A stretch of 49,699 bases of DNA. Source: a virus. The notes beneath the pieces were generated by a model. That model was not told where the DNA came from. It saw only the letters and a program-made list of their open reading frames with translations, and searched no databases. This document shows positions 1-49,699 of this stretch, piece after piece (the stretch's first letter is position 1; the number at the start of each line of letters is the position of its first letter). Both the position numbers and the translations under genes were made by a program. The stretch is from the IMG/VR virus record IMGVR_UViG_3300025168_000133, positions 1 through 49,699 of that record; one strand, 5' to 3'.

Positions 1-1676
1 TTATATTCAGCATTAGCTAAAGGATTAAAATTAAACATCATTGTATCTGTACATCCGTATATAAACGGCAGACAAGATCCATCATCGCAGTTAGCGGTTG
101 AATCATAGTTAAACATAGTAGGATCGGTGCAGCCATAAAAATATGCTATACACGTGTCGGGAGTATTGGCTAATGGATTATAGTTAAACGCTAAAGATTC
201 CATACAGCCATAAATAAACGGGACGCACCCTCCGTTGTCTACGTTAGCCAAAGAATCGTAGTTAAACGCTAAAGAATCCATGCACCCAAACTCAACTAAA
301 GTGTTACAACTGTCTTGTATATTAAAATCTGTATAAACCCCGTTAGATGTGTCTATATGATATTCTAGATATGCAGGACTAATACATCCGGGAACATAAT
401 AACAAGTTTCCGAAGTATTAGCTAGTGAATCATAATTAAACGCTGTTGAATCCATACAGCCCTCTACAATTTCTATGCATTCGTTACCACAATAAGTGGT
501 ACCTGCATAAGTAAAAAATGGTTGCATAAAAGGAGGAGCTACGCTCAATACTGTATCCCCCATTGGATTTACTAAAGTAAACCCACACTCTAAAGCAGTG
601 TTAGAAGCTTGAGCGCTCACGAAGAACTTGGCTTTCACTAGTTTAGGTGCGTTTAACTGAATCGCATAAGTTTGATTAAAACCACTGGTCATTATAAACT
701 CAGTGGTATCATCTTGGTATATTTCTAATTTACTACCTACCCAACCGTTACCTACAAGATCATGTAGTATAAGGGTGTAATCACAACTATCGATGTAATC
801 CATAGTATTTGCGGTAGAATTATAGTTGAACATCGTTGAATCAGTACAACCATATATTTTTAAAGTAGCGCAGCTACTGTCTGTTACGGTAGCTGATGGA
901 TTGTACTCTAAATAGCTATCATCCATACAGCCTGGAATAGGAGGTGGTGGCGTACAACTATCAGAGGTAAACGCGTGCGTGGAATCTGTCCCAAAATTTG
1001 GTACGGTACCATATACCAAGGTATCGCCACACTGCGTTACATAATAAGAGCCATCATTTCCTCCCCACAAACTTCCATTTAAACCATCTCCGTATGAATC
1101 GTATATCGTAAACTCAAAATTTCCTATATCAATACAGATTGGAATAAATTGTGGTTCGTAATCAGGAGCGTTTGTATATGGTCCTCCTGAAAATAAAACG
1201 GTACCATTAGTGTCTTTTATGTCCCATGTTGTTTCGGATTGGAACTGATCTAGGTTAATATTAACCATTGCTGGCACACAAACTCCTGTAGGTGGAGGTG
1301 GTGGATTAGGCATACATTGCGGTACGATTCTTGTAGAATATAACCCGCTGCTAAAAGATACCGTTGGTTTGTTTACTATAGTATCCTCACAAACAACAAC
1401 ATAATAACTACCGCTCATACCATCTCCGTACGTATCTTTCATTAAAAATACAACAGTGGTTATTGTGTCGGCTATGTAGCAAGTATCTAAGTGATTAGTA
1501 TTAGAAGAAGTGTAATAACCGGGTGTGACATTAGCTATAGTGTCTCCATATAAACTATCTGCAAACAATACCCAATAAGTTTCAGAGGGATAAGAATCTG
1601 TCGCAACACTAACAACGCATTCTTTTTGTCCAAATGTAAACAGTGGTAATAATAATAGTAATAATATCTTTTTCAT
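1..1676 (-). CDS. Secreted DDGSC-repeat surface-type protein (partial, runs off left edge)
   Basis: The frame is open from an ATG at 1676 to the window edge (about 558 residues, no stop reached). The N-terminus MKKILLLLLLPLFTFGQ is a clear Sec signal peptide of the flavobacterial type, so the product should be exported. Two modules with a YGDG core (TYGDGMSGSY, SYGDGLNGSL) follow, then a related VGNGWVGSKLEIY stretch. From about residue 250 on there are around eight Cys-rich repeats of the form GCMDSxAFNYDSLAN...C. Such repeats are common in Bacteroidota extracellular proteins; their function is not established. The stop codon TAA of the upstream gene directly abuts this ATG, so the two are almost certainly co-transcribed. 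It resembles a host surface protein more than a virion protein. It could be a host-derived accessory gene or a distal adhesin. The C-terminus, which would show any sorting signal, is outside the window. Confidence 0.8.
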   Translation of the reverse strand, partial: MKKILLLLLLPLFTFGQKECVVSVATDSYPSETYWVLFADSLYGDTIANVTPGYYTSSNTNHLDTCYIADTITTVVFLMKDTYGDGMSGSYYVVVCEDTIVNKPTVSFSSGLYSTRIVPQCMPNPPPPPTGVCVPAMVNINLDQFQSETTWDIKDTNGTVLFSGGPYTNAPDYEPQFIPICIDIGNFEFTIYDSYGDGLNGSLWGGNDGSYYVTQCGDTLVYGTVPNFGTDSTHAFTSDSCTPPPPIPGCMDDSYLEYNPSATVTDSSCATLKIYGCTDSTMFNYNSTANTMDYIDSCDYTLILHDLVGNGWVGSKLEIYQDDTTEFIMTSGFNQTYAIQLNAPKLVKAKFFVSAQASNTALECGFTLVNPMGDTVLSVAPPFMQPFFTYAGTTYCGNECIEIVEGCMDSTAFNYDSLANTSETCYYVPGCISPAYLEYHIDTSNGVYTDFNIQDSCNTLVEFGCMDSLAFNYDSLANVDNGGCVPFIYGCMESLAFNYNPLANTPDTCIAYFYGCTDPTMFNYDSTANCDDGSCLPFIYGCTDTMMFNFNPLANAEY

Positions 1677-2030
1677 TTAAAAATCACTCATTAATTGATT
1701 GTCTATTTCTTCTTGTACCTCTTCTCTTGTTGCTATCATTTTAAAACTTAAATCAGCTTGAAATCTTTTCACTTCTTCGTCATCTTTAAATATTATGATA
1801 GTGGGTACAACCGCTATTTTGTGTTTCTTTTGTAACTCTACATCTTTACTCACATCTACGTAAGAATAAGTTTCAATGTCCTCTAGTTCGTAAGCCCACT
1901 TTACTTCGTTTGCTTCGTTCCAGCTTGCGTTAAATACAACTACTTGTATTTGCCCAAAGCTTGTTTTGCAAATCAAAGTTAGTAGTATTGTTAATATATA
2001 CACGCTGAATATCTTCCAAACTGGTTTCAT
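1677..2030 (-). CDS. Thioredoxin-fold protein lacking the CxxC active site
   Basis: This 117-residue protein starts with a hydrophobic N-terminus ending in SFGQ, which reads as a signal peptide or membrane anchor. The rest follows the thioredoxin pattern: a beta strand QVVVFNASW, a helix, SYVDVSKD, then a VVPTIIIFKDDEEVKRF segment that matches the cis-proline loop and the following strands. The usual WCGPC site is replaced by WNEAN, so both redox cysteines are missing; the only Cys lies in the signal segment. It therefore cannot catalyse thiol exchange in the usual way. A structural or chaperone role in the periplasm, or a virion-associated role, is possible. Its ATG overlaps the stop of the upstream 107-aa gene (ATGA) and its stop abuts the secreted DDGSC protein, whose many cysteines make a folding-partner role tempting but unproven. 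Confidence 0.7.
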   Translation of the reverse strand: MKPVWKIFSVYILTILLTLICKTSFGQIQVVVFNASWNEANEVKWAYELEDIETYSYVDVSKDVELQKKHKIAVVPTIIIFKDDEEVKRFQADLSFKMIATREEVQEEIDNQLMSDF

Positions 2031-2350
2031 CTATTATAGATTTTATCTTCAATTTTTTCTAGAGTCTTTTTCATTTCCTCTATATCTGATTGGGTCGTTA
2101 ATATTGTTTGTCTAATCATCTGATCTTTCATATCAAACTCCATTCTAGTTATCTCAGCCTCTGGTATTGCTTGTAAAATTTCGTCCTTTAAAATATTGAC
2201 ATCTATCTGAACGGGTTGCTCTTTTGCCTCTTGTATTTCTTGCATAAGAGAATACCAACCACCTACAACTACAAATATACCTGCGGCTATCATCCCCATA
2301 GTTTTAACACTCATTTTAAAAGTAGTGTCTTCGTTTAATTCTTTCGCCAT
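2027..2350 (-). CDS. Small membrane protein with coiled-coil tail (spanin- or holin-accessory-like)
   Basis: This protein of 107 residues has a short polar N-terminus, one transmembrane segment (about residues 16-36, MGMIAAGIFVVVGGWYSLM) and a long charged helical tail ending EEMKKTLEKIEDKIYNR that looks like a coiled coil. The topology fits an anchored spanin-like or lysis-accessory protein, but no catalytic motif or lipobox is visible and no family is recognised. It sits between the giant virion protein and two exported proteins, with a four-base ATGA overlap to the downstream gene. The function remains unknown. Confidence 0.65.
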   Translation of the reverse strand: MAKELNEDTTFKMSVKTMGMIAAGIFVVVGGWYSLMQEIQEAKEQPVQIDVNILKDEILQAIPEAEITRMEFDMKDQMIRQTILTTQSDIEEMKKTLEKIEDKIYNR

Positions 2351-2394
2351 TCTATGTATTAGTTTTGTATATAATTACGTATTTTTTGCTTTAT

Positions 2395-5300
2395 TTAATC
2401 GTGATAGTAACAATAGCCACTTTTAGAATTTGTCATCATACCACATCTTTCTGTCTTCTTTTTACTAACTTGTTTCATCTTCTTACATTGCGTATTTTTT
2501 CCGCTTTTATTTTGCTCTACTTTAACGTGGATAGTACAGTATACTGATCCTTTTTCAATTACAGTTTTACATCTTTTACCACTTTTACTAACGGCAGCGC
2601 ACATAATATCTTTTTTACCGTCTTTCTTTTCCTTTTTCTGTTTTTCTATATTATCCTCTATTACTTTTTTTTCTTCTTCTTCTTTTTCTTTTTTCTTTTC
2701 CTCTTTTTTTATTTCTCTTTTCTTTTTGGTTTCAATTTTCTTTTCCTCTTTAATTTCTTCTTTAACCGCTTGTATGTCTTTGTCTTTAATGCCAAGATCC
2801 CAAGTGTTCCAACCCATAACTAAAGCTACTCTTTCCCACCATTCATTACTTGAATCCGTGGCGTTATCTATATTTAACAACTTTTGAGATATTCTACCTA
2901 GCGGTATATTTGTAATTCCCTCGACAGTATTACCAATAGCACTCCAAAGTGGGTTATCTAAAGTAAAACCTCTTTTTGTAAATACACCTTCGTTGAATTT
3001 TTCGGTCTGTATAGACGAGTATATTTTACGTAATTTAGAACTAATAGGTGGAGAAAAACTAAGTAAGGATATTATAGTGTAAGCGTGATCAGCATTATAA
3101 CCCTTGTCTTTTTGTTCTAAATATTCTTCGAGAGATCTTTTCATAGTAGAAACCGCCTTACCACCATAACCAAAGGTTGATAACCAAGAATCTATCATTC
3201 CGTTTAATATTCTTTCTTTCTTTTTATCAAACTCTTCTTCTTCGTCATCTCCTAACGATGCGAATATAGCTGCTTGTAACGCCCCAAATATCACAGCTTG
3301 AATACCACCGTAATAAATTATTTTAGACATGTGTGTTTTTGTATCACCTCTACCATTAGCAATATCTCTGAAAGCCTTATTCATTATACGACCATATTGC
3401 ATCGGTGTGTTTTGAAAAGCTAGTATTAATCTTCCTAAAGGATTTGCTTGTTGTTGTGATATCATATCTGGTCTTGCTGACTGCTGAGACACCTCTGTTC
3501 TTTCTTGAAAATCTAAAAACGCCTTAGTTTCAGCTTCTGTTTTAGACATACCTTGCTTAACATAGGTTTTGACTCTATTTCTATAAAACGCAGCGCCACC
3601 TGAAGCAATAGCAAAACTATCCGCTATTTGTGTAGGTAAAAAACCTATTTTTAACAAATAACGTATAACCGCTTTTGCTTGCTCAGCGGGTCCAACCCCC
3701 TTTACCGCAGCGGATAAATCAGCTTCGTTAACACCTCTTCTGTTTCCAGATCTTCTTTGTTTTAAATAATCAGAATTAAACAGTGTTACAAAGTCCGACC
3801 AAAATTGTTTTTGATTAGCAAACGCAGCCGCTGCCTTTAGTGGATTGTTGTCTGTCCAGTTTATATAGTTAGTCGCAGATATAGTTTGTAGAACCGCAGA
3901 ACGTATATTAAAGAACATAATAGCTCCAACAGAGTTGTTTACCCAGTTCATGTAGTTGTTCATTAACCTGTTGCTACCGACAGATCTGTTTCTACCAGTT
4001 TCCATACGAGTTAATATATCTACTAAAGCTTCTCTAAACTTAGAACCATATATAGATTCTATTTTATTTAGATTTTCAGGAGAAAATATTTGATCTACGT
4101 TTTGTTTCCACTCAGCCAAAAACTCTGCTCTAGCATCGCCAATAGCGCCGTCGCTCATAAGATCTGAGGCTATGTTTTCTACTAACCAATACTCCCCTGG
4201 TTTAGAATAACCCTCTTGTTTTTTGGAAATAAGACCTAAGTTGTCCGCGAAGGCTTGTAGCTCTGAATCGTTTTTAACATAACTATCTAAAGCGTCTAAG
4301 TCTCTCTTGGATAGTCCAGGAACATCAAAACCAGCTTTGTTCCACAAATAAACCCTTACGGCTTGATCGTTTGTAAACCCTGTTTCGCCAGCTTTTTTAT
4401 TTAATCTTTTCTTAACTTTTGGAAATTGTTTAGTTAAGTTTTTGTAATCATTAGCCGCTGATTGCCTAGACGCGTTCAGTTCGTTTATAGCTCTAGCAAA
4501 AGGATCAATTAAAGCTTCTTTGAAAAAAACCATGTCAGCATCTCCTTTTTTACCCTTGCCTATAAAGTTGTATAACAAACCTAAAAAGTCTTGAGCCGAA
4601 GCTGGTACTAACCCTTTGTATCTACCCTTGTTTCCTCTTAGTTTAGCTTGAGCTTCTGAAAATCTTTTTTGTGATTCTATACCAGTTGTACTTTCTAATA
4701 TATCATTAAATTTAGTATCAAGAGTAGAGCTAAAGTTTATTTTAGCTTGAACAGAAGAACCTTTTATATCTAACTGCTCCATCATGTTTTTTACAGCCCT
4801 TACGTTAGGTAAAGCGTCATCAACAAAATACATATCGTTATATCCCTCCGAATATTTTCCAGCTATCCACATTGCTTTTGCTTCACCAGTACTGTTTCCT
4901 AATCCAGTTATATTTTTAAGAGGTATATTTATACCTTGTTCTTTTAACCAATTGTGTATTGATGTTTCGCTTTCCGAAGCCCTAGCTGTAAGTATATAAT
5001 TATTTTCAGGTCCAAACTTTTTTATTCTATTTTTTAACTTATCCATTAAAGGCCCTGGTCTACCATCTGTTACCCTGTTAAAATCCGTAAAGTCCATCTT
5101 CCACCCTTCGTTAACCATTCTTTCTCCAACAAAAGGCCATTCTTCAGACGATATTCTTTTTGTTTCTCCTTCTTTTGTAGCTATAACATAGTTATCACTA
5201 ATACCTACTGTTTCGTCAAAATCAAAAACACTTGCTCCTCTTGATGGTGTATTATGATTTATAACACGAGAATTCTGTATGGCGTTACTAGCTGTTCTAG

Positions 5301-8300
5301 CCTTATTAGAAGCGTCTATCTTTTTCCAATTATCTGCTTGTTGTTGTCCAACTACTTCTCCAGTGAAAACATTGTATAAAGCGTGGCTTGCTCCAGTTTT
5401 TGTCCATTGACTATACCATCTTTTTAAAGCGCTGTCTCCAATTTGATAATTAAAGTTCATTCTTGTTCCAAATAACCTACTAACGTTTTCGTTAAAATCA
5501 ACATGTAAAGCGCCAACTTCATAAACCTTTTTTATATCTTTCAAACTGATGTCTTGCCCAAACCAATGTTTCATTATAAACATAGAGTTAACAATTCTTG
5601 CGGGCATACCGTGTTCGAATTCAAACGTTCTTTTACCATCTACATTTAGAGCTGTAGTAAACGGATCTAACGCCGCCCATGTGAATACAGCGCCCATTCT
5701 TAAAGGAGTAGTTGGATGAGAATTCATTTGCGCCGCAAGCGCAGCAAAATTCATTTTAGTAAAGTTATTACTTTCATCTTTAGCTAACTTAGCGGATATC
5801 TCAAATATATCATCTGTAAATCTAAGAGCTTCGTCTGATAGTTGTTTTCTACTATCTCTTTCTACTTCGCTCATAGGAGAATCTATATTACCATCTTTGT
5901 TTGTGGTAGCTATCATTTCTTTAGTTACTTTCTGAGCGTGCTCTTGTAATATTTCTATTGTCTTAGTTTCATTACTGTTTTTGAATGTTATTTTTACAAG
6001 GTTTTTTCCTCTTATTTTTATAACTTTATCTATATTAGGATAAATTTGATTTAGTAAATTTTCAGTATAAAAATCATTATTCTTAAATATAGATTGACTT
6101 CCTCGGTATTTACCATTTTTACCTTTATTAAAACCGCTATTTAAGAATCCTCTAAAACTATAGAAATCTTGAAATACTTTTTCCTTTATTTGTTCTTCAT
6201 CCAACTTTGGATATCTTTTTTTTATTTTTTCAATATAAGGAACTACTGTAGTTCTATTAAACTTTCTTTGATCTTCTCTATTTGTTTCGTCTTCTATCCA
6301 AGGTGTTATACTTTCAACTTCCATTATTTTAGCCACAGTACCGCTTACGTCATCTCTTTTTGCGTCTTCAGCCATTAAAAAATCAAGGAAACTGTTAGTA
6401 TCTTGTCCTTCTATTACAACAGATTTATCTGTATACTTAATATATTTTTCGCGTAATATTTTAGAATACCAATTTATTAATTTACCTTTATAATCAACTT
6501 TATCGTCACCTATCCAGGCTTTTTCGTTTGGCCAAGTTTTTTCAAAAGCAGTTGTGATCTGTTGTTTTAATACTACTGGATTGTTTACGTCTAATATAAC
6601 TCCATCTAATCCTAATTGTCCGTGAAACTCATTTCTACCGTCCCAATACATATTTTGTATCGCGTCTTGTCCTGAGGCATCTATAATAGAACTAAGCATA
6701 AGATCACCTTTACCATCTTTCATAGATTGTAATCCTACTAAACCTTTCTCTCCAGCTATTTTAGTTATAGATTGATTAGCTATAATCATAGCAACCTGCA
6801 TTACAGACGCTCTTAAAGGACCGTCAACAATCCTGTCCTCTGTTCTAAATCTTCTTTCTACTCCTACAGGAGTAATACCGAGCATGTCTAGATAATCTGC
6901 TTCGTTTATATTGTCAACAAAGTTTTTCTTTTGTATCTTTAGTCCCTTTCCTCCTCCTTTTTTCTTTTCTGTACCGAAAACTATTTTATTACCAATTCTT
7001 TGTTTTACTGTCTTTACTCTTCCTTCTTGCGCGGTATATATTAAATTAGTTTCTCCAGTCTCAGAATTTATAGCTTTTCCTTTCTTACCATCTAAAAATA
7101 CTGGTTGCACGCCGTTGGCATCGCCTAAGGAATTAAACCCTTCTGGCATCATGTTTAACATTGACCTAGCTCCAATAGAATTAATCTTTAACTGCATCGA
7201 TGTTCTTTCTCCAGTAGTTAACGAAGCGTCATCTATTAGTTTACTAGGTTTTACACCAAATTCTTCTGCAACTAAATTTAAAATTTCTACTAGTACAGCG
7301 TCTTTTGCTTTTATTAAACTTTTAGTGTCTTTATAAGTTTTAGGATCTAAAGCTATAATCTCCATTATTTTTTCTTCAACTATAGAATCAAAAACATTTC
7401 TAGTTATATCATTTCCGTTTTCATCTTGACCAATAACATCTTCTGTAAATCCTAGCTTTTTAGCGAAAACAACAGTTCCTTCTACCGTTTCTACGTCAAG
7501 CGTACCGTCTCCTTTGTAATCACCACCTTGCTCAGCAGCAGCGCGGGTTTCTTGTAGTTTTCTAAAATCGTCTATAACACCAGGTTTTTTATATATAATA
7601 GTTTGAGCTAACCAACCAGACAAATCTCCCTCAGCGGCTCCTTGATATTTTGTTTCTGGATTATAATTAGTTATAGCTGTAGTTAATTTATCTTTAACCG
7701 CTTGCATAAAATCACTCATTGGATCTTTCTGTCCTTTAACAAAAATAACGTTGCTACCCTCCATTCTGGTACCTAAATTTCTAATAGAACCGTTTAACCA
7801 ATCGTTACCAGGTAGATTAGGGTCGCTAGTCAATAGGTTGGCTGGGTGAGGTTGTTTTGTAATAACCCAGTCGCCAGTTTTCTTATCTCTTCTTCTTTTT
7901 GTTTGAACCCCTTTGTCGAGTAAAGCGTCGTACTCTTCTTTAGTCATGAGAGAGCCGTCTGTATTTCTTACTAGGTTATTTATAGATTGTTCTATAGTCT
8001 CTCCTCCTTTTGTAACTGATTGCTGCATGTCACTTCTAACGTCTCCAGCTAACCCCTTTTTATTTTTAGCTGCTGCAACTTGCACTCTATATGACTCTGA
8101 TATTCTTCCTTTTTTAAAGTCTTCTAAAAAGCTTACTACTTCAAACGCGGCTTCTCTTGCGTTTTTAACTGTGTAATCATCTTTTCTAAATCTAGGAAAA
8201 GTACTTCTACCTCTTTCTGTTACGTCTTGACGTAATTTAGCAAACTTTGAGTGACTTATTTTAGTCGTTACTTCTCTTATATATTCGTCTAAAATTTGAT

Positions 8301-11300
8301 CAATTCTATCTAATCTTTTTTTGCTTGTCGTTGTCTTTTTACGTTCGTTAATAATATTTGCTATTGTTTCTCCATTTTTCAAATAAAACCCTTCCCCATC
8401 AGACATTCTTCTAAGGTCGCTTTCTACAGCTTCGTTTAATATTTGGGCTCTTTTGTTTTTGTCTTTTGATAAAAACTCATGTAAATAAATTCCTTTTTGA
8501 GATATTTCCTCTATGGTTTTTGTTACATTGTCTAAATAGTGACCCATCTCGTGCATCCAAGCAGCGCCTTGTAAGAAAGATCCTTCACCCGTAGCGTCTA
8601 AGTCTTCCCCCATTCTTATTTTAGCCTGCTTTTCGTTAATAACAAAAAACGTGTTACCTAAAATAAAGCCGTTACTATTTTTTTCAATTTGCTTTCTATT
8701 GTTTTCTACTTGCTCCCTCAGCCGTGTTTGCTGATCTGAGTTTATTCTATTAGGATCTCCATCTGGCAACGCTGCTAATTCATTTATTTTATTTAACAAA
8801 CCGTCAACACTTCCAACTTCGTCAAAGACTAAATCCTTACCGGTTGATTTTTTAACTTCTTCGGCAATATTTTTTGAATTTATCTTACCTTCTTGAAAAG
8901 TTTGTAAACCTTTTTTACCGCCAGCGTAATGAGTTCTAGCTAAGTAGTCATATATTTCTTTTTGTTTTCTGTCCCTTTGGTGTCTTTTGTATTTGTAGTT
9001 CTTAGTGTTTTTATGCTTGTTCTCCCATTGCTCTTCGGTTTGATGTCTTTTATCGTTAAGAATAGTAACTTTACGTTTCGATGGATCTACCTCACCTTCA
9101 ATTTTCTCTCCAGTTGCTTCTTCAGTCGCTTCTCTCTCCAACGTTTCTATCTCTTCTTCTGTTGATATAACCTTAGCACCATCACTGTTGTAATTGTTAT
9201 CTTCTACAGTAACATCATTGTTAGAGTTTTGAGACATAATGTTATCTGATAAAATAGAGGCTTGATCGTCATTTTCTACTTTTATAACAACTTCTCCCTC
9301 ACCTTCTTTTGCTTTTTTTACCGCGTCAATAAAATCCTTTTTAGTTTCGTATACATTTCCGTCTACCTCATAGTACGCATCACCAGTGTTTGTTTCAACC
9401 GCGTCAACGATTTTATCGTTATCTTTCATTTCTGAGGTTGCGTTCTCTAAAAAGGATTGCTGTATGTATTCTAATTCTAAACGTAACTTGTTTTGTTCGT
9501 CTGCTCTATCGTATTCTTCTGCTCTTTTTTTTCCTTTTTTGGTCTTATCGTTTTTTATTCTATTTTGGATTTCTTTTCTACCGCCATTATCTTTATAGTT
9601 TGGACCGTAAATTGCTTTAGCAGCGGTCTCCATGTCAAAGTTGTCTTTTAACTCTTCGTTAGATTTTTTTATTTCGTGGTATTTATTGTACCATGCGTCT
9701 CCAGATCCTTTTTTCTTTTTGTTTAATCTAGCTTTGTACAATTGAAGCATTTTTTCTACGTGAGTTTCATCAGCGGCGGTTTTAGAAGTAACGCCAGCTT
9801 CCACGTAATACTTATTTAAAGCTTTTTCGTTTTCAAATATGGTTTTTTGATCAGCCTCGTTCATTCCTAAAACTTGTACATGGAAATTCTGCCAATTAAT
9901 AAAGTTCTTCTTTTCTAACTGCATAACTTCATCGTTAAGAACTTTTCTTAGCTCTTCTAATCTAGCGACTTCTTGTGGGTTACCAACGGCCTTCTTGATT
10001 TGTAAATCAATATCCATTATACTTCCCGGCGTTGGATTACCATCGTTATCAAGCTTACCTTTTATATCATTTATCTGTTGGAATATAGCGTTAAATTCAT
10101 CACGAGTTTCCTTCTTCATGTTGTGATTAATAACCGCGTTAGCCGTAAGAGACATAGAGTTCATGCTACTAGACATAACAGCAGCGTCTATCATAACTTT
10201 AGATAATTGGCTATAATCTCCTTTTCTATCAAACAAATAAGAATCAATAAATTCAGTGGTAAGATATATGGAGCTTTCTTCTGCTATTTCACCAACTGTC
10301 CCTCTTACAGTTCCTGTAATTACATCTCTAGTTGCTATGTATGGATTGTAACTCATTGTACCTTGCAAACCAGATTTAGAATTAGCAAATACTTTTTGTA
10401 AATTCCTAGCGGTGTTAAGTCTACCAGCGCCAAGCAAACCAAATCCGTACGTAAAAGTACCTTCAACAAGACCGGTCTGAAGAACAGAGAAAAAGTGTTG
10501 CGCTGCGGAGATATCGGCGGCTCGAACAATATCATCTATATTCTGTTTGTTAAGCAAGTATGTTTCGTCGGTTACAAAACCCTTGTCGTACTCTTCGTTA
10601 AGAGCGTCTAATTTAAGAAGTGCGTCTTCAGCGTTTTCGTAAAGAGTCTTTAACTGTACATCTTTTCCCCCCATACTTTGAAGAGCAATACCACCGGACG
10701 CTATAGCCATCGTTGTTTTTGTTCCAAAACCAACAGCGCTTCCAACCCCTAAAGTGGAAACAAAGTAAATCATATTCGCGCCTTGATCCGCCCAAACCAT
10801 ACCGAAAGCACCCCAGTTATTTCCTTCTCCCCATTCGTAAGACTTTTCGCGTTGAGCGGCTTTGTTGTTAATCTGTAGTTGATCAATAGCAGACTCGTTA
10901 CCTAGCAGAGCAGGTATAGTTAGCAAAACATTATCTGAACCTCTACCGGCGCGTCTCCAAAAGTTTTCCCAATAATCAGTTGAGAAAAACTCTTGAGATT
11001 GTATCGCGTCTAAAGTAAGTTCGTTGCCCATCATTTCAATTTGCTGGTTACCTATCCTTTCAATCTCCGCTGAAATTTCTTCCCTAGTATCGTGATAAAC
11101 ACTTATAGCGTCATATAAGTGGTCCACAAGCGTCACAACTTCTCCGGTTTTTTGATCTATAACTGGATCACCATTTATATCTAATAGTGGCGGGTGATTA
11201 TCTGGTTCCTCACCCTCTCCCTCCCAAATAACTTGGTCTAACTTAATGTCTCCGGTTTCTTCGTTAACAGTAATTCCCGGCATCCAACCATTGTCAGCTA

Positions 11301-13971
11301 GATCTTGCATAACGTCTTGAACTTGAGTTTGGTTAGACAAGACTAACTCAGACATTACATCTAGTGTTTCTTCTATATCTTCTTTTATTTGCTTTTCAGT
11401 AGCCGGAGTTATATTACCTTCTCCATCGTCGTACATAGCTACGCCAAAGTCCATAAATGCTATTTGGTGTTTTCCGTCTTTTCGGTTTTGAATAAACGTT
11501 GTTATCTTTTTATTGTAATCTGTATTGTACAAACTTTCTGTTATCGACTGTTCGCTCCCGTCGTATTGTCTATCTAACTCCTGTAGCCAAGCCCAAGCTT
11601 TTTTAGCATTTCCCCTGTCTAACGCCTCTCCTTCTGCTGATGAGTAAGTGATAGTTTTGTCGTAAGGTCTAGTCACCCCCGAAAAATTCCACACGTCTTC
11701 ATAGAAATCTTCAAAATCCATTTTATTTCCATTAGCTTTTTTGTCTGCCCACCACTTAATAGATTTTGACGACATATTACCTCTTCGGTTCGCAAATTCC
11801 GGCGCTATATCTTCCATGTTACCCATTGTCATGATTGGTATTCTTACGTCGTTGGGGTCTAACCCCAGATAACCAGAAAGTTCTTTTGACGCTTCAACAC
11901 CAATATTATTTAAGAATTTCACCACTATTTCCTGATCTGTTATATCTTTTTCTGACTCTTCTCTTTCTAATTTTTCACGATACTCTTTTACTGGATTTAC
12001 AAGCGTTGAATTTTGATATTTTAATCCATTTTTATAGAGAGCGTTCATTTCTTTTTTGGTAACACCTTCCTTACTAGAAAGGTACGATATAACTTCCCAG
12101 CCATGTTTAAATCTTTTAACTTCTTCACCGTTTCTTTTTAACACTAACTGCCTTAGTCCTCCTCCCTTGTATTCTAGCGTTAATCCAGACCCCTCAAAGA
12201 AATTGTTAAAACCTTCGTCAACCAAGTCGTGTACGTCTTGATCAGATACGCCTGATTGATGCCTATTTAAATTATCAAGCATCTTATCAAACGGCATTGG
12301 CTTTTCTCCAGATTTAGTAGATTTTTGCAAAAGAGAATTTAACAACGTTATATTACCTCTTTCGTCTTTTGTTTGAGCGTCTAACTCTTTTAAAATCATT
12401 TCTAAAGATTCTTTAGACCAACTGTCTCCTTGAGCCCATATTACAAAGTCCCCTTTTTTATAAGCTGAACCTGGATTGTCTTCTCCCCAACTAAGAGGAC
12501 CAATTAAAGAAGGCATATATATTTGAACATAATCTCCCGAAGTATAATGAGAGTTATCGACGTTATTTATTACAAGGTTGTATTTTGATAAATTACCACC
12601 TGTTAATATTTCCGTTATTTCACTTGGACTCGTGTCTCCATCGCTTCCTATTGCTTCTAGATTACTTAGCGCTTTTTCTGTATTGTACTTAGTAGTTGTA
12701 GTTATCTTATTTTCCCCTACTTGATCTGGAGTCATAACCATATTGTCATGCATCCATTGCTCTCCGTGTACTTGAAAGTTAGTTTCCATGTCTTCGGAAA
12801 TTCCAAACTGTATAGTTTCAAGAACATCATCTTGAGTAATCCACTCCTCAAATTTATACATAACAGTCGCCTTATCCATCCATCCAATGTTGGGACTGTA
12901 GTATAATCCAGACATGTCTTGAGCAGTTTCCGTGGATCTAACATACGCGGCAAATGATCTTTTGTCCGTTTCTATTTTTAATTCTTTCTTTAAATCTTCT
13001 ATAGAGCCACCGTAACCTCTACCTGTTAATTCTTCGTACTCTTCGTAAATAGGGGCGATTTCTTTTTTTGTCTCATGGTAAGCGTCTAAATCAAGAAAAT
13101 CTTCGTATCTATCGACTATATATCCTATTCTAATCTCTTTTTCCTCCTCACCTAAATCAGAGTTTATTATTTCACCAATTTCGTCAGCGTAAGAACTAAC
13201 GTCAACAGGTTTAATTAAAGAACTACCGTCGGAATCTATTGTTTTTGAATCTTTTTTATGTGTTTTTAACACGATTTGGAAGTGATTTTCTCCACCCTGT
13301 AAACCAAAAGGATCGTCGGTTCCCTCAGCTTTGTCTATAGCTACGTTATGCGCTAAGGCCTCGTCAACGGTTGTTGAGTAATCGTAACCACCATCCGAGT
13401 ACTTAACTATGTAATCTTCTTCCGTTAATGCTATAGTAGGCGTGCTAGGGTTTTGAGAAGATCTTATGTGATCACTCGGTGTTGAACCGAAACCTACATT
13501 TATAGCTCCTTTGTTCTTAATTTTTTCTTTCTCTCTCTTGTCTTCTCTTTCTTTAATAATACCTTGGTAGTAATTTGCTTTATGTTGAGGGTCTATTTTC
13601 ATGTCAGCAAACAGTACCTCATCTAGTAGTCTTATATACGCAGAGTCTAATTGTTCGTCGTTATATTCTCCAGAATCTACAAGTTTTTTGTATTTTTTTT
13701 CCACCTCATCCATACTAGCTTTTTCCCCCGTAAACACTGATACCTCTTCTTCTGTTGGAACACTTATTGTAGATAAGTCTAATTTTGGAGTTTCATCAAC
13801 TTTATCAGTAACTTCTTCTTCGCCAGCTGCAGCGGCATCACCACCGTGTGCGGCTATGTGCTCTTCGGCTCCTATATCCCACGCGTGTCCATTAGGATCG
13901 TAGCTAGGTAGCTTCTTGTTGTCTTCAGCAAGATGGGCCTTATGTTTTAATGGTGATTTAATTTTAATCAT
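2395..13971 (-). CDS. Giant polyvalent-type internal virion protein with zincin-like and HAD-like domains
   Basis: At 3858 residues this is the largest gene in the window. Visible parts in order: an acidic N-terminus beginning MIKIKSPLKHK; a hydrophobic stretch near residues 1061-1094; the peptide DAAVMSSSMN near 1262-1271, shared with two other phage proteins; a zinc-metallopeptidase motif HEMGH at 1807-1811; a HAD-like domain from about 2910 with DFDET (2917-2921), ILTARA and FVDDALPN near 3050; a strong transmembrane segment near 3548-3571; a Lys/Glu-rich helix; and a C-terminal pair of C..C..C..H mini-domains (about 3788-3858). This architecture fits the 'large polyvalent protein' class described for phages and mobile elements, thought to be packaged and delivered with DNA, and its position matches T7 gp16 or crAss-like cargo proteins. 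No lysozyme motif was recognised. Its ATG overlaps the stop of the upstream 291-aa gene by four bases. Confidence 0.85.
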   Translation of the reverse strand: MIKIKSPLKHKAHLAEDNKKLPSYDPNGHAWDIGAEEHIAAHGGDAAAAGEEEVTDKVDETPKLDLSTISVPTEEEVSVFTGEKASMDEVEKKYKKLVDSGEYNDEQLDSAYIRLLDEVLFADMKIDPQHKANYYQGIIKEREDKREKEKIKNKGAINVGFGSTPSDHIRSSQNPSTPTIALTEEDYIVKYSDGGYDYSTTVDEALAHNVAIDKAEGTDDPFGLQGGENHFQIVLKTHKKDSKTIDSDGSSLIKPVDVSSYADEIGEIINSDLGEEEKEIRIGYIVDRYEDFLDLDAYHETKKEIAPIYEEYEELTGRGYGGSIEDLKKELKIETDKRSFAAYVRSTETAQDMSGLYYSPNIGWMDKATVMYKFEEWITQDDVLETIQFGISEDMETNFQVHGEQWMHDNMVMTPDQVGENKITTTTKYNTEKALSNLEAIGSDGDTSPSEITEILTGGNLSKYNLVINNVDNSHYTSGDYVQIYMPSLIGPLSWGEDNPGSAYKKGDFVIWAQGDSWSKESLEMILKELDAQTKDERGNITLLNSLLQKSTKSGEKPMPFDKMLDNLNRHQSGVSDQDVHDLVDEGFNNFFEGSGLTLEYKGGGLRQLVLKRNGEEVKRFKHGWEVISYLSSKEGVTKKEMNALYKNGLKYQNSTLVNPVKEYREKLEREESEKDITDQEIVVKFLNNIGVEASKELSGYLGLDPNDVRIPIMTMGNMEDIAPEFANRRGNMSSKSIKWWADKKANGNKMDFEDFYEDVWNFSGVTRPYDKTITYSSAEGEALDRGNAKKAWAWLQELDRQYDGSEQSITESLYNTDYNKKITTFIQNRKDGKHQIAFMDFGVAMYDDGEGNITPATEKQIKEDIEETLDVMSELVLSNQTQVQDVMQDLADNGWMPGITVNEETGDIKLDQVIWEGEGEEPDNHPPLLDINGDPVIDQKTGEVVTLVDHLYDAISVYHDTREEISAEIERIGNQQIEMMGNELTLDAIQSQEFFSTDYWENFWRRAGRGSDNVLLTIPALLGNESAIDQLQINNKAAQREKSYEWGEGNNWGAFGMVWADQGANMIYFVSTLGVGSAVGFGTKTTMAIASGGIALQSMGGKDVQLKTLYENAEDALLKLDALNEEYDKGFVTDETYLLNKQNIDDIVRAADISAAQHFFSVLQTGLVEGTFTYGFGLLGAGRLNTARNLQKVFANSKSGLQGTMSYNPYIATRDVITGTVRGTVGEIAEESSIYLTTEFIDSYLFDRKGDYSQLSKVMIDAAVMSSSMNSMSLTANAVINHNMKKETRDEFNAIFQQINDIKGKLDNDGNPTPGSIMDIDLQIKKAVGNPQEVARLEELRKVLNDEVMQLEKKNFINWQNFHVQVLGMNEADQKTIFENEKALNKYYVEAGVTSKTAADETHVEKMLQLYKARLNKKKKGSGDAWYNKYHEIKKSNEELKDNFDMETAAKAIYGPNYKDNGGRKEIQNRIKNDKTKKGKKRAEEYDRADEQNKLRLELEYIQQSFLENATSEMKDNDKIVDAVETNTGDAYYEVDGNVYETKKDFIDAVKKAKEGEGEVVIKVENDDQASILSDNIMSQNSNNDVTVEDNNYNSDGAKVISTEEEIETLEREATEEATGEKIEGEVDPSKRKVTILNDKRHQTEEQWENKHKNTKNYKYKRHQRDRKQKEIYDYLARTHYAGGKKGLQTFQEGKINSKNIAEEVKKSTGKDLVFDEVGSVDGLLNKINELAALPDGDPNRINSDQQTRLREQVENNRKQIEKNSNGFILGNTFFVINEKQAKIRMGEDLDATGEGSFLQGAAWMHEMGHYLDNVTKTIEEISQKGIYLHEFLSKDKNKRAQILNEAVESDLRRMSDGEGFYLKNGETIANIINERKKTTTSKKRLDRIDQILDEYIREVTTKISHSKFAKLRQDVTERGRSTFPRFRKDDYTVKNAREAAFEVVSFLEDFKKGRISESYRVQVAAAKNKKGLAGDVRSDMQQSVTKGGETIEQSINNLVRNTDGSLMTKEEYDALLDKGVQTKRRRDKKTGDWVITKQPHPANLLTSDPNLPGNDWLNGSIRNLGTRMEGSNVIFVKGQKDPMSDFMQAVKDKLTTAITNYNPETKYQGAAEGDLSGWLAQTIIYKKPGVIDDFRKLQETRAAAEQGGDYKGDGTLDVETVEGTVVFAKKLGFTEDVIGQDENGNDITRNVFDSIVEEKIMEIIALDPKTYKDTKSLIKAKDAVLVEILNLVAEEFGVKPSKLIDDASLTTGERTSMQLKINSIGARSMLNMMPEGFNSLGDANGVQPVFLDGKKGKAINSETGETNLIYTAQEGRVKTVKQRIGNKIVFGTEKKKGGGKGLKIQKKNFVDNINEADYLDMLGITPVGVERRFRTEDRIVDGPLRASVMQVAMIIANQSITKIAGEKGLVGLQSMKDGKGDLMLSSIIDASGQDAIQNMYWDGRNEFHGQLGLDGVILDVNNPVVLKQQITTAFEKTWPNEKAWIGDDKVDYKGKLINWYSKILREKYIKYTDKSVVIEGQDTNSFLDFLMAEDAKRDDVSGTVAKIMEVESITPWIEDETNREDQRKFNRTTVVPYIEKIKKRYPKLDEEQIKEKVFQDFYSFRGFLNSGFNKGKNGKYRGSQSIFKNNDFYTENLLNQIYPNIDKVIKIRGKNLVKITFKNSNETKTIEILQEHAQKVTKEMIATTNKDGNIDSPMSEVERDSRKQLSDEALRFTDDIFEISAKLAKDESNNFTKMNFAALAAQMNSHPTTPLRMGAVFTWAALDPFTTALNVDGKRTFEFEHGMPARIVNSMFIMKHWFGQDISLKDIKKVYEVGALHVDFNENVSRLFGTRMNFNYQIGDSALKRWYSQWTKTGASHALYNVFTGEVVGQQQADNWKKIDASNKARTASNAIQNSRVINHNTPSRGASVFDFDETVGISDNYVIATKEGETKRISSEEWPFVGERMVNEGWKMDFTDFNRVTDGRPGPLMDKLKNRIKKFGPENNYILTARASESETSIHNWLKEQGINIPLKNITGLGNSTGEAKAMWIAGKYSEGYNDMYFVDDALPNVRAVKNMMEQLDIKGSSVQAKINFSSTLDTKFNDILESTTGIESQKRFSEAQAKLRGNKGRYKGLVPASAQDFLGLLYNFIGKGKKGDADMVFFKEALIDPFARAINELNASRQSAANDYKNLTKQFPKVKKRLNKKAGETGFTNDQAVRVYLWNKAGFDVPGLSKRDLDALDSYVKNDSELQAFADNLGLISKKQEGYSKPGEYWLVENIASDLMSDGAIGDARAEFLAEWKQNVDQIFSPENLNKIESIYGSKFREALVDILTRMETGRNRSVGSNRLMNNYMNWVNNSVGAIMFFNIRSAVLQTISATNYINWTDNNPLKAAAAFANQKQFWSDFVTLFNSDYLKQRRSGNRRGVNEADLSAAVKGVGPAEQAKAVIRYLLKIGFLPTQIADSFAIASGGAAFYRNRVKTYVKQGMSKTEAETKAFLDFQERTEVSQQSARPDMISQQQANPLGRLILAFQNTPMQYGRIMNKAFRDIANGRGDTKTHMSKIIYYGGIQAVIFGALQAAIFASLGDDEEEEFDKKKERILNGMIDSWLSTFGYGGKAVSTMKRSLEEYLEQKDKGYNADHAYTIISLLSFSPPISSKLRKIYSSIQTEKFNEGVFTKRGFTLDNPLWSAIGNTVEGITNIPLGRISQKLLNIDNATDSSNEWWERVALVMGWNTWDLGIKDKDIQAVKEEIKEEKKIETKKKREIKKEEKKKEKEEEEKKVIEDNIEKQKKEKKDGKKDIMCAAVSKSGKRCKTVIEKGSVYCTIHVKVEQNKSGKNTQCKKMKQVSKKKTERCGMMTNSKSGYCYYHD

Positions 13972-14843
13972 ATATTCATGTCTGCGCTTTTGCTTTTCAT
14001 ATCCGCTATTATTTGGTGTGCGGATGATGATTTTTCGGGTAATTTTTCGTTAGTTTCTTCATTCACCTCTTCTTCCGTAGATAACATTCCAAAAGCTTTT
14101 TTAATTCTATCAGAATAATGTTTATGTAATCTAGTATCAAACTCTGGATTAAAAGATTCTGGGTGTAACATTTCGTCTGGTATTTCTCCAGAAGCAAGCG
14201 CTTGTTCGTTTTCCTGAAGGTAATCTTGTAAAAAGAATCTTCCACCAACCTTGTCGGTGGTAAACGATTTCCAAGCGTCGTTGTTTGTCAGTAAGTTATC
14301 TATAGCCCAATCAACGTCGAAGTCTAATTTGTTGCCCATTGTGTTAGATTGCTTAACCGCATCTTGCTGCATTTTCATAAAATCAGTTTCCTCCGTTCCT
14401 TTAACAACCCAATCTTGCGTTATGTCTTCTATTTTTTTAACTACCTCGGCTCCGTCTGGAGACACAACACTTAACACTGGTCGTAAATCATCACCAAACT
14501 GGATCGTACCTTTTTCTAAAAAGAACGGAATATCAAACTCTCGTAAGTTAGTCCAATTAGAAAACGTGTTTTTACCTCCAGTACCTCCACCGTAAGTTAC
14601 TGCAAATTCTTTTTTTATTTCTTTTAAATTATCTAAATCTTTAGCTATTTGCTTTATAACTCCAGAAAAACTACTAGCCGTCTGTTTGTCTCCAGCCTTC
14701 ATAGCCTCGTCGTATTTTGCCACCAAACTTGACACCATATAGTTTATGGCTTGTTGGTTGTCTTTTCCATGTATTTCAGATGACCTAGCGTCATCACCAT
14801 AAGGCATGTTTTCAAAATATTTTCTTGCTTCTTTATCTGACAT
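13968..14843 (-). CDS. Putative internal virion protein (T7 gp15 position)
   Basis: This 291-residue acidic, mostly helical protein has no recognised domain. It has no signal peptide or transmembrane segment. It lies between a 227-aa Gln/Ala-rich protein and the giant protein, the position of gp15 between gp14 and gp16 in T7-like phages, and its last four bases overlap the start of the giant gene, so the two are translationally coupled. The C-terminus (KSSSAHQIIADMKSKSADMNI region) is polar. A role as an ejected or cargo protein is inferred from position only. Confidence 0.7.
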   Translation of the reverse strand: MSDKEARKYFENMPYGDDARSSEIHGKDNQQAINYMVSSLVAKYDEAMKAGDKQTASSFSGVIKQIAKDLDNLKEIKKEFAVTYGGGTGGKNTFSNWTNLREFDIPFFLEKGTIQFGDDLRPVLSVVSPDGAEVVKKIEDITQDWVVKGTEETDFMKMQQDAVKQSNTMGNKLDFDVDWAIDNLLTNNDAWKSFTTDKVGGRFFLQDYLQENEQALASGEIPDEMLHPESFNPEFDTRLHKHYSDRIKKAFGMLSTEEEVNEETNEKLPEKSSSAHQIIADMKSKSADMNI

Positions 14844-14856
14844 ATTTTATAGTTTA

Positions 14857-15540
14857 TTATTTCGCATCTTTTTGACCTAATCCTCTTTCTGCTAGCCCCG
14901 AAAGCCAATCGCTACCCATGCCAACCCCAGCCTTTAAAGACCCTGTGGCAAAAGCATCTATCTGCGAGTTCATTTCGTCAATTTTTTGATTAGCAGCGTT
15001 TTGTCTTTGCCCTGCGTAATCTAACATTTTTGCTTGTTTATCCATATCGTACTGCTCTACCATTCGATCTCCTTCTCTTTCTAACATATCTCTTTTTTGC
15101 TCTCCCTTAGCTTTTAACTCTTGTAATCTTCCAGATTCAGCAACCATTCTTTGTTGGTTAGCTTGTTCTTGAGCCCCAATACTTAAAGAAGCTTGTTGCG
15201 CTTGTTTAACTCCTTGATTAGCCAATACCTGCGCTAATCCAGCTACACCACTTCCTCCAGCGGCTCCTTGCATACTGGTCATTATATTAGCCATAGATTG
15301 TTGTGATTGTTCTTTTTCAAACTCAGCTTGCTTTAAGTTTACAGTTTGATCTTCGTAAACATTTTCTAAACTTTCGTAAGGATTTTTTACACCAGCGTAG
15401 GGATTTTTCATTTTAGTATCCTCGTAATCATCCATGTGTCTTCCAAAATCTTCTTGTGCAGCTCTTTGTTCTTTTCTAAGCGCAGCTCCTCCAAACACAG
15501 CGGTAATAAATTTTGCTGGTGTTGCTTTTTTATATGCCAT
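14857..15540 (-). CDS. Internal virion protein, Gln/Ala-rich (T7 gp14-like)
   Basis: The product is 227 residues. A basic N-terminus (MAYKKATPAKFITAVFGG) is followed by a long Gln, Ala and Glu-rich helical region with a Gly/Ala stretch (QGAAGGSGVAGLAQVLANQ, about residues 92-110) and a final Gly-rich amphipathic segment. This composition and length are typical of the small internal virion protein of podoviruses (gp14-like), which inserts into the host envelope during DNA ejection. It is the first of three adjacent genes (227, 291 and 3858 aa) that mirror the gp14-gp15-gp16 set. Assignment is by composition and order, not by a diagnostic motif. Confidence 0.65.
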   Translation of the reverse strand: MAYKKATPAKFITAVFGGAALRKEQRAAQEDFGRHMDDYEDTKMKNPYAGVKNPYESLENVYEDQTVNLKQAEFEKEQSQQSMANIMTSMQGAAGGSGVAGLAQVLANQGVKQAQQASLSIGAQEQANQQRMVAESGRLQELKAKGEQKRDMLEREGDRMVEQYDMDKQAKMLDYAGQRQNAANQKIDEMNSQIDAFATGSLKAGVGMGSDWLSGLAERGLGQKDAK

Positions 15541-15579
15541 AATATTATTTGTTTTATCTATAATTACACTTTTTACTTA

Positions 15580-15972
15580 TTATTTACTACTAGGGGTTAT
15601 CTCAGAAGATAAACAATATATTTCTGCTTTTTCCCTTGAGTTGTTACTAATTTTTACCTCCGCAAAATATCCAACCAATCCAGACATGTTTGCCGAACAG
15701 TCCTTATTAAACATAATGAAATCATTAACGCTAGGAACTGCACCTCCAGGATCAACGTCATCAACCTGCATACTAAACATCGGTGGATTCCAATTTTGAG
15801 AAGAGATACTAACCCCATTGGCATTAAATATATCTACAACTGGACCTACAAAAATAGGAGCGTTAAGTTGTTGATCAAACCCACCTAAGGGAGCGGGTGT
15901 TTGAAAGTAAATCATGTCACCTATTTGTAAAGAATCATTATCCACGTTGTTTATAAATTGTAATGTTATCAT
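15580..15972 (-). CDS. Small beta-rich virion protein (marine phage type)
   Basis: This protein of 130 residues is predicted beta-rich, with no signal peptide. It ends with the pattern GLVGYFAEVKISNNSREKAE followed by a short polar tail, which resembles a type of small structural protein I know from marine tailed phages. The exact role is unknown; decoration or tail-fibre accessory are both possible. It lies in the tail gene cluster, separated by 10 bases from the 425-aa protein upstream. Confidence 0.6.
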   Translation of the reverse strand: MITLQFINNVDNDSLQIGDMIYFQTPAPLGGFDQQLNAPIFVGPVVDIFNANGVSISSQNWNPPMFSMQVDDVDPGGAVPSVNDFIMFNKDCSANMSGLVGYFAEVKISNNSREKAEIYCLSSEITPSSK

Positions 15973-15982
15973 ATTTTATTTT

Positions 15983-17260
15983 TTAAGAAGCTGCTCCTGC
16001 TGTTAAAAATTTGCTAGTATCTATGTGTATAGTTTGGTCAGTGGTTGGATATTTAGTAATAGATATATCTCCAGTTAAAAAAATTAAATTACTAAAATTA
16101 TCAATATATATTATATCGCCAACAAATCCACCTGCGGCAAACTCAGCGTTTGTTATAGTTATAGCACCGGCTGTTGTACTTCCACTAACAGCGGATATTT
16201 TAGAAGCTGATAATGACGTGGAGTTGTTGATAAACCTACATCTAGCTATAGCTCCCGCGCCTATACCAGTCGTTCCGTTTACGTCTGCCTCTACCCCAGA
16301 GCTTATATTTGTTCTTAATGTTGTTGATAATTGTCCTAATCTTACCGTTGAATTAGCTAACGTTAAATTAATATTTATCGCGCTTGATATTAAATCTATT
16401 CCGTAGGCTCTAAACAAAATAACATGGTCGTTACTCCAAGTTTCGTTCCCGTCTAAAGTTACTGTTTTTGTAGTAGTGTTTATAGCTGTTATAGCCCTTA
16501 AGGCAGTTTGAAAAACGCTGTTAACATAAGCAACTTGCATGCCGATACGTAAACCGTCGACGCTATCTAGTATTAAAGCTGTAGAGTCTGTGCCCGCTCC
16601 GTTAGCTACGTAGTTTCCGGTTTGCCAGTATAAAGCATTACTATTCCAAGTTCCTTTAACGCTCACACTCCCTGTCTCTGTAATATAAACACCATGATCA
16701 GATGCACTAGATGGAACTGTTAATTGCGTGTCTTTAAAACTAACGGTTGGCGCCCCGCCCTGCGCGTAACTTCCTGTTGAAAAACCAGAAGAAGAACCCA
16801 TAGACGTAGCGGAAACAGTAGAAATAGAAGTGTCTGTTGAAAAAGTAACAACAGCATTAGTTCCCGCTTGCTCTATTTCTTGCGTGTGTCTAAGTTTGTT
16901 TTGCCCAAAACTTAGCAGTGTGTTAAAGTGTGGTTCTGGCCAAACGTAAATAGTGTAAGTGTCTCCACTTGACGCCGCTGGAAAAATAATACTAGTGTTT
17001 CCTGGACTTAAATTTGCTAATCTACTTTGAGAACCGTATGTAGCAGAAAAAGTATTTGTCGAAAAATCATAAAATTGACCATTTGAAGATCTAGAAACTT
17101 GCAAACTAAATACAGCTTCCTTGTCACCTCTAACCGTTAAAACTCTAGAATTAGATGTGCTTCTCGTTTTAGACGTGTCTATATACACGCTTGTAATCAA
17201 GTTAGTCTTAGAGGTTGCGCCAACAATTGCGTTTGTAATTATGTTGTTATTATAACTCAT
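15983..17260 (-). CDS. Beta-rich tail or fibre-like virion protein
   Basis: The 425-residue product is rich in Ser, Thr, Asn and Gly with alternating hydrophobic residues, the composition of phage fibre or spike proteins. The region around residues 95-130 contains TYTIYVWPEPHFNTLLSFGQ, followed by repeated short beta motifs (TLANSTVRLGQLSTTLR, AITITNAEFAAGGFVGDIIY). It has few charged residues and no transmembrane segment. It sits between the DDGSC-repeat virion protein and the small beta-rich protein, in the tail region. A fibre, spike or head-decoration role is inferred. Confidence 0.6.
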   Translation of the reverse strand: MSYNNNIITNAIVGATSKTNLITSVYIDTSKTRSTSNSRVLTVRGDKEAVFSLQVSRSSNGQFYDFSTNTFSATYGSQSRLANLSPGNTSIIFPAASSGDTYTIYVWPEPHFNTLLSFGQNKLRHTQEIEQAGTNAVVTFSTDTSISTVSATSMGSSSGFSTGSYAQGGAPTVSFKDTQLTVPSSASDHGVYITETGSVSVKGTWNSNALYWQTGNYVANGAGTDSTALILDSVDGLRIGMQVAYVNSVFQTALRAITAINTTTKTVTLDGNETWSNDHVILFRAYGIDLISSAININLTLANSTVRLGQLSTTLRTNISSGVEADVNGTTGIGAGAIARCRFINNSTSLSASKISAVSGSTTAGAITITNAEFAAGGFVGDIIYIDNFSNLIFLTGDISITKYPTTDQTIHIDTSKFLTAGAAS

Positions 17261-17300
17261 ATTTGTTTGTTTTATATTGGGTGTTTATTGTTTAAATTGT

Positions 17301-18266
17301 TTATACAAAATTCGAACAAATTGCGCAAGTTTGATGTATCGTCCAACTAAAACTATTTATACTTGGTTTATGATACAACATCTTTGAACCATTTCCCGGG
17401 TTAGATCCAATCCCCATATATTTATAACAAGCTTCTTGATTGGTGAAATGAGATGGACCACTTATATTTCCATTAGTTACATCTAGCGACAATACGTCAC
17501 CTATAGAAAGTGTTCCGATGTTATTGTTAATAAAATCAAAGTGCTCATGACTAGCGTCACAAGTAAAACGATGCGTTGTGCCGCCAGTTCCTGAAGGACC
17601 ATAGTTACCAAAAGACATCGAAAATCCATCGCTACACCTTTCGAATAAATGATAATTTTGATGACAATTAATGGGTGGAGGTGGAGTTATACAATTAGAT
17701 TGACAAGCAACTAATGATGCGTATGTTCCATTACCTGTTCCTGGATCAACACAATTACCCTGACCATCACAATCCCACGATGGGGTTGCTACAACGCCAC
17801 AAGCGGTGTTACAAGCGCTTAAAGACGCGTAAGCTCCGTTACCAGTTCCTGGATCTATACATGCATTATTGATACAATCATAGGTAGCTAAGGGATAAAC
17901 ACAAGACCCATCATCAATATTTGCACTAGCATAGTAGTTTATAGCAGTAGGATCCAGACATCCATAAATAATTGGCACACAACTTCCGTCATCACAAGTA
18001 GCTAATGGATCATAGTTAAATGCAGTTAACTCACAACAACCTGGAACAGAATCGTTACTACCAGTAGTTCCACACGTTAAACATGTGTTACCACCAGTGT
18101 ACAAACAGCTCCCATCATCACACGTTGCAAGTGGATTAAAATTTGTCGCTGTAGGATCGCAACAGCCAGGTGTTAGACCTCCAATACAACTTCCGTCGTC
18201 TATAGTTGCGAGTGGGTTGTAATTTGTTGCTGTTGGATTTGTACAGCCCGATATTGCTAATGCCAT
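17301..18266 (-). CDS. DDGSC-repeat tail-tip or adhesin protein
   Basis: This protein of 321 residues has three modules. Residues about 7-125 hold four repeats of the type GCTNPTATNYNPLATIDDGSC split by short linkers. Residues about 128-195 hold two other Cys repeats with DPGTGNGxYASLxAC. The last about 120 residues form a domain with HFDFINNNIGTLSIGDVLS and ACYKYMGIG, ending in CAICSNF. This last domain is clearly homologous to the C-terminus of the neighbouring 2262-aa tail protein (HFNYITNNVGTLNVGDVLS, CYEYMGLG, CPACDNF). There is no signal peptide, unlike the secreted protein at the left edge. The gene is probably a stand-alone copy of the receptor-facing module of the tail. Receptor binding is inferred from position and from the surface-type repeats. 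Confidence 0.7.
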   Translation of the reverse strand: MALAISGCTNPTATNYNPLATIDDGSCIGGLTPGCCDPTATNFNPLATCDDGSCLYTGGNTCLTCGTTGSNDSVPGCCELTAFNYDPLATCDDGSCVPIIYGCLDPTAINYYASANIDDGSCVYPLATYDCINNACIDPGTGNGAYASLSACNTACGVVATPSWDCDGQGNCVDPGTGNGTYASLVACQSNCITPPPPINCHQNYHLFERCSDGFSMSFGNYGPSGTGGTTHRFTCDASHEHFDFINNNIGTLSIGDVLSLDVTNGNISGPSHFTNQEACYKYMGIGSNPGNGSKMLYHKPSINSFSWTIHQTCAICSNFV

Positions 18267-18294
18267 TTATTTTATTTTATATTTATATTTTTTA

Positions 18295-21200
18295 TTACGG
18301 AACTTGAAGAAAGTTATCACAAGCTGGGCAGTCTGTATGTATCGCCCAATCCTGAACTAGGTTCACATTTACCAGTATACTCGCGGCACCTCCACCACCC
18401 GCCATCATTTGTGGACTAACTCCAGGAGTTCCAAGCCCCATGTATTCATAACACGGTTGTTCTGGCCATTGATTAACTTGATAAACACCACCTCCAGTTA
18501 AGCTAAACGATAGTACGTCTCCTACGTTAAGGGTTCCAACGTTATTGGTAATGTAGTTAAAGTGATTATTACTTGCTGAACACGTGTACGATAAAGATGG
18601 TCCTGCCCATCTACCAAATTGGATGATTTCCCCAGTAACGCAATTTCTAAACTCGTGCCACGAGCAGTAAGTGCAACTACCATCATCAACCGTAGCGCTG
18701 TTGTTATAGTTTGCTGCTAAAGGATCAGTACAACCAGGCACCGCAGTATACGTACAACTACCGTCATCAACATTAGCCAGTGGGTCGTAATTGTTTGCGT
18801 TTGGATCCGTACACCCCTCTATAACAGAAGGATAAGTACAACTACCATCATCAACGGTTGCGGCTGAATCGTAGTTTAACGCTAAGGGATCCGTACAGCC
18901 AAATATCGCGTAAACACAACTACCATCATCTACCATTGCTGTTGGATCATAGTTAGTTGCCGTTGGATCCATACAACCACGTACAATAGGGTATGTACAA
19001 GAACCATCATCAACAGTAGCAGTAGCGTCATAGTTTGTTGCTGTTGGATCCGTACATCCTGAAACAGGAAGATAAGTACAACTTCCATCATCTACCGTTG
19101 CAAGAGAGTTGTAATTTGTTGCGCTTGAATCTGTACATCCTACTACAGTCGCAGCCGCGCAGGGTAGACATTCTCCAGTTACAACGTTGGTTACTCCTAA
19201 TCCTTGGAAATTAAACGCAGCTGTATCCACAGTTTCGCACGATCCTTTTATATAATTAAACCACTTACCTTCTTTTTCTATAAATTCATTTAACGTTCCG
19301 TCTTGTTTGTCTGTGTGTATATCTTCTACGTACCAACCTTTCTTTTCGTATAAGTTGTAATAATCGTTGTCAACTAAATTTATATCTACCTTGGTTTGAC
19401 TACCTTCATAGTTTAAAGTGTTAAAATTCTTAACAACGTCTGGTTGTTTGTTTAATATAGGTGTTACGGATGACTCTGTAAACGGATTAGCAACAAGATC
19501 AGTATAAAAAGTATTCCTAGTTTCTGGTGTTGTTTCTTGGTGGTGTTTCCACAAAGTTCCTTCCATCATAGTGTAATACTGATTAACACTACTAATAGCA
19601 AACTCAGGTACAAACGATTTAAAACTTACCCATCCTTTTGCCATCTCGTTGTAAGTTACTGTCCTTGCGTACTCTGGATATTCACAACAACCTTCACAAG
19701 AGGCAGTGGCGTTAGGATCGTAATTTAACGCTCTAGAATCGGTACAACCTATTAGCGCTCTGCCTCCGTCCTCTCTGTTCTCTCCGTATGACCTAGCACG
19801 CACAGAGGTACCACGAGATAAATTACCTCTGTATAGGTTTTTAAACATAGTTAGATTGTAGTTTCCTTTGTGTGCGTCATAACTTCCAAGTAGCACTTGG
19901 TTAAGTGGTAAATTATCTCTGAAATAATCATGCATTCCAGCGTCTGATATTGGTGTTATTCCGTCCATAGATAATCTTATTACAGCTCCTCTTTGTTTGT
20001 CTGTAAAATAAGCTCTAAATGATTCCGCAGCAAATGATTCTGGATTTTTAGATATACCGTAATTACCTCTAAAAGGCTCTGCTGTTCCTAAAACTCTATT
20101 AGTAGCCAATAACTGCGTGTTACCATCTGCGTTGTAAAGAATATCTTTATCTACAAATACTTTTATAATTTTATCTTCACAAAGTGTTATAAGATCTTTA
20201 TCTCTAGCGTATAATTTTTGTATACTACCGTAAGATGGCATTAAATCTTTTGTTATTTTTTCAGCTTGTATAAATTGATTTAAATTATTTATTCCGCTTA
20301 TAGAATTGTATATTCCAGAATATATCAATCCGTGTTTTCTTCTTTCTTCTTCGTACGGTTCTTCTAATACGGTTGATGCTTTTACTCCATTTAAAATAAA
20401 CGATTCATTAAAATCATCTCTAACTCTATTAGATTCAACTCCATTTCCAAAAGAAAAACAATTATAATATGATAACCCAACTTTTTCTTGGTAAGAATTA
20501 TCTCTTATTCTTAATTTAGTTATATAAAAATCTGGGCCGGTGGTGCTTATCTCTGTAACGCCATCTATTACCGCGGACGTGTAACTACCGTCTTCTCTCC
20601 AAAACCAAAGATAATGAGTTCCATATATAGTGCTTTGATCACTCCAACCCATAGCGTCGTTACTAGTCGTAAGTCCTTGGCCACTTGGGTTTGTTATTAA
20701 ACCTGGGCCAAATAATTCTAACTCATTACCTTCCCATGATTTCACTTTTAGAAATAAATCATAAGCGCCACCGTAAAGATTGTTTTGAGAATTATAATCT
20801 ACTAAACTATTTATAACGCTACAAGTAACTTTAGTGCCTATAGGCGCTAAAAGATGTCCTTTATCACCATCTAATCCAATAGGTAAAGCGTCACTTGCTT
20901 CGTAATATATATTTAAATCAACATCTTCGTCGGCTTCTGTTTCAAATATAGCTGGGGAAGTTGGTAGGGTATTAGCTCCTGGTTCTATATAATCATCAAC
21001 AAATCTAATGACTTGAGCGGTGTCGTTGTCTGCTGTGTCAGGAAAAATATCGATTTGATTTATAGTACTATCGTTATCATCGTGATCCCAACTAATTGAA
21101 CTATTTGTAGTAGTGTCTTTATCTACTTGTAGTATATAAGTCGTTCTTCTGTTATTTGCCTTACCAAATCTTACTACGGCATCTTTAAAATTTTGCCACG

Positions 21201-24200
21201 GGCCATCTTTAAATGGAACTGTGTGATATTGGTAACCATTACCATCTAAGTAATCCATCATTCTCTGCATCCAATAAGATACGCTTCCAGTTCCATTTGA
21301 ATCTTTTGCAAATAAGTTACCTGCATCGTAAGTATGTATACCGTTCACAAAAACTGCTGGTGATGGATTCCAAGAAGTGTGGTTGTAAATTCTTTTTACA
21401 TGTACTCGTTTTATAGTGTAAATTTCATTATTGGTATCTCCAACTATCATAAATCTACTACCGGATTCTAATCTATTTACAATAGATTGCGCAGATGGAT
21501 TTAAATAACCAGGTTCCCATTGTTGGTAATAATCTTCTTGTTGGGCTGGGGTTAAAGAATTGAAGTGAACGGAGTTACCATTAACCGTTGGAAATACCCA
21601 ATTCCCGTCGTTTTGCGAAGGATATATACCATCCCTATAAATAGAAGTTGCTCTAATTCTATCAAACGCGTGAAATAACATTGTGTGGAATCTATCTGCT
21701 CGAGATGAACTCGAGTCATCAAAATTTGTCATATCGTAATCAGCTTGGTCGAAGTCCCCATCGTGTAAATCTACGCCTGGAGCTAAAAAAGAAAGATGTA
21801 TCCAATTTCCACCGTCGTCTACAGGTTCGTAAGTTGTATCCCAAGACGCGGGAGGAGGATCATACAACGGGTCCATCGAGCTTCCACCAGCTGTATTTCC
21901 CCATTGTCCGTTGTTTACTGGGTCTATAACAGTTTCGCTCCATAATCTAGGGCCACCTCCGTTTGCAAAAGGGGCTCCAGTTTGATCTACTATAGAATTG
22001 TATGGAATTGAGTCGATTGAAGAATTACTCGTAACACTAGGGTGGGGTGTAGTCGGCGTTCCAGCGCCTCCTAAAGTTGGGGTGATAACAGCTTCAAATC
22101 CATTTACATACTCAGTATTTTGCGTAATAGTAAACGGTCCACCTGGAGGCCCTGCTTTGTTAGCTAAAATATCTCCCTTCCACATTTTTCCTGATTGCCT
22201 AGCGTTTCTAGTGTCATTTGATTGGGCCGCTACAAATGTCGCGTTATCCAAAAACCACCCCCCAGTATTGTTAACACCTGTATCAAAAGCAGCGTTTTTT
22301 CTCCACGCGGATTCATCAGAAACTCCACGGGCAGCGAGTTGCGTGGGGGTCATTACCGTGTTAGAGCCAGTCCAAGAGTTTAAGGTGTTGTATACACCCG
22401 GCACTGGACCAACCCAACTACCTGACGCGTCAAACAATTGAAACGCTTTTAACTTCGCCAGAACTTGAAAGGCGTATATATCCTGTGTTGAAGGTATTAG
22501 ATACGTTTGCGTCACTGGATTTGAAACGATTTTAACAAAAAATCTACCTTCAAATTCAATAGGATTTTTTTCTTCTAGTTTGTATATGGTAATAGTTAAT
22601 CCCTTATTGTAATTCAATACTCCAACGGAACTTTCTACCCAACTATCTGAATCTTGTATAACTTTTCTTAACACCATGTTGTACTGTAAGTCTCCTCCGT
22701 TGTCTTCCACCGAGAATCCAGTAACAAAATATTTTTCCGATTTTATATTGTTACCACTTTCTACGATAGTAAATTGAACTGCTAGTCTATCGCTTTTACT
22801 AAGATCTTCTAGGGCTAATCCGTTTTCATCATCTACCCAAGTATCTTTATCTATTAATAAACGTTTAACTCCAGCACCTGGTTGAGCAGATATATCTTGA
22901 AACAAATTATCTAAATTAATTTGACTTCCTCCAGCGCTACCTAAAGCGACGTAATCATATTTAATAGATTCCGGAGCTTCGTTTTTAATATCTATAATTT
23001 TGATTTTGTTTTCTATAGGTATTATTTCTTCTATATCAACTTGTTTCTTAATAGAAAAGTAATCACCTATTTCAATTTTATTTCTATCTGAAGACGGAAA
23101 AGAAACCCATAAATTCTCGTCTCCAGCGGCTTTGTAAACTCTGTCTAAGGTAAGGTTGTAGTATTCTCCGGTGGTTTGTTTTATAAAATACTTAAAATAA
23201 CGAGCCCAAGATGGTTGATTCCCTGTTAAACTAGCTATTAGTCTTGTTGAATCATCCGCAGCTCCATCAAATCCAGCTGTGTTATCCCAGTCAAAAGGTA
23301 TGTGATGCGAAGCGTTTTTACTTGTTAATACTGGGGTTTCTCTTCCGTATTTATCTCCGTAAACAATTCCTAAATAATAAGTTCTTAATGATTTTATAGA
23401 TTTCTCTGCTCGATTGTTAGTAAAAGTAACAGGTAGCGGCAAACAGCAGTTTCCTACTTGCCCTTCTCTTAAATAATCTCTATATTCAGAATTTAATGTT
23501 ATCGAAGGTGTAGATATATCCCCGTAAATATCTTTCAAACTATAGTTTTGTAAATAATTTCCGTAAATAATTCTATTAGCTGTTATTTCTTGTGAAAGTG
23601 CTTTTCTAGGAACGTTATCCCAAGGTCGTAACATTTGATTGTCTGGTAAAGCGGCGTATATATTTTCTGTGGTTACTTTGTATAGTCCAGATTTTCCTCT
23701 TAAGTTACTTGCTAATGAATTAATTGGGGGGAGGGGGGGTGGCACTTGTCCTACTACGTGAGAATCGATAATATGTACTCCGTCGTAAGCATTGTCGTAA
23801 TCGTGCCAATGCGTTGATCCAGGTAACGTAGTGTCGATTTTAGCGCTATCTATAGAGTATATAGTTGTAGACCTTTCTTTTTTAAATAGAATATCTACTT
23901 GCACAACATCATTAGGTGTGTCCTCACGAATAAAATCTTTTATAGTTAAAGACGTTGCTCTACTTTCCATTCCTTGGTTAAACGGATCGTCTGTTGGGTG
24001 AAAGTAAAATTGTCCAGCTAGAAATATTGGCACAGTAAAAGGAGAGTAAGCGGAGTATTCACCATCAACATATTTCCATCTAGTAGCGAATCTTATAAGT
24101 TCTTTTTCAAATAGCGGGTCAGTTTCAGGTATTTGCGTAGCGTTAAATAATAATATTTCATTTTCGTATATCCTATCTGTTTCTATGATCTTTAAATCCC

Positions 24201-25083
24201 AAATTACAGAGTTCCACGTGGTTGTGTATCCGGCGTTCCAAACTCCTAATCCTTGTCCTGGACCGTTCGGGACAAGAGTCTGACCAATAACCTCAACTTT
24301 AACTTGGTAGTTATAAGGTAGACTACCAGGTTCACTATCTAAACTTAATACAAATTCGTCTCCCACCATGTACGGCCAAAGAGCATCATTAGGTACGTTG
24401 GTAGGTGTCATTTGCGAATATCTCCACGGCCCATCGTCAAATTGAAACTCAGTGCCCGCTACCATATCATAAAAATTTAATTCTATCGAAGTAGTTATAG
24501 GTTCATAAGGGTTGTTGTCAAAAAGAACAACTGGAGCTCTTTGTGGTCTTTTACGTATTACTGTAATGTGATCTTCTGTTATTGCTCCAACAGAAACACC
24601 TTTAACAAACATATTACTATGCGTACTTAAATCGGTGTGGTTGTTCAATTTAAGTGTATCTATATTTATTTTTCTTGGCTCGTTAACGTTGTCTGTCCAA
24701 AAAAGCAAACCATCAACTATGTTTATTCCGGTTATAATGTTAAGAGGATCAAACCTCAGAACGTTTCTAGGGACATCTACTAATATAGGCGTAACGGTTC
24801 CATCGTCACTGTACTCTATAATAGCGTCAACGCTACCAGTAATAAACCAATAAAAAACATCGTTTTTTTCGTCAGCTATAGCCCCAACGCACATAAAGTC
24901 GGTTAAATTTAAGCCATCAACACGTATATTACCTAATATGTTTTGTACCGTTCCAATTTCTGAAGACTCAGAAGTAGAAACCTGTACGTTCATAGCGTCT
25001 CTAAACTGTCCATTAGGTACTAATCTCTCGTCGAGATCTTTATTCATTACACCTTTATGAAAAATATTCTTAATCTCTGGCAT
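18295..25083 (-). CDS. Tail stabilisation/tubular-type protein with C-terminal DDGSC repeats
   Basis: The N-terminus (NIFHKGVMNKDLDERLVPNG, then FRDAMNVQVSTSESSEIGTV) is the hallmark start of the crAss-like/P22-type tail stabilisation protein, the beta-propeller that closes the neck and forms the tail barrel. At 2262 residues it is much longer than a typical T7 gp12. One isolated Cys repeat lies near residue 1780, and six consecutive GCTDPxAxNYxPxA..VDDGSC repeats lie at about 1980-2140. The last about 120 residues are a domain shared with the neighbouring 321-aa protein. The gene is downstream of the two connector candidates, with three bases between. The C-terminal extension looks like an appended adhesin. 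A C6/C7 homopolymer pair (coding strand) encodes a proline-rich linker near residue 450. Confidence 0.8.
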   Translation of the reverse strand: MPEIKNIFHKGVMNKDLDERLVPNGQFRDAMNVQVSTSESSEIGTVQNILGNIRVDGLNLTDFMCVGAIADEKNDVFYWFITGSVDAIIEYSDDGTVTPILVDVPRNVLRFDPLNIITGINIVDGLLFWTDNVNEPRKINIDTLKLNNHTDLSTHSNMFVKGVSVGAITEDHITVIRKRPQRAPVVLFDNNPYEPITTSIELNFYDMVAGTEFQFDDGPWRYSQMTPTNVPNDALWPYMVGDEFVLSLDSEPGSLPYNYQVKVEVIGQTLVPNGPGQGLGVWNAGYTTTWNSVIWDLKIIETDRIYENEILLFNATQIPETDPLFEKELIRFATRWKYVDGEYSAYSPFTVPIFLAGQFYFHPTDDPFNQGMESRATSLTIKDFIREDTPNDVVQVDILFKKERSTTIYSIDSAKIDTTLPGSTHWHDYDNAYDGVHIIDSHVVGQVPPPLPPINSLASNLRGKSGLYKVTTENIYAALPDNQMLRPWDNVPRKALSQEITANRIIYGNYLQNYSLKDIYGDISTPSITLNSEYRDYLREGQVGNCCLPLPVTFTNNRAEKSIKSLRTYYLGIVYGDKYGRETPVLTSKNASHHIPFDWDNTAGFDGAADDSTRLIASLTGNQPSWARYFKYFIKQTTGEYYNLTLDRVYKAAGDENLWVSFPSSDRNKIEIGDYFSIKKQVDIEEIIPIENKIKIIDIKNEAPESIKYDYVALGSAGGSQINLDNLFQDISAQPGAGVKRLLIDKDTWVDDENGLALEDLSKSDRLAVQFTIVESGNNIKSEKYFVTGFSVEDNGGDLQYNMVLRKVIQDSDSWVESSVGVLNYNKGLTITIYKLEEKNPIEFEGRFFVKIVSNPVTQTYLIPSTQDIYAFQVLAKLKAFQLFDASGSWVGPVPGVYNTLNSWTGSNTVMTPTQLAARGVSDESAWRKNAAFDTGVNNTGGWFLDNATFVAAQSNDTRNARQSGKMWKGDILANKAGPPGGPFTITQNTEYVNGFEAVITPTLGGAGTPTTPHPSVTSNSSIDSIPYNSIVDQTGAPFANGGGPRLWSETVIDPVNNGQWGNTAGGSSMDPLYDPPPASWDTTYEPVDDGGNWIHLSFLAPGVDLHDGDFDQADYDMTNFDDSSSSRADRFHTMLFHAFDRIRATSIYRDGIYPSQNDGNWVFPTVNGNSVHFNSLTPAQQEDYYQQWEPGYLNPSAQSIVNRLESGSRFMIVGDTNNEIYTIKRVHVKRIYNHTSWNPSPAVFVNGIHTYDAGNLFAKDSNGTGSVSYWMQRMMDYLDGNGYQYHTVPFKDGPWQNFKDAVVRFGKANNRRTTYILQVDKDTTTNSSISWDHDDNDSTINQIDIFPDTADNDTAQVIRFVDDYIEPGANTLPTSPAIFETEADEDVDLNIYYEASDALPIGLDGDKGHLLAPIGTKVTCSVINSLVDYNSQNNLYGGAYDLFLKVKSWEGNELELFGPGLITNPSGQGLTTSNDAMGWSDQSTIYGTHYLWFWREDGSYTSAVIDGVTEISTTGPDFYITKLRIRDNSYQEKVGLSYYNCFSFGNGVESNRVRDDFNESFILNGVKASTVLEEPYEEERRKHGLIYSGIYNSISGINNLNQFIQAEKITKDLMPSYGSIQKLYARDKDLITLCEDKIIKVFVDKDILYNADGNTQLLATNRVLGTAEPFRGNYGISKNPESFAAESFRAYFTDKQRGAVIRLSMDGITPISDAGMHDYFRDNLPLNQVLLGSYDAHKGNYNLTMFKNLYRGNLSRGTSVRARSYGENREDGGRALIGCTDSRALNYDPNATASCEGCCEYPEYARTVTYNEMAKGWVSFKSFVPEFAISSVNQYYTMMEGTLWKHHQETTPETRNTFYTDLVANPFTESSVTPILNKQPDVVKNFNTLNYEGSQTKVDINLVDNDYYNLYEKKGWYVEDIHTDKQDGTLNEFIEKEGKWFNYIKGSCETVDTAAFNFQGLGVTNVVTGECLPCAAATVVGCTDSSATNYNSLATVDDGSCTYLPVSGCTDPTATNYDATATVDDGSCTYPIVRGCMDPTATNYDPTAMVDDGSCVYAIFGCTDPLALNYDSAATVDDGSCTYPSVIEGCTDPNANNYDPLANVDDGSCTYTAVPGCTDPLAANYNNSATVDDGSCTYCSWHEFRNCVTGEIIQFGRWAGPSLSYTCSASNNHFNYITNNVGTLNVGDVLSFSLTGGGVYQVNQWPEQPCYEYMGLGTPGVSPQMMAGGGGAASILVNVNLVQDWAIHTDCPACDNFLQVP

Positions 25084-25086
25084 GTT

Positions 25087-26415
25087 TTAGTGTTTAATCC
25101 ATTTAGATTTACCTCTTAATACTTGAGTAATTTCCTCTAATTTAATATTTGATAATCTTAATTTAGCTTGCCTTATAGCCGCAAACTTTTCTTTTTTAAA
25201 TCTAGGGACTAGTTGTTGTCCAGCAATAGTAGTAGAAAGTATTGCGTAAGCAATAGATTTATACATAGCTTCTTCCGCGAATTTGTGCACTTGCATTTCT
25301 CCGTCGGTACCGAGACTATCGCTTATATAATCTAAAACTATCGTTCTACCCGATAGATCAGAGCTAAAGTGAATCAATCCTCTTTGTGTGTCTATAAAAT
25401 AAGTTCCGTTAGTTTGCGCGTGAGAAGGTTCTAATCCATATCTTTGACCTATATTCAAATCGTAAACATCGGTATCGTAATTATAAGCCGCGGCATCGCT
25501 AGTACCACTGGTGTTGTTGTTAGATTGATAACTATTCCAAGTTGTAGAGTTTGTAAGCGTTGATATAAAAGTCACCTCGTTTGTTGTTCCTGTCGATGCC
25601 GTAGTTGAATCGCTTGATGTTGTTATAACAGCACCATTGACATCGGTAACCGTTGTTCCATTCGGAAAGTCTTCGTGAGATACTAACATTCCAACCGTTA
25701 TATTAGAAACGTCTGTATTTGGTGATTGTGTTATTTTATTGTCAGCTAAACTCCATGTAACGTTTTCTAACACAAAAGAAGATTCTTGTTCTAATATTAA
25801 AGAACCATCTTGAGGTGCAAACGTAAGAGTTTCAGTACCTGTATAAGTTACAGCATTGTTAATTTCTATTGTTGTTATACCGCTGGCGTTAGACGTAGCA
25901 ACCACCAACGATCCGACAGGTACGCTAGGTCCAGAAACAACCATCCCGACCAATATATTTAAATACTCGTCGTCTAAAACTATTGTTGTATCGTTTGTAA
26001 CGTCATCCAAAGTACCAATAGCTGTTAAAGCATATTCGCTATCTGAGTTTTGTAAAATTGGGGTTGGATTTTGAGTGTGTTTAGTGGGATAAAGAGGGTG
26101 TTTAATACCAGAACTATCAGTCCATAATACTCTTGTGTAGTCAACATAATCATGAGGAAGTATCATTGTGTTGGACGGAGGTAGTGTTATTTCTTGAGAT
26201 TTAATAGATTTAAAAGTATCAAACGACAATTCTTGCATAGCTCTTTGTGCGTGGAAAGCTACATCTGTCTTTTTTACCTTAGGTATTATTTTGTTTTCTC
26301 CCGTGTAAGCTATAATAAATTGATTTATAATATCTTCTAAAGAAGTAAACTGATAATTACCGTAATTATTACCTTGGTAATACGATTGTTGTGTAGTATT
26401 ATCTAATAATCCCAT
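25087..26415 (-). CDS. Tail tubular/ring connector protein candidate
   Basis: This protein of 442 residues begins with a helical domain (SLEDIINQFIIAYTGENKII, HAQRAMQELSFDTFKS), which is the pattern I recognise from neck or tail-tubular A-type proteins of crAss-like and marine podoviruses. A Thr/Ser-rich beta middle region (about residues 115-310) appears to be an insertion. The C-terminal helical part ends RGKSKWIKH, also typical of this group. It sits between a 236-aa connector candidate and the stabilisation protein, with gaps of only three to four bases. Assignment to a ring or tube is by recognition and gene order. Confidence 0.65.
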   Translation of the reverse strand: MGLLDNTTQQSYYQGNNYGNYQFTSLEDIINQFIIAYTGENKIIPKVKKTDVAFHAQRAMQELSFDTFKSIKSQEITLPPSNTMILPHDYVDYTRVLWTDSSGIKHPLYPTKHTQNPTPILQNSDSEYALTAIGTLDDVTNDTTIVLDDEYLNILVGMVVSGPSVPVGSLVVATSNASGITTIEINNAVTYTGTETLTFAPQDGSLILEQESSFVLENVTWSLADNKITQSPNTDVSNITVGMLVSHEDFPNGTTVTDVNGAVITTSSDSTTASTGTTNEVTFISTLTNSTTWNSYQSNNNTSGTSDAAAYNYDTDVYDLNIGQRYGLEPSHAQTNGTYFIDTQRGLIHFSSDLSGRTIVLDYISDSLGTDGEMQVHKFAEEAMYKSIAYAILSTTIAGQQLVPRFKKEKFAAIRQAKLRLSNIKLEEITQVLRGKSKWIKH

Positions 26416-26419
26416 TTAT

Positions 26420-27130
26420 TTATTGTTTTTCTTGTTGAATATTCTTTGTGTCTTCCGCTGCCGCTGCTTGATATAAATTTGGATCTTTCAGTGTAAATCC
26501 TGCTAAAGTTAATATTTTTAAAACTAATTCCGTTTCTTCGGATGGATGTAAATCAAAATCTTGGTAATCTAAAGCGGTTGCGTTTAATAACGCTTTTTCC
26601 CCAACAACAACGTAGGTCCAGTTTACCTCTCTAGGTGATTGAATATAATCTATATCTGCGGTTGTTAAGGCATTGTTACCAGCTATTTGAACAACACTGT
26701 TTATTGTATCTACCATATAAATAGGCCTTGTTGCTGTCGGTGTAGTCAAGGGACTATTTGGAAACATTCTAAAGTCTTTTCTATTGACACTTTCCATTAT
26801 AGTGTTACCCGATCTAACGCTTGAAAGCCTGTAAAATCTTGGCAATATATTTAGATTACCCGCAACGCCGTTAGGGTTGGCGGCTAAACCCAAAGTAGCG
26901 GTTACTTCAAATACACTTATCTTTTCTTCTAACATATCTACCATATCAGCGTGCATAGTGGTATTTCCTGGTACTCTTAAAAATTGATTTAAATCGTAGA
27001 AGTACTGTTCAAATATATCCATTTGCGCTTGGTTAGCATATAGATTAAACTCTTGAGGAGTAATATATCCTCTTTGTTCTTTGTTTGCTAGAGTCAAAAC
27101 TCTTTGATATACTGTATCTACGTTTATCAT
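26420..27130 (-). CDS. Head-tail adaptor candidate
   Basis: The product is 236 residues. Its N-terminal helical region (VDTVYQRVLTLANKEQRGYI, then TPQEFNLYANQAQMDIFEQY) is a pattern seen in small connector-type genes next to the tail tube in marine podoviruses. The C-terminal part is mixed alpha/beta and ends in a helical, Gln/Glu-rich tail. The gene lies four bases upstream of the 442-aa connector candidate. No catalytic motif is visible. A ring or adaptor function is inferred from order. Confidence 0.6.
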   Translation of the reverse strand: MINVDTVYQRVLTLANKEQRGYITPQEFNLYANQAQMDIFEQYFYDLNQFLRVPGNTTMHADMVDMLEEKISVFEVTATLGLAANPNGVAGNLNILPRFYRLSSVRSGNTIMESVNRKDFRMFPNSPLTTPTATRPIYMVDTINSVVQIAGNNALTTADIDYIQSPREVNWTYVVVGEKALLNATALDYQDFDLHPSEETELVLKILTLAGFTLKDPNLYQAAAAEDTKNIQQEKQ

Positions 27131-27139
27131 AGTATTTTT

Positions 27140-27301
27140 TTATTTTTTATAAGGAAACATTTTATTTAGTTTCTCTTTTCTTTTATTGCAACCGCAATCT
27201 TTTTTTCCTGTATATCTACCTCCAAGTTCAAATAAACTTTTTATACCGGTTACTTTTGTGATTTTTTCTACTGTATCACCTAATCCTTTTGATTTTTCCA
27301 T
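27140..27301 (-). CDS. Small CGC-motif protein
   Basis: This protein of 53 residues starts at ATG 27301. An upstream ATG at 27343 is rejected because the intervening codons are exactly a 10-bp hairpin with a UUCG loop. The protein ends DCGCNKRKEKLNKMFPYKK, a Cys-Gly-Cys basic tail I have seen on small phage proteins near connectors; the two cysteines might bind metal, but two alone are not enough for a classic zinc finger. It is unrecognised otherwise. Confidence 0.55.
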   Translation of the reverse strand: MEKSKGLGDTVEKITKVTGIKSLFELGGRYTGKKDCGCNKRKEKLNKMFPYKK

Positions 27302-27319
27302 ATAATTAAATTTTAATAA

Positions 27320-27343
27320 ATGGTTACCCCGAAGGGCAACCAT
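27320..27343 (-). terminator. Hairpin with UUCG tetraloop between 282-aa and 53-aa genes
   Basis: On the minus strand the RNA folds into a 10-bp stem (AUGGUUGCCC with GGGUAACCAU, one G-U pair) closed by a UUCG tetraloop. It is followed by an A/T-rich run without a clean U-tract (AUUUAUUAAAAUUUAAU). It begins 10 bases after the 282-aa gene. It may be a partial terminator, an RNA-processing or stability element. Confidence 0.6.
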
Positions 27344-27353
27344 ATTATTGTTG

Positions 27354-28202
27354 TTATTGATTTAATCTTTTCTCTATATTAGAGTAGATTTCCATACCTT
27401 CATCAGTTTTAAACCAATGCGCTAAAGCGGTATACGGATGCTCGTCAAACGGTACTGTCATTATTTTTCTACCATTACTTCCCCAAAGAAAATTTCTTTG
27501 ATCAGATGATAGTCTTAATGTGCCATCTTCAACAGCTCTAATACCAAAATTTCTTAGCATTACATTTTCGTCGTCCGCTAGTTCTAAGAACAGCTTAGGG
27601 TTATTCCTTGCGAATACTAATAAATCTCTTCTGAGCTCCTTAGAACTCATCTTAGATACGCTAGAACCTTTTTCAACACGCATAATAGCTTCTGCCATAT
27701 CAATGTCAACGTTTTTAGCGGCAACTAATGCTTCAACTTGTTGTTCTAATATATCTATTTCTTCAGCTGCTAAAGCCGCTGGTTTAAACTCTTCGTATAT
27801 TTTATCTCTGTGCGGGTGATATAAGCTTAGTAGTTTTTGTAAAGTCGCTTGTTCTTTTGGAACAAATAAATTACCAGACCTAAACACAATATGCTCTAAT
27901 CTTTGATCACCTTTCATTTCATCAACAAAAGCAGTTTTTTGATTTTGACAATACTTAAGCTCTCTTTCATATCCTTTTTCTTCGTCAAAATAATAAATAT
28001 CTGTTGCTTTTACAGATCTAGATAATGGTTTTTTACCACCTTTCAACTTGTATAATCTATCTTTTATTTCCCACTCGTTAGAAGGTACTTTTCTTTCTCT
28101 AATTTTTGTTTCTTCAACTAATGGAGTTTCAACTACCACTTGTTTTACATGCTCATCTCCAGGGTCTGCCTGTGGCGAGACTTTTGTTTGTTTTTTTGCC
28201 AT
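27354..28202 (-). CDS. Conserved-type virion protein downstream of capsid gene
   Basis: This protein of 282 residues is charged and mainly helical, with a Lys/Pro-rich start (MAKKQTKVSPQADPGDEHVK). A central helical part around IDILEQQVEALVAAKNVDID suggests a coiled coil, and the end PYTALAHWFKTDEGMEIYSN is well ordered. It has no signal peptide and no known catalytic motif. It lies immediately downstream of the major capsid gene, separated by a strong terminator hairpin, and is itself followed by a second UUCG hairpin. The family seems common in marine phages but I cannot name a function; a head or head-tail joining role fits position. Confidence 0.6.
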   Translation of the reverse strand: MAKKQTKVSPQADPGDEHVKQVVVETPLVEETKIRERKVPSNEWEIKDRLYKLKGGKKPLSRSVKATDIYYFDEEKGYERELKYCQNQKTAFVDEMKGDQRLEHIVFRSGNLFVPKEQATLQKLLSLYHPHRDKIYEEFKPAALAAEEIDILEQQVEALVAAKNVDIDMAEAIMRVEKGSSVSKMSSKELRRDLLVFARNNPKLFLELADDENVMLRNFGIRAVEDGTLRLSSDQRNFLWGSNGRKIMTVPFDEHPYTALAHWFKTDEGMEIYSNIEKRLNQ

Positions 28203-28231
28203 AATATAATATATAATAAAATTAATAAAAT

Positions 28232-28261
28232 AAAAGGCCGAGGCCGAAGCCCCGGTCTTTT
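28232..28261 (-). terminator. Rho-independent terminator after the major capsid gene
   Basis: Minus-strand RNA reads AAAAGACCGGGGC, loop UUCG, then GCCUCGGCCUUUU, giving a 13-position stem with one mismatch and one G-U pair, followed by UUUUAUUUUAUU. GC-rich stem, UUCG loop and U-rich tail are all present, so this is a convincing intrinsic terminator or attenuator. It lies 14 bases past the capsid stop codon and would let capsid mRNA outnumber downstream tail mRNA. Confidence 0.85.
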
Positions 28262-28275
28262 GATATAATAAATGC

Positions 28276-29775
28276 TTACTTCATTAACATGAAATTGTTA
28301 GCACCTTGTGTAACTAAACATCTCTCTGATAACATGTGGATTTGCATTGCATCTAAAGCAGATGTAGCAGCTCCAACAGAACCAGTAACCCAAGTTTTCA
28401 TTTTTCTATCGTCAGTTTGTGAAGCTCTGTATCTAACGTGTAAAAATGGTCTCTTTAAGTTTTTACCTAACATTTGGTCGTAAACAGTAGAAGTTCCAGC
28501 TGGAACAATAATACCTCTAATCGCGTTAGCAGCGTTAGCTGAATTAATACCACCTCTCGTAGCTTTGTCGTTTAAGTATCTCATATCAGACTTATAGAAG
28601 TCATAAGAACCTCTTCTAAATCCAGAGAAACCTAAATTAAGCGCCATGTCTTCAGAGTTGTTGAACACTCCGTAAGAAGTACCACCAGCTCCATAAGAAT
28701 TCATAGAAGCTAACATGTCATCGATTGCCAAAGCTGTTGCTCTATTTACGAACATCATGTTTTCTTCAATAGCACCTTGATTGTCGAACTCAGCTAAAAT
28801 AGCGTCAAATTCAGCTAAATCAGTAGCTGCGTTAACACCAGTAACACCAGAAGTTAAATTACCTCTATCTTCGATAGCAGCAAATAAACCTTCAGTACCT
28901 ACGTTTCCAGCACCTGCAGCTGAACCAGAAATAACAGCTGTACCATCAATACCAGAAGCAACTAAGTTTAGTTCACTTTCTAACATAGACATTTCTAAGT
29001 AATCGTTAAATCTAGCTCTTGTATCAGCTTCAGCTTTTAAGTACCACATGTATCCTGATTGTCCAGACTCAGAAGTAGTTTCAACCCAACCAACTCTAGC
29101 TGTATCAGAACCTGATACTTCAAAGTAGTCTTTCATTATAATTGGTTTGTTACTAAAAGTTTTGAACGAAGGTTGGTTAGCACCTCTTGAATCAGTAGTA
29201 GTAGTACCGTCAGCAGCGTTGTAGCTATCACCTTTTCCGTATTCAGAACCAAAAACCAATATAGTTGTAGTTTCAGTTCCACCAGTAGTTGATAAACCAG
29301 CGGTATTTAAAGATGCAAAATCATAAGGTTGTACGTCAATCATGTCTGTAGTGTCAGTAGCTGTCACTAAACATCTTACAACTCCTTCGGAGTTTGCTAT
29401 TAAAACCGTGTCGTTAACTCTAATACCGTGGTCAGAACCTACATCGTTTCCATCGATATCAACTTCGATTTCGATTTCACCTCCAGACGCCGTACCACCA
29501 GCGTTACTTTGAACGTGTCCTTTGTAAGATAAATGTAAACGACCTTGCTCAGACCAAATAACTTGATCAGCAGCCATCGCTTCTTCAGCTCCTACTTGTG
29601 AAAGAAATCCAGATATAGTCCTAGGACCAAATACCTCTGCTTCTTTTTCCATAAGATCTGGTAAAAATTGTTGAGCCCAACCCATGTCTGTGTTGAAGTC
29701 TAAGTAATTTGTTGCGAGAGCCATCGGCTTAGCCGCTGGTACGCTATTCAAATTAGTTGTGTTTGTAATTGCCAT
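28276..29775 (-). CDS. Major capsid protein (HK97-fold type)
   Basis: This protein of 499 residues contains the segment EVFGPRTISGFLSQVGAEEA then QVIWSEQGRLHLSYKG near residues 47-85, which I recognise from the capsid proteins of crAss-like and marine podoviruses. A Gly/Thr/Asp-rich beta insertion follows (about 90-165). The end is an ordered domain with HVRYRASQTDDRKMKTWVTG. It has few lysines and even Ala/Thr use, and its codon use looks more regular than its neighbours, consistent with high expression. It follows the scaffold-like gene and is followed by a strong terminator. Assignment is supported by order terminase, portal, scaffold, capsid. Confidence 0.85.
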   Translation of the reverse strand: MAITNTTNLNSVPAAKPMALATNYLDFNTDMGWAQQFLPDLMEKEAEVFGPRTISGFLSQVGAEEAMAADQVIWSEQGRLHLSYKGHVQSNAGGTASGGEIEIEVDIDGNDVGSDHGIRVNDTVLIANSEGVVRCLVTATDTTDMIDVQPYDFASLNTAGLSTTGGTETTTILVFGSEYGKGDSYNAADGTTTTDSRGANQPSFKTFSNKPIIMKDYFEVSGSDTARVGWVETTSESGQSGYMWYLKAEADTRARFNDYLEMSMLESELNLVASGIDGTAVISGSAAGAGNVGTEGLFAAIEDRGNLTSGVTGVNAATDLAEFDAILAEFDNQGAIEENMMFVNRATALAIDDMLASMNSYGAGGTSYGVFNNSEDMALNLGFSGFRRGSYDFYKSDMRYLNDKATRGGINSANAANAIRGIIVPAGTSTVYDQMLGKNLKRPFLHVRYRASQTDDRKMKTWVTGSVGAATSALDAMQIHMLSERCLVTQGANNFMLMK

Positions 29776-29793
29776 TTTTAATTTTTTAAATTA

Positions 29794-31023
29794 TTATTTT
29801 TGTTTAATTTTAAACTTAAAATCAGGTCCATCATCATTCAGGGCTCTAGCCGTAAAACCACTAGTATTCACGTTCTCGACGTGTGCTTGCCTAGGATCCA
29901 TACTAACATTTTTAGATTTAGCAATACTGTCTTTTAGCGCGTCAGCCTTACCTTGCTCATAAAAATGATTAGCAACTTGATCTGGGTTCATAGCGGTAAA
30001 AAGTCCTTTGTGATAACCCCTTGCGTCTTCCATTACTTCGTCTTTATTAAGAAACTTTCCTATAAAGTTGTTAATGTCGCTTTGAGTTGTTTTTACTTTG
30101 TCAGTATCTTTAATGTTAAATCTAAATTTTTTGTCTCCAACTTCATATTCAAAACCTTTGAACTTGTCGTTAAAAACATTTTCTGTTTTAGATCTAAAAA
30201 TATCTAACATCTTTTGATTTACTTCTGATCTCTCGTTGTGTTCGTTGAAGAATTTCATAGCGGTTTGTTGCTCTTCAGTCAGCTTACTTCCGCTTTTGAT
30301 ATCTTCGTAATATTTGGATTTTACACTTTCCAAGTGTAGCTTTGCTTCGGCAACTTGCTCCTTCATCGCTAATTTTTTTCTTTTTATTTCTCTATCTTCG
30401 TCTACCTCTTCATCATAAGCAAACGTATCCTCCATAACGAAGTCTACTTCGTCTTCTGATAAATGTGGTTTAGTAGATTTATAATATTCTTTTAGTAGAG
30501 TTTGATTGTCTAAATCTGAATAATCTTGATTAAGCGTTACATAGTCGTTTAAATCTCCACCTGTTTCATCCATAAAGCTCATTAGTTTCTGGATGTTTTC
30601 TGGAAGTTCAACTCCTGTTTCTTGAGATTCAACAATAGCTTCTTCGACAGCCTCAGTTATTTCCTCTATTTTTTCTTCGTTTGTTACTTCTTCTACAACT
30701 GGAACTTCTTGTGTTTCTGTTTCCGGTTGTATTTTTTCTTGTTCTTGTGAGGTAGGGGTATCTTCAATGAGTTCAACCACTCCTCCGTCGTTAGCTGTGT
30801 TTTCTTTAATTTCTTCATTTTCTTTTGGTGTTGGTGGTTTATCTAAATTAACCTTAGTTATACTTTGTTCTTCAACTATAGGTTTCATTTTCATTTTTTC
30901 TTGAACTTTAGTAACGTTTCCTTTTGTTTCGTTACCATCTGGTTGTTTTTCTACCTTTTCTTTTACTTTTAATGAACCAGTTTCGTTATCCACGACTGGC
31001 TCTTCTTTTTTCTTTTTTGCCAT
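29794..31023 (-). CDS. Scaffold-like acidic protein
   Basis: This protein of 409 residues is strongly acidic. It has a low-complexity Lys/Glu/Val/Thr-rich N-terminal 150 residues (MAKKKKEEPVVDNETGSLKV and onward) and a coiled-coil centre with repeated E-rich helices. The C-terminus after about residue 360 is basic and ends KFKIKQK. This profile, and the position between portal and capsid genes, is that of a phage scaffolding protein, which assembles the prohead and is removed. No protease motif is seen within it. Confidence 0.7.
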   Translation of the reverse strand: MAKKKKEEPVVDNETGSLKVKEKVEKQPDGNETKGNVTKVQEKMKMKPIVEEQSITKVNLDKPPTPKENEEIKENTANDGGVVELIEDTPTSQEQEKIQPETETQEVPVVEEVTNEEKIEEITEAVEEAIVESQETGVELPENIQKLMSFMDETGGDLNDYVTLNQDYSDLDNQTLLKEYYKSTKPHLSEDEVDFVMEDTFAYDEEVDEDREIKRKKLAMKEQVAEAKLHLESVKSKYYEDIKSGSKLTEEQQTAMKFFNEHNERSEVNQKMLDIFRSKTENVFNDKFKGFEYEVGDKKFRFNIKDTDKVKTTQSDINNFIGKFLNKDEVMEDARGYHKGLFTAMNPDQVANHFYEQGKADALKDSIAKSKNVSMDPRQAHVENVNTSGFTARALNDDGPDFKFKIKQK

Positions 31024-31053
31024 AATATAATATAATAATAGTTAATAATTAGT

Positions 31054-33441
31054 TTACCTAGGACCAAAGCTAGACATATCTCCAATCCCACCCATTATAT
31101 CATTACCTGATGATTCAAAGTTTTTAGGTGGTTTGTTGTTATTTCTTTGGTCTATAAGTTCACTTTGTTGTGACGCTTGTATTTTTGTTCTTTTATCCTT
31201 ACGATCTTCTTTTTCTTTTTCACCAGCGGATCTCTGTTGTTGCTCCCCACCTTTTAACTGCATGTTGTATTGAAACTCTTGTTCCATCAACATTTTTTTA
31301 ACCTCAGCTTCTTGATACATTTTTTCAATCTCAAATTGAGATTTAGCTTGCTCTATAGAAATAGTTGTTTGTGCTAAAGATTGTTGTTTTTGCATTTCCA
31401 TTTGAGCGGAAGCTTCTTGTTGCTGTATGTTAGCTTGAGCTTGAGCTTGCATGTTTTCTTGTTGAATTTGCTGGTCTCTTTGTAATTTCTTTTTTCTTTT
31501 TATTTTTAAGAGTTGATTTGCTAGTTTAACGTTTTTTATATCTCTTAAATCAATAGCATCTTCAAGTTCTATATTTTGTTGACTTAACGCTACCTGTATA
31601 TTTTGTTCTAATATAGCTTTTTCTTCTTCATCTGGAGTTAACTCTATAAATATACCAAAGTCATATAAATGTAATTGACTCATTTCTTTTAAGGTGGCAA
31701 CATTATGTGCTCCAATAGATTGAATAAAGGCGTCTCTAGTTGGAGAATATTCTATAATATCAGATATTCTAAGAGATAAACATTCGGCAACTTCAGAGGT
31801 TAAAAAAAGTCCACTTTGTAATATATGTCTTGTTGCTGTGTTAGAATTAGCTGCAGCCATTTTTTGCACGCCAACTAACGATTTTGGATCCGGCATACTA
31901 CCATCTCTAGCTTCGTTTAATCCAGTCACATCTCTTATCATTTGTAAATAGTAATTGTAATTACCTATAAGAGATTGTAATTTTTGTCCACCAGATCCAC
32001 TTTGAATTTCTTGAATAGGTACTTTACCTGGATTCATATCACCTTCACTGGTAAATGATCTACCTATAACACTACCAGTTTGGAAGAACATGTTCAAAGC
32101 TTCTTGTGGATTATATGCTGTTCCGTTGCCTAAATCAATTTCAGCAAGTCCATCAGCATCAAGATACACACCGTCTGGTACCATACGCGACATCACTTGC
32201 TGTAATTTTAAATGTGTAAGTTGTATCATGTCTGCAAAACCTGTTATTCTGCCAACTAAAGATTCTATTCTACCCTCGTACATTCTAGGAGCGCAAATAG
32301 CGTAGTTCATTTTAACCTTAGTATAATCGCTTTTAGGACGCATCATATTTTTAGACATTTCCCACTTAAGTAGTTTTTCTGTTCCTAACGCTAAAGCTCC
32401 GTCGTATAGACATTCTATTTTTCTTGATTCTCTACTGAAGTTTTGATTCTCACCAGGATTAAACGAATCGTTTTTTTCTATAGCCTTTTCTCCTCCACTG
32501 CTAGATTCCTTTATTTTATAAACTTCGCTCATGTAGGTTTTGTAGTTAAAATACAAAACCTGTATCTTGTTTTTATCGTCACTTTCTTCGTTTCGATATC
32601 TAGTGGTTTTTCCGTTGTTTTTATCTGTTATTTCTTTTAAATCTTCATTAGATAAATGTGGAAACTGTTTTACCAATTCATTTACTGGAATTGTTTTAAT
32701 CTCTCCTACGTAGTATATATCATCAAAATAAGGAGAATCGGTATGAGAGTAAACCATATTAGCAGGGTCAACGTAATCAACAACAACGCCTTCAGACGTG
32801 TTGAAAGAAGTTTTTACCGCGCCTATACCTAAGACAGTAAGATCGTAATAAAATCTTTTCTTTGTAAGTTCGTATTTATTTCCTTCTAACAATGTGTTTA
32901 TAGCTTGTTCTTCTGCTATTTCAACGGCTTGTTTATAATCTAATTGCATGTGAAGATCTAGTTCTTCTTGAGAATCTGGTAACAAATCTGGATTTTTATT
33001 AAATAGATCCATTCCAAACTCTTCTTTAATAAAACCCTTAAGATCTTTGGTTCTCATGTCTTCCATAATTTTATCCATATATTGAGTTCTTTTACTAACT
33101 CCATAAGGATCTTGAGAAAACACTTTAATATCATATGTTCTTTCCGCGATACCGTTTACTACTATATCTACAAACTTCGAAATAATAGGCACTGGTTTCC
33201 AATCTAAATTAAGATAAGATAAATCGCCGTTTATAGAAAGTTCATCTTTATATTTTTGTATTGATTGTTCTCCACGAGCATATAACCTTAGGTTGTGAAA
33301 GTTGTTTCTACCGTGAATAAATCTATTAGTATAGTTATCCTGATCGAACCATTCGCCCTCAATAGCTTGCGCTACCTTAAGTCCATATTCGTAACTTATT
33401 TTTTCTACATCACTAACTACTTGACTTGGAAACTCCCTCAT
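31054..33441 (-). CDS. Portal protein
   Basis: At 795 residues the protein has the portal layout: an N-terminal alpha/beta wing (RLYARGEQSIQKYKDELSIN, LDWKPVPIISKFVDIVVNGI), a central stem, a crown, and a long Gln-rich C-terminal helix (about residues 640-745, QQENMQAQAQANIQQQEASA). VPIISKFVDIVVNGIAER and DVTGLNEARDGSMP are typical of crAss-like and marine podovirus portals. The portal is the dodecameric vertex through which DNA is packaged. It starts one base after the large terminase ends, which is the usual order. Confidence 0.85.
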   Translation of the reverse strand: MREFPSQVVSDVEKISYEYGLKVAQAIEGEWFDQDNYTNRFIHGRNNFHNLRLYARGEQSIQKYKDELSINGDLSYLNLDWKPVPIISKFVDIVVNGIAERTYDIKVFSQDPYGVSKRTQYMDKIMEDMRTKDLKGFIKEEFGMDLFNKNPDLLPDSQEELDLHMQLDYKQAVEIAEEQAINTLLEGNKYELTKKRFYYDLTVLGIGAVKTSFNTSEGVVVDYVDPANMVYSHTDSPYFDDIYYVGEIKTIPVNELVKQFPHLSNEDLKEITDKNNGKTTRYRNEESDDKNKIQVLYFNYKTYMSEVYKIKESSSGGEKAIEKNDSFNPGENQNFSRESRKIECLYDGALALGTEKLLKWEMSKNMMRPKSDYTKVKMNYAICAPRMYEGRIESLVGRITGFADMIQLTHLKLQQVMSRMVPDGVYLDADGLAEIDLGNGTAYNPQEALNMFFQTGSVIGRSFTSEGDMNPGKVPIQEIQSGSGGQKLQSLIGNYNYYLQMIRDVTGLNEARDGSMPDPKSLVGVQKMAAANSNTATRHILQSGLFLTSEVAECLSLRISDIIEYSPTRDAFIQSIGAHNVATLKEMSQLHLYDFGIFIELTPDEEEKAILEQNIQVALSQQNIELEDAIDLRDIKNVKLANQLLKIKRKKKLQRDQQIQQENMQAQAQANIQQQEASAQMEMQKQQSLAQTTISIEQAKSQFEIEKMYQEAEVKKMLMEQEFQYNMQLKGGEQQQRSAGEKEKEDRKDKRTKIQASQQSELIDQRNNNKPPKNFESSGNDIMGGIGDMSSFGPR

Positions 33442-33442
33442 A

Positions 33443-35659
33443 TTAATTCTTTATTATCTTTGAAGTATTGCCTCTATTAGAATACTTAGCAATACTTATG
33501 TTTAAGTTTTGTTTTTCAATTTTAGCGTTTGGTCTATACAAATGTCTGTTACACGCCATTATAGCTAATCCAGAACTTATTGTTGCGTCAAACTTAGTTC
33601 TTTTGTTTATATCAAATCTACTCCAATCATTTAGCGTTTCGTTAAAATATACGTTTCCATAATTTCCATCACCTAAATGACCCACGTGACTTTGTATATA
33701 CATTTCAATAGCAGCTGCGTGAGCTTGCTTAATGTCTTCACTTGAATTAGGTATTCCACCTATTTCTTTTTCTGTTACAGATAATTTATTCCAAAGCTTA
33801 TCTGGTCTATTCATAGAGTAACCTCTATAGCCTCTTCTTCTTAAGTGGTACAATAACCTAGGTTTATTATTCTCACATAACAATGGCATCCCATAAAATA
33901 CCAAGGCCATAAGTACATCTTCAAAAAACATTTCAGCGGTTGGAGGCCTCGCTACGTACTCTAAAAACATATGGTTAGGTGGACAATCTTCCATTGAAAA
34001 CTTAGTAAGACCGTGTAAAGCCCCGTTGGATCCTCTTCCATCTACCGTCCCAGATATATCGTAACTATCACAACCAAAAGCCCCCATGTGTTCGTTTGCA
34101 GGATACTTTACGTTGTTTTTCATAACAACTTTATTCTGCATGTGAGAGGGCGGAAACCAACTAACTTTAAACCTACCTTTTGGATCTGGATAAAATATAA
34201 CTTGTGTGTCTTTTACTCCATTCACCCACTGAAAGTTTCCAGTAGATACTATAGATGAGCTACGTATTCCTTCGTTGTAATCTATTTGTTCGTATATCTT
34301 AACGAGATTAAAAATACTATTTTTAGATTCGTCTCTAAACGCATGCTCTGTAGTTCTTGGAAACTGTCTATAGAATTCGTTTAATCCATCTTGATCAGAT
34401 TTCAACCCTTCAACTTCGTTGTTCCAGTGTTCTATTATACCTATATCAATTAATTCACCATCTGGTCCGAGTATGTCATTATCCGGATTATCGAAGACTG
34501 GGTATCCGTGTTCGTCAATAAATCCTTCGTAGTTCCATTCCATTGGGATAAACAAAGAATATAAACCAGACTTTGTTTGGCCATTTCTATTTCGCGATGT
34601 GACATCTGACGCGTTGTATAATTTTTTAAAATTGTCTCCACCTTTGTCTAATGCATTTGAAGTTGAGCCCATCATACATTTACCAACAATCCTGCTACCT
34701 AGTCGTAAACATGTTTTAGTAACTCTCCAGTTATTTAATATATTATCAGGTCTCTCCCATTTACCACTTTCATCGTGTACTAATAGATTTAATTTCTCTC
34801 CATCATAACTGTTGTCTCCAGTATTCTTCCAATCTATCGTTGTATCTAATCCTTTTATATCTTCTAACTTTTCGTTAGCTGTAATTTTTTTTCTTGTAAA
34901 TTTAGACGCCGGTACTCTATACGCTAATTCTGTTTTAGGTCTATCCATACCGTCTTGAATAGGTTTAAAAAAGAATGGGTAGTTTATGCTAATTGGAACT
35001 ACCTTATCAGTAAACATCTTTTTAGCATCAGAACCAGTTTTAGAAAGTATACCATACCTAGCATCTCCTGTTAAAGTTGCTAAGTTAACTGTTTCCGCGC
35101 TTGACATAAAAGAAAATCCAGATCTACGGTTTTTAAGGTAGCACATACCGTAACATCTTTTATCTGCCTTGCAAGCTTCCCAGAATATATAAAACAATCT
35201 GTTTGCTTCTCTAAAGTCTGGAGCTCCAACGTCAATTTTACTCCATTGTAAATACATATAGTGCGTACCAGTTATCCAGGTTGGTTTACCATTATTTATA
35301 AACCAGAATCCTTCGTCTCGACGTTTAAATTCTCCGTCTATATAATCGTACCATTTTTCTTTACTGTCTTCCGGATAACCCCTCCAATCGAATATGTTTT
35401 TAATACGACTAAGTTCTTTAGGGTATTCTTGCCTCACCCATTTGTTTTTCTCGTGTTTGTATACTTCTTTAGGTGGTTTAGGTAGCGCTATAATTAAGTT
35501 TTGTATCTCTATGATCTCACCTATAATCCCATTGTGAGACAACACTATTAAATCGTGTTCTTTGTTGTAACCGTACTTCCACTTTTTACCTCTGTTCATT
35601 CTGGTAATAGTGGTTCTTTTTATAGGTTCAACCGTGTTAACTAAACTTTGCTTGTACAT
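33443..35659 (-). CDS. terL: Terminase large subunit (packaging ATPase and nuclease)
   Basis: This protein of 738 residues pumps DNA into the prohead and cuts the concatemer. Around residues 175-187 YLKNRRSGFSFMSS is the Walker A variant (R-R-x-G-F-S) used by crAss-like terminases. LNLLVHDESGKWE near 291-303 is Walker B with the catalytic acid, MMGSTS near 329 fits the coupling motif, and FPRTTEHAF near 434-442 is a typical terminase segment. FGCDSYDISGT near 528 provides the first acidic residue of the RNase H-like nuclease. The ATG overlaps the stop of the small-terminase candidate (TAATG), and the portal gene follows after one base. Confidence 0.9.
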   Translation of the reverse strand: MYKQSLVNTVEPIKRTTITRMNRGKKWKYGYNKEHDLIVLSHNGIIGEIIEIQNLIIALPKPPKEVYKHEKNKWVRQEYPKELSRIKNIFDWRGYPEDSKEKWYDYIDGEFKRRDEGFWFINNGKPTWITGTHYMYLQWSKIDVGAPDFREANRLFYIFWEACKADKRCYGMCYLKNRRSGFSFMSSAETVNLATLTGDARYGILSKTGSDAKKMFTDKVVPISINYPFFFKPIQDGMDRPKTELAYRVPASKFTRKKITANEKLEDIKGLDTTIDWKNTGDNSYDGEKLNLLVHDESGKWERPDNILNNWRVTKTCLRLGSRIVGKCMMGSTSNALDKGGDNFKKLYNASDVTSRNRNGQTKSGLYSLFIPMEWNYEGFIDEHGYPVFDNPDNDILGPDGELIDIGIIEHWNNEVEGLKSDQDGLNEFYRQFPRTTEHAFRDESKNSIFNLVKIYEQIDYNEGIRSSSIVSTGNFQWVNGVKDTQVIFYPDPKGRFKVSWFPPSHMQNKVVMKNNVKYPANEHMGAFGCDSYDISGTVDGRGSNGALHGLTKFSMEDCPPNHMFLEYVARPPTAEMFFEDVLMALVFYGMPLLCENNKPRLLYHLRRRGYRGYSMNRPDKLWNKLSVTEKEIGGIPNSSEDIKQAHAAAIEMYIQSHVGHLGDGNYGNVYFNETLNDWSRFDINKRTKFDATISSGLAIMACNRHLYRPNAKIEKQNLNISIAKYSNRGNTSKIIKN

Positions 35660-35934
35660 TACTTAGATCTACCTTCTGCGAATCCTTTAAAGACTTCTTC
35701 CTTTCTCTCTTCAGGTGCTTTGCCCTCAAGTAGATTTTCTTCCTCTTGAATTCTTGTAAGTATTTCAAATGCGTCAAATATTGCTAGTTTTTTAGTAGCC
35801 GCAGCGTTCTTTAGTCTATCAGCAGTAATATCATCTCCAGAATCAACAATAGGTTCTTTAGCCACCTTGATTAATTCCTCCACTGCTTTCTGCCCAGCTT
35901 GGATTATACTCTTCTTCGTTTCCTTGATATTCAT
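35659..35934 (-). CDS. Terminase small subunit candidate
   Basis: This 91-residue protein is helical and charged (AGQKAVEELIKVAKEPIVDS, AAATKKLAIFDAFEILTRIQ). It overlaps the large terminase start by one base (TAATG) and is in the place of the small terminase, which binds the packaging site. No helix-turn-helix is obvious, so the assignment comes from position, size and helicity. The first 77 bases overlap the 203-aa gene upstream in another frame; there is no later ATG, so either the overlap is real or a non-ATG start is used. Confidence 0.6.
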   Translation of the reverse strand: MNIKETKKSIIQAGQKAVEELIKVAKEPIVDSGDDITADRLKNAAATKKLAIFDAFEILTRIQEEENLLEGKAPEERKEEVFKGFAEGRSK

Positions 35935-36469
35935 ATTTAATTGTAATAAATTGGGTCATAACTCTATATAATCTTTTACCATCGATTATAAATTCATAAG
36001 TAGAAAATGGTGTAAATCCCACCAGATCTCCTTTGCTATACACACCATCAGTATGCTTAACAATACCTACACAAGATTCTTCTTCGTCAACTCCAAACTT
36101 AACCCTATCTTTAATTGGTTGCACAAAGCAATATCCTTTCGGTGTTTTCCACTCGCCGTTTCTTTTATATAAGTACACTTGATCTTTTTTTACAAAATAA
36201 GTGTTTTCATTAAAATAACTTCTACTATTCTTTTCGTTACCTCTAACATCATGCCATCTTCTAAATATATTATGATGCGTTATAATAGTATCTCCAGGTT
36301 TTATGTCTGTCTCAAAAGCCGTGGGAACAGATTTAACAATAGCTTCTCTATTTACAAATTGGTGGTTATAAACTTCTGTATTTAAAATAAGATCTTTATT
36401 CCCAACTTTCTTAGTATTGTTATATCTGTTTCCTTTTGGCTCTATAACAAAGTCAAAAGGCGCTTTCAT
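35858..36469 (-). CDS. Double GroES-like (Cpn10-fold) protein
   Basis: This protein of 203 residues appears to contain two copies of a GroES-like fold. The first half has FVNREAIVKSVPTAFETDIK then PGDTIITHHNIFRR, matching the GroES 'V...G...VKPGD.V' segment; the second half has GYCFVQPIKDRVKFG...GIVKHTDGVYSKGDLVGFTP and FIIDGKRLYRVMTQFITIKYE, matching the end of GroES domains. A tandem Cpn10 is known in plastid Cpn20; in this phage it is encoded near the terminase, apart from the real GroES gene. It may serve capsid assembly or be a virion protein with a borrowed fold. This is motif-level reading; a structure prediction would decide. It overlaps the small-terminase candidate by 77 bases and begins in a TAATG overlap with the 73-aa gene. 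Confidence 0.55.
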   Translation of the reverse strand: MKAPFDFVIEPKGNRYNNTKKVGNKDLILNTEVYNHQFVNREAIVKSVPTAFETDIKPGDTIITHHNIFRRWHDVRGNEKNSRSYFNENTYFVKKDQVYLYKRNGEWKTPKGYCFVQPIKDRVKFGVDEEESCVGIVKHTDGVYSKGDLVGFTPFSTYEFIIDGKRLYRVMTQFITIKYEYQGNEEEYNPSWAESSGGINQGG

Positions 36470-36690
36470 TAGTATTCTAAGTTATATTCTATAGACACCG
36501 CCATGTTCTTGTTAAAGTCTTTCCACGGTAAGACATCTTTGTTTTTCTTTATGTAAATAGAATACTTATCTTTCTCTTCTATAATATCAGATATTGTATG
36601 TCCTCCATAAACCTCTTGTCCAACAGCGTAGTGCATGGCGTCGTTTTTATAGTCTTTACCTACGGTAATTTTTCTAATCAGTTTTGACAT
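36469..36690 (-). CDS. Small protein of unknown function
   Basis: The 73-residue product (MSKLIRKITVGKDYKNDAMH start; ends in MAVSIEYNLEY) is mixed beta/alpha and carries an HYAVGQEVYGGHTI segment. I recognise it as a type common in marine phage packaging regions but cannot name its role. Its start overlaps the upstream 91-aa gene by 17 bases and its stop overlaps the double GroES-like gene start, so it is part of a tightly coupled run. Confidence 0.6.
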   Translation of the reverse strand: MSKLIRKITVGKDYKNDAMHYAVGQEVYGGHTISDIIEEKDKYSIYIKKNKDVLPWKDFNKNMAVSIEYNLEY

Positions 36691-36949
36691 CTTCGTGGTT
36701 TATTTCCCCTGTGTGAATATTGATATTATCCGTACCATATTCTTTTTTTAACTCTTCTTGCATTTTAGCTAATTCATCTTGAAACGAAGTAACGTGGTGC
36801 AGTACAGCGTGTTTTCTAGTTTCTATGGAACCTATTTCCATTTGACCTCTATTAAGATTATTTATAATCTCTTGCATTTTGTTTAAATGCTCATTACTAA
36901 TTTTTGTAGGTTTTTCTACTTTTTTTGTTTCTTTTTTTGTTTTTGCCAT
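36674..36949 (-). CDS. Small coiled-coil protein
   Basis: This protein of 91 residues has a Lys-rich start (MAKTKKETKKVEKPTKIS) and a long helix with heptad character (NKMQEIINNLNRGQ, TSFQDELAKMQEELKKEYG). It ends in a short polar tail NIHTGEINHEDVKTD. No known motif. It is in the packaging gene block; a scaffold or assembly accessory is possible. Confidence 0.6.
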   Translation of the reverse strand: MAKTKKETKKVEKPTKISNEHLNKMQEIINNLNRGQMEIGSIETRKHAVLHHVTSFQDELAKMQEELKKEYGTDNINIHTGEINHEDVKTD

Positions 36950-36971
36950 TTTATTTAATTTAAGTTAATTG

Positions 36972-37778
36972 TTAATATTGTTGTCCTAGTATATATGCGT
37001 ACATATCACTTCTTTGCGCGTCGCTTAAAGCCGTTCCATTCCAAATCAAAACATCTTTAATCACTCCTTCTACTGGTAATACTCCATCGGCACCACATCC
37101 TATGTTAGTTATATCAAATTCATCGCTATCTCGACGAGTTGAAGAATCGTCATTCCAAAACTTATCATCATAAGAATCGCCGCCATGTACGTGGTATGTT
37201 ATATTTCCTGTAGAACCATCGGTTCTTGTAATTGTATGAATGTAATATTTATCAGTAGCTATACTAGCTGAGGACTCTTCAAATACAGTCGCCCCTGCAC
37301 CTGCTATTAATATAGCCACTCTTTTGTTAGTTGTCCACTTAACAATATCTTGAGCAGCAGATCCAAGTAACGCCATATCTGTAGTAAAATCTGATAATTT
37401 CACTCTCATCATGATGGTAAAATCTGTATTAGCAAGTATTTTAATGTCTTTTTCAGGCGTTAGATCCATGTGGGTATCAGCGGTATCATCTGGCCATCTT
37501 AATCCTCCAAAATCCGCCGCATCAGTTTCCCAGTGTGGTTTTTTAGAATCTGTATCGTCTCCTAAAGCATGTCTACCCCTGCCGGATTGGTCAGCCCACG
37601 AAGTAATATCTTCACCGTCAGCCATAGTACCCGCGTCGCTATCACCGCCAGATTCACCTACTATACCTTTGTTTGCTTTTAACCAAAGGTGTAAATTAGG
37701 TATTGTTGACGGGGCTACTAACCCGCTTATGTAATCATTACCCGCTAATTTATAAAATCCTACGCCTAATCCTAACAT
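36972..37778 (-). CDS. LamG/concanavalin-A-like lectin domain virion protein
   Basis: This protein of 268 residues starts at ATG 37778; this start overlaps the upstream stop (TAATG) and removes 17 unlikely residues. After a short hydrophobic start (MLGLGVGFYKLAGNDYISGL) the pattern NLHLWLKANKGI, SWADQSGRGRHAL, DFTIMMRVKLSD, IKDVLIWNGTALSDAQRSDM is that of the LamG/ConA-like sandwich found in phage appendage proteins and extracellular adhesins. Such domains bind sugars. A capsid-decoration or tail-fibre role is inferred. Confidence 0.65.
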   Translation of the reverse strand: MLGLGVGFYKLAGNDYISGLVAPSTIPNLHLWLKANKGIVGESGGDSDAGTMADGEDITSWADQSGRGRHALGDDTDSKKPHWETDAADFGGLRWPDDTADTHMDLTPEKDIKILANTDFTIMMRVKLSDFTTDMALLGSAAQDIVKWTTNKRVAILIAGAGATVFEESSASIATDKYYIHTITRTDGSTGNITYHVHGGDSYDDKFWNDDSSTRRDSDEFDITNIGCGADGVLPVEGVIKDVLIWNGTALSDAQRSDMYAYILGQQY

Positions 37779-38206
37779 TATGATATAGCTGGTGCAGATG
37801 CTCCTACGTAAGCAGGTCCGTAATAACAAATTACGCCGTGCGTTGAATCAGCATTTAGTGAAACACTAGTCCATCTACCATATATAGTGAGTCCCTTAGG
37901 AAACACTACGCTAGTAGCCACAACGACACTTTCTACGGTATCTGTATCATCAGCGTCAATACCATTGGCTAACACTTGTGATCCAGTTCCAAAATAAGCA
38001 GTTCCATCACCACCTTGTTTGGCTGCTACGTTAGGGCCATTAAGATGTGTGTCTGCAGTTAAAACTTCAAACGATACGTCGTCAAGCATTGTAATAGCTA
38101 CTATAACCGAGCCTGCTGGAGGCATTAAATCTGTAGCAGAAGCTTTTATATGTCCACTACCCATTTGCCCAAAGCCATAAGCGACTTCTGTTGAATTTTG
38201 TCCCAT
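37778..38206 (-). CDS. Beta-rich virion protein (marine phage type)
   Basis: This protein of 142 residues is rich in Gly, Ala, Val and Thr with alternating hydrophobics, contains PPAGSVIVAITMLDDVSFEV and SVVFPKGLTIYGRWTSVSLN, and has no signal peptide. It belongs to a type that I recognise from marine podovirus structural genes. It is directly followed by, and TAATG-coupled to, the LamG-like gene, and lies two bases after the holin gene. Confidence 0.6.
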   Translation of the reverse strand: MGQNSTEVAYGFGQMGSGHIKASATDLMPPAGSVIVAITMLDDVSFEVLTADTHLNGPNVAAKQGGDGTAYFGTGSQVLANGIDADDTDTVESVVVATSVVFPKGLTIYGRWTSVSLNADSTHGVICYYGPAYVGASAPAIS

Positions 38207-38207
38207 T

Positions 38208-38600
38208 TTATTTTTTTGTTTTTTCTAGTGATCTACCACCGAAGTAAGCTCCGATCACGGTTATTAATACTAATTGTAATAGATCAGTCCATTTAGCTTC
38301 AACCGTAAAGTTGATAGCACCAGCATCGATAAATATCAATAACACTGTTGCTATAACTAAGAATATTAAAACCAATGGTCTAACGTTTTTGCTCAACCAA
38401 GAATCAGATTTCATATCTGCATTCCATCTTGTTGAGATTTCTTTTTCCATTTGAACTTCGTAATTTGATACTAGTTCTTTAATTTTTTGTGAAGCAGCTA
38501 ACTTTTCTTCTTCTGAAGTGTGCAAGTCGTCTATAACTCCACCTACACCTTCTATAAGGTCTTTAGTTCCTCCACCTGTAAGCATTCCTAATATATTCAT
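38208..38600 (-). CDS. Holin, GTA 3-TM type
   Basis: This protein of 130 residues matches the pattern of the 'holin of 3TMs, for gene-transfer release' family. A charged helical half ends in the signature DSWLSKNVRPLVLIFLVIAT, and a second transmembrane segment follows (LLQLVLITVIGAYFGG), ending GRSLEKTKK. Holins open the inner membrane at the end of infection. No endolysin was recognised next to it, but the HExxH protein is two genes away. Its start codon overlaps the upstream stop. Confidence 0.8.
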   Translation of the reverse strand: MNILGMLTGGGTKDLIEGVGGVIDDLHTSEEEKLAASQKIKELVSNYEVQMEKEISTRWNADMKSDSWLSKNVRPLVLIFLVIATVLLIFIDAGAINFTVEAKWTDLLQLVLITVIGAYFGGRSLEKTKK

Positions 38601-39037
38601 TATCTAAGTTTGTTTGCTTCTATTGCTGCTTTTTCTTTTGCTCTTAAAATTTTCATCTTAGCGTCGTATTGAGCCTTAGACATTTTTCCATGATTGTGGT
38701 AATCTTCGTTTAAAAAATCAATTTGATCTCCTATATCACCAACCATTGCTTCTTTTTCATAGTTACGTGGTTTTTTAGTTTCAGAAGGAAATCCTTTTTT
38801 ATTTTTCTTTAAATCATTATCTCCATTTTTTTTCACGCCTTTAGAGGTCATGCCACCACCAATAATAGCAGCGTCTAACATGGCTTTAGATAAATTATCT
38901 CCATTTTTTTGGAAAGGAGAAGATTTAGCTCTACCATCAGGCATGTTTTTATCTGATTCATGGCTAATACCTGGTAAGGCGTTTTTACGTTTCCAATAAG
39001 CCATGTTTTTCATTTTGAATCCTTTTTTGTTTTCCAT
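38600..39037 (-). CDS. Small basic protein sharing the LSKxMxDAA peptide
   Basis: This protein of 145 residues starts at ATG 39037 (the ATG at 39070 would overlap the upstream gene by 25 bases). The start carries GFKMKNMAYWKRKNALPG, similar to the FKxK tag of other small genes in this phage. Residues about 45-65 contain SSPFQKNGDNLSKAMLDAA followed by IIGGGM, which is nearly the same as LSKVMIDAAVMSSSM in the giant protein. The C-terminal third is a Lys/Glu-rich helix. No function can be assigned. It lies between the HExxH protein and the holin. Confidence 0.6.
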   Translation of the reverse strand: MENKKGFKMKNMAYWKRKNALPGISHESDKNMPDGRAKSSPFQKNGDNLSKAMLDAAIIGGGMTSKGVKKNGDNDLKKNKKGFPSETKKPRNYEKEAMVGDIGDQIDFLNEDYHNHGKMSKAQYDAKMKILRAKEKAAIEANKLR

Positions 39038-39045
39038 TTTTATTT

Positions 39046-39438
39046 TTATTCCCAAGGCATTTTTTCCCACGGAAACTCTTTGCTTCCTTCTGGTATCATT
39101 TCGCCATTGTAGTTAATCATTCCGTTTTTTCTTTCGTAAGTTTCTCCGTTCCACTTAATGTAGTTATCATTATAAGCTAACTTTCCAATTTTCATATCTG
39201 TTTGATGTACCATCTCGTGCATCAGCACGTGTTTTTCTTGGTCACTTCCTGGCTCAACTTTATGACTTATAAATATAGATCCATCGTTATTAGCTTCACC
39301 TAATATACCCTTACCAAGATCCTTGCGTAACACAGGTGTTCCTGGTATAGATGCATCAGACTGTTTAAACGACAATCTTGATTTGACTTGCCCTTTATTA
39401 AACGCCGGTGTACGTGATGACCCTAGTTTAAATGCCAT
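39046..39438 (-). CDS. Small HExxH putative zinc peptidase
   Basis: This protein of 130 residues contains HVLMHEMVHQTDMK near residues 70-83, a HExxH zinc motif (HEMVH) followed by a short helix. The third zinc ligand is not identified. The N-terminus MAFKLGSSRTPAFNKGQ resembles the FK tag of other small genes here, and the C-terminus ends with a Trp/Pro/Glu stretch (KEFPWEKMPWE). It could be a prohead or injected peptidase that cuts the tagged proteins, or a lysis factor. The role is inferred only from the motif and neighbours. Confidence 0.6.
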   Translation of the reverse strand: MAFKLGSSRTPAFNKGQVKSRLSFKQSDASIPGTPVLRKDLGKGILGEANNDGSIFISHKVEPGSDQEKHVLMHEMVHQTDMKIGKLAYNDNYIKWNGETYERKNGMINYNGEMIPEGSKEFPWEKMPWE

Positions 39439-39439
39439 A

Positions 39440-39880
39440 TTATCTGTCTTTATCTTTAATCATATCATCTATAGATTTATTAAAAACCTTATCGGTATAT
39501 GATTTGTTATTATAAAAAACACTTCTTTCTGATGTTGGTAAATCTTCTTCACCTAACAACACCCTATATATTCTACTTATCAACTGAGAACATTTGAATG
39601 ATGTTTTAAACACCGAGTATTTTATTGTTGTTCTGTTTCTGTGTCTCCAGGTTTCTATCCAACCTGCTTTTTTAAGTTTTACCCAACGATTATTATCCCA
39701 ACTCATTGTGTAGGTACCATCTTTAAAACCTTGTCGTGTAAATCTTCCTTTACAATCTAAATAAATTAATAATTCTAAATCTGCATCTGTTAACCCGTAA
39801 GTCTTACAGGCCCACTTTCGTGTGAGCCTGTAGTACTTAAGGATATTCATTTCACGCAAATCTTGCGCGGTTAGTCTCAT
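39440..39880 (-). CDS. Winged-helix DNA-binding protein
   Basis: This protein of 146 residues reads as a winged helix: helices around RKWACKTYGLTDADLELLIY, then FTRQGFKDGTYTMSWDNNRW, VKLKKAGWIETWRHRNRT and TIKYSVFKTS form a MarR-type H-T-H plus wing pattern. It is likely a DNA-binding regulator in the late block. An RNA-capable hairpin of 10-11 bp lies within its first codons (see the hairpin at 39805-39832). It is one base downstream of the HExxH gene. Confidence 0.65.
   Translation of the reverse strand: MRLTAQDLREMNILKYYRLTRKWACKTYGLTDADLELLIYLDCKGRFTRQGFKDGTYTMSWDNNRWVKLKKAGWIETWRHRNRTTIKYSVFKTSFKCSQLISRIYRVLLGEEDLPTSERSVFYNNKSYTDKVFNKSIDDMIKDKDR
39805..39832 (-). other. RNA hairpin inside the 5' end of the winged-helix gene
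   Basis: The arms 39806-39815 and 39822-39831 pair perfectly with one G-U (ACAGGCUCAC with GUGGGCCUGU on the minus strand), closed by a six-base ACGAAA loop; the flanking T/A also pair. It lies about 50 bases inside the coding region. A stem this long in coding DNA is unusual and could serve autoregulation of a DNA- or RNA-binding product. Confidence 0.5.
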
Positions 39881-39885
39881 TTAGA

Positions 39886-40260
39886 CTATGCAGCAGCAGT
39901 TATTGTAATAGCACCGCAAGAAGTAATATCATCAGATACCTTAACTCCAGTAGCATCGTCACAAATAGTGACAAAACCATCACCATATTTCATACCGTTA
40001 ATAGCAGCAGTAATATCAGCTATAACTAAATGTTGTTTAGCTGCAGTGATATTTAATACTATCTTATCCACAGCCGCAATATCAGCACCTGTACCAAGTA
40101 TACTATCAAAGTGCATTTCAATTGCATCGGTATCAGCAATAAAGCCAAAACCTCTAAATTTACTTAACGGACGAGCAAAACCCTCGTTAGCACCGTCGTT
40201 TACACCATCTCCCGTTTGGAAGTAAAGCATAACCATTTTTGAATTCGCATATGTTCCCAT
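39886..40260 (-). CDS. Small virion-type protein
   Basis: This protein of 124 residues is Ala/Ile/Asp-rich, mixed alpha/beta, with the segments GDGVNDGANEGFARPLSKFR and AIEMHFDSILGTGADIAAVD. It has no signal peptide or transmembrane segment. The composition matches decoration or head-associated proteins of marine phages. It is preceded by a 76-base stretch without features and lies after GroES in transcription order, which might relate to folding of a late protein. Confidence 0.55.
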   Translation of the reverse strand: MGTYANSKMVMLYFQTGDGVNDGANEGFARPLSKFRGFGFIADTDAIEMHFDSILGTGADIAAVDKIVLNITAAKQHLVIADITAAINGMKYGDGFVTICDDATGVKVSDDITSCGAITITAAA

Positions 40261-40336
40261 AATTTTTTGTTTTTGTTAATTAATAATTAGTTTGTTTGTT
40301 CGTTTTGAGTTTAAGGGTTTGGGTTTTTGGTTTGGG

Positions 40337-40594
40337 TTAATCTATTAGTACAACGTCCATTTGTTTGATAACGCCGTAAAATTTATCTTTATGCTGGATT
40401 CCATGTCCAGCGTGTTTGTCGTAGTATATTACATCGCCTTCTTTTATTCCCTCGACGATGTTACCAATTGATATTACCTTAGCTTTTAAATACCTATTGT
40501 CTTCGTTTGTTTCATCTGTAAGGATTAGGCCACCTACTTTCTTCAGCGCCTCCTTTATTGGCTCTATTACAATATAATGATTAACTGCTTTCAT
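40337..40594 (-). CDS. groES: Phage GroES co-chaperonin
   Basis: This protein of 85 residues matches GroES: MKAVNHYIVIEPIKEALKKV start, the mobile-loop region KVGGLILTDETNED, then KAKVISIGNIVEGIKEGDVI with the GroES strand pattern and a final GVIKQMDVVLID. It is shorter than bacterial GroES (about 95-97). It lies immediately downstream of GroEL and overlaps the GroEL stop by 14 bases, the same pairing as in host operons, so the two should form a phage-specific folding chamber. It is transcribed with the late genes. Confidence 0.85.
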   Translation of the reverse strand: MKAVNHYIVIEPIKEALKKVGGLILTDETNEDNRYLKAKVISIGNIVEGIKEGDVIYYDKHAGHGIQHKDKFYGVIKQMDVVLID

Positions 40595-42143
40595 TTACCC
40601 TTATATTAGATATTACACAATTTGCGGAGATTATAGTGGAAACGACGGAGATTGCGTTCTTTAATGCTGTTTTTGTTACTAGAAGAGGGTCGATAACTCC
40701 ATGATCAACCATATCCACAGTATCACCACTAATAACATCAATCCCGTTTCCTTTAACATTTGGTTCGTCATAGTTTTCTATTCCCGCGTTATATAGTATT
40801 GTTTCAAACGGTGCTTTAATAGCGTTAAGCAGTATTGTTTCGCCAACGTTTTTAGGTTCTATATATTGAGAAGCATTTAACAAAGCAATTCCACCACCAG
40901 GAACAATACCTTCCTTTAACGCAGCTTTTGTAGCATATATCGCATCCTCAACTCTATCTTTCTTTTCTTTCAGTTCCACTTTAGAATCTGCTCCTACGCG
41001 CACAATTCCTACGGAACCGGATAACATAGCTAATCTTTGTTCTATTTTTTTCTTTAAAAACCCGTTCTTTTCTTTGCTCTTAAGCTTTTGCACTTCTTTA
41101 ATTCTTTCGGAAACGTCTTCTGTGGTTTCTAAAGTGGTAATTACAGTGTTCTTATCGTCTGTAACAGATTTCTCTACTTCTCCAAGTACATCTAAAGAAA
41201 TTCCGTCTAAATCATCGCCAAGTTCTTCGTTTATCACTTTGGCCCCAGTTAAAATAGCTAAATCTTTAATTGTCTCTTGTTTTGTTGGTCCGAAACCTGG
41301 TGGATCAATTATGTTAATTTTAATTGTTCCTTTTACTTTATTCATCAAAATCGCTGATTTTATTTGTTGGCTTACTGGAGCAACAATTAATAAAGATCGG
41401 TTATTTTTTATTACAAATTCTAATACTTTTTGTATTTTCCTAATATTTGGGATTTCCGATGCAACAATTAAAACTAGAGGATTATCTAGTGTAGATCTTT
41501 GTTTGTCTGTGTCGGTTGTAAAGTGCGGTGAAGTAAGTCCAGATTCTATTTGCACACCATCAACAATCTCAACATAAGTGTTTTCAGTATCTGATCCTTC
41601 CATCAGCACTACCCCGTCTTTCCCTACTTTTTCATAAGCTTCTGATATAATTTTCCCAAGTTCTAAATCGTTGTTACAACTAATCGCGCTAACGCTTTGT
41701 AACATATTCCCTTTAATATCAAGAGCATTTTCTTTAAGATAGTTATTAATTTTCTTTGCTCCTGAATTAATCCCTTCTTTTATTTCTCTAATAGTCGCGT
41801 TTTTCTCACGACTAACTTCTTTTATTAGTGATTCAGCAAGGACGATGGCCGTCGTAGTACCATCCCCTGCCTCTTTCACTGTATTTCTAGCAGCCTCTTT
41901 AATAAGGGTAGCCCCCATATTTTCAACCGGGTCGAATAAGACTACAGATTCTGCTACTGTAACTCCGTCTTTTGTTATGACCGGGTTGCCTCGTGCGTCT
42001 TCATATATGACACATTGTCCTGAGGCTCCAAGAGTTGATTTAACGGCTTGCGCTAATTTATCAACTCCAGTAATAATTTTGTCTTTAGCGGAATCGCCAA
42101 AGTTTAAGTCTTTGACAATCTCACTAGGTAAGTTGTATTCCAT
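40581..42143 (-). CDS. groEL: Phage GroEL chaperonin
   Basis: This protein of 520 residues has all main GroEL regions: KSTLGASGQCVIYEDARGNP with the nucleotide loop, TKDGVTVAES with the conserved Asp, AGDGTTTAIVLAESLIKE at about residues 92-109, an apical domain with GLTSPHFTTD, KVKGTIKINIIDPPGFG and LAILTGAKVINEELG, and the hydrolytic Asp in VEDAIYATKAALKEGIVPGG. It has TLGASGQ in place of the usual TLGPKG. It lacks the usual GGM tail, ending NIRVNESS. The catalytic core looks intact. GroEL in a phage genome is rare; here it is likely for phage-specific capsid or tail proteins. Confidence 0.9.
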   Translation of the reverse strand: MEYNLPSEIVKDLNFGDSAKDKIITGVDKLAQAVKSTLGASGQCVIYEDARGNPVITKDGVTVAESVVLFDPVENMGATLIKEAARNTVKEAGDGTTTAIVLAESLIKEVSREKNATIREIKEGINSGAKKINNYLKENALDIKGNMLQSVSAISCNNDLELGKIISEAYEKVGKDGVVLMEGSDTENTYVEIVDGVQIESGLTSPHFTTDTDKQRSTLDNPLVLIVASEIPNIRKIQKVLEFVIKNNRSLLIVAPVSQQIKSAILMNKVKGTIKINIIDPPGFGPTKQETIKDLAILTGAKVINEELGDDLDGISLDVLGEVEKSVTDDKNTVITTLETTEDVSERIKEVQKLKSKEKNGFLKKKIEQRLAMLSGSVGIVRVGADSKVELKEKKDRVEDAIYATKAALKEGIVPGGGIALLNASQYIEPKNVGETILLNAIKAPFETILYNAGIENYDEPNVKGNGIDVISGDTVDMVDHGVIDPLLVTKTALKNAISVVSTIISANCVISNIRVNESS

Positions 42144-42164
42144 TTAATTTAATTTAATTTAATT
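42144..42164. repeat. TTTAA microsatellite upstream of groEL
   Basis: Four tandem five-base TTTAA units lie directly upstream of the GroEL ATG (minus strand reads AATTAAATTAAATTAAATTAA). The A/T-rich string sits in the leader where Bacteroidota initiation depends on A/T-rich sequence rather than on Shine-Dalgarno boxes. Variable copy number could alter expression. Confidence 0.5.
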
Positions 42165-42170
42165 GTGTTT

Positions 42171-42551
42171 CTATTTATCGGACACTTTTTTTAGATCCTT
42201 CTTTAGCTTTGATCCTACAGTTTCTTCTTTTAAGTGCTTTGCAGTTTTATTCTTAGCTGTGACAGATGCTATCCCCTTTGCTAATGTCTTAAAACCTTTT
42301 CCTGTTTTTTCGCCTGAAAATTTGCTTTTTATATGCTTGTATAATCCAAGTTCGTAACCGGCCATAGTTTGTTGAGTTTTCCGATACCAATCTGGTACTG
42401 GAAGTCCTCCTTCTTTTGGAAAAGGAACTCTTTCTTTAGCTTCTTTCTGGCCTTCTTTTAGATGTTCTTTCCACCCTTTCTTTTCGTCTTGTTTCATTGG
42501 CGAAATCCCAAGATGCGTCGGAAATCCCTTCATTTTAAATGGTCCTGCCAT
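42171..42551 (-). CDS. Small basic protein with FKMKG/SPMKQ tag
   Basis: This protein of 126 residues begins MAGPFKMKGFPTHLGISPMK, the N-terminal tag also found in other small genes of this phage. The remainder is basic and helical (KEHLKEGQKEAKERVPF, SVTAKNKTAKHLKEETVG). No known domain. It lies directly upstream of GroEL. A cargo or scaffold-type role is possible. Confidence 0.55.
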   Translation of the reverse strand: MAGPFKMKGFPTHLGISPMKQDEKKGWKEHLKEGQKEAKERVPFPKEGGLPVPDWYRKTQQTMAGYELGLYKHIKSKFSGEKTGKGFKTLAKGIASVTAKNKTAKHLKEETVGSKLKKDLKKVSDK

Positions 42552-42559
42552 AGTTTTAT

Positions 42560-42850
42560 TTATTTGAATGTTTTTATAACTTTAGGTCCTTGTGTAGCCT
42601 CTATCTTTTTAGAGAAATGGTCGATGCTACCGTTAATTGCTGTCTCGGCACCTTCGATCGTTTCTCTTCTTGTAACAGCATGCCACTCTTCATTATCTGG
42701 GTTGGAGCATTCTGTTTGGTAGAAGCCATTAGGAAGTTGGGTAATACGCCAATTAGCTTTAGCAGCTAAATGCTTCCATTGGTTCATAGTTTTTTCATTC
42801 GGTTTAGTTGTGTTCGTGGTATACGAACTCTTGTAATACAAGTAAGTCAT
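42560..42850 (-). CDS. Small protein of unknown function
   Basis: This protein of 96 residues is mixed polar and hydrophobic with WKHLAAKANWRITQLPNGFY and WHAVTRRETIEGAETAINGS. No signal peptide or known motif. The N-terminal part is polar and Thr-rich. An alternative start at residue 22 (MNQWKHL) is possible. It lies between two small basic proteins. Confidence 0.5.
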   Translation of the reverse strand: MTYLYYKSSYTTNTTKPNEKTMNQWKHLAAKANWRITQLPNGFYQTECSNPDNEEWHAVTRRETIEGAETAINGSIDHFSKKIEATQGPKVIKTFK

Positions 42851-42893
42851 TTTGGTTTTATTTTAGGTTAATAACTTGGTTTAGGGTGTATCC

Positions 42894-43808
42894 CTATTCT
42901 TTTTTCTTTAATTTAGCTGTTTTAGCATTCATACTACTAGACATAACAGCGGCGTCTACTGCTAACTTCGATCGTGTTCCCTTTGTTTGTTTTACAGCCA
43001 AATGTCCTTCGTGAGCAGCGATCGCCTCTGTTGGATGTTTGCCTGTATGTTTAGCTGGAGAATCTTTTTTACCTTTTCCAGTAAGAATCCCTTTAAGAGT
43101 TCTTCTTGATTTAGTGGTAACATTACCTTGTTTGTCGGTTTTGGTAACAGTACGTCTTCCGTCTCTTACGTCTACCTCTTTTTGTTTCGTGTTACCTTTT
43201 TTGTCCCATTTCACTTTAGTTTTAGTTTTAGTTCTGTACTCTCCCTCTTGATCGTGCCCTGAGTCTTTTCTTTTGTGAACGTACTTTTTAATTAGACCAT
43301 CTTTTCTGTAAGTACTCTTCTGTTTATTAACTAATCTACCATCTGAATTTTCGTCTACAGATTTAGTGGTTTTCTTCTTAACTTTACCATCTTTACGATA
43401 TACTGTTTTCGATTTATCTGTATCTACGCTGCTAGTCTTTTCAACTCTAGGTTTGTCTTTTTCTGTGCTAGTAGCTGTTCCTTTGTATTTATCTTTAAAA
43501 TCAGCACCGTAATAAGCTTTGTTTATAGCGTTTTGTGCATCGCCATAAGCAGCGCTCTTTTTATAATCTGGTTTTTTACCCTTAGATTTATCTTTTGGAT
43601 CTATATACTTTTCTGCATTTCTAGCAGCTATTAATTTTTCTAACTCTGGATTCTCTTTTACCGCTCCAGCGTATGTTCCATCTGTTTTTAAAGCAGATGC
43701 TTTTTCTTTAAGTGCTGAAGCAGCTTTTTGTTCAGCAACCATTTTTAAAGCTGAACTATGTGCACTAGTTCCACTTTGAATCGATTTTCCTGGTAAATTA
43801 AATCCCAT
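42894..43808 (-). CDS. Basic low-complexity protein with DAAVMSSSMN peptide
   Basis: This protein of 304 residues is very rich in Lys, Arg, Ser and Thr, with repeated segments such as VYRKDGKVKKKTTKS, STYRKDGLIKKYVHKR and VKWDKKGNTKQKE. The C-terminus holds KLAVDAAVMSSSMNAKTAKLK, whose DAAVMSSSMN is identical to the segment in the giant protein, with 29 of 31 bases shared. It looks like a cargo or DNA-binding protein rather than an enzyme. It is followed by a small 5-bp hairpin at the stop codon. Confidence 0.65.
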   Translation of the reverse strand: MGFNLPGKSIQSGTSAHSSALKMVAEQKAASALKEKASALKTDGTYAGAVKENPELEKLIAARNAEKYIDPKDKSKGKKPDYKKSAAYGDAQNAINKAYYGADFKDKYKGTATSTEKDKPRVEKTSSVDTDKSKTVYRKDGKVKKKTTKSVDENSDGRLVNKQKSTYRKDGLIKKYVHKRKDSGHDQEGEYRTKTKTKVKWDKKGNTKQKEVDVRDGRRTVTKTDKQGNVTTKSRRTLKGILTGKGKKDSPAKHTGKHPTEAIAAHEGHLAVKQTKGTRSKLAVDAAVMSSSMNAKTAKLKKKE

Positions 43809-43836
43809 TGTTTTTGTTTTATTTGTTAATTAGTTT

Positions 43837-44529
43837 TTAATACGCTTCCCAATTAGAAGTATATGTTATTTTCCCGTTTTTTTCCGTGTAACTTCTTCTC
43901 TTTTTTACTCCATCTATTATCTCTGTAACAGTTTTTGTCTTTGAGCTTCTATTTTTCTTACTCCACTTTTTTCCTTCTTCTGTTTTGTTATATTCCTTTA
44001 CTCTGTCCATATAATCATTGTATTCATCAAAGTCTTTAAACACGTTGTATGCGTTTTCGTCAGTCCCCATTCTACTTTGTTGACCTGTAGTTGTATATTT
44101 TTTCTTTTTCTGTTCCCAGTGTTTTTCACGAGATATTCTATCTTCTCCTGTTGTTGTTGTTTTTGTTGTGTCTGGATCTTGTTTGTATTCGTAACCTGTA
44201 AGAACATCAGGATTAACAACTAATTCACCGTCTTTATCGTAAGTATATGGTTTTGATTTTCCACTTCCTACCTTTGGGGCTGTAGGGCTTTTTCTAGGAA
44301 CAAATCTAGTGTGTATATTGTAACCACCTACATTTTGTCCGCCACCACCTTCAACTCCTCTAGATTTAGCGTAACCTCCTCTACCTCCTAGGTAATTACC
44401 TTTTTTAGATGTCGCAGCACCAGCCTCGGTACCACCTCTAGTTGTTTTTTTTCCACTAACACCTCCTGTTCTACGTTTTTTCAACGGCGATACACCACCT
44501 ATAATTTCTTTATTCATATTATTCATCAT
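43837..44529 (-). CDS. Basic Gly/Lys/Thr-rich protein
   Basis: This protein of 230 residues is basic with low-complexity Gly/Lys/Thr segments (TGGVSGKKTTRGGTEAGAAT). It includes SPLKKRRTGG near the start, like the SPLKHK of the giant protein. It ends with repeated KKRRSYTEKNGKITYTSNW. It contains no transmembrane segment. Possibly a virion cargo protein; function unknown. Confidence 0.55.
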   Translation of the reverse strand: MMNNMNKEIIGGVSPLKKRRTGGVSGKKTTRGGTEAGAATSKKGNYLGGRGGYAKSRGVEGGGGQNVGGYNIHTRFVPRKSPTAPKVGSGKSKPYTYDKDGELVVNPDVLTGYEYKQDPDTTKTTTTGEDRISREKHWEQKKKKYTTTGQQSRMGTDENAYNVFKDFDEYNDYMDRVKEYNKTEEGKKWSKKNRSSKTKTVTEIIDGVKKRRSYTEKNGKITYTSNWEAY

Positions 44530-44534
44530 TATTC

Positions 44535-44999
44535 TTAAGTCGACGGAGTTACGTAATTTGGATTAGCAACTTTTACACCGTCTTTCATGATATACTCAGA
44601 AGTTGTATCAATTTTTGTGATATCTTTAAGATCGTCTTGCACTTCAGCTTTTTTACCGTAATTAATCCTAGGATATTCTCTTTCTCCACCGTAAACACCT
44701 TGGATTCCTCCAGAAAGCAAGGTTGTACCGATTTTCAAGGCTTTTACCCAGCCTTTATCTGTTTTTGCCGCGTCTCCGCCTTGTGTGTTTGTTGTGTTTT
44801 TTGTTGTTTCTTCTTTCTCTTTCTTTTCCTTGTTTTTTTCGTCATGGTCTTCGTGCTCCGTATAAGGTGAACTACCAGGTCCGATACCGAAATTATTTAA
44901 ATAAGCGGGTGTTTTACTCCCCATTTTTTTAAAAGGTGGATTATTACCAGATTTTAACGTAAACGCGACTCCTTTTTTATATTTTCCTAATCCTGCCAT
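44535..44999 (-). CDS. Basic tag-bearing small protein
   Basis: This protein of 154 residues carries GVAFTLKSGNNPPFKKMGSK near the start, then SSPYTEHEDHDEKNKEKKEK and a charged linker, an amphipathic Gly/Leu segment (ALKIGTTLLSGGIQGVYGGE) and a polar end. The tag matches the family seen in the 46.3-kb gene (LRSGNTPLFKTMGSSP). It is between two other small basic genes. Function unknown. Confidence 0.55.
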   Translation of the reverse strand: MAGLGKYKKGVAFTLKSGNNPPFKKMGSKTPAYLNNFGIGPGSSPYTEHEDHDEKNKEKKEKEETTKNTTNTQGGDAAKTDKGWVKALKIGTTLLSGGIQGVYGGEREYPRINYGKKAEVQDDLKDITKIDTTSEYIMKDGVKVANPNYVTPST

Positions 45000-45001
45000 A
45001 A

Positions 45002-45391
45002 TTATGTTGTTGTTGGACTGAATGGTCCAGTTTCATTATCTGTTTCGCCATACCCCATTGCTTCTCTTTCGGCGTCTTTTTCGAGTTTTGCTGCTACAAT
45101 AGCGTTTTTTTCTTCTTCTGCCATAGCTGCAGCTTCTGCTTTTTTAGCCTTATTGGCTTTTATTCCACCAAAAATAGCACCACCAGCACCACCTATAAGG
45201 GCGCCCGCTACGTTACCTAGGCCTGGAACGACAGAACCAAGCGTCGCTCCTAGTTTAGCGCCTTGCGCCGCTCCTTGTAATGCGTTTTTATTTGGAGTTT
45301 CGCCAGGTTTTGTACCTATGTCTTCTGGAAAGTTTTTCTGCATAGGACTATTATTATGTCCAGCAGCTTTCATTTTAAATGGTTTGCTCAT
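45002..45391 (-). CDS. Tag-bearing glycine-zipper protein
   Basis: This protein of 129 residues begins MSKPFKMKAAGHNNSPMQKN (FKxK and SPMQK tag), then a Gly/Ala-rich glycine-zipper-like segment GAKLGATLGSVVPGLGNVAG followed by ALIGGAGGAIFGGIK, then a Lys/Glu helix. Glycine zippers insert into membranes, so it could be an ejected membrane-active protein. The tag is shared with the 126-aa protein at 42.2 kb. Confidence 0.6.
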   Translation of the reverse strand: MSKPFKMKAAGHNNSPMQKNFPEDIGTKPGETPNKNALQGAAQGAKLGATLGSVVPGLGNVAGALIGGAGGAIFGGIKANKAKKAEAAAMAEEEKNAIVAAKLEKDAEREAMGYGETDNETGPFSPTTT

Positions 45392-45393
45392 AT

Positions 45394-45630
45394 TTATGAT
45401 TTTACTTCACCTCTAGTGTGAGTTGCTCTATTGTAAGCTATCGATGTCCTTTTTACGGTTCCGGACGACGTGTGATGTAAGTCTGTTTTGCTGTTTTGAC
45501 CGATTCTTTGGTTTTCCGCACGCTTTGACTCTCTCGCTGGGCTATTTGCTGCTGCTAAATCTCTAGATCGTTTAGCTGCTAACGCAACTCTTGATAGTCC
45601 TTGTGAATTACCAGGTCGTTTTTCAGCCAT
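45394..45630 (-). CDS. Small basic protein
   Basis: This protein of 78 residues starts at ATG 45630, one base downstream of the stop of the 231-aa gene; an ATG at 45783 in the same frame would overlap that gene by about 150 bases and is rejected. It is basic and Arg/Ser-rich with RVALAAKRSRDLAAANSPAR and TSSGTVKRTSIAYNRATHTR. No known motif. It may be a nucleic-acid-binding or packaged protein. Confidence 0.5.
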   Translation of the reverse strand: MAEKRPGNSQGLSRVALAAKRSRDLAAANSPARESKRAENQRIGQNSKTDLHHTSSGTVKRTSIAYNRATHTRGEVKS

Positions 45631-45631
45631 A

Positions 45632-46327
45632 CTATCTTGGAAGATTATCAGGGTGAAGTGGTCCTTTAATAAGTTTATTATACGTACGCTCTTCTTCTTT
45701 CTTAAGGAATTCCTCTCGTCTTTTCCTCCGTCTGTTTCTCTTTTCTGAAGAGGATTCTTTCTGTCTGTCAGATAAGTCATCAAGATAATCCATTCCTTTT
45801 TCTTTAACTGTATCGTAAATTTTACTATAGATGGATTTTGGCTTAATTACTTTACCATCTGCGTCACGCTTGATTTTAGTATCAGCTTCTTTTTCCTCGA
45901 TATCTTCCACTTCTTGATCCTCATTCATTTGTTGCTCTGGTGTTTGAACTGGAATTACTTTCTTTTTCTTTTTCTTATCAGCTTCTTTTTCTCTCGCTTC
46001 TGTCTCTGTAAAGTCTTTTTTCGGTTTTGCTACTGATTTTCCTTTACCAGCGGTTGGATCCTTTTCTACTAACTTATCTATTTCTTTTTGTTGATTTTCT
46101 TTAGAGTCTTTAGGTCCAGATTGCTTTCTCTTTCTTATTATATCCATTACGTCGGTATCTTCCGGTCCTTTTACAGGACCTTTCTCGTACGTTTTGTTTT
46201 CAGTTACAATTGACTGTTTTTTACGTGGAACACCGTCCGGCGGGTCCGTAGCGTAAGCAGGTGATGACCCCATTGTTTTAAATAAAGGTGTGTTACCTGA
46301 TCTTAGTTTGAATGGTGCGTTTGCCAT
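45632..46327 (-). CDS. Tag-bearing charged protein (first gene of the late block)
   Basis: This protein of 231 residues begins MANAPFKLRSGNTPLFKTMG followed by SSPAYA, the longest version of the N-terminal tag. A highly charged, helical Lys/Glu/Asp-rich body follows (about residues 60-230), including poly-Lys and RRKRREEFLKKEEERTYN. It is the first clear minus-strand gene next to the divergent switch region, so the late promoter is probably upstream, between about 46.33 and 46.5 kb. Function unknown. Confidence 0.6.
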   Translation of the reverse strand: MANAPFKLRSGNTPLFKTMGSSPAYATDPPDGVPRKKQSIVTENKTYEKGPVKGPEDTDVMDIIRKRKQSGPKDSKENQQKEIDKLVEKDPTAGKGKSVAKPKKDFTETEAREKEADKKKKKKVIPVQTPEQQMNEDQEVEDIEEKEADTKIKRDADGKVIKPKSIYSKIYDTVKEKGMDYLDDLSDRQKESSSEKRNRRRKRREEFLKKEEERTYNKLIKGPLHPDNLPR

Positions 46328-46375
46328 AGTTTCTTTTATTAGTTACTCCTAATAATTACACGTTAAATTAGTAAT

Positions 46376-46450
46376 TTAAGTGGATAAGAAGAATACGGTT
46401 AACATGATAACAACGTACAGTAAGGGTGATATGTCTAATTTTTCTTTCAT
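46376..46450 (-). CDS. Possible 24-aa membrane microprotein
   Basis: The frame reads MKEKLDISPLLYVVIMLTVF then FLST and a stop; a short charged start followed by one hydrophobic helix. It lies 48 bases upstream of the tag-bearing 231-aa gene on the same strand. It is too short for certainty, but the composition is that of a small transmembrane protein. Confidence 0.35.
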   Translation of the reverse strand: MKEKLDISPLLYVVIMLTVFFLST

Positions 46451-46495
46451 GTATATATTATTGCGAATATAAATAATTAGTTAATATATATAGTA

Positions 46496-46558
46496 TTAAC
46501 AAATTGTTAAGTGTGACACTAGCCTATTACTAGGTCTACCTTAAGAGGCTTATGTCAC
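46496..46558. promoter_or_regulatory. Tandem palindromes and long inverted repeat in divergent switch region
   Basis: At 46496-46510 TTAACAAATTGTTAA is palindromic around its central base. It is followed by AGTGTGACACT at 46510-46520, also palindromic. The segment 46513-46525 pairs with 46546-46558 (11 of 13 positions) around an inner AGGTCTACCT palindrome. The element lies between the divergent late and early transcription units and fits an operator, replication or structured-RNA element. No U-run follows in either direction, so it is not a simple terminator. Confidence 0.5.
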
Positions 46559-46595
46559 AAAAAAAATACGTTATAAATATAGAGGGTACGTGTTG

Positions 46596-46780
46596 CCCCC
46601 CTCCCTACCCCTCCCCCTCCCCCTGGGAAATCGATTCCTACACTGGGCCTCCCCCTTTCCCTCCTATCCCTCATCCTATCGTTCTTGTGTTACTTATATC
46701 GTCTCATTCATCCGATTAGATTACTATTCCTCACTATCCACAACCTCATCTACTATTTCACCTTTTCATTCTACTATCTA
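46596..46780 (-). other. G-quadruplex motif and pyrimidine-rich strand-asymmetric stretch
   Basis: The bottom strand at 46596-46623 contains five G-runs (GGGGG, GGGGG, GGGG, GGG, GGGGGG) separated by one or two bases, which meets the usual G-quadruplex pattern. The top strand then stays markedly C/T-rich and G-poor for about 150 more bases. This is strikingly GC-rich for an AT-rich phage. No convincing gene is seen; a 55-codon frame from ATG 46552 and a GTG frame at 46590 are low-complexity. A replication origin, packaging-related or regulatory site is possible. Confidence 0.5.
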
Positions 46781-46818
46781 CGTATGTCATCATGTCATGT
46801 CATTGTGTCATGTATCTA

Positions 46819-46853
46819 TTACAAAGTAAATACTACTCATGATGGATAATATA
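46819..46853 (+). promoter_or_regulatory. Early promoter-type repeat, copy 1
   Basis: TTACAAAGTAAATACTA, 7 variable bases, then TGGATAATATA. It is a variant of the 35-bp element found five times in the right part of the window and lies 23 bases upstream of the 53-aa gene ATG. ATGTAA (start followed at once by stop) lies right after it. Confidence 0.7.
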
Positions 46854-46876
46854 TATGTAATCAAACTAATAACAAT

Positions 46877-47038
46877 ATGAATATGAATAACACTAACACA
46901 ATAACTATTAAGATAGATGAGGATAATGATATCTATGAAATGACAGTCAACAATGTAGTCTACACACTTGACAATGTATATGACTCTGAATATGGTAATC
47001 TATTTGATGAATTGAATATGTCAATTGAATTACTATAA
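46877..47038 (+). CDS. Small acidic early protein
   Basis: This protein of 53 residues (start MNMNNTNTITIKIDEDNDIY, end NMSIELL) is acidic and beta/alpha mixed. It lies just after promoter copy 1 and just before a cluster of GTCATGAC palindromes. An alternative ATG is two codons later. No known motif, but reading-frame composition and position support a real gene. Confidence 0.55.
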   Translation: MNMNNTNTITIKIDEDNDIYEMTVNNVVYTLDNVYDSEYGNLFDELNMSIELL

Positions 47039-47083
47039 TGACAATTAGTCATGACATTATGACTGTGACAAGTTGTCATGACA
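47039..47083. promoter_or_regulatory. Cluster of GTCATGAC palindromes
   Basis: GTCATGAC occurs at 47048-47055 and 47075-47082, the latter inside TGTCATGACA. TGACAAGTTGTCA (47066-47078) is palindromic around its centre, and AGTCAT/ATGACT (47047-47064) form a hairpin. TGTCAT also recurs four times at 46784-46812, on the other side of the 53-aa gene. This looks like an operator array for an autoregulated early gene. Confidence 0.45.
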
Positions 47084-47141
47084 AAGAGACACAGTGGTAT
47101 AACAGTCAATGTAATTTATCAACTAAACAATTAATATACTT

Positions 47142-47176
47142 TTACAAACTAAATACGAGACCATTTGGATAATATA
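47142..47176 (+). promoter_or_regulatory. Early promoter-type repeat, copy 2
   Basis: TTACAAACTAAATACGA, 7 variable bases, TGGATAATATA. An ATG follows within two bases, so an RNA starting about seven bases past the TAATAT-like box would be nearly leaderless. It precedes the open frame at 47191-47457. Confidence 0.75.
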
Positions 47177-47190
47177 AATGAAACTAATAA

Positions 47191-47457
47191 ACAAATATAA
47201 ACTTAAAACTTAAAACTATTAAAACTTTAAAAACAAACTCATTAAAAATTATTAAATTAAATAACCAAACTTATATACCTTTTCAATTACACCAATTACC
47301 AAAGTATTATAATAAAAGTTTAAATCAATTCAACTTAAAAGGTTATTGTTATATAAATCTTGAAGATATTAAAGAAAATAATCCATACTTCAATCTTCAA
47401 AATTATAAAGATAATTTAGTATTTCATAAATCAAAAAACTATAAAAACCATTTATAA
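47191..47457 (+). pseudogene. Open frame without an ATG, joined by +1 shift to a short ATG frame (frameshift or non-ATG start candidate)
   Basis: This frame stays open for 88 codons and reads like real protein (NNQTYIPFQLHQLPKYY, then GYCYINLEDIKENNPYFN) but contains no usable ATG. An ATG at 47178 right behind promoter copy 2 starts a short frame (MKLINKYKLKT, stop at 47211-47213) that would join this one by a +1 shift in the direct repeat CTTAAAACTTAAAAC. Possibilities are a programmed frameshift, an ATT start at 47218, or a decayed gene. The stop is only one base before promoter copy 3. Confidence 0.45.
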
Positions 47458-47458
47458 A

Positions 47459-47493
47459 ATACAAACTAAATACGAACAGTATTGGATAATATA
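47459..47493 (+). promoter_or_regulatory. Early promoter-type repeat, copy 3
   Basis: ATACAAACTAAATACGA (first base differs), 7 variable bases, TGGATAATATA, then CTGTAA. It precedes a 65-base leader with an AAAC microsatellite and the 83-aa gene. Confidence 0.75.
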
Positions 47494-47498
47494 ACTGT

Positions 47499-47530
47499 AA
47501 ACAAACAAACAAACAAACAAATAAATAAAT
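47499..47530 (+). repeat. AAAC/AAAT microsatellite in early leader
   Basis: Five AAAC units followed by three AAAT units make an unstructured A-rich leader between promoter copy 3 and the ATG at 47559. Such leaders favour initiation in Bacteroidota and may vary in copy number. Confidence 0.6.
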
Positions 47531-47558
47531 AACTTAATAATAACTAAAAAATAAAAAA

Positions 47559-47810
47559 ATGTCAAAAGTTAAAGAAAATGGTACTAATGTACTAAAGTCA
47601 AAAAGATTCGTAGTAAGATTATCATTAGTCGGAAAGAATCAAGTAATCGAATTCACTAATAAAAAAGGTGATACAATAACTTATAATCACGATAAAGTGT
47701 ACGAAGTTATGAAGAGTAAATTAGAAACTCTACCGTGTTGGGAAAAATATAAGTCGTACACCGCGACGAGTAACATTCCGATGTCAGTAAGAAATATCGA
47801 ATTAGTATAG
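47559..47810 (+). CDS. Early protein of unknown function (83 aa)
   Basis: This protein of 83 residues is basic and beta-rich, with SKRFVVRLSLVGKNQVIEFT and NKKGDTITYNHDKVYEVMKS. No signal peptide, no known motif. It resembles small early genes of marine phages. It is the first gene after promoter copy 3, preceded by an A-rich leader, and is followed by the tRNA-like element. Confidence 0.6.
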   Translation: MSKVKENGTNVLKSKRFVVRLSLVGKNQVIEFTNKKGDTITYNHDKVYEVMKSKLETLPCWEKYKSYTATSNIPMSVRNIELV

Positions 47811-47864
47811 TTCTTACACTCGAAGTTGAGTAACATTTAACGAGTATAAATAACACGAATGACA

Positions 47865-47908
47865 ATGTAGTCTTGGAGTAAAGGTGAGTTCGATTCTCAC
47901 ACTACAAC
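47865..47908 (+). ncRNA. tRNA-like acceptor/T-arm minihelix
   Basis: Bases 47884-47900 form a perfect T-arm: GTGAG stem, TTCGATT loop, CTCAC stem. The next seven bases (ACTACAA) pair with ATGTAGT at 47865-47871 in six of seven positions, as an acceptor stem would. Only 12 bases lie between, so D- and anticodon arms are absent. It may be a tRNA-derived remnant, a tRNA mimic or an attachment-type relic. No CCA is encoded. Confidence 0.45.
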
Positions 47909-47921
47909 TAAAATTAAAATT

Positions 47922-48035
47922 ATGTATGAAACGTTAGAACACTGGAAAGAATACCAGTATAAAAAATTACAAAAACAAAAATTAGATAAATTATTAACTC
48001 AGTTGTCAAAGAAAAATGGTACAACTAAATATTAA
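47922..48035 (+). CDS. Small basic early protein (37 aa)
   Basis: The frame reads MYETLEHWKEYQYKKLQKQK followed by a basic helical tail ending GTTKY. It starts soon after the tRNA-like element and ends six bases before the 75-aa gene, in the same direction and with the same A-rich start context. No domain recognised. Confidence 0.5.
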   Translation: MYETLEHWKEYQYKKLQKQKLDKLLTQLSKKNGTTKY

Positions 48036-48041
48036 GAAATT

Positions 48042-48269
48042 ATGATAACTAAAAGAAATTATAAACTAACTCCAGAAATTAAAAGTTGGGGTGAAGTATG
48101 GAAAGTAGAAGTATGGAATGACTTCGGAATGAAGAGAACTGTCTATGAAGACAACGTGATGGATTCTATTGAAGTCGTACAAGACTGGTGGGATTCTTCT
48201 GAAAAAGAGTTTGACAAAATGAAGTGTGAACAACAAGTGTTAAATAATTTAGTTAAAAAAGAAATATGA
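48042..48269 (+). CDS. Early protein of unknown function (75 aa)
   Basis: This protein of 75 residues has aromatic-rich beta segments (WGEVWKVEVWNDFGMKRTVY) and a Glu/Asp/Lys-rich helical end. No known motif. Its stop overlaps the start of the exported 92-aa protein (ATGA), so the two are coupled. Confidence 0.6.
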   Translation: MITKRNYKLTPEIKSWGEVWKVEVWNDFGMKRTVYEDNVMDSIEVVQDWWDSSEKEFDKMKCEQQVLNNLVKKEI

Positions 48270-48544
48270 TAAAGAAAACAATGTTAATAGGTGTGATGTG
48301 TGTTTCACTCCTTGGAATAAGTCAAACACAATGTAGTGGAACTACTAAAGATAGTGTTCAATGTAAAAATGTAACTAAGAAAAAGAATAGTTTATGTCAT
48401 AACCATGACCCAAATCACGTAAGTAAATCTAAAAATCAAGGTGAAACTGTAATATGTAATGGAATCACTAAGAATAATACTCCGTGTAAGAATAAAACAA
48501 AAGATACAAGTGGTAAATGTTATAATCATAGAAAAAATAACTAA
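48266..48544 (+). CDS. Exported protein with two C..C..C..H mini-domains
   Basis: This protein of 92 residues starts MIKKTMLIGVMCVSLLGISQ, a Sec signal peptide. The mature part is two copies of a Cys/His module: CSGTTKDSVQCKNVTKKK...LCHNH and CNGITKNNTPCKNKTKDT...CYNH. The spacing C-x8-C-x8..9-C-x2-H suits a small metal-binding knuckle. Two modules with closely similar spacing form the C-terminus of the giant virion protein (CAAVSKSGKRC...YCTIH and CKKMKQ...YCYYH). The pairing of an early exported protein and a late cargo protein with the same module is unusual. Function unknown. Confidence 0.65.
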   Translation: MIKKTMLIGVMCVSLLGISQTQCSGTTKDSVQCKNVTKKKNSLCHNHDPNHVSKSKNQGETVICNGITKNNTPCKNKTKDTSGKCYNHRKNN

Positions 48545-48558
48545 TAAAATTAAATAAA

Positions 48559-48645
48559 ATGACAGAAAAAATAGTAGAAAGAGTATATATTACAGGTGGA
48601 ATAGTGTTGTTTACTTTTGTAATAATGTGTATAATTACAAACTAA
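48559..48645 (+). CDS. Small membrane protein (28 aa)
   Basis: The frame reads MTEKIVERVYITGGIVLFTF followed by VIMCIITN, a short polar start and one hydrophobic helix. Its stop codon TAA lies inside promoter copy 4 (48635-48651), so the gene end and the next promoter share bases. It follows the exported gene by 14 bases. Confidence 0.45.
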   Translation: MTEKIVERVYITGGIVLFTFVIMCIITN

Positions 48646-48669
48646 ATACGATTACTAATGGATAATATA
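48635..48669 (+). promoter_or_regulatory. Early promoter-type repeat, copy 4
   Basis: TTACAAACTAAATACGA, 7 variable bases, TGGATAATATA, then AAATGTAA. It lies 20 bases ahead of the 183-aa gene. Its box contains the stop of the preceding 28-aa gene. Confidence 0.75.
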
Positions 48670-48689
48670 AATGTAAAACAAATAAATAT

Positions 48690-49241
48690 ATGAAAGGAAT
48701 ACAATTAAGACAAGAGTTGATGTTAGATCTACTTCAAATGAAGGAAATATCTACATACAGACAACAAAAGAATGGTACAAGAATATTTCAACTACCAATT
48801 AAAAAGTACGGACAATACATCGAAGTAGGTAGTTTCAAGTCAGGTTACGTGAGAAGAATGAATGGTGGATATACACCTTATCAATTAAATAAGTGTGGAA
48901 AGTGTACTACTTACCATAAAGATTATGATGGTAAATGGATTGACGGTGAATGGGTACAGAAATGGACAGGTAAATATAGAAAATATGTAGGTAAATCTCG
49001 TATATTAATAGATAATGAGTACGATAGAATTAATTATTTAATAACCTTTTGTCTCAAAAACTATTATATAAATCAAGCAAATCAAGTTGAAGATGGTAAA
49101 TTTATACCTAAATGGAAACACGATAGAGTTCGTGAAGAAGCAAATGAAGTTCTTAACAAAGAACGTAAACGTTTTACTACAGGTAAATACGATCCAGAAG
49201 TAAAAGTAATAGTAAACGGACATAGATATAACGTAATATAA
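48690..49241 (+). CDS. Early protein of unknown function (183 aa)
   Basis: This protein of 183 residues is basic and aromatic-rich. It has a Cys pair KCGKCTTYHKDYDG in the middle (CxxC, possible metal site, but no second pair is visible), LITFCLKNYYINQANQ, and a Lys/Arg-rich tail. No catalytic motif. It is led by promoter copy 4, and its stop overlaps the ATG of the next small gene (TAATG). Confidence 0.6.
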   Translation: MKGIQLRQELMLDLLQMKEISTYRQQKNGTRIFQLPIKKYGQYIEVGSFKSGYVRRMNGGYTPYQLNKCGKCTTYHKDYDGKWIDGEWVQKWTGKYRKYVGKSRILIDNEYDRINYLITFCLKNYYINQANQVEDGKFIPKWKHDRVREEANEVLNKERKRFTTGKYDPEVKVIVNGHRYNVI

Positions 49242-49384
49242 TGAAACTAACTAACAAACAGAAAAGAGGAGTGCGACGTGAAGTCGAGATGGATAGTCAA
49301 AAGACTCTCAATCACTCATCTGTATTTGTTAACAAAAAGAAATACAAAAGAAAACATAAACATAAAGAAATATGGAGAAAGTAA
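49241..49384 (+). CDS. Small very basic early protein (47 aa)
   Basis: The frame reads MKLTNKQKRGVRREVEMDSQ and ends in a Lys/His/Arg-rich tail (KKKYKRKHKHKEIWRK). It is TAATG-coupled to the 183-aa gene. High basic charge suggests nucleic-acid or nucleoid binding. No fold recognised. An overlapping frame starting at 49278 is a less likely reading here. Confidence 0.5.
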   Translation: MKLTNKQKRGVRREVEMDSQKTLNHSSVFVNKKKYKRKHKHKEIWRK

Positions 49385-49388
49385 TATA

Positions 49389-49535
49389 ATGGGTAGACAG
49401 AACAATAAATTAATACAAAATATAAGAAAATTAAATGAAAAAAAGAAAATTGAACAGCAAGAATCCCAAATACTGGGACAAAAGCCTGGTAACTGGACCA
49501 GTAATCAAGGAAAAAAAGTTAATGAAGGAAGGTAA
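49389..49535 (+). CDS. Small early protein (48 aa)
   Basis: Starting at ATG 49389, four bases after the previous stop, this reads MGRQNNKLIQNIRKLNEKKK then a Gln/Gly-rich end. It is mainly helical. From 49435 it overlaps a second frame, so only one of the two may be genuine, or both may be used. Confidence 0.4.
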   Translation: MGRQNNKLIQNIRKLNEKKKIEQQESQILGQKPGNWTSNQGKKVNEGR

Positions 49536-49569
49536 TGGATTTAAAATGTACTTTGTATACTATAAATAA
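49435..49569 (+). CDS. Overlapping small early protein (44 aa)
   Basis: In another frame than the 48-aa gene this reads MKKRKLNSKNPKYWDKSLVT and continues GPVIKEKKLMKEGNGFKMYF with an aromatic end VYYK. Its composition (PKYWDK, GNGFKMYFVYYK) is more protein-like than the overlapping frame. The ATG lies inside the 48-aa gene. It ends 16 bases ahead of promoter copy 5. Confidence 0.45.
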   Translation: MKKRKLNSKNPKYWDKSLVTGPVIKEKKLMKEGNGFKMYFVYYK

Positions 49570-49585
49570 TGCTATACACGGTGCG

Positions 49586-49620
49586 TTACAAACTAAATAC
49601 GATTATCTTTGGATAATATA
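49586..49620 (+). promoter_or_regulatory. Early promoter-type repeat, copy 5
   Basis: TTACAAACTAAATACGA, 7 variable bases, TGGATAATATA. The ATG of the next gene is three bases past the box, so this would give a leaderless or nearly leaderless mRNA. Confidence 0.75.
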
Positions 49621-49623
49621 TAT

Positions 49624-49699
49624 ATGATATGTAAATGCAAAAATATAATACCTCAACCACGAGTTGATCTTGGCTATAAAGTGTGTGTAAACTGTTCTA
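49624..49699 (+). CDS. Small zinc-ribbon-type protein (partial, right edge)
   Basis: The frame starts MICKCKNIIPQPRVDLGYKV then CVNCS and runs off the edge. The C-x-C ... C-x2-C pairs (CKC and CVNC) suit a zinc ribbon like those of small phage early proteins. Promoter copy 5 lies directly upstream. The remaining length is outside the window. Confidence 0.5.
   Translation, partial: MICKCKNIIPQPRVDLGYKVCVNCS

Follow-up and report, generated by a model that had tools for sequence, protein, structure and literature searches.

The 3858-residue protein considered here is probably an ejection protein of the N4 gp50 kind, made by a podovirus of the elemo/phi40:1 type and fitted with accessory enzyme modules. 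The window (the whole stretch of DNA analysed) is an IMG/VR virus record of 49,699 bases from a marine virus akin to flavobacterial phages. As the original prediction had it, the giant gene runs from 2395 to 13971 and its motif residues lie where they had been placed. It is an uninterrupted minus-strand reading frame with an ATG start, and the last gene of a long minus-strand late block that holds GroEL/GroES, terminase, portal, capsid and tail-type proteins. The gene and its immediate neighbours are as follows.

2395-13971, minus strand: giant gene (3858 aa), whose product is, judging by synteny, probably an internal virion (cargo) protein that is ejected
13968-14843, minus strand: 291-aa gene directly upstream of the giant gene; positional counterpart of phi40:1 gp100 and N4 gp51
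14857-15540, minus strand: gene of 227 aa, kept on the upstream side of the giant gene in 62 loci; corresponds in position to phi40:1 gp099 (a virion protein) and N4 gp52
2027-2350, minus strand: 107-aa protein, hydrophobic segment at its N-terminus; next gene downstream of the giant one in 47 loci
1677-2030, minus strand: 117-aa protein, thioredoxin-like, with a probable signal peptide; closely follows the giant gene on its downstream side in 40 related loci

The conserved 227-, 107- and 117-aa neighbours are always on the strand of the giant gene. The giant gene closes the late block in elemoF, phi40:1 and Manatee Spring as well. This order of a small, a medium and a giant gene, which closes the late operon, is that of N4 gp52-gp51-gp50, where a 16.5-kDa protein and a 66-kDa protein are followed by the giant protein. 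We regard the gene order as decisive for the N4-type reading of the giant protein.

Elsewhere in the late block, GroES and GroEL are phage-encoded (40337-42143, minus strand); elemo and the Manatee Spring phage encode them too. A 130-aa protein with the motif HEMVHQTD (39046-39438, minus strand) has weak peptidase M90/M91 matches and is a second, small zincin-like gene of the block. Repeats of the type GCTDPxAxNYxxxAxxDDGSC occur in three genes (3-1676, 17301-18266 and the C-terminal end of 18295-25083, all on the minus strand), two of which stand around fibre-like proteins.

Terminase and portal each have 87 GenBank phage matches, among them Flavobacterium elemo, Cellulophaga phi40:1, Calle and phi46:3, Tenacibaculum Gundel, a Maribacter phage and the Manatee Spring phage; of these, Calle and Gundel belong to the podoviruses (PMC8776804). 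Relatives of the giant protein itself are in IMG/VR, where residues 2900-3858 have at least 187 related stretches, 80 loci of which were read out. Complete members of the family are about 2200 to 4100 aa long; nearly every relative can be aligned over the last 950 residues. Queries with residues 2900-3858 and with the zincin region found no match among GenBank phages (tblastn). In the bacterial genome assemblies scanned, only 9 hits came up; every one is in a MAG and most are on short contigs, which lends a cellular or prophage home no support. The family of the giant protein is large, and modules are exchanged between its members. The start of one relative (L017, 2453-5152) resembles a GH108 muramidase, with a match that narrowly misses the Pfam cut-off. 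The whole chain gave nothing over the cut-offs in Pfam, PHROGs or NCBIfam. Its parts are listed below.

10972-13971, minus strand: N-terminal 1000 residues, with no relative among the 80 fetched loci
9361-10947, minus strand: ejection-type domain, residues 1009-1537, common to phi40:1 gp101, phi46:3 gp120, elemoF gp18 and Gundel gp74
8029-8778, minus strand: zincin-like module, residues 1732-1981, with HEMGH and candidate third ligand E1896
8539-8553, minus strand: HEMGH, residues 1807-1811, the zincin-like site
8284-8286, minus strand: E1896, third-ligand candidate, a conserved glutamate downstream of HEMGH
5365-5880, minus strand: third conserved module ("EH"), residues 2698-2869, with the pair E2786-H2787
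4729-5253, minus strand: HAD phosphatase domain, residues 2907-3081 (D2917, D2919, T2995, R2997, K3032, D3051, D3052)
2722-4674, minus strand: all-helical C-terminal region, residues 3100-3750, candidate packaging domain
3250-3306, minus strand: borderline hydrophobic helix, residues 3556-3574 (Kyte-Doolittle and model)
2398-2604, minus strand: two CCCH-type Cys/His motifs, residues 3790-3858 (Pfam zf-TRM13_CCCH)

The ejection-type domain, which sits upstream of the zincin-like module, ties the protein to cultivated phages. Residues 1009-1537 match the domain of phi40:1 gp101, phi46:3 gp120, elemoF gp18 and Gundel gp74 with a probability of 99.4% (hhalign, E 7e-22). The profile of this family in turn matches the N-terminal region of the N4 virion RNA polymerase (vRNAP), with E 1.8e-4 against one N4 sequence and E 1.7e-6 (90%, 138 columns) against a nine-sequence N4 profile; reversed, shuffled and block-shuffled controls for the profile match gave E 0.002 or worse. 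The window's own subgroup profile alone gives E 0.53 against the N4 profile, so the window is linked to N4 only indirectly, via the family profile. The N-terminal region of N4 vRNAP is described in PMC5512222 as having a role in protein injection. Of the syntenic proteins, elemoF gp18 (3694 aa) is annotated 'structural protein' and phi40:1 gp101 (1691 aa) 'experimental MS/MS proteomics', that is, a virion protein; the Manatee Spring counterpart has 3859 aa. As phi40:1 gp101, the smallest syntenic relative, has neither HExxH nor the HAD motif, the MS/MS evidence reaches the core only and not the enzymes. The claim of a large cargo-type, polyvalent-like protein fits the gene order, the domain shared with an MS/MS-annotated virion protein and the swapping of modules. 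N4 RNA polymerase core domains are absent from the giant protein by Pfam, which found four N4 RNAP families in the N4 control, and the DxDxD motif of crAss-type RNA polymerases is also absent from it.

A protein of this composition should by chance contain an HExxH 0.05 times, and 101 of 2000 shuffles had one, so HEMGH in a single sequence is weak evidence when taken alone. Among relatives, HExxH stands at the aligned site in all 77 that cover the region, and stray copies number 3 in 221,183 residues. Judged from these alignments, HEMGH is not a chance occurrence. HExxH always comes before the HAD motif, 806-1668 residues away (median 995 in the 77 relatives), and is followed after 60-85 residues by a conserved glutamate. 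In a clean alignment of 32 sequences, invariance (32/32) is confined to the H, E and H of the motif and this downstream E (E1896 of the window), and they are retained at about 15% identity among relatives. Large MAFFT alignments place R1889 of the window in the ligand column; it was set aside and E1896 preferred as third ligand, since the subgroup and smaller sets put E1896 there. In the AlphaFold2 model of the module (pLDDT 80, pTM 0.78), HExxH lies on a helix, a beta hairpin follows, and E1896 is on a second helix. This is the zincin pattern of HExxH with a third ligand on a later helix, in the arrangement of helix, hairpin and later-helix E that PMC5512222 describes for polyvalent metallopeptidases. 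H1807, H1811 and E1896 very likely form a metal site, and the module may act as a peptidase.

The original prediction of a zincin stands as to the invariant HExxH and distant glutamate on two predicted helices; its fold was not recognised in any structure library. Searches of PDB and BFVD with the model (Foldseek/VIA lists) retrieved no zincin, and the PDB fold search gave only helical proteins, e.g., phosphodiesterases, with Z 3.5 or less. The best PDB sequence hits of the region, an M48 peptidase (0.045) and thermolysin (0.28), are below significance. Homology to the N4 MPTase was considered and rejected as not significant (E 0.007, with controls reaching 0.002). The same type of module occurs in elemoF gp18, Gundel gp74 and the Manatee Spring protein as HEIFH or HEFGH followed by an E-rich helix; elemoF gp18 matches the zincin profile with E 1e-9.

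Structure prediction around the motifs fared better for the second enzyme: here a HAD fold was obtained. The HAD motifs are DFDET at 2917-2921, ILTAR from 2993 and VDDA at 3050-3053, and all the catalytic residues (DxDxT, T/S, K, DD) are invariant in 71 sequences. In the predicted model of residues 2887-3776 (pLDDT 77), the HAD part consists of alternating strands and helices, in the Rossmannoid HAD fold. Its VIA-align matches are HAD phosphatases, the PNK type leading the generic HADs by about 2 Z units: at the top of VIA-align 2 is the T4 Pnkp 3'-phosphatase (Z 13.0, rmsd 2.4, 127/142 residues), next the Pnkp1/Rnl/Hen1 phosphatase and then generic HADs with Z near 10-11. Pfam gives weak hits on family members (DUF2608 in 42/46, HAD in 14/46). 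With the fold taken from the model, the HAD domain of the giant protein is confirmed. The nearest fold suggests nucleic-acid ends or nucleotides as its substrate, in agreement with the 'nucleotides or DNA ends' proposed originally. Extra sequence lies within or after the HAD domain in the relatives L001, L044, L045, L049, L053, L058, L066 and L072; the insertions look as if the cap region had been replaced, and L001 has a second one after the domain.

The remaining modules vary in how well they are kept. In the EH module the E-H pair is present in 51/53 and 53/53 sequences, and an R, a Y and a D are also conserved. Pfam and PDB gave no identification of this module, which might be another enzyme. 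Residues 3100-3750 are all helix in the model and the best conserved part of the family; a piece of this C-terminal domain recurs in Gundel gp74 (E 4e-46), which is without HAD. The strong transmembrane segment predicted at about 3548-3571 turned out to be borderline: the best 19-residue Kyte-Doolittle window (3556-3574) scores 1.63, only 5/67 relatives reach 1.6 there, and the predicted structure has a helix at about 3544-3572. The predicted C-terminal Cys/His pair was borne out by zf-TRM13_CCCH in two stretches (29.3 bits vs. a cut-off of 20.9), which pass Pfam when the C-terminal fragment is scanned alone and not in the whole chain. At least one copy of the motif is present in 28/80 relatives, hence it is optional in the family. 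Cys/His repeats of the same type are found in a 92-aa protein with a likely signal peptide (48266-48544, plus strand).

Could the protein be purely structural, an internal or portal-vessel protein in which the zincin and HAD domains are inactive remnants? The relatives are annotated as structural proteins only, and phi40:1 gp101 does without both motifs. Against this, the catalytic residues of both sites are invariant in very divergent sequences, HExxH and its E at about 15% identity and every HAD motif residue in 71 sequences; decaying domains would lose such residues. We consider this explanation quite improbable. Hardly more credible is a zincin that serves in prohead-type maturation, with capsid or internal proteins as its targets during assembly and no action on its own chain or in the host. 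It sits in a late structural gene, and zincin-driven maturation of phage heads has been proposed (PMC7824862), but the site is part of a giant chain encoded last in the operon and not beside the capsid gene, and the separate small HEMVH protein at 39046-39438 is nearer to the terminase.

A more serious contender is that the giant protein stays intact, its metal site being structural or aimed at a host protein. The precedent is N4 vRNAP, which, according to Iyer et al. (2017; PMC5512222), is packaged unprocessed despite its MPTase domain. We hold this to be a possibility of some weight, short of an even chance.

We prefer the view that the protein is an N4-gp50-like ejection protein, and from it we infer ejection, proteolysis and the HAD reaction as follows. 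The chain would be packed in the head and enter the cell by way of the short tail, either before the DNA or together with it. Residues 1009-1537 would handle ejection and passage or membrane contact, with accessory modules added around this ejection core in the present lineage. The helical region after HAD probably anchors the protein in the virion; it is proposed as a packaging anchor on the model of N4, in which encapsidation depends on the C-terminal 1400 residues (PMC5512222). The zincin-like site probably cuts a chain, either its own or a host protein, and trimming may come before or after ejection. Once in the cell, early in infection, the HAD phosphatase would act on nucleotides or the ends of nucleic acids. 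PNK-type HADs in jumbo phages have been linked to RNA repair (PMC7824862). It is conceivable, though we think it unlikely, that the virion delivers an end-healing enzyme: the zincin would free a PNK-like 3'-phosphatase from the ejected chain, and this would mend RNA or DNA ends cut by host nuclease defences ahead of all phage gene expression.

The two active sites are testable (H1807/E1808/H1811/E1896 and D2917/D2919/K3032/D3051), and packaging, cleavage and ejection of the giant protein are measurable in the cultivated relatives elemo, phi40:1 and Gundel. The analysis connects a large giant-protein family of uncultured marine phages with the N4 ejection system and with a relative that is in culture and has an MS/MS annotation.

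In comparison with known systems, the protein is of a kind already represented by N4 gp50 and the polyvalent proteins. Like N4 gp50, the virion RNA polymerase of 3500 aa, it is the giant product of the last late-block gene after small and medium virion proteins, its ejection domain matches the N4 N-terminal region at the family level, and it has HExxH with a distant E in a middle-to-C-terminal module; unlike N4 gp50, it is without N4 RNA polymerase domains by Pfam and adds HAD, the EH module and Cys/His motifs. With the polyvalent proteins, as Iyer et al. (2017; PMC5512222) present them, it shares a very large multidomain chain (3858 aa, with zincin-like site, HAD, EH and CCCH motifs), linkage to phage late and packaging genes and the joining of a zincin-like site to unrelated enzyme domains. 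It differs in having no named polyvalent-associated domain by Pfam, which also missed the MPTase of the N4 gp50 control, and in its HAD domain, which the searched passages of that paper do not mention. The T4 polynucleotide kinase 3'-phosphatase has the same HAD fold, DxDxT, R after motif II, K and DD, whereas identity is about 13%, no kinase domain is seen in the window protein, and its HAD is embedded in a giant virion-type protein. The syntenic elemoF gp18 and phi40:1 gp101 carry the 1009-1537 domain, but both are without HAD and the conserved C-terminal region; elemoF gp18 matches the zincin profile, whereas phi40:1 gp101 lacks HExxH. New, as far as our analysis shows, are the marine family, a PNK-like HAD in such a chain, the EH module and the profile link from flavophage giant proteins to the N4 injection region. 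One ejection core bears different enzymes in different lineages.

Follow-up and report, generated by a model that had tools for sequence, protein, structure and literature searches.

An interchangeable N-terminal tag on late proteins of a muzzle-bearing phage lineage, a probable signal for loading cargo into the procapsid

Results

A shared N-terminal pattern on small late genes

The window analysed here is the whole 49,699-nucleotide stretch of IMG/VR record IMGVR_UViG_3300025168_000133. On its minus strand, which carries all the tagged genes and the scaffold gene described below, the first-pass annotation had noticed several small late proteins with one N-terminal pattern, and we found all the sequences that it quoted, between 38600 and 46327 and above chance (the kb positions that it gave mark the lower-numbered end of each gene on that strand). 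The full two-box tag begins a 126-aa protein with a lysine-rich body (MAGPFKMKGFPTHLGISPMK, start MAGPFKMKGFPTHLGISPMKQ; 42171-42551), whose blastp match to the related locus L169 is limited to residues 4 to 20, at 82% identity. A 129-aa tagged protein (MSKPFKMKAAGHNNSPMQK; 45002-45391) has a body with a glycine-zipper-like membrane segment, and PHROG segments from tape-measure, tail-lysin and endolysin families match its residues 34 to 117 weakly. Two proteins represent an FKLRSGN sub-class: one of 231 aa (MANAPFKLRSGNTPLFKTMGSSPAY; 45632-46327), of which only the first 20 to 24 residues match relatives (L254, L256 and L253, about 80% identity), and a divergent member of 154 aa (FTLKSGNNPPFKKMGSKTPAY, MAGLGKYKKGVAFTLKSGNNPPFKKMGSKTPAY; 44535-44999), for which no homologue was found among the fetched relatives. 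A minigluzincin-like zinc peptidase (MAFKLGSSRTPAF; 39046-39438) combines a MAFKLG start with HEMVH. Its neighbour at 38600-39037 carries MENKKGFKMKN...SSPFQK if its start is moved from the GTG at 39070 to the ATG at 39037; this is probably the true start, because the relative in L004 begins MTFKMKN, and the two proteins are 85% identical over 39 aa spanning tag and linker.

Other members are less clear. A 304-aa protein (MGFNLPGKSIQSGTSAHSSALK; 42894-43808), overlooked in the first-pass annotation, starts with what appears by eye to be a divergent form of the relatives' MAFKMKGSxxxxGTxxHxSALK (MAFKMKGSPHKTGTMEGTSAHKSALK, MAFKMKGSSMHSGTASHASALK), and has no blastp homologue among the fetched relatives at E 1e-3. 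The SP part had also been assigned to a 230-aa protein (43837-44529) and to the giant protein. In the former GGVSPLKKRR is indeed present, as an SP box alone, which makes it a weak member, and no homologue was found among the fetched relatives. The 3858-aa giant protein (gene 2395-13971, start MIKIKSPLKHK, with IKIKSPLKHK at 13939-13968) is only tag-like: SPLKHK was not found at the apparent start of four homologous giants (L272, L265, L292 and L259), and for this reason we exclude it from the conserved tag. Finally, a 227-aa ejection-type protein (14857-15540) starts with MAYKKATPAKF where relatives have MAYKQNSPNKF, EDSPLNF and KGSPFNF, and this start is possibly a tag of the second class described below.

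A box F[KT][LM][KRG] lies within the first 30 residues of 6 of the 42 window genes, against 0.10 expected from shuffles, and SP[ALMF][KQ] within the first 60 residues of 5 genes, against 0.13; none of 5000 shuffles reached the count in either case. The first box occurs seven times in the 15,118 residues of the window, six of them N-terminal. Once the first 28 residues are removed, no pair of tagged window proteins aligns below E 0.27, in agreement with the earlier view that the bodies are unrelated. Pfam and PHROG scans assign almost no function to the bodies, the exceptions being DUF6321 and an M90-like peptidase match.

One lineage, one module

A scan of IMG/VR with a DNA pattern for the tag showed at least 147 ORFs that begin with MAFKMKG...SPxK, spread over at least 120 contigs. 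The pattern recovered relatives, whereas a full tagged-protein query returned a single relative with 23 matched residues, because the bodies turn over; tblastn of a composite tag, or of the peptidase, against the phage collection gave no match. In a scan of 257 Gb of prokaryote genomes there were 27 matches, and those read as ORFs were not tag-like. A literature search with the motif string found no paper.

Almost all checked tag loci (116 of 119) belong to one lineage, which is related to Elemovirus, Pervagoviridae and Pachyviridae and has a crAss-type muzzle; in the window, the crAss muzzle domain PF25731 is found at 18295-25083 (E 1e-14). The window terminase is 46% identical to that of Elemovirus, 38% to those of Baltivirus and Callevirus, and less than 25% over long stretches to those of gut crAss phages. 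From these sequence comparisons, it is best read as a sister lineage.

Tagged ORFs lie on the late strand (96 of 96), that of the terminase or the giant gene, and they adjoin terminase, chaperonin and ejection genes. The tag keeps to the late module: 29 of 197 late ORFs are tagged, against 1 of 109 early ones (Fisher 2.7e-5). No isolate of the tagged lineage was found; in tagless isolates, among them Cellulophaga phage phi38:1, the corresponding locus holds small basic proteins annotated as structural.

The presence of GroEL and GroES at 40337-42143, flanked by tagged genes in the window and in relatives alike, raises the question of whether the phage chaperonin could use the tag as a handle for folding or sorting. 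We consider this highly improbable: elemoA has the chaperonin genes and lacks the tag, many tagged genes lie after the giant gene, far from GroEL, and the tag of the peptidase is disordered in its predicted structure.

A modular peptide

The 271 tagged ORFs fall into 95 body clusters. Among 91 representatives the consensus is MAFKMKGxxxxxxSPxK, with almost nothing conserved beyond it, and the second box is enriched in proteins picked by the first one alone (S[PA]xK in 40 of 95 against 2.5, SPxK in 29 against 1.1). BLAST alignments between tagged proteins are confined to the tag, near-identical bodies are seen with and without it, and N-termini are exchanged, all of which bears out the modularity first suspected. 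The FKLRSGN sub-class was scanned as well, and there is a second class of tag, MAYxQKNNP.

Such a motif might be a DNA or RNA element, for instance a translation start context or a recombination hot spot, of which the peptide is a by-product. Neighbouring genes do have the tag right at their start codon, and GCA is favoured at Ala2. However, tag codons for F and K follow genome usage, and variation at the synonymous sites of F, K and G is about equal to that in the bodies, or greater. Moreover, the offset of the box from the start differs (MGKFKMKG, MARKSKAKFKMKG, MKKGPFKMKG), and substitutions are conservative (F/Y, M/L, K/R). The tag is thus conserved at the protein level, and we regard a nucleic acid element as the least probable of the explanations considered, close to dismissal.

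Tagged proteins contain 16.6% lysine, against 8.6 to 9.3%, and their net charge is positive. Together with the SPKK motifs of histone tails, which bind A/T-rich DNA, this invites another reading: the lysine-rich, SPxK-like tag may bind nucleic acids, its carriers being nucleoid or condensation proteins that accompany the phage DNA or act on it. Charge alone is no explanation for the pattern, as F3 and M5 are conserved as well as the lysines (F belonged to the selection rule). In addition, the scaffold protein ends in the same box, yet a scaffold is expected to be gone from the head by the time DNA is packaged. This reading therefore seems unlikely to us.

The tagged zinc peptidase

The most widespread tagged family is the peptidase, with 98 unique members selected by an H[EN]xxH-type motif. 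In 67 aligned sequences H74, E75, H78 and E125 are invariant, and M1, F3 and K4 are at least 90% conserved, while the residues that follow are variable. The family has the HExxH motif and third glutamate within about 100 residues that characterise minigluzincins and SprT-IrrE proteins. A profile search matched selecase (4qhf, E 4.5e-4), and the best Foldseek matches were IrrE, SprT-type proteins and selecase/abylysin, all at E 0.17 or above. Residues 1 to 28, tag included, are mostly disordered in the predicted structure.

A tagged peptidase would fit a tag that acts as a propeptide, or that a maturation protease recognises, on the model of T4 or phiKZ heads; in T4, gp21 removes the capsid targeting sequences (PMC5694885). 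However, [ILAV]xE sites follow the tag in 35 of 95 proteins, against 28.8 in shuffled ones (range 16 to 40), so that no enrichment of the T4-type cleavage motif is seen; Pfam scans of 24 window proteins, or 25 counting the tagged peptidase, detect no prohead protease; and the residues after the tag are unconserved. Of the earlier proposal, a capsid-targeting or processing signal, the processing part is thus not supported, and it appears very unlikely.

The scaffold ends in the same box

Between the portal and major capsid protein (MCP) genes, position points to a 409-aa scaffold protein (29794-31023), which ends in the box FKFKIKQK (29797-29820). The box lies within the last 14 residues of 57 of 59 complete scaffolds, against 0.77 expected. 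It was not found in the TerL, portal, MCP, g27354, g26420, g25087, g35858 or GroEL families, and is present in 4 of 58 GroES. The AlphaFold2 model, built with 61 homologues, predicts a disordered N-terminus, a helical core and a disordered C-tail, and the protein has no known relative by sequence in the PDB. The F-K-M-K of the tag and the F-K-F-K-I-K of the scaffold tail follow a common pattern, in which aromatic or aliphatic residues alternate with lysine. Since scaffolds conserve the box at their C-terminus and the other late families tested almost entirely lack it, the capsid-targeting part of the earlier proposal gains indirect support.

Discussion

The reading that we find probable, from sequence patterns, is that MAFKMKG...SPxK is an interchangeable N-terminal signal that loads cargo into the procapsid. 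Late in infection, the phage would make one small zinc peptidase along with several proteins that are small, rich in lysine and mostly disordered, all of them with a flexible N-terminal tag. Because the F-K-M-K of the tag resembles the scaffold tail, it would probably dock at the same inner site as that tail, on the major capsid protein or the portal, or else on the scaffold lattice. Assembly of the procapsid would then enclose the tagged proteins, which may later be ejected with the DNA. New cargo could be gained by gene turnover behind a kept tag, or by tag exchange.

Some observations count against this reading. By eye, there is no residue-by-residue co-variation between scaffold and cargo boxes (LRIK scaffolds occur alongside FKMKG cargo). 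The SP element is missing from the scaffold box, with the exception of MW202828 (GLKIRSPKK). Four of 22 terminase-anchored loci have no convincing upstream tag, and the isolates with proteomics do not carry it. The lysine-rich bodies of the tagged proteins would also fit a role in DNA binding.

Several known systems resemble the proposed one. Scaffolds of the P22 and phi29 type have a flexible, coat-binding C-terminus; like them, the scaffold here is predicted to be helical with a basic, disordered C-tail, and coat binding by this tail would follow the same model. Encapsulin cargo-loading peptides are short, modular, carried by unrelated cargo and docked on the inner shell; they differ from the tag in being usually C-terminal, and in serving bacterial compartments rather than virions. 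In T4, a capsid targeting sequence is found on the internal proteins IPI-III and Alt (PMC3012670, PMC5694885). Like the tag, it is short, N-terminal, phage-encoded and borne by small, otherwise diverse proteins, and it is expected to act at the scaffold or procapsid stage; a short N-terminal sequence on unrelated proteins is what the 95 body clusters display. It differs in being cleaved by gp21, whereas here no protease was found in the window proteins scanned and no cleavage motif is enriched after the tag; the about 95 body clusters, the two exchanging classes and the box common to the scaffold C-terminus also set the tag apart. Payload packaging domains of PVC, an eCIS, are likewise disordered N-terminal regions on unrelated payloads, and are sufficient for the loading of foreign proteins; they load a contractile injection tube that has an ATPase, Pvc15, however, and not a phage head (PMC10097599). 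Closer in phage type, the muzzle-bearing PhicrAss001 has cargo proteins, gp45 to gp50, in capsid and tail, for which the excerpted text of that report describes no loading signal (PMC10172136). Our tag is absent from its gp45-gp47, gp49 and gp50, and the box from its gp31.

More tentatively, and as a possibility we would not yet call probable, there may be a phage-wide cargo code. At their N-terminus, dozens of unrelated proteins would copy the C-terminal tail by which the scaffold binds the shell, and so be loaded into the procapsid. The code would comprise at least two interchangeable tag classes, MAFKMKG...SPxK and MAYxQKNNP, which may sort cargo to different places in head or tail.

If the cargo-loading reading is right, a one-line sequence test would identify the head cargo of an uncultured lineage, and about 100 families of unknown genes would receive a first functional label. 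Capsid targeting by a short tag would have arisen outside T4, apparently without proteolysis, via copying of a scaffold tail. The proteins injected first, a conserved small zinc peptidase among them, would become testable.

Genomic context

The minus strand of the window, a linear virus record of 49.7 kb in IMG/VR, encodes a complete head-and-tail module, comprising terminase (33443-35659), portal (31054-33441), a scaffold-position protein (29794-31023), a major capsid-position protein (28276-29775), a muzzle protein of 2262 aa (Crassvirus muzzle domain PF25731, E 1e-14) and, as last gene, a giant protein of 3858 aa (2395-13971); GroEL/GroES lie at 40337-42143. The closest deposited terminase is that of MW202828 (64%), followed by those of the Flavobacterium elemo phages (46%). 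Terminases of the Cellulophaga phages phi18:3 and phi38:1 are at about 38%, and those of gut crAss phages below 25% over long stretches.

Besides the GroEL/GroES pair, a second GroES-like protein (35858-36469, phrog_13932) is encoded upstream of the terminase. Next after the muzzle, 17301-18266 carries repeats of type CTNPTATNYNPLATIDDGSC, which we take to resemble those of secreted Bacteroidota proteins. Pfam matches below cut-off in the late module were to thioredoxin, a LamG/concanavalin-like lectin and a GTA-type three-TM holin (1677-2030, 36972-37829, 38208-38600). Tandem cysteine/histidine motifs with a GxCYxH-like end occur both at the giant protein's C-terminus and in a small protein of the plus strand (48266-48544); the giants of relatives end in GKCYYHD or GKCYAHQ.

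A modular tag restricted to late genes of one lineage

Every tag start listed by the first-pass annotation was found in the window. The first box, F-[KT]-[LM]-[KRG] within the first 30 residues, occurs in 6 of 42 window genes against 0.10 expected when the first 100 residues of each protein are shuffled. None of 5000 shuffles reached this count, and all six genes lie inside one 14-gene block (38.2-46.3 kb). The second, SP box is likewise enriched. As had been claimed, the bodies behind the tags show no mutual relationship. The giant protein, also named as a carrier of the SP part, is not supported in this role: its N-terminal SPLKHK is not common to the giants of relatives.

A degenerate DNA pattern encoding MAFKMKG matched at least 120 stretches in IMG/VR, with at least 147 ORFs containing this peptide; a looser rule gave at least 271 distinct tagged ORFs, a few opposite-strand chance ORFs included. 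Among the matches listed, 239 tagged ORFs of sufficient length for comparison formed 95 body clusters, of which 77 have a single member, and an alignment with one sequence from almost every cluster yielded the consensus MAFKMKGxxxxxxSPxK and hardly anything more. When 95 proteins were picked by the first box alone, S[PA]xK was present in 40 (2.5 expected) and strict SPxK in 29 (1.1 expected). Across 257 Gb of bacterial and archaeal genomes the MAFKMKG pattern gave 27 matches, and the 19 readable as ORFs were chance-like, several being internal to a larger protein. At 82 of 119 tag loci, the stretch that was fetched encodes a protein homologous to a structural one of the window, and 34 of the remaining 37 have a window-type terminase elsewhere in the record, which makes this one lineage. 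A sample drawn by terminase, independently of the tag, contained a convincing tagged ORF at 18 of 22 loci with sufficient upstream DNA (the script counted 19, one of which we discounted).

The tag is confined to the late module. All 96 scorable MAFKMKG ORFs share their strand with the terminase or giant gene, and in four long relatives (61-67 kb) tagged ORFs numbered 29 of 197 on the late strand versus 1 of 109 on the early strand (Fisher 2.7e-5), in two groups, around GroEL/GroES upstream of the terminase and after the giant gene.

That the tag is a module, as the first-pass annotation proposed, was borne out by matches limited to the tag and by near-identical bodies with exchanged N-termini. 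By BLAST, the window's tagged proteins matched relatives mostly over the tag alone (17-24 residues, about 80%) or over tag and linker; the untagged neighbour 42560-42850 had 52 homologues in the same relatives. This very conserved 96-aa protein (MTYLYYK...), without a match in Pfam, is flanked by tagged genes in the relatives examined. Near-identical bodies start with MAFKMKG in one genome and MAY[IV]Q.NNPFKK in another; an unrelated, larger N-terminal region precedes one of these bodies. This second signature, MAY[IV]QKNNP[FI], often followed by CGRRR, was found in 48 ORFs on 47 contigs (among the fetched stretches L122, L128, L133, L134, L174, L183 and L257-L297); all 25 scorable ORFs are on the late strand and many adjoin the giant gene. 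The two classes have DUF6321-like, VWPSAYA and KTCLPAAK bodies in common. In stretch L133, 4173-5039 encodes a larger N-terminal region, in which PAP2-phosphatase-like motifs were recognized by eye, fused to a cargo-type body, and tagged proteins of L092, L139, L165 and L194 contain long runs of SAMKMKKE-type repeats, like a multiplied second box.

Tag codons match genome usage for F, are close for K and are more even for Gly, and the first box is found at several offsets from the start. Selection therefore acts on the peptide.

Of the tagged families, that of a small zinc peptidase is the most frequent; its profile matches selecase. Since an H[EN]xxH-type motif was the criterion by which the 98 members were picked, finding it in every member carries no weight as evidence, and the invariance of the HExxH residues and a late glutamate in the 67 aligned members calls for equal reserve. 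In these 67, tag residues M1, F3 and K4 are conserved at 90% or more and the following 20 are variable; an AlphaFold2 model predicts most of residues 1-28 to be disordered, ahead of a folded domain.

Possible roles of the tag

A processing signal had also been suggested. We found no enrichment of the cleavage motif [ILAV]xE, and a Pfam scan of 24 window proteins, or 25 when the tagged peptidase is counted, revealed no prohead protease (39046-39438 was the only tagged protein covered, and the scaffold protein, 15983-17260, GroEL/GroES and small plus-strand ORFs lay outside the scan). A role of the tag in cleavage is therefore not supported.

The scaffold, encoded between the portal and capsid genes, has a predicted disordered N-terminus, helical core and disordered C-terminal tail, and ends in FKFKIKNK or a variant. 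As a sequence pattern, the tag and this tail have a box in common: [FIL][KR][MLIVF][KR] occurs in the last 14 residues of 57 of 59 complete scaffolds (0.77 expected). As the scaffolds are homologous, this count reflects conservation rather than 57 separate events. Neither the last 14 nor the first 20 residues contain the box in homologues of terminase, portal, capsid and GroEL or in those of four other late-module families (g27354, g26420, g25087, g35858); elsewhere it occurred at the C-terminus of 4 of 58 GroES and in the first 20 residues of 5 of 59 scaffolds. The scaffolds of MW202828 (GLKIRSPKK) and phi38:1 (KLRFKRKK) have it, with no tagged cargo seen in either, and by eye it was not seen in phi18:3 or crAss001. 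In phi38:1, gp69 and gp80 are small basic proteins in a syntenic place, whose similarity to proteins of phi18:1 is the basis of their annotation as structural.

Tagged proteins are short, rich in lysine and have few hydrophobic residues, and it is possible that the lysine-rich tag acts in DNA binding. We consider cargo loading most likely: the tag would dock where the scaffold tail docks, and its bearers would thereby be loaded into the procapsid. In PhicrAss001, both head and tail hold stored cargo proteins (PMC10172136). Tagged proteins of the present lineage would dock, be present in the virion and be ejected from it.
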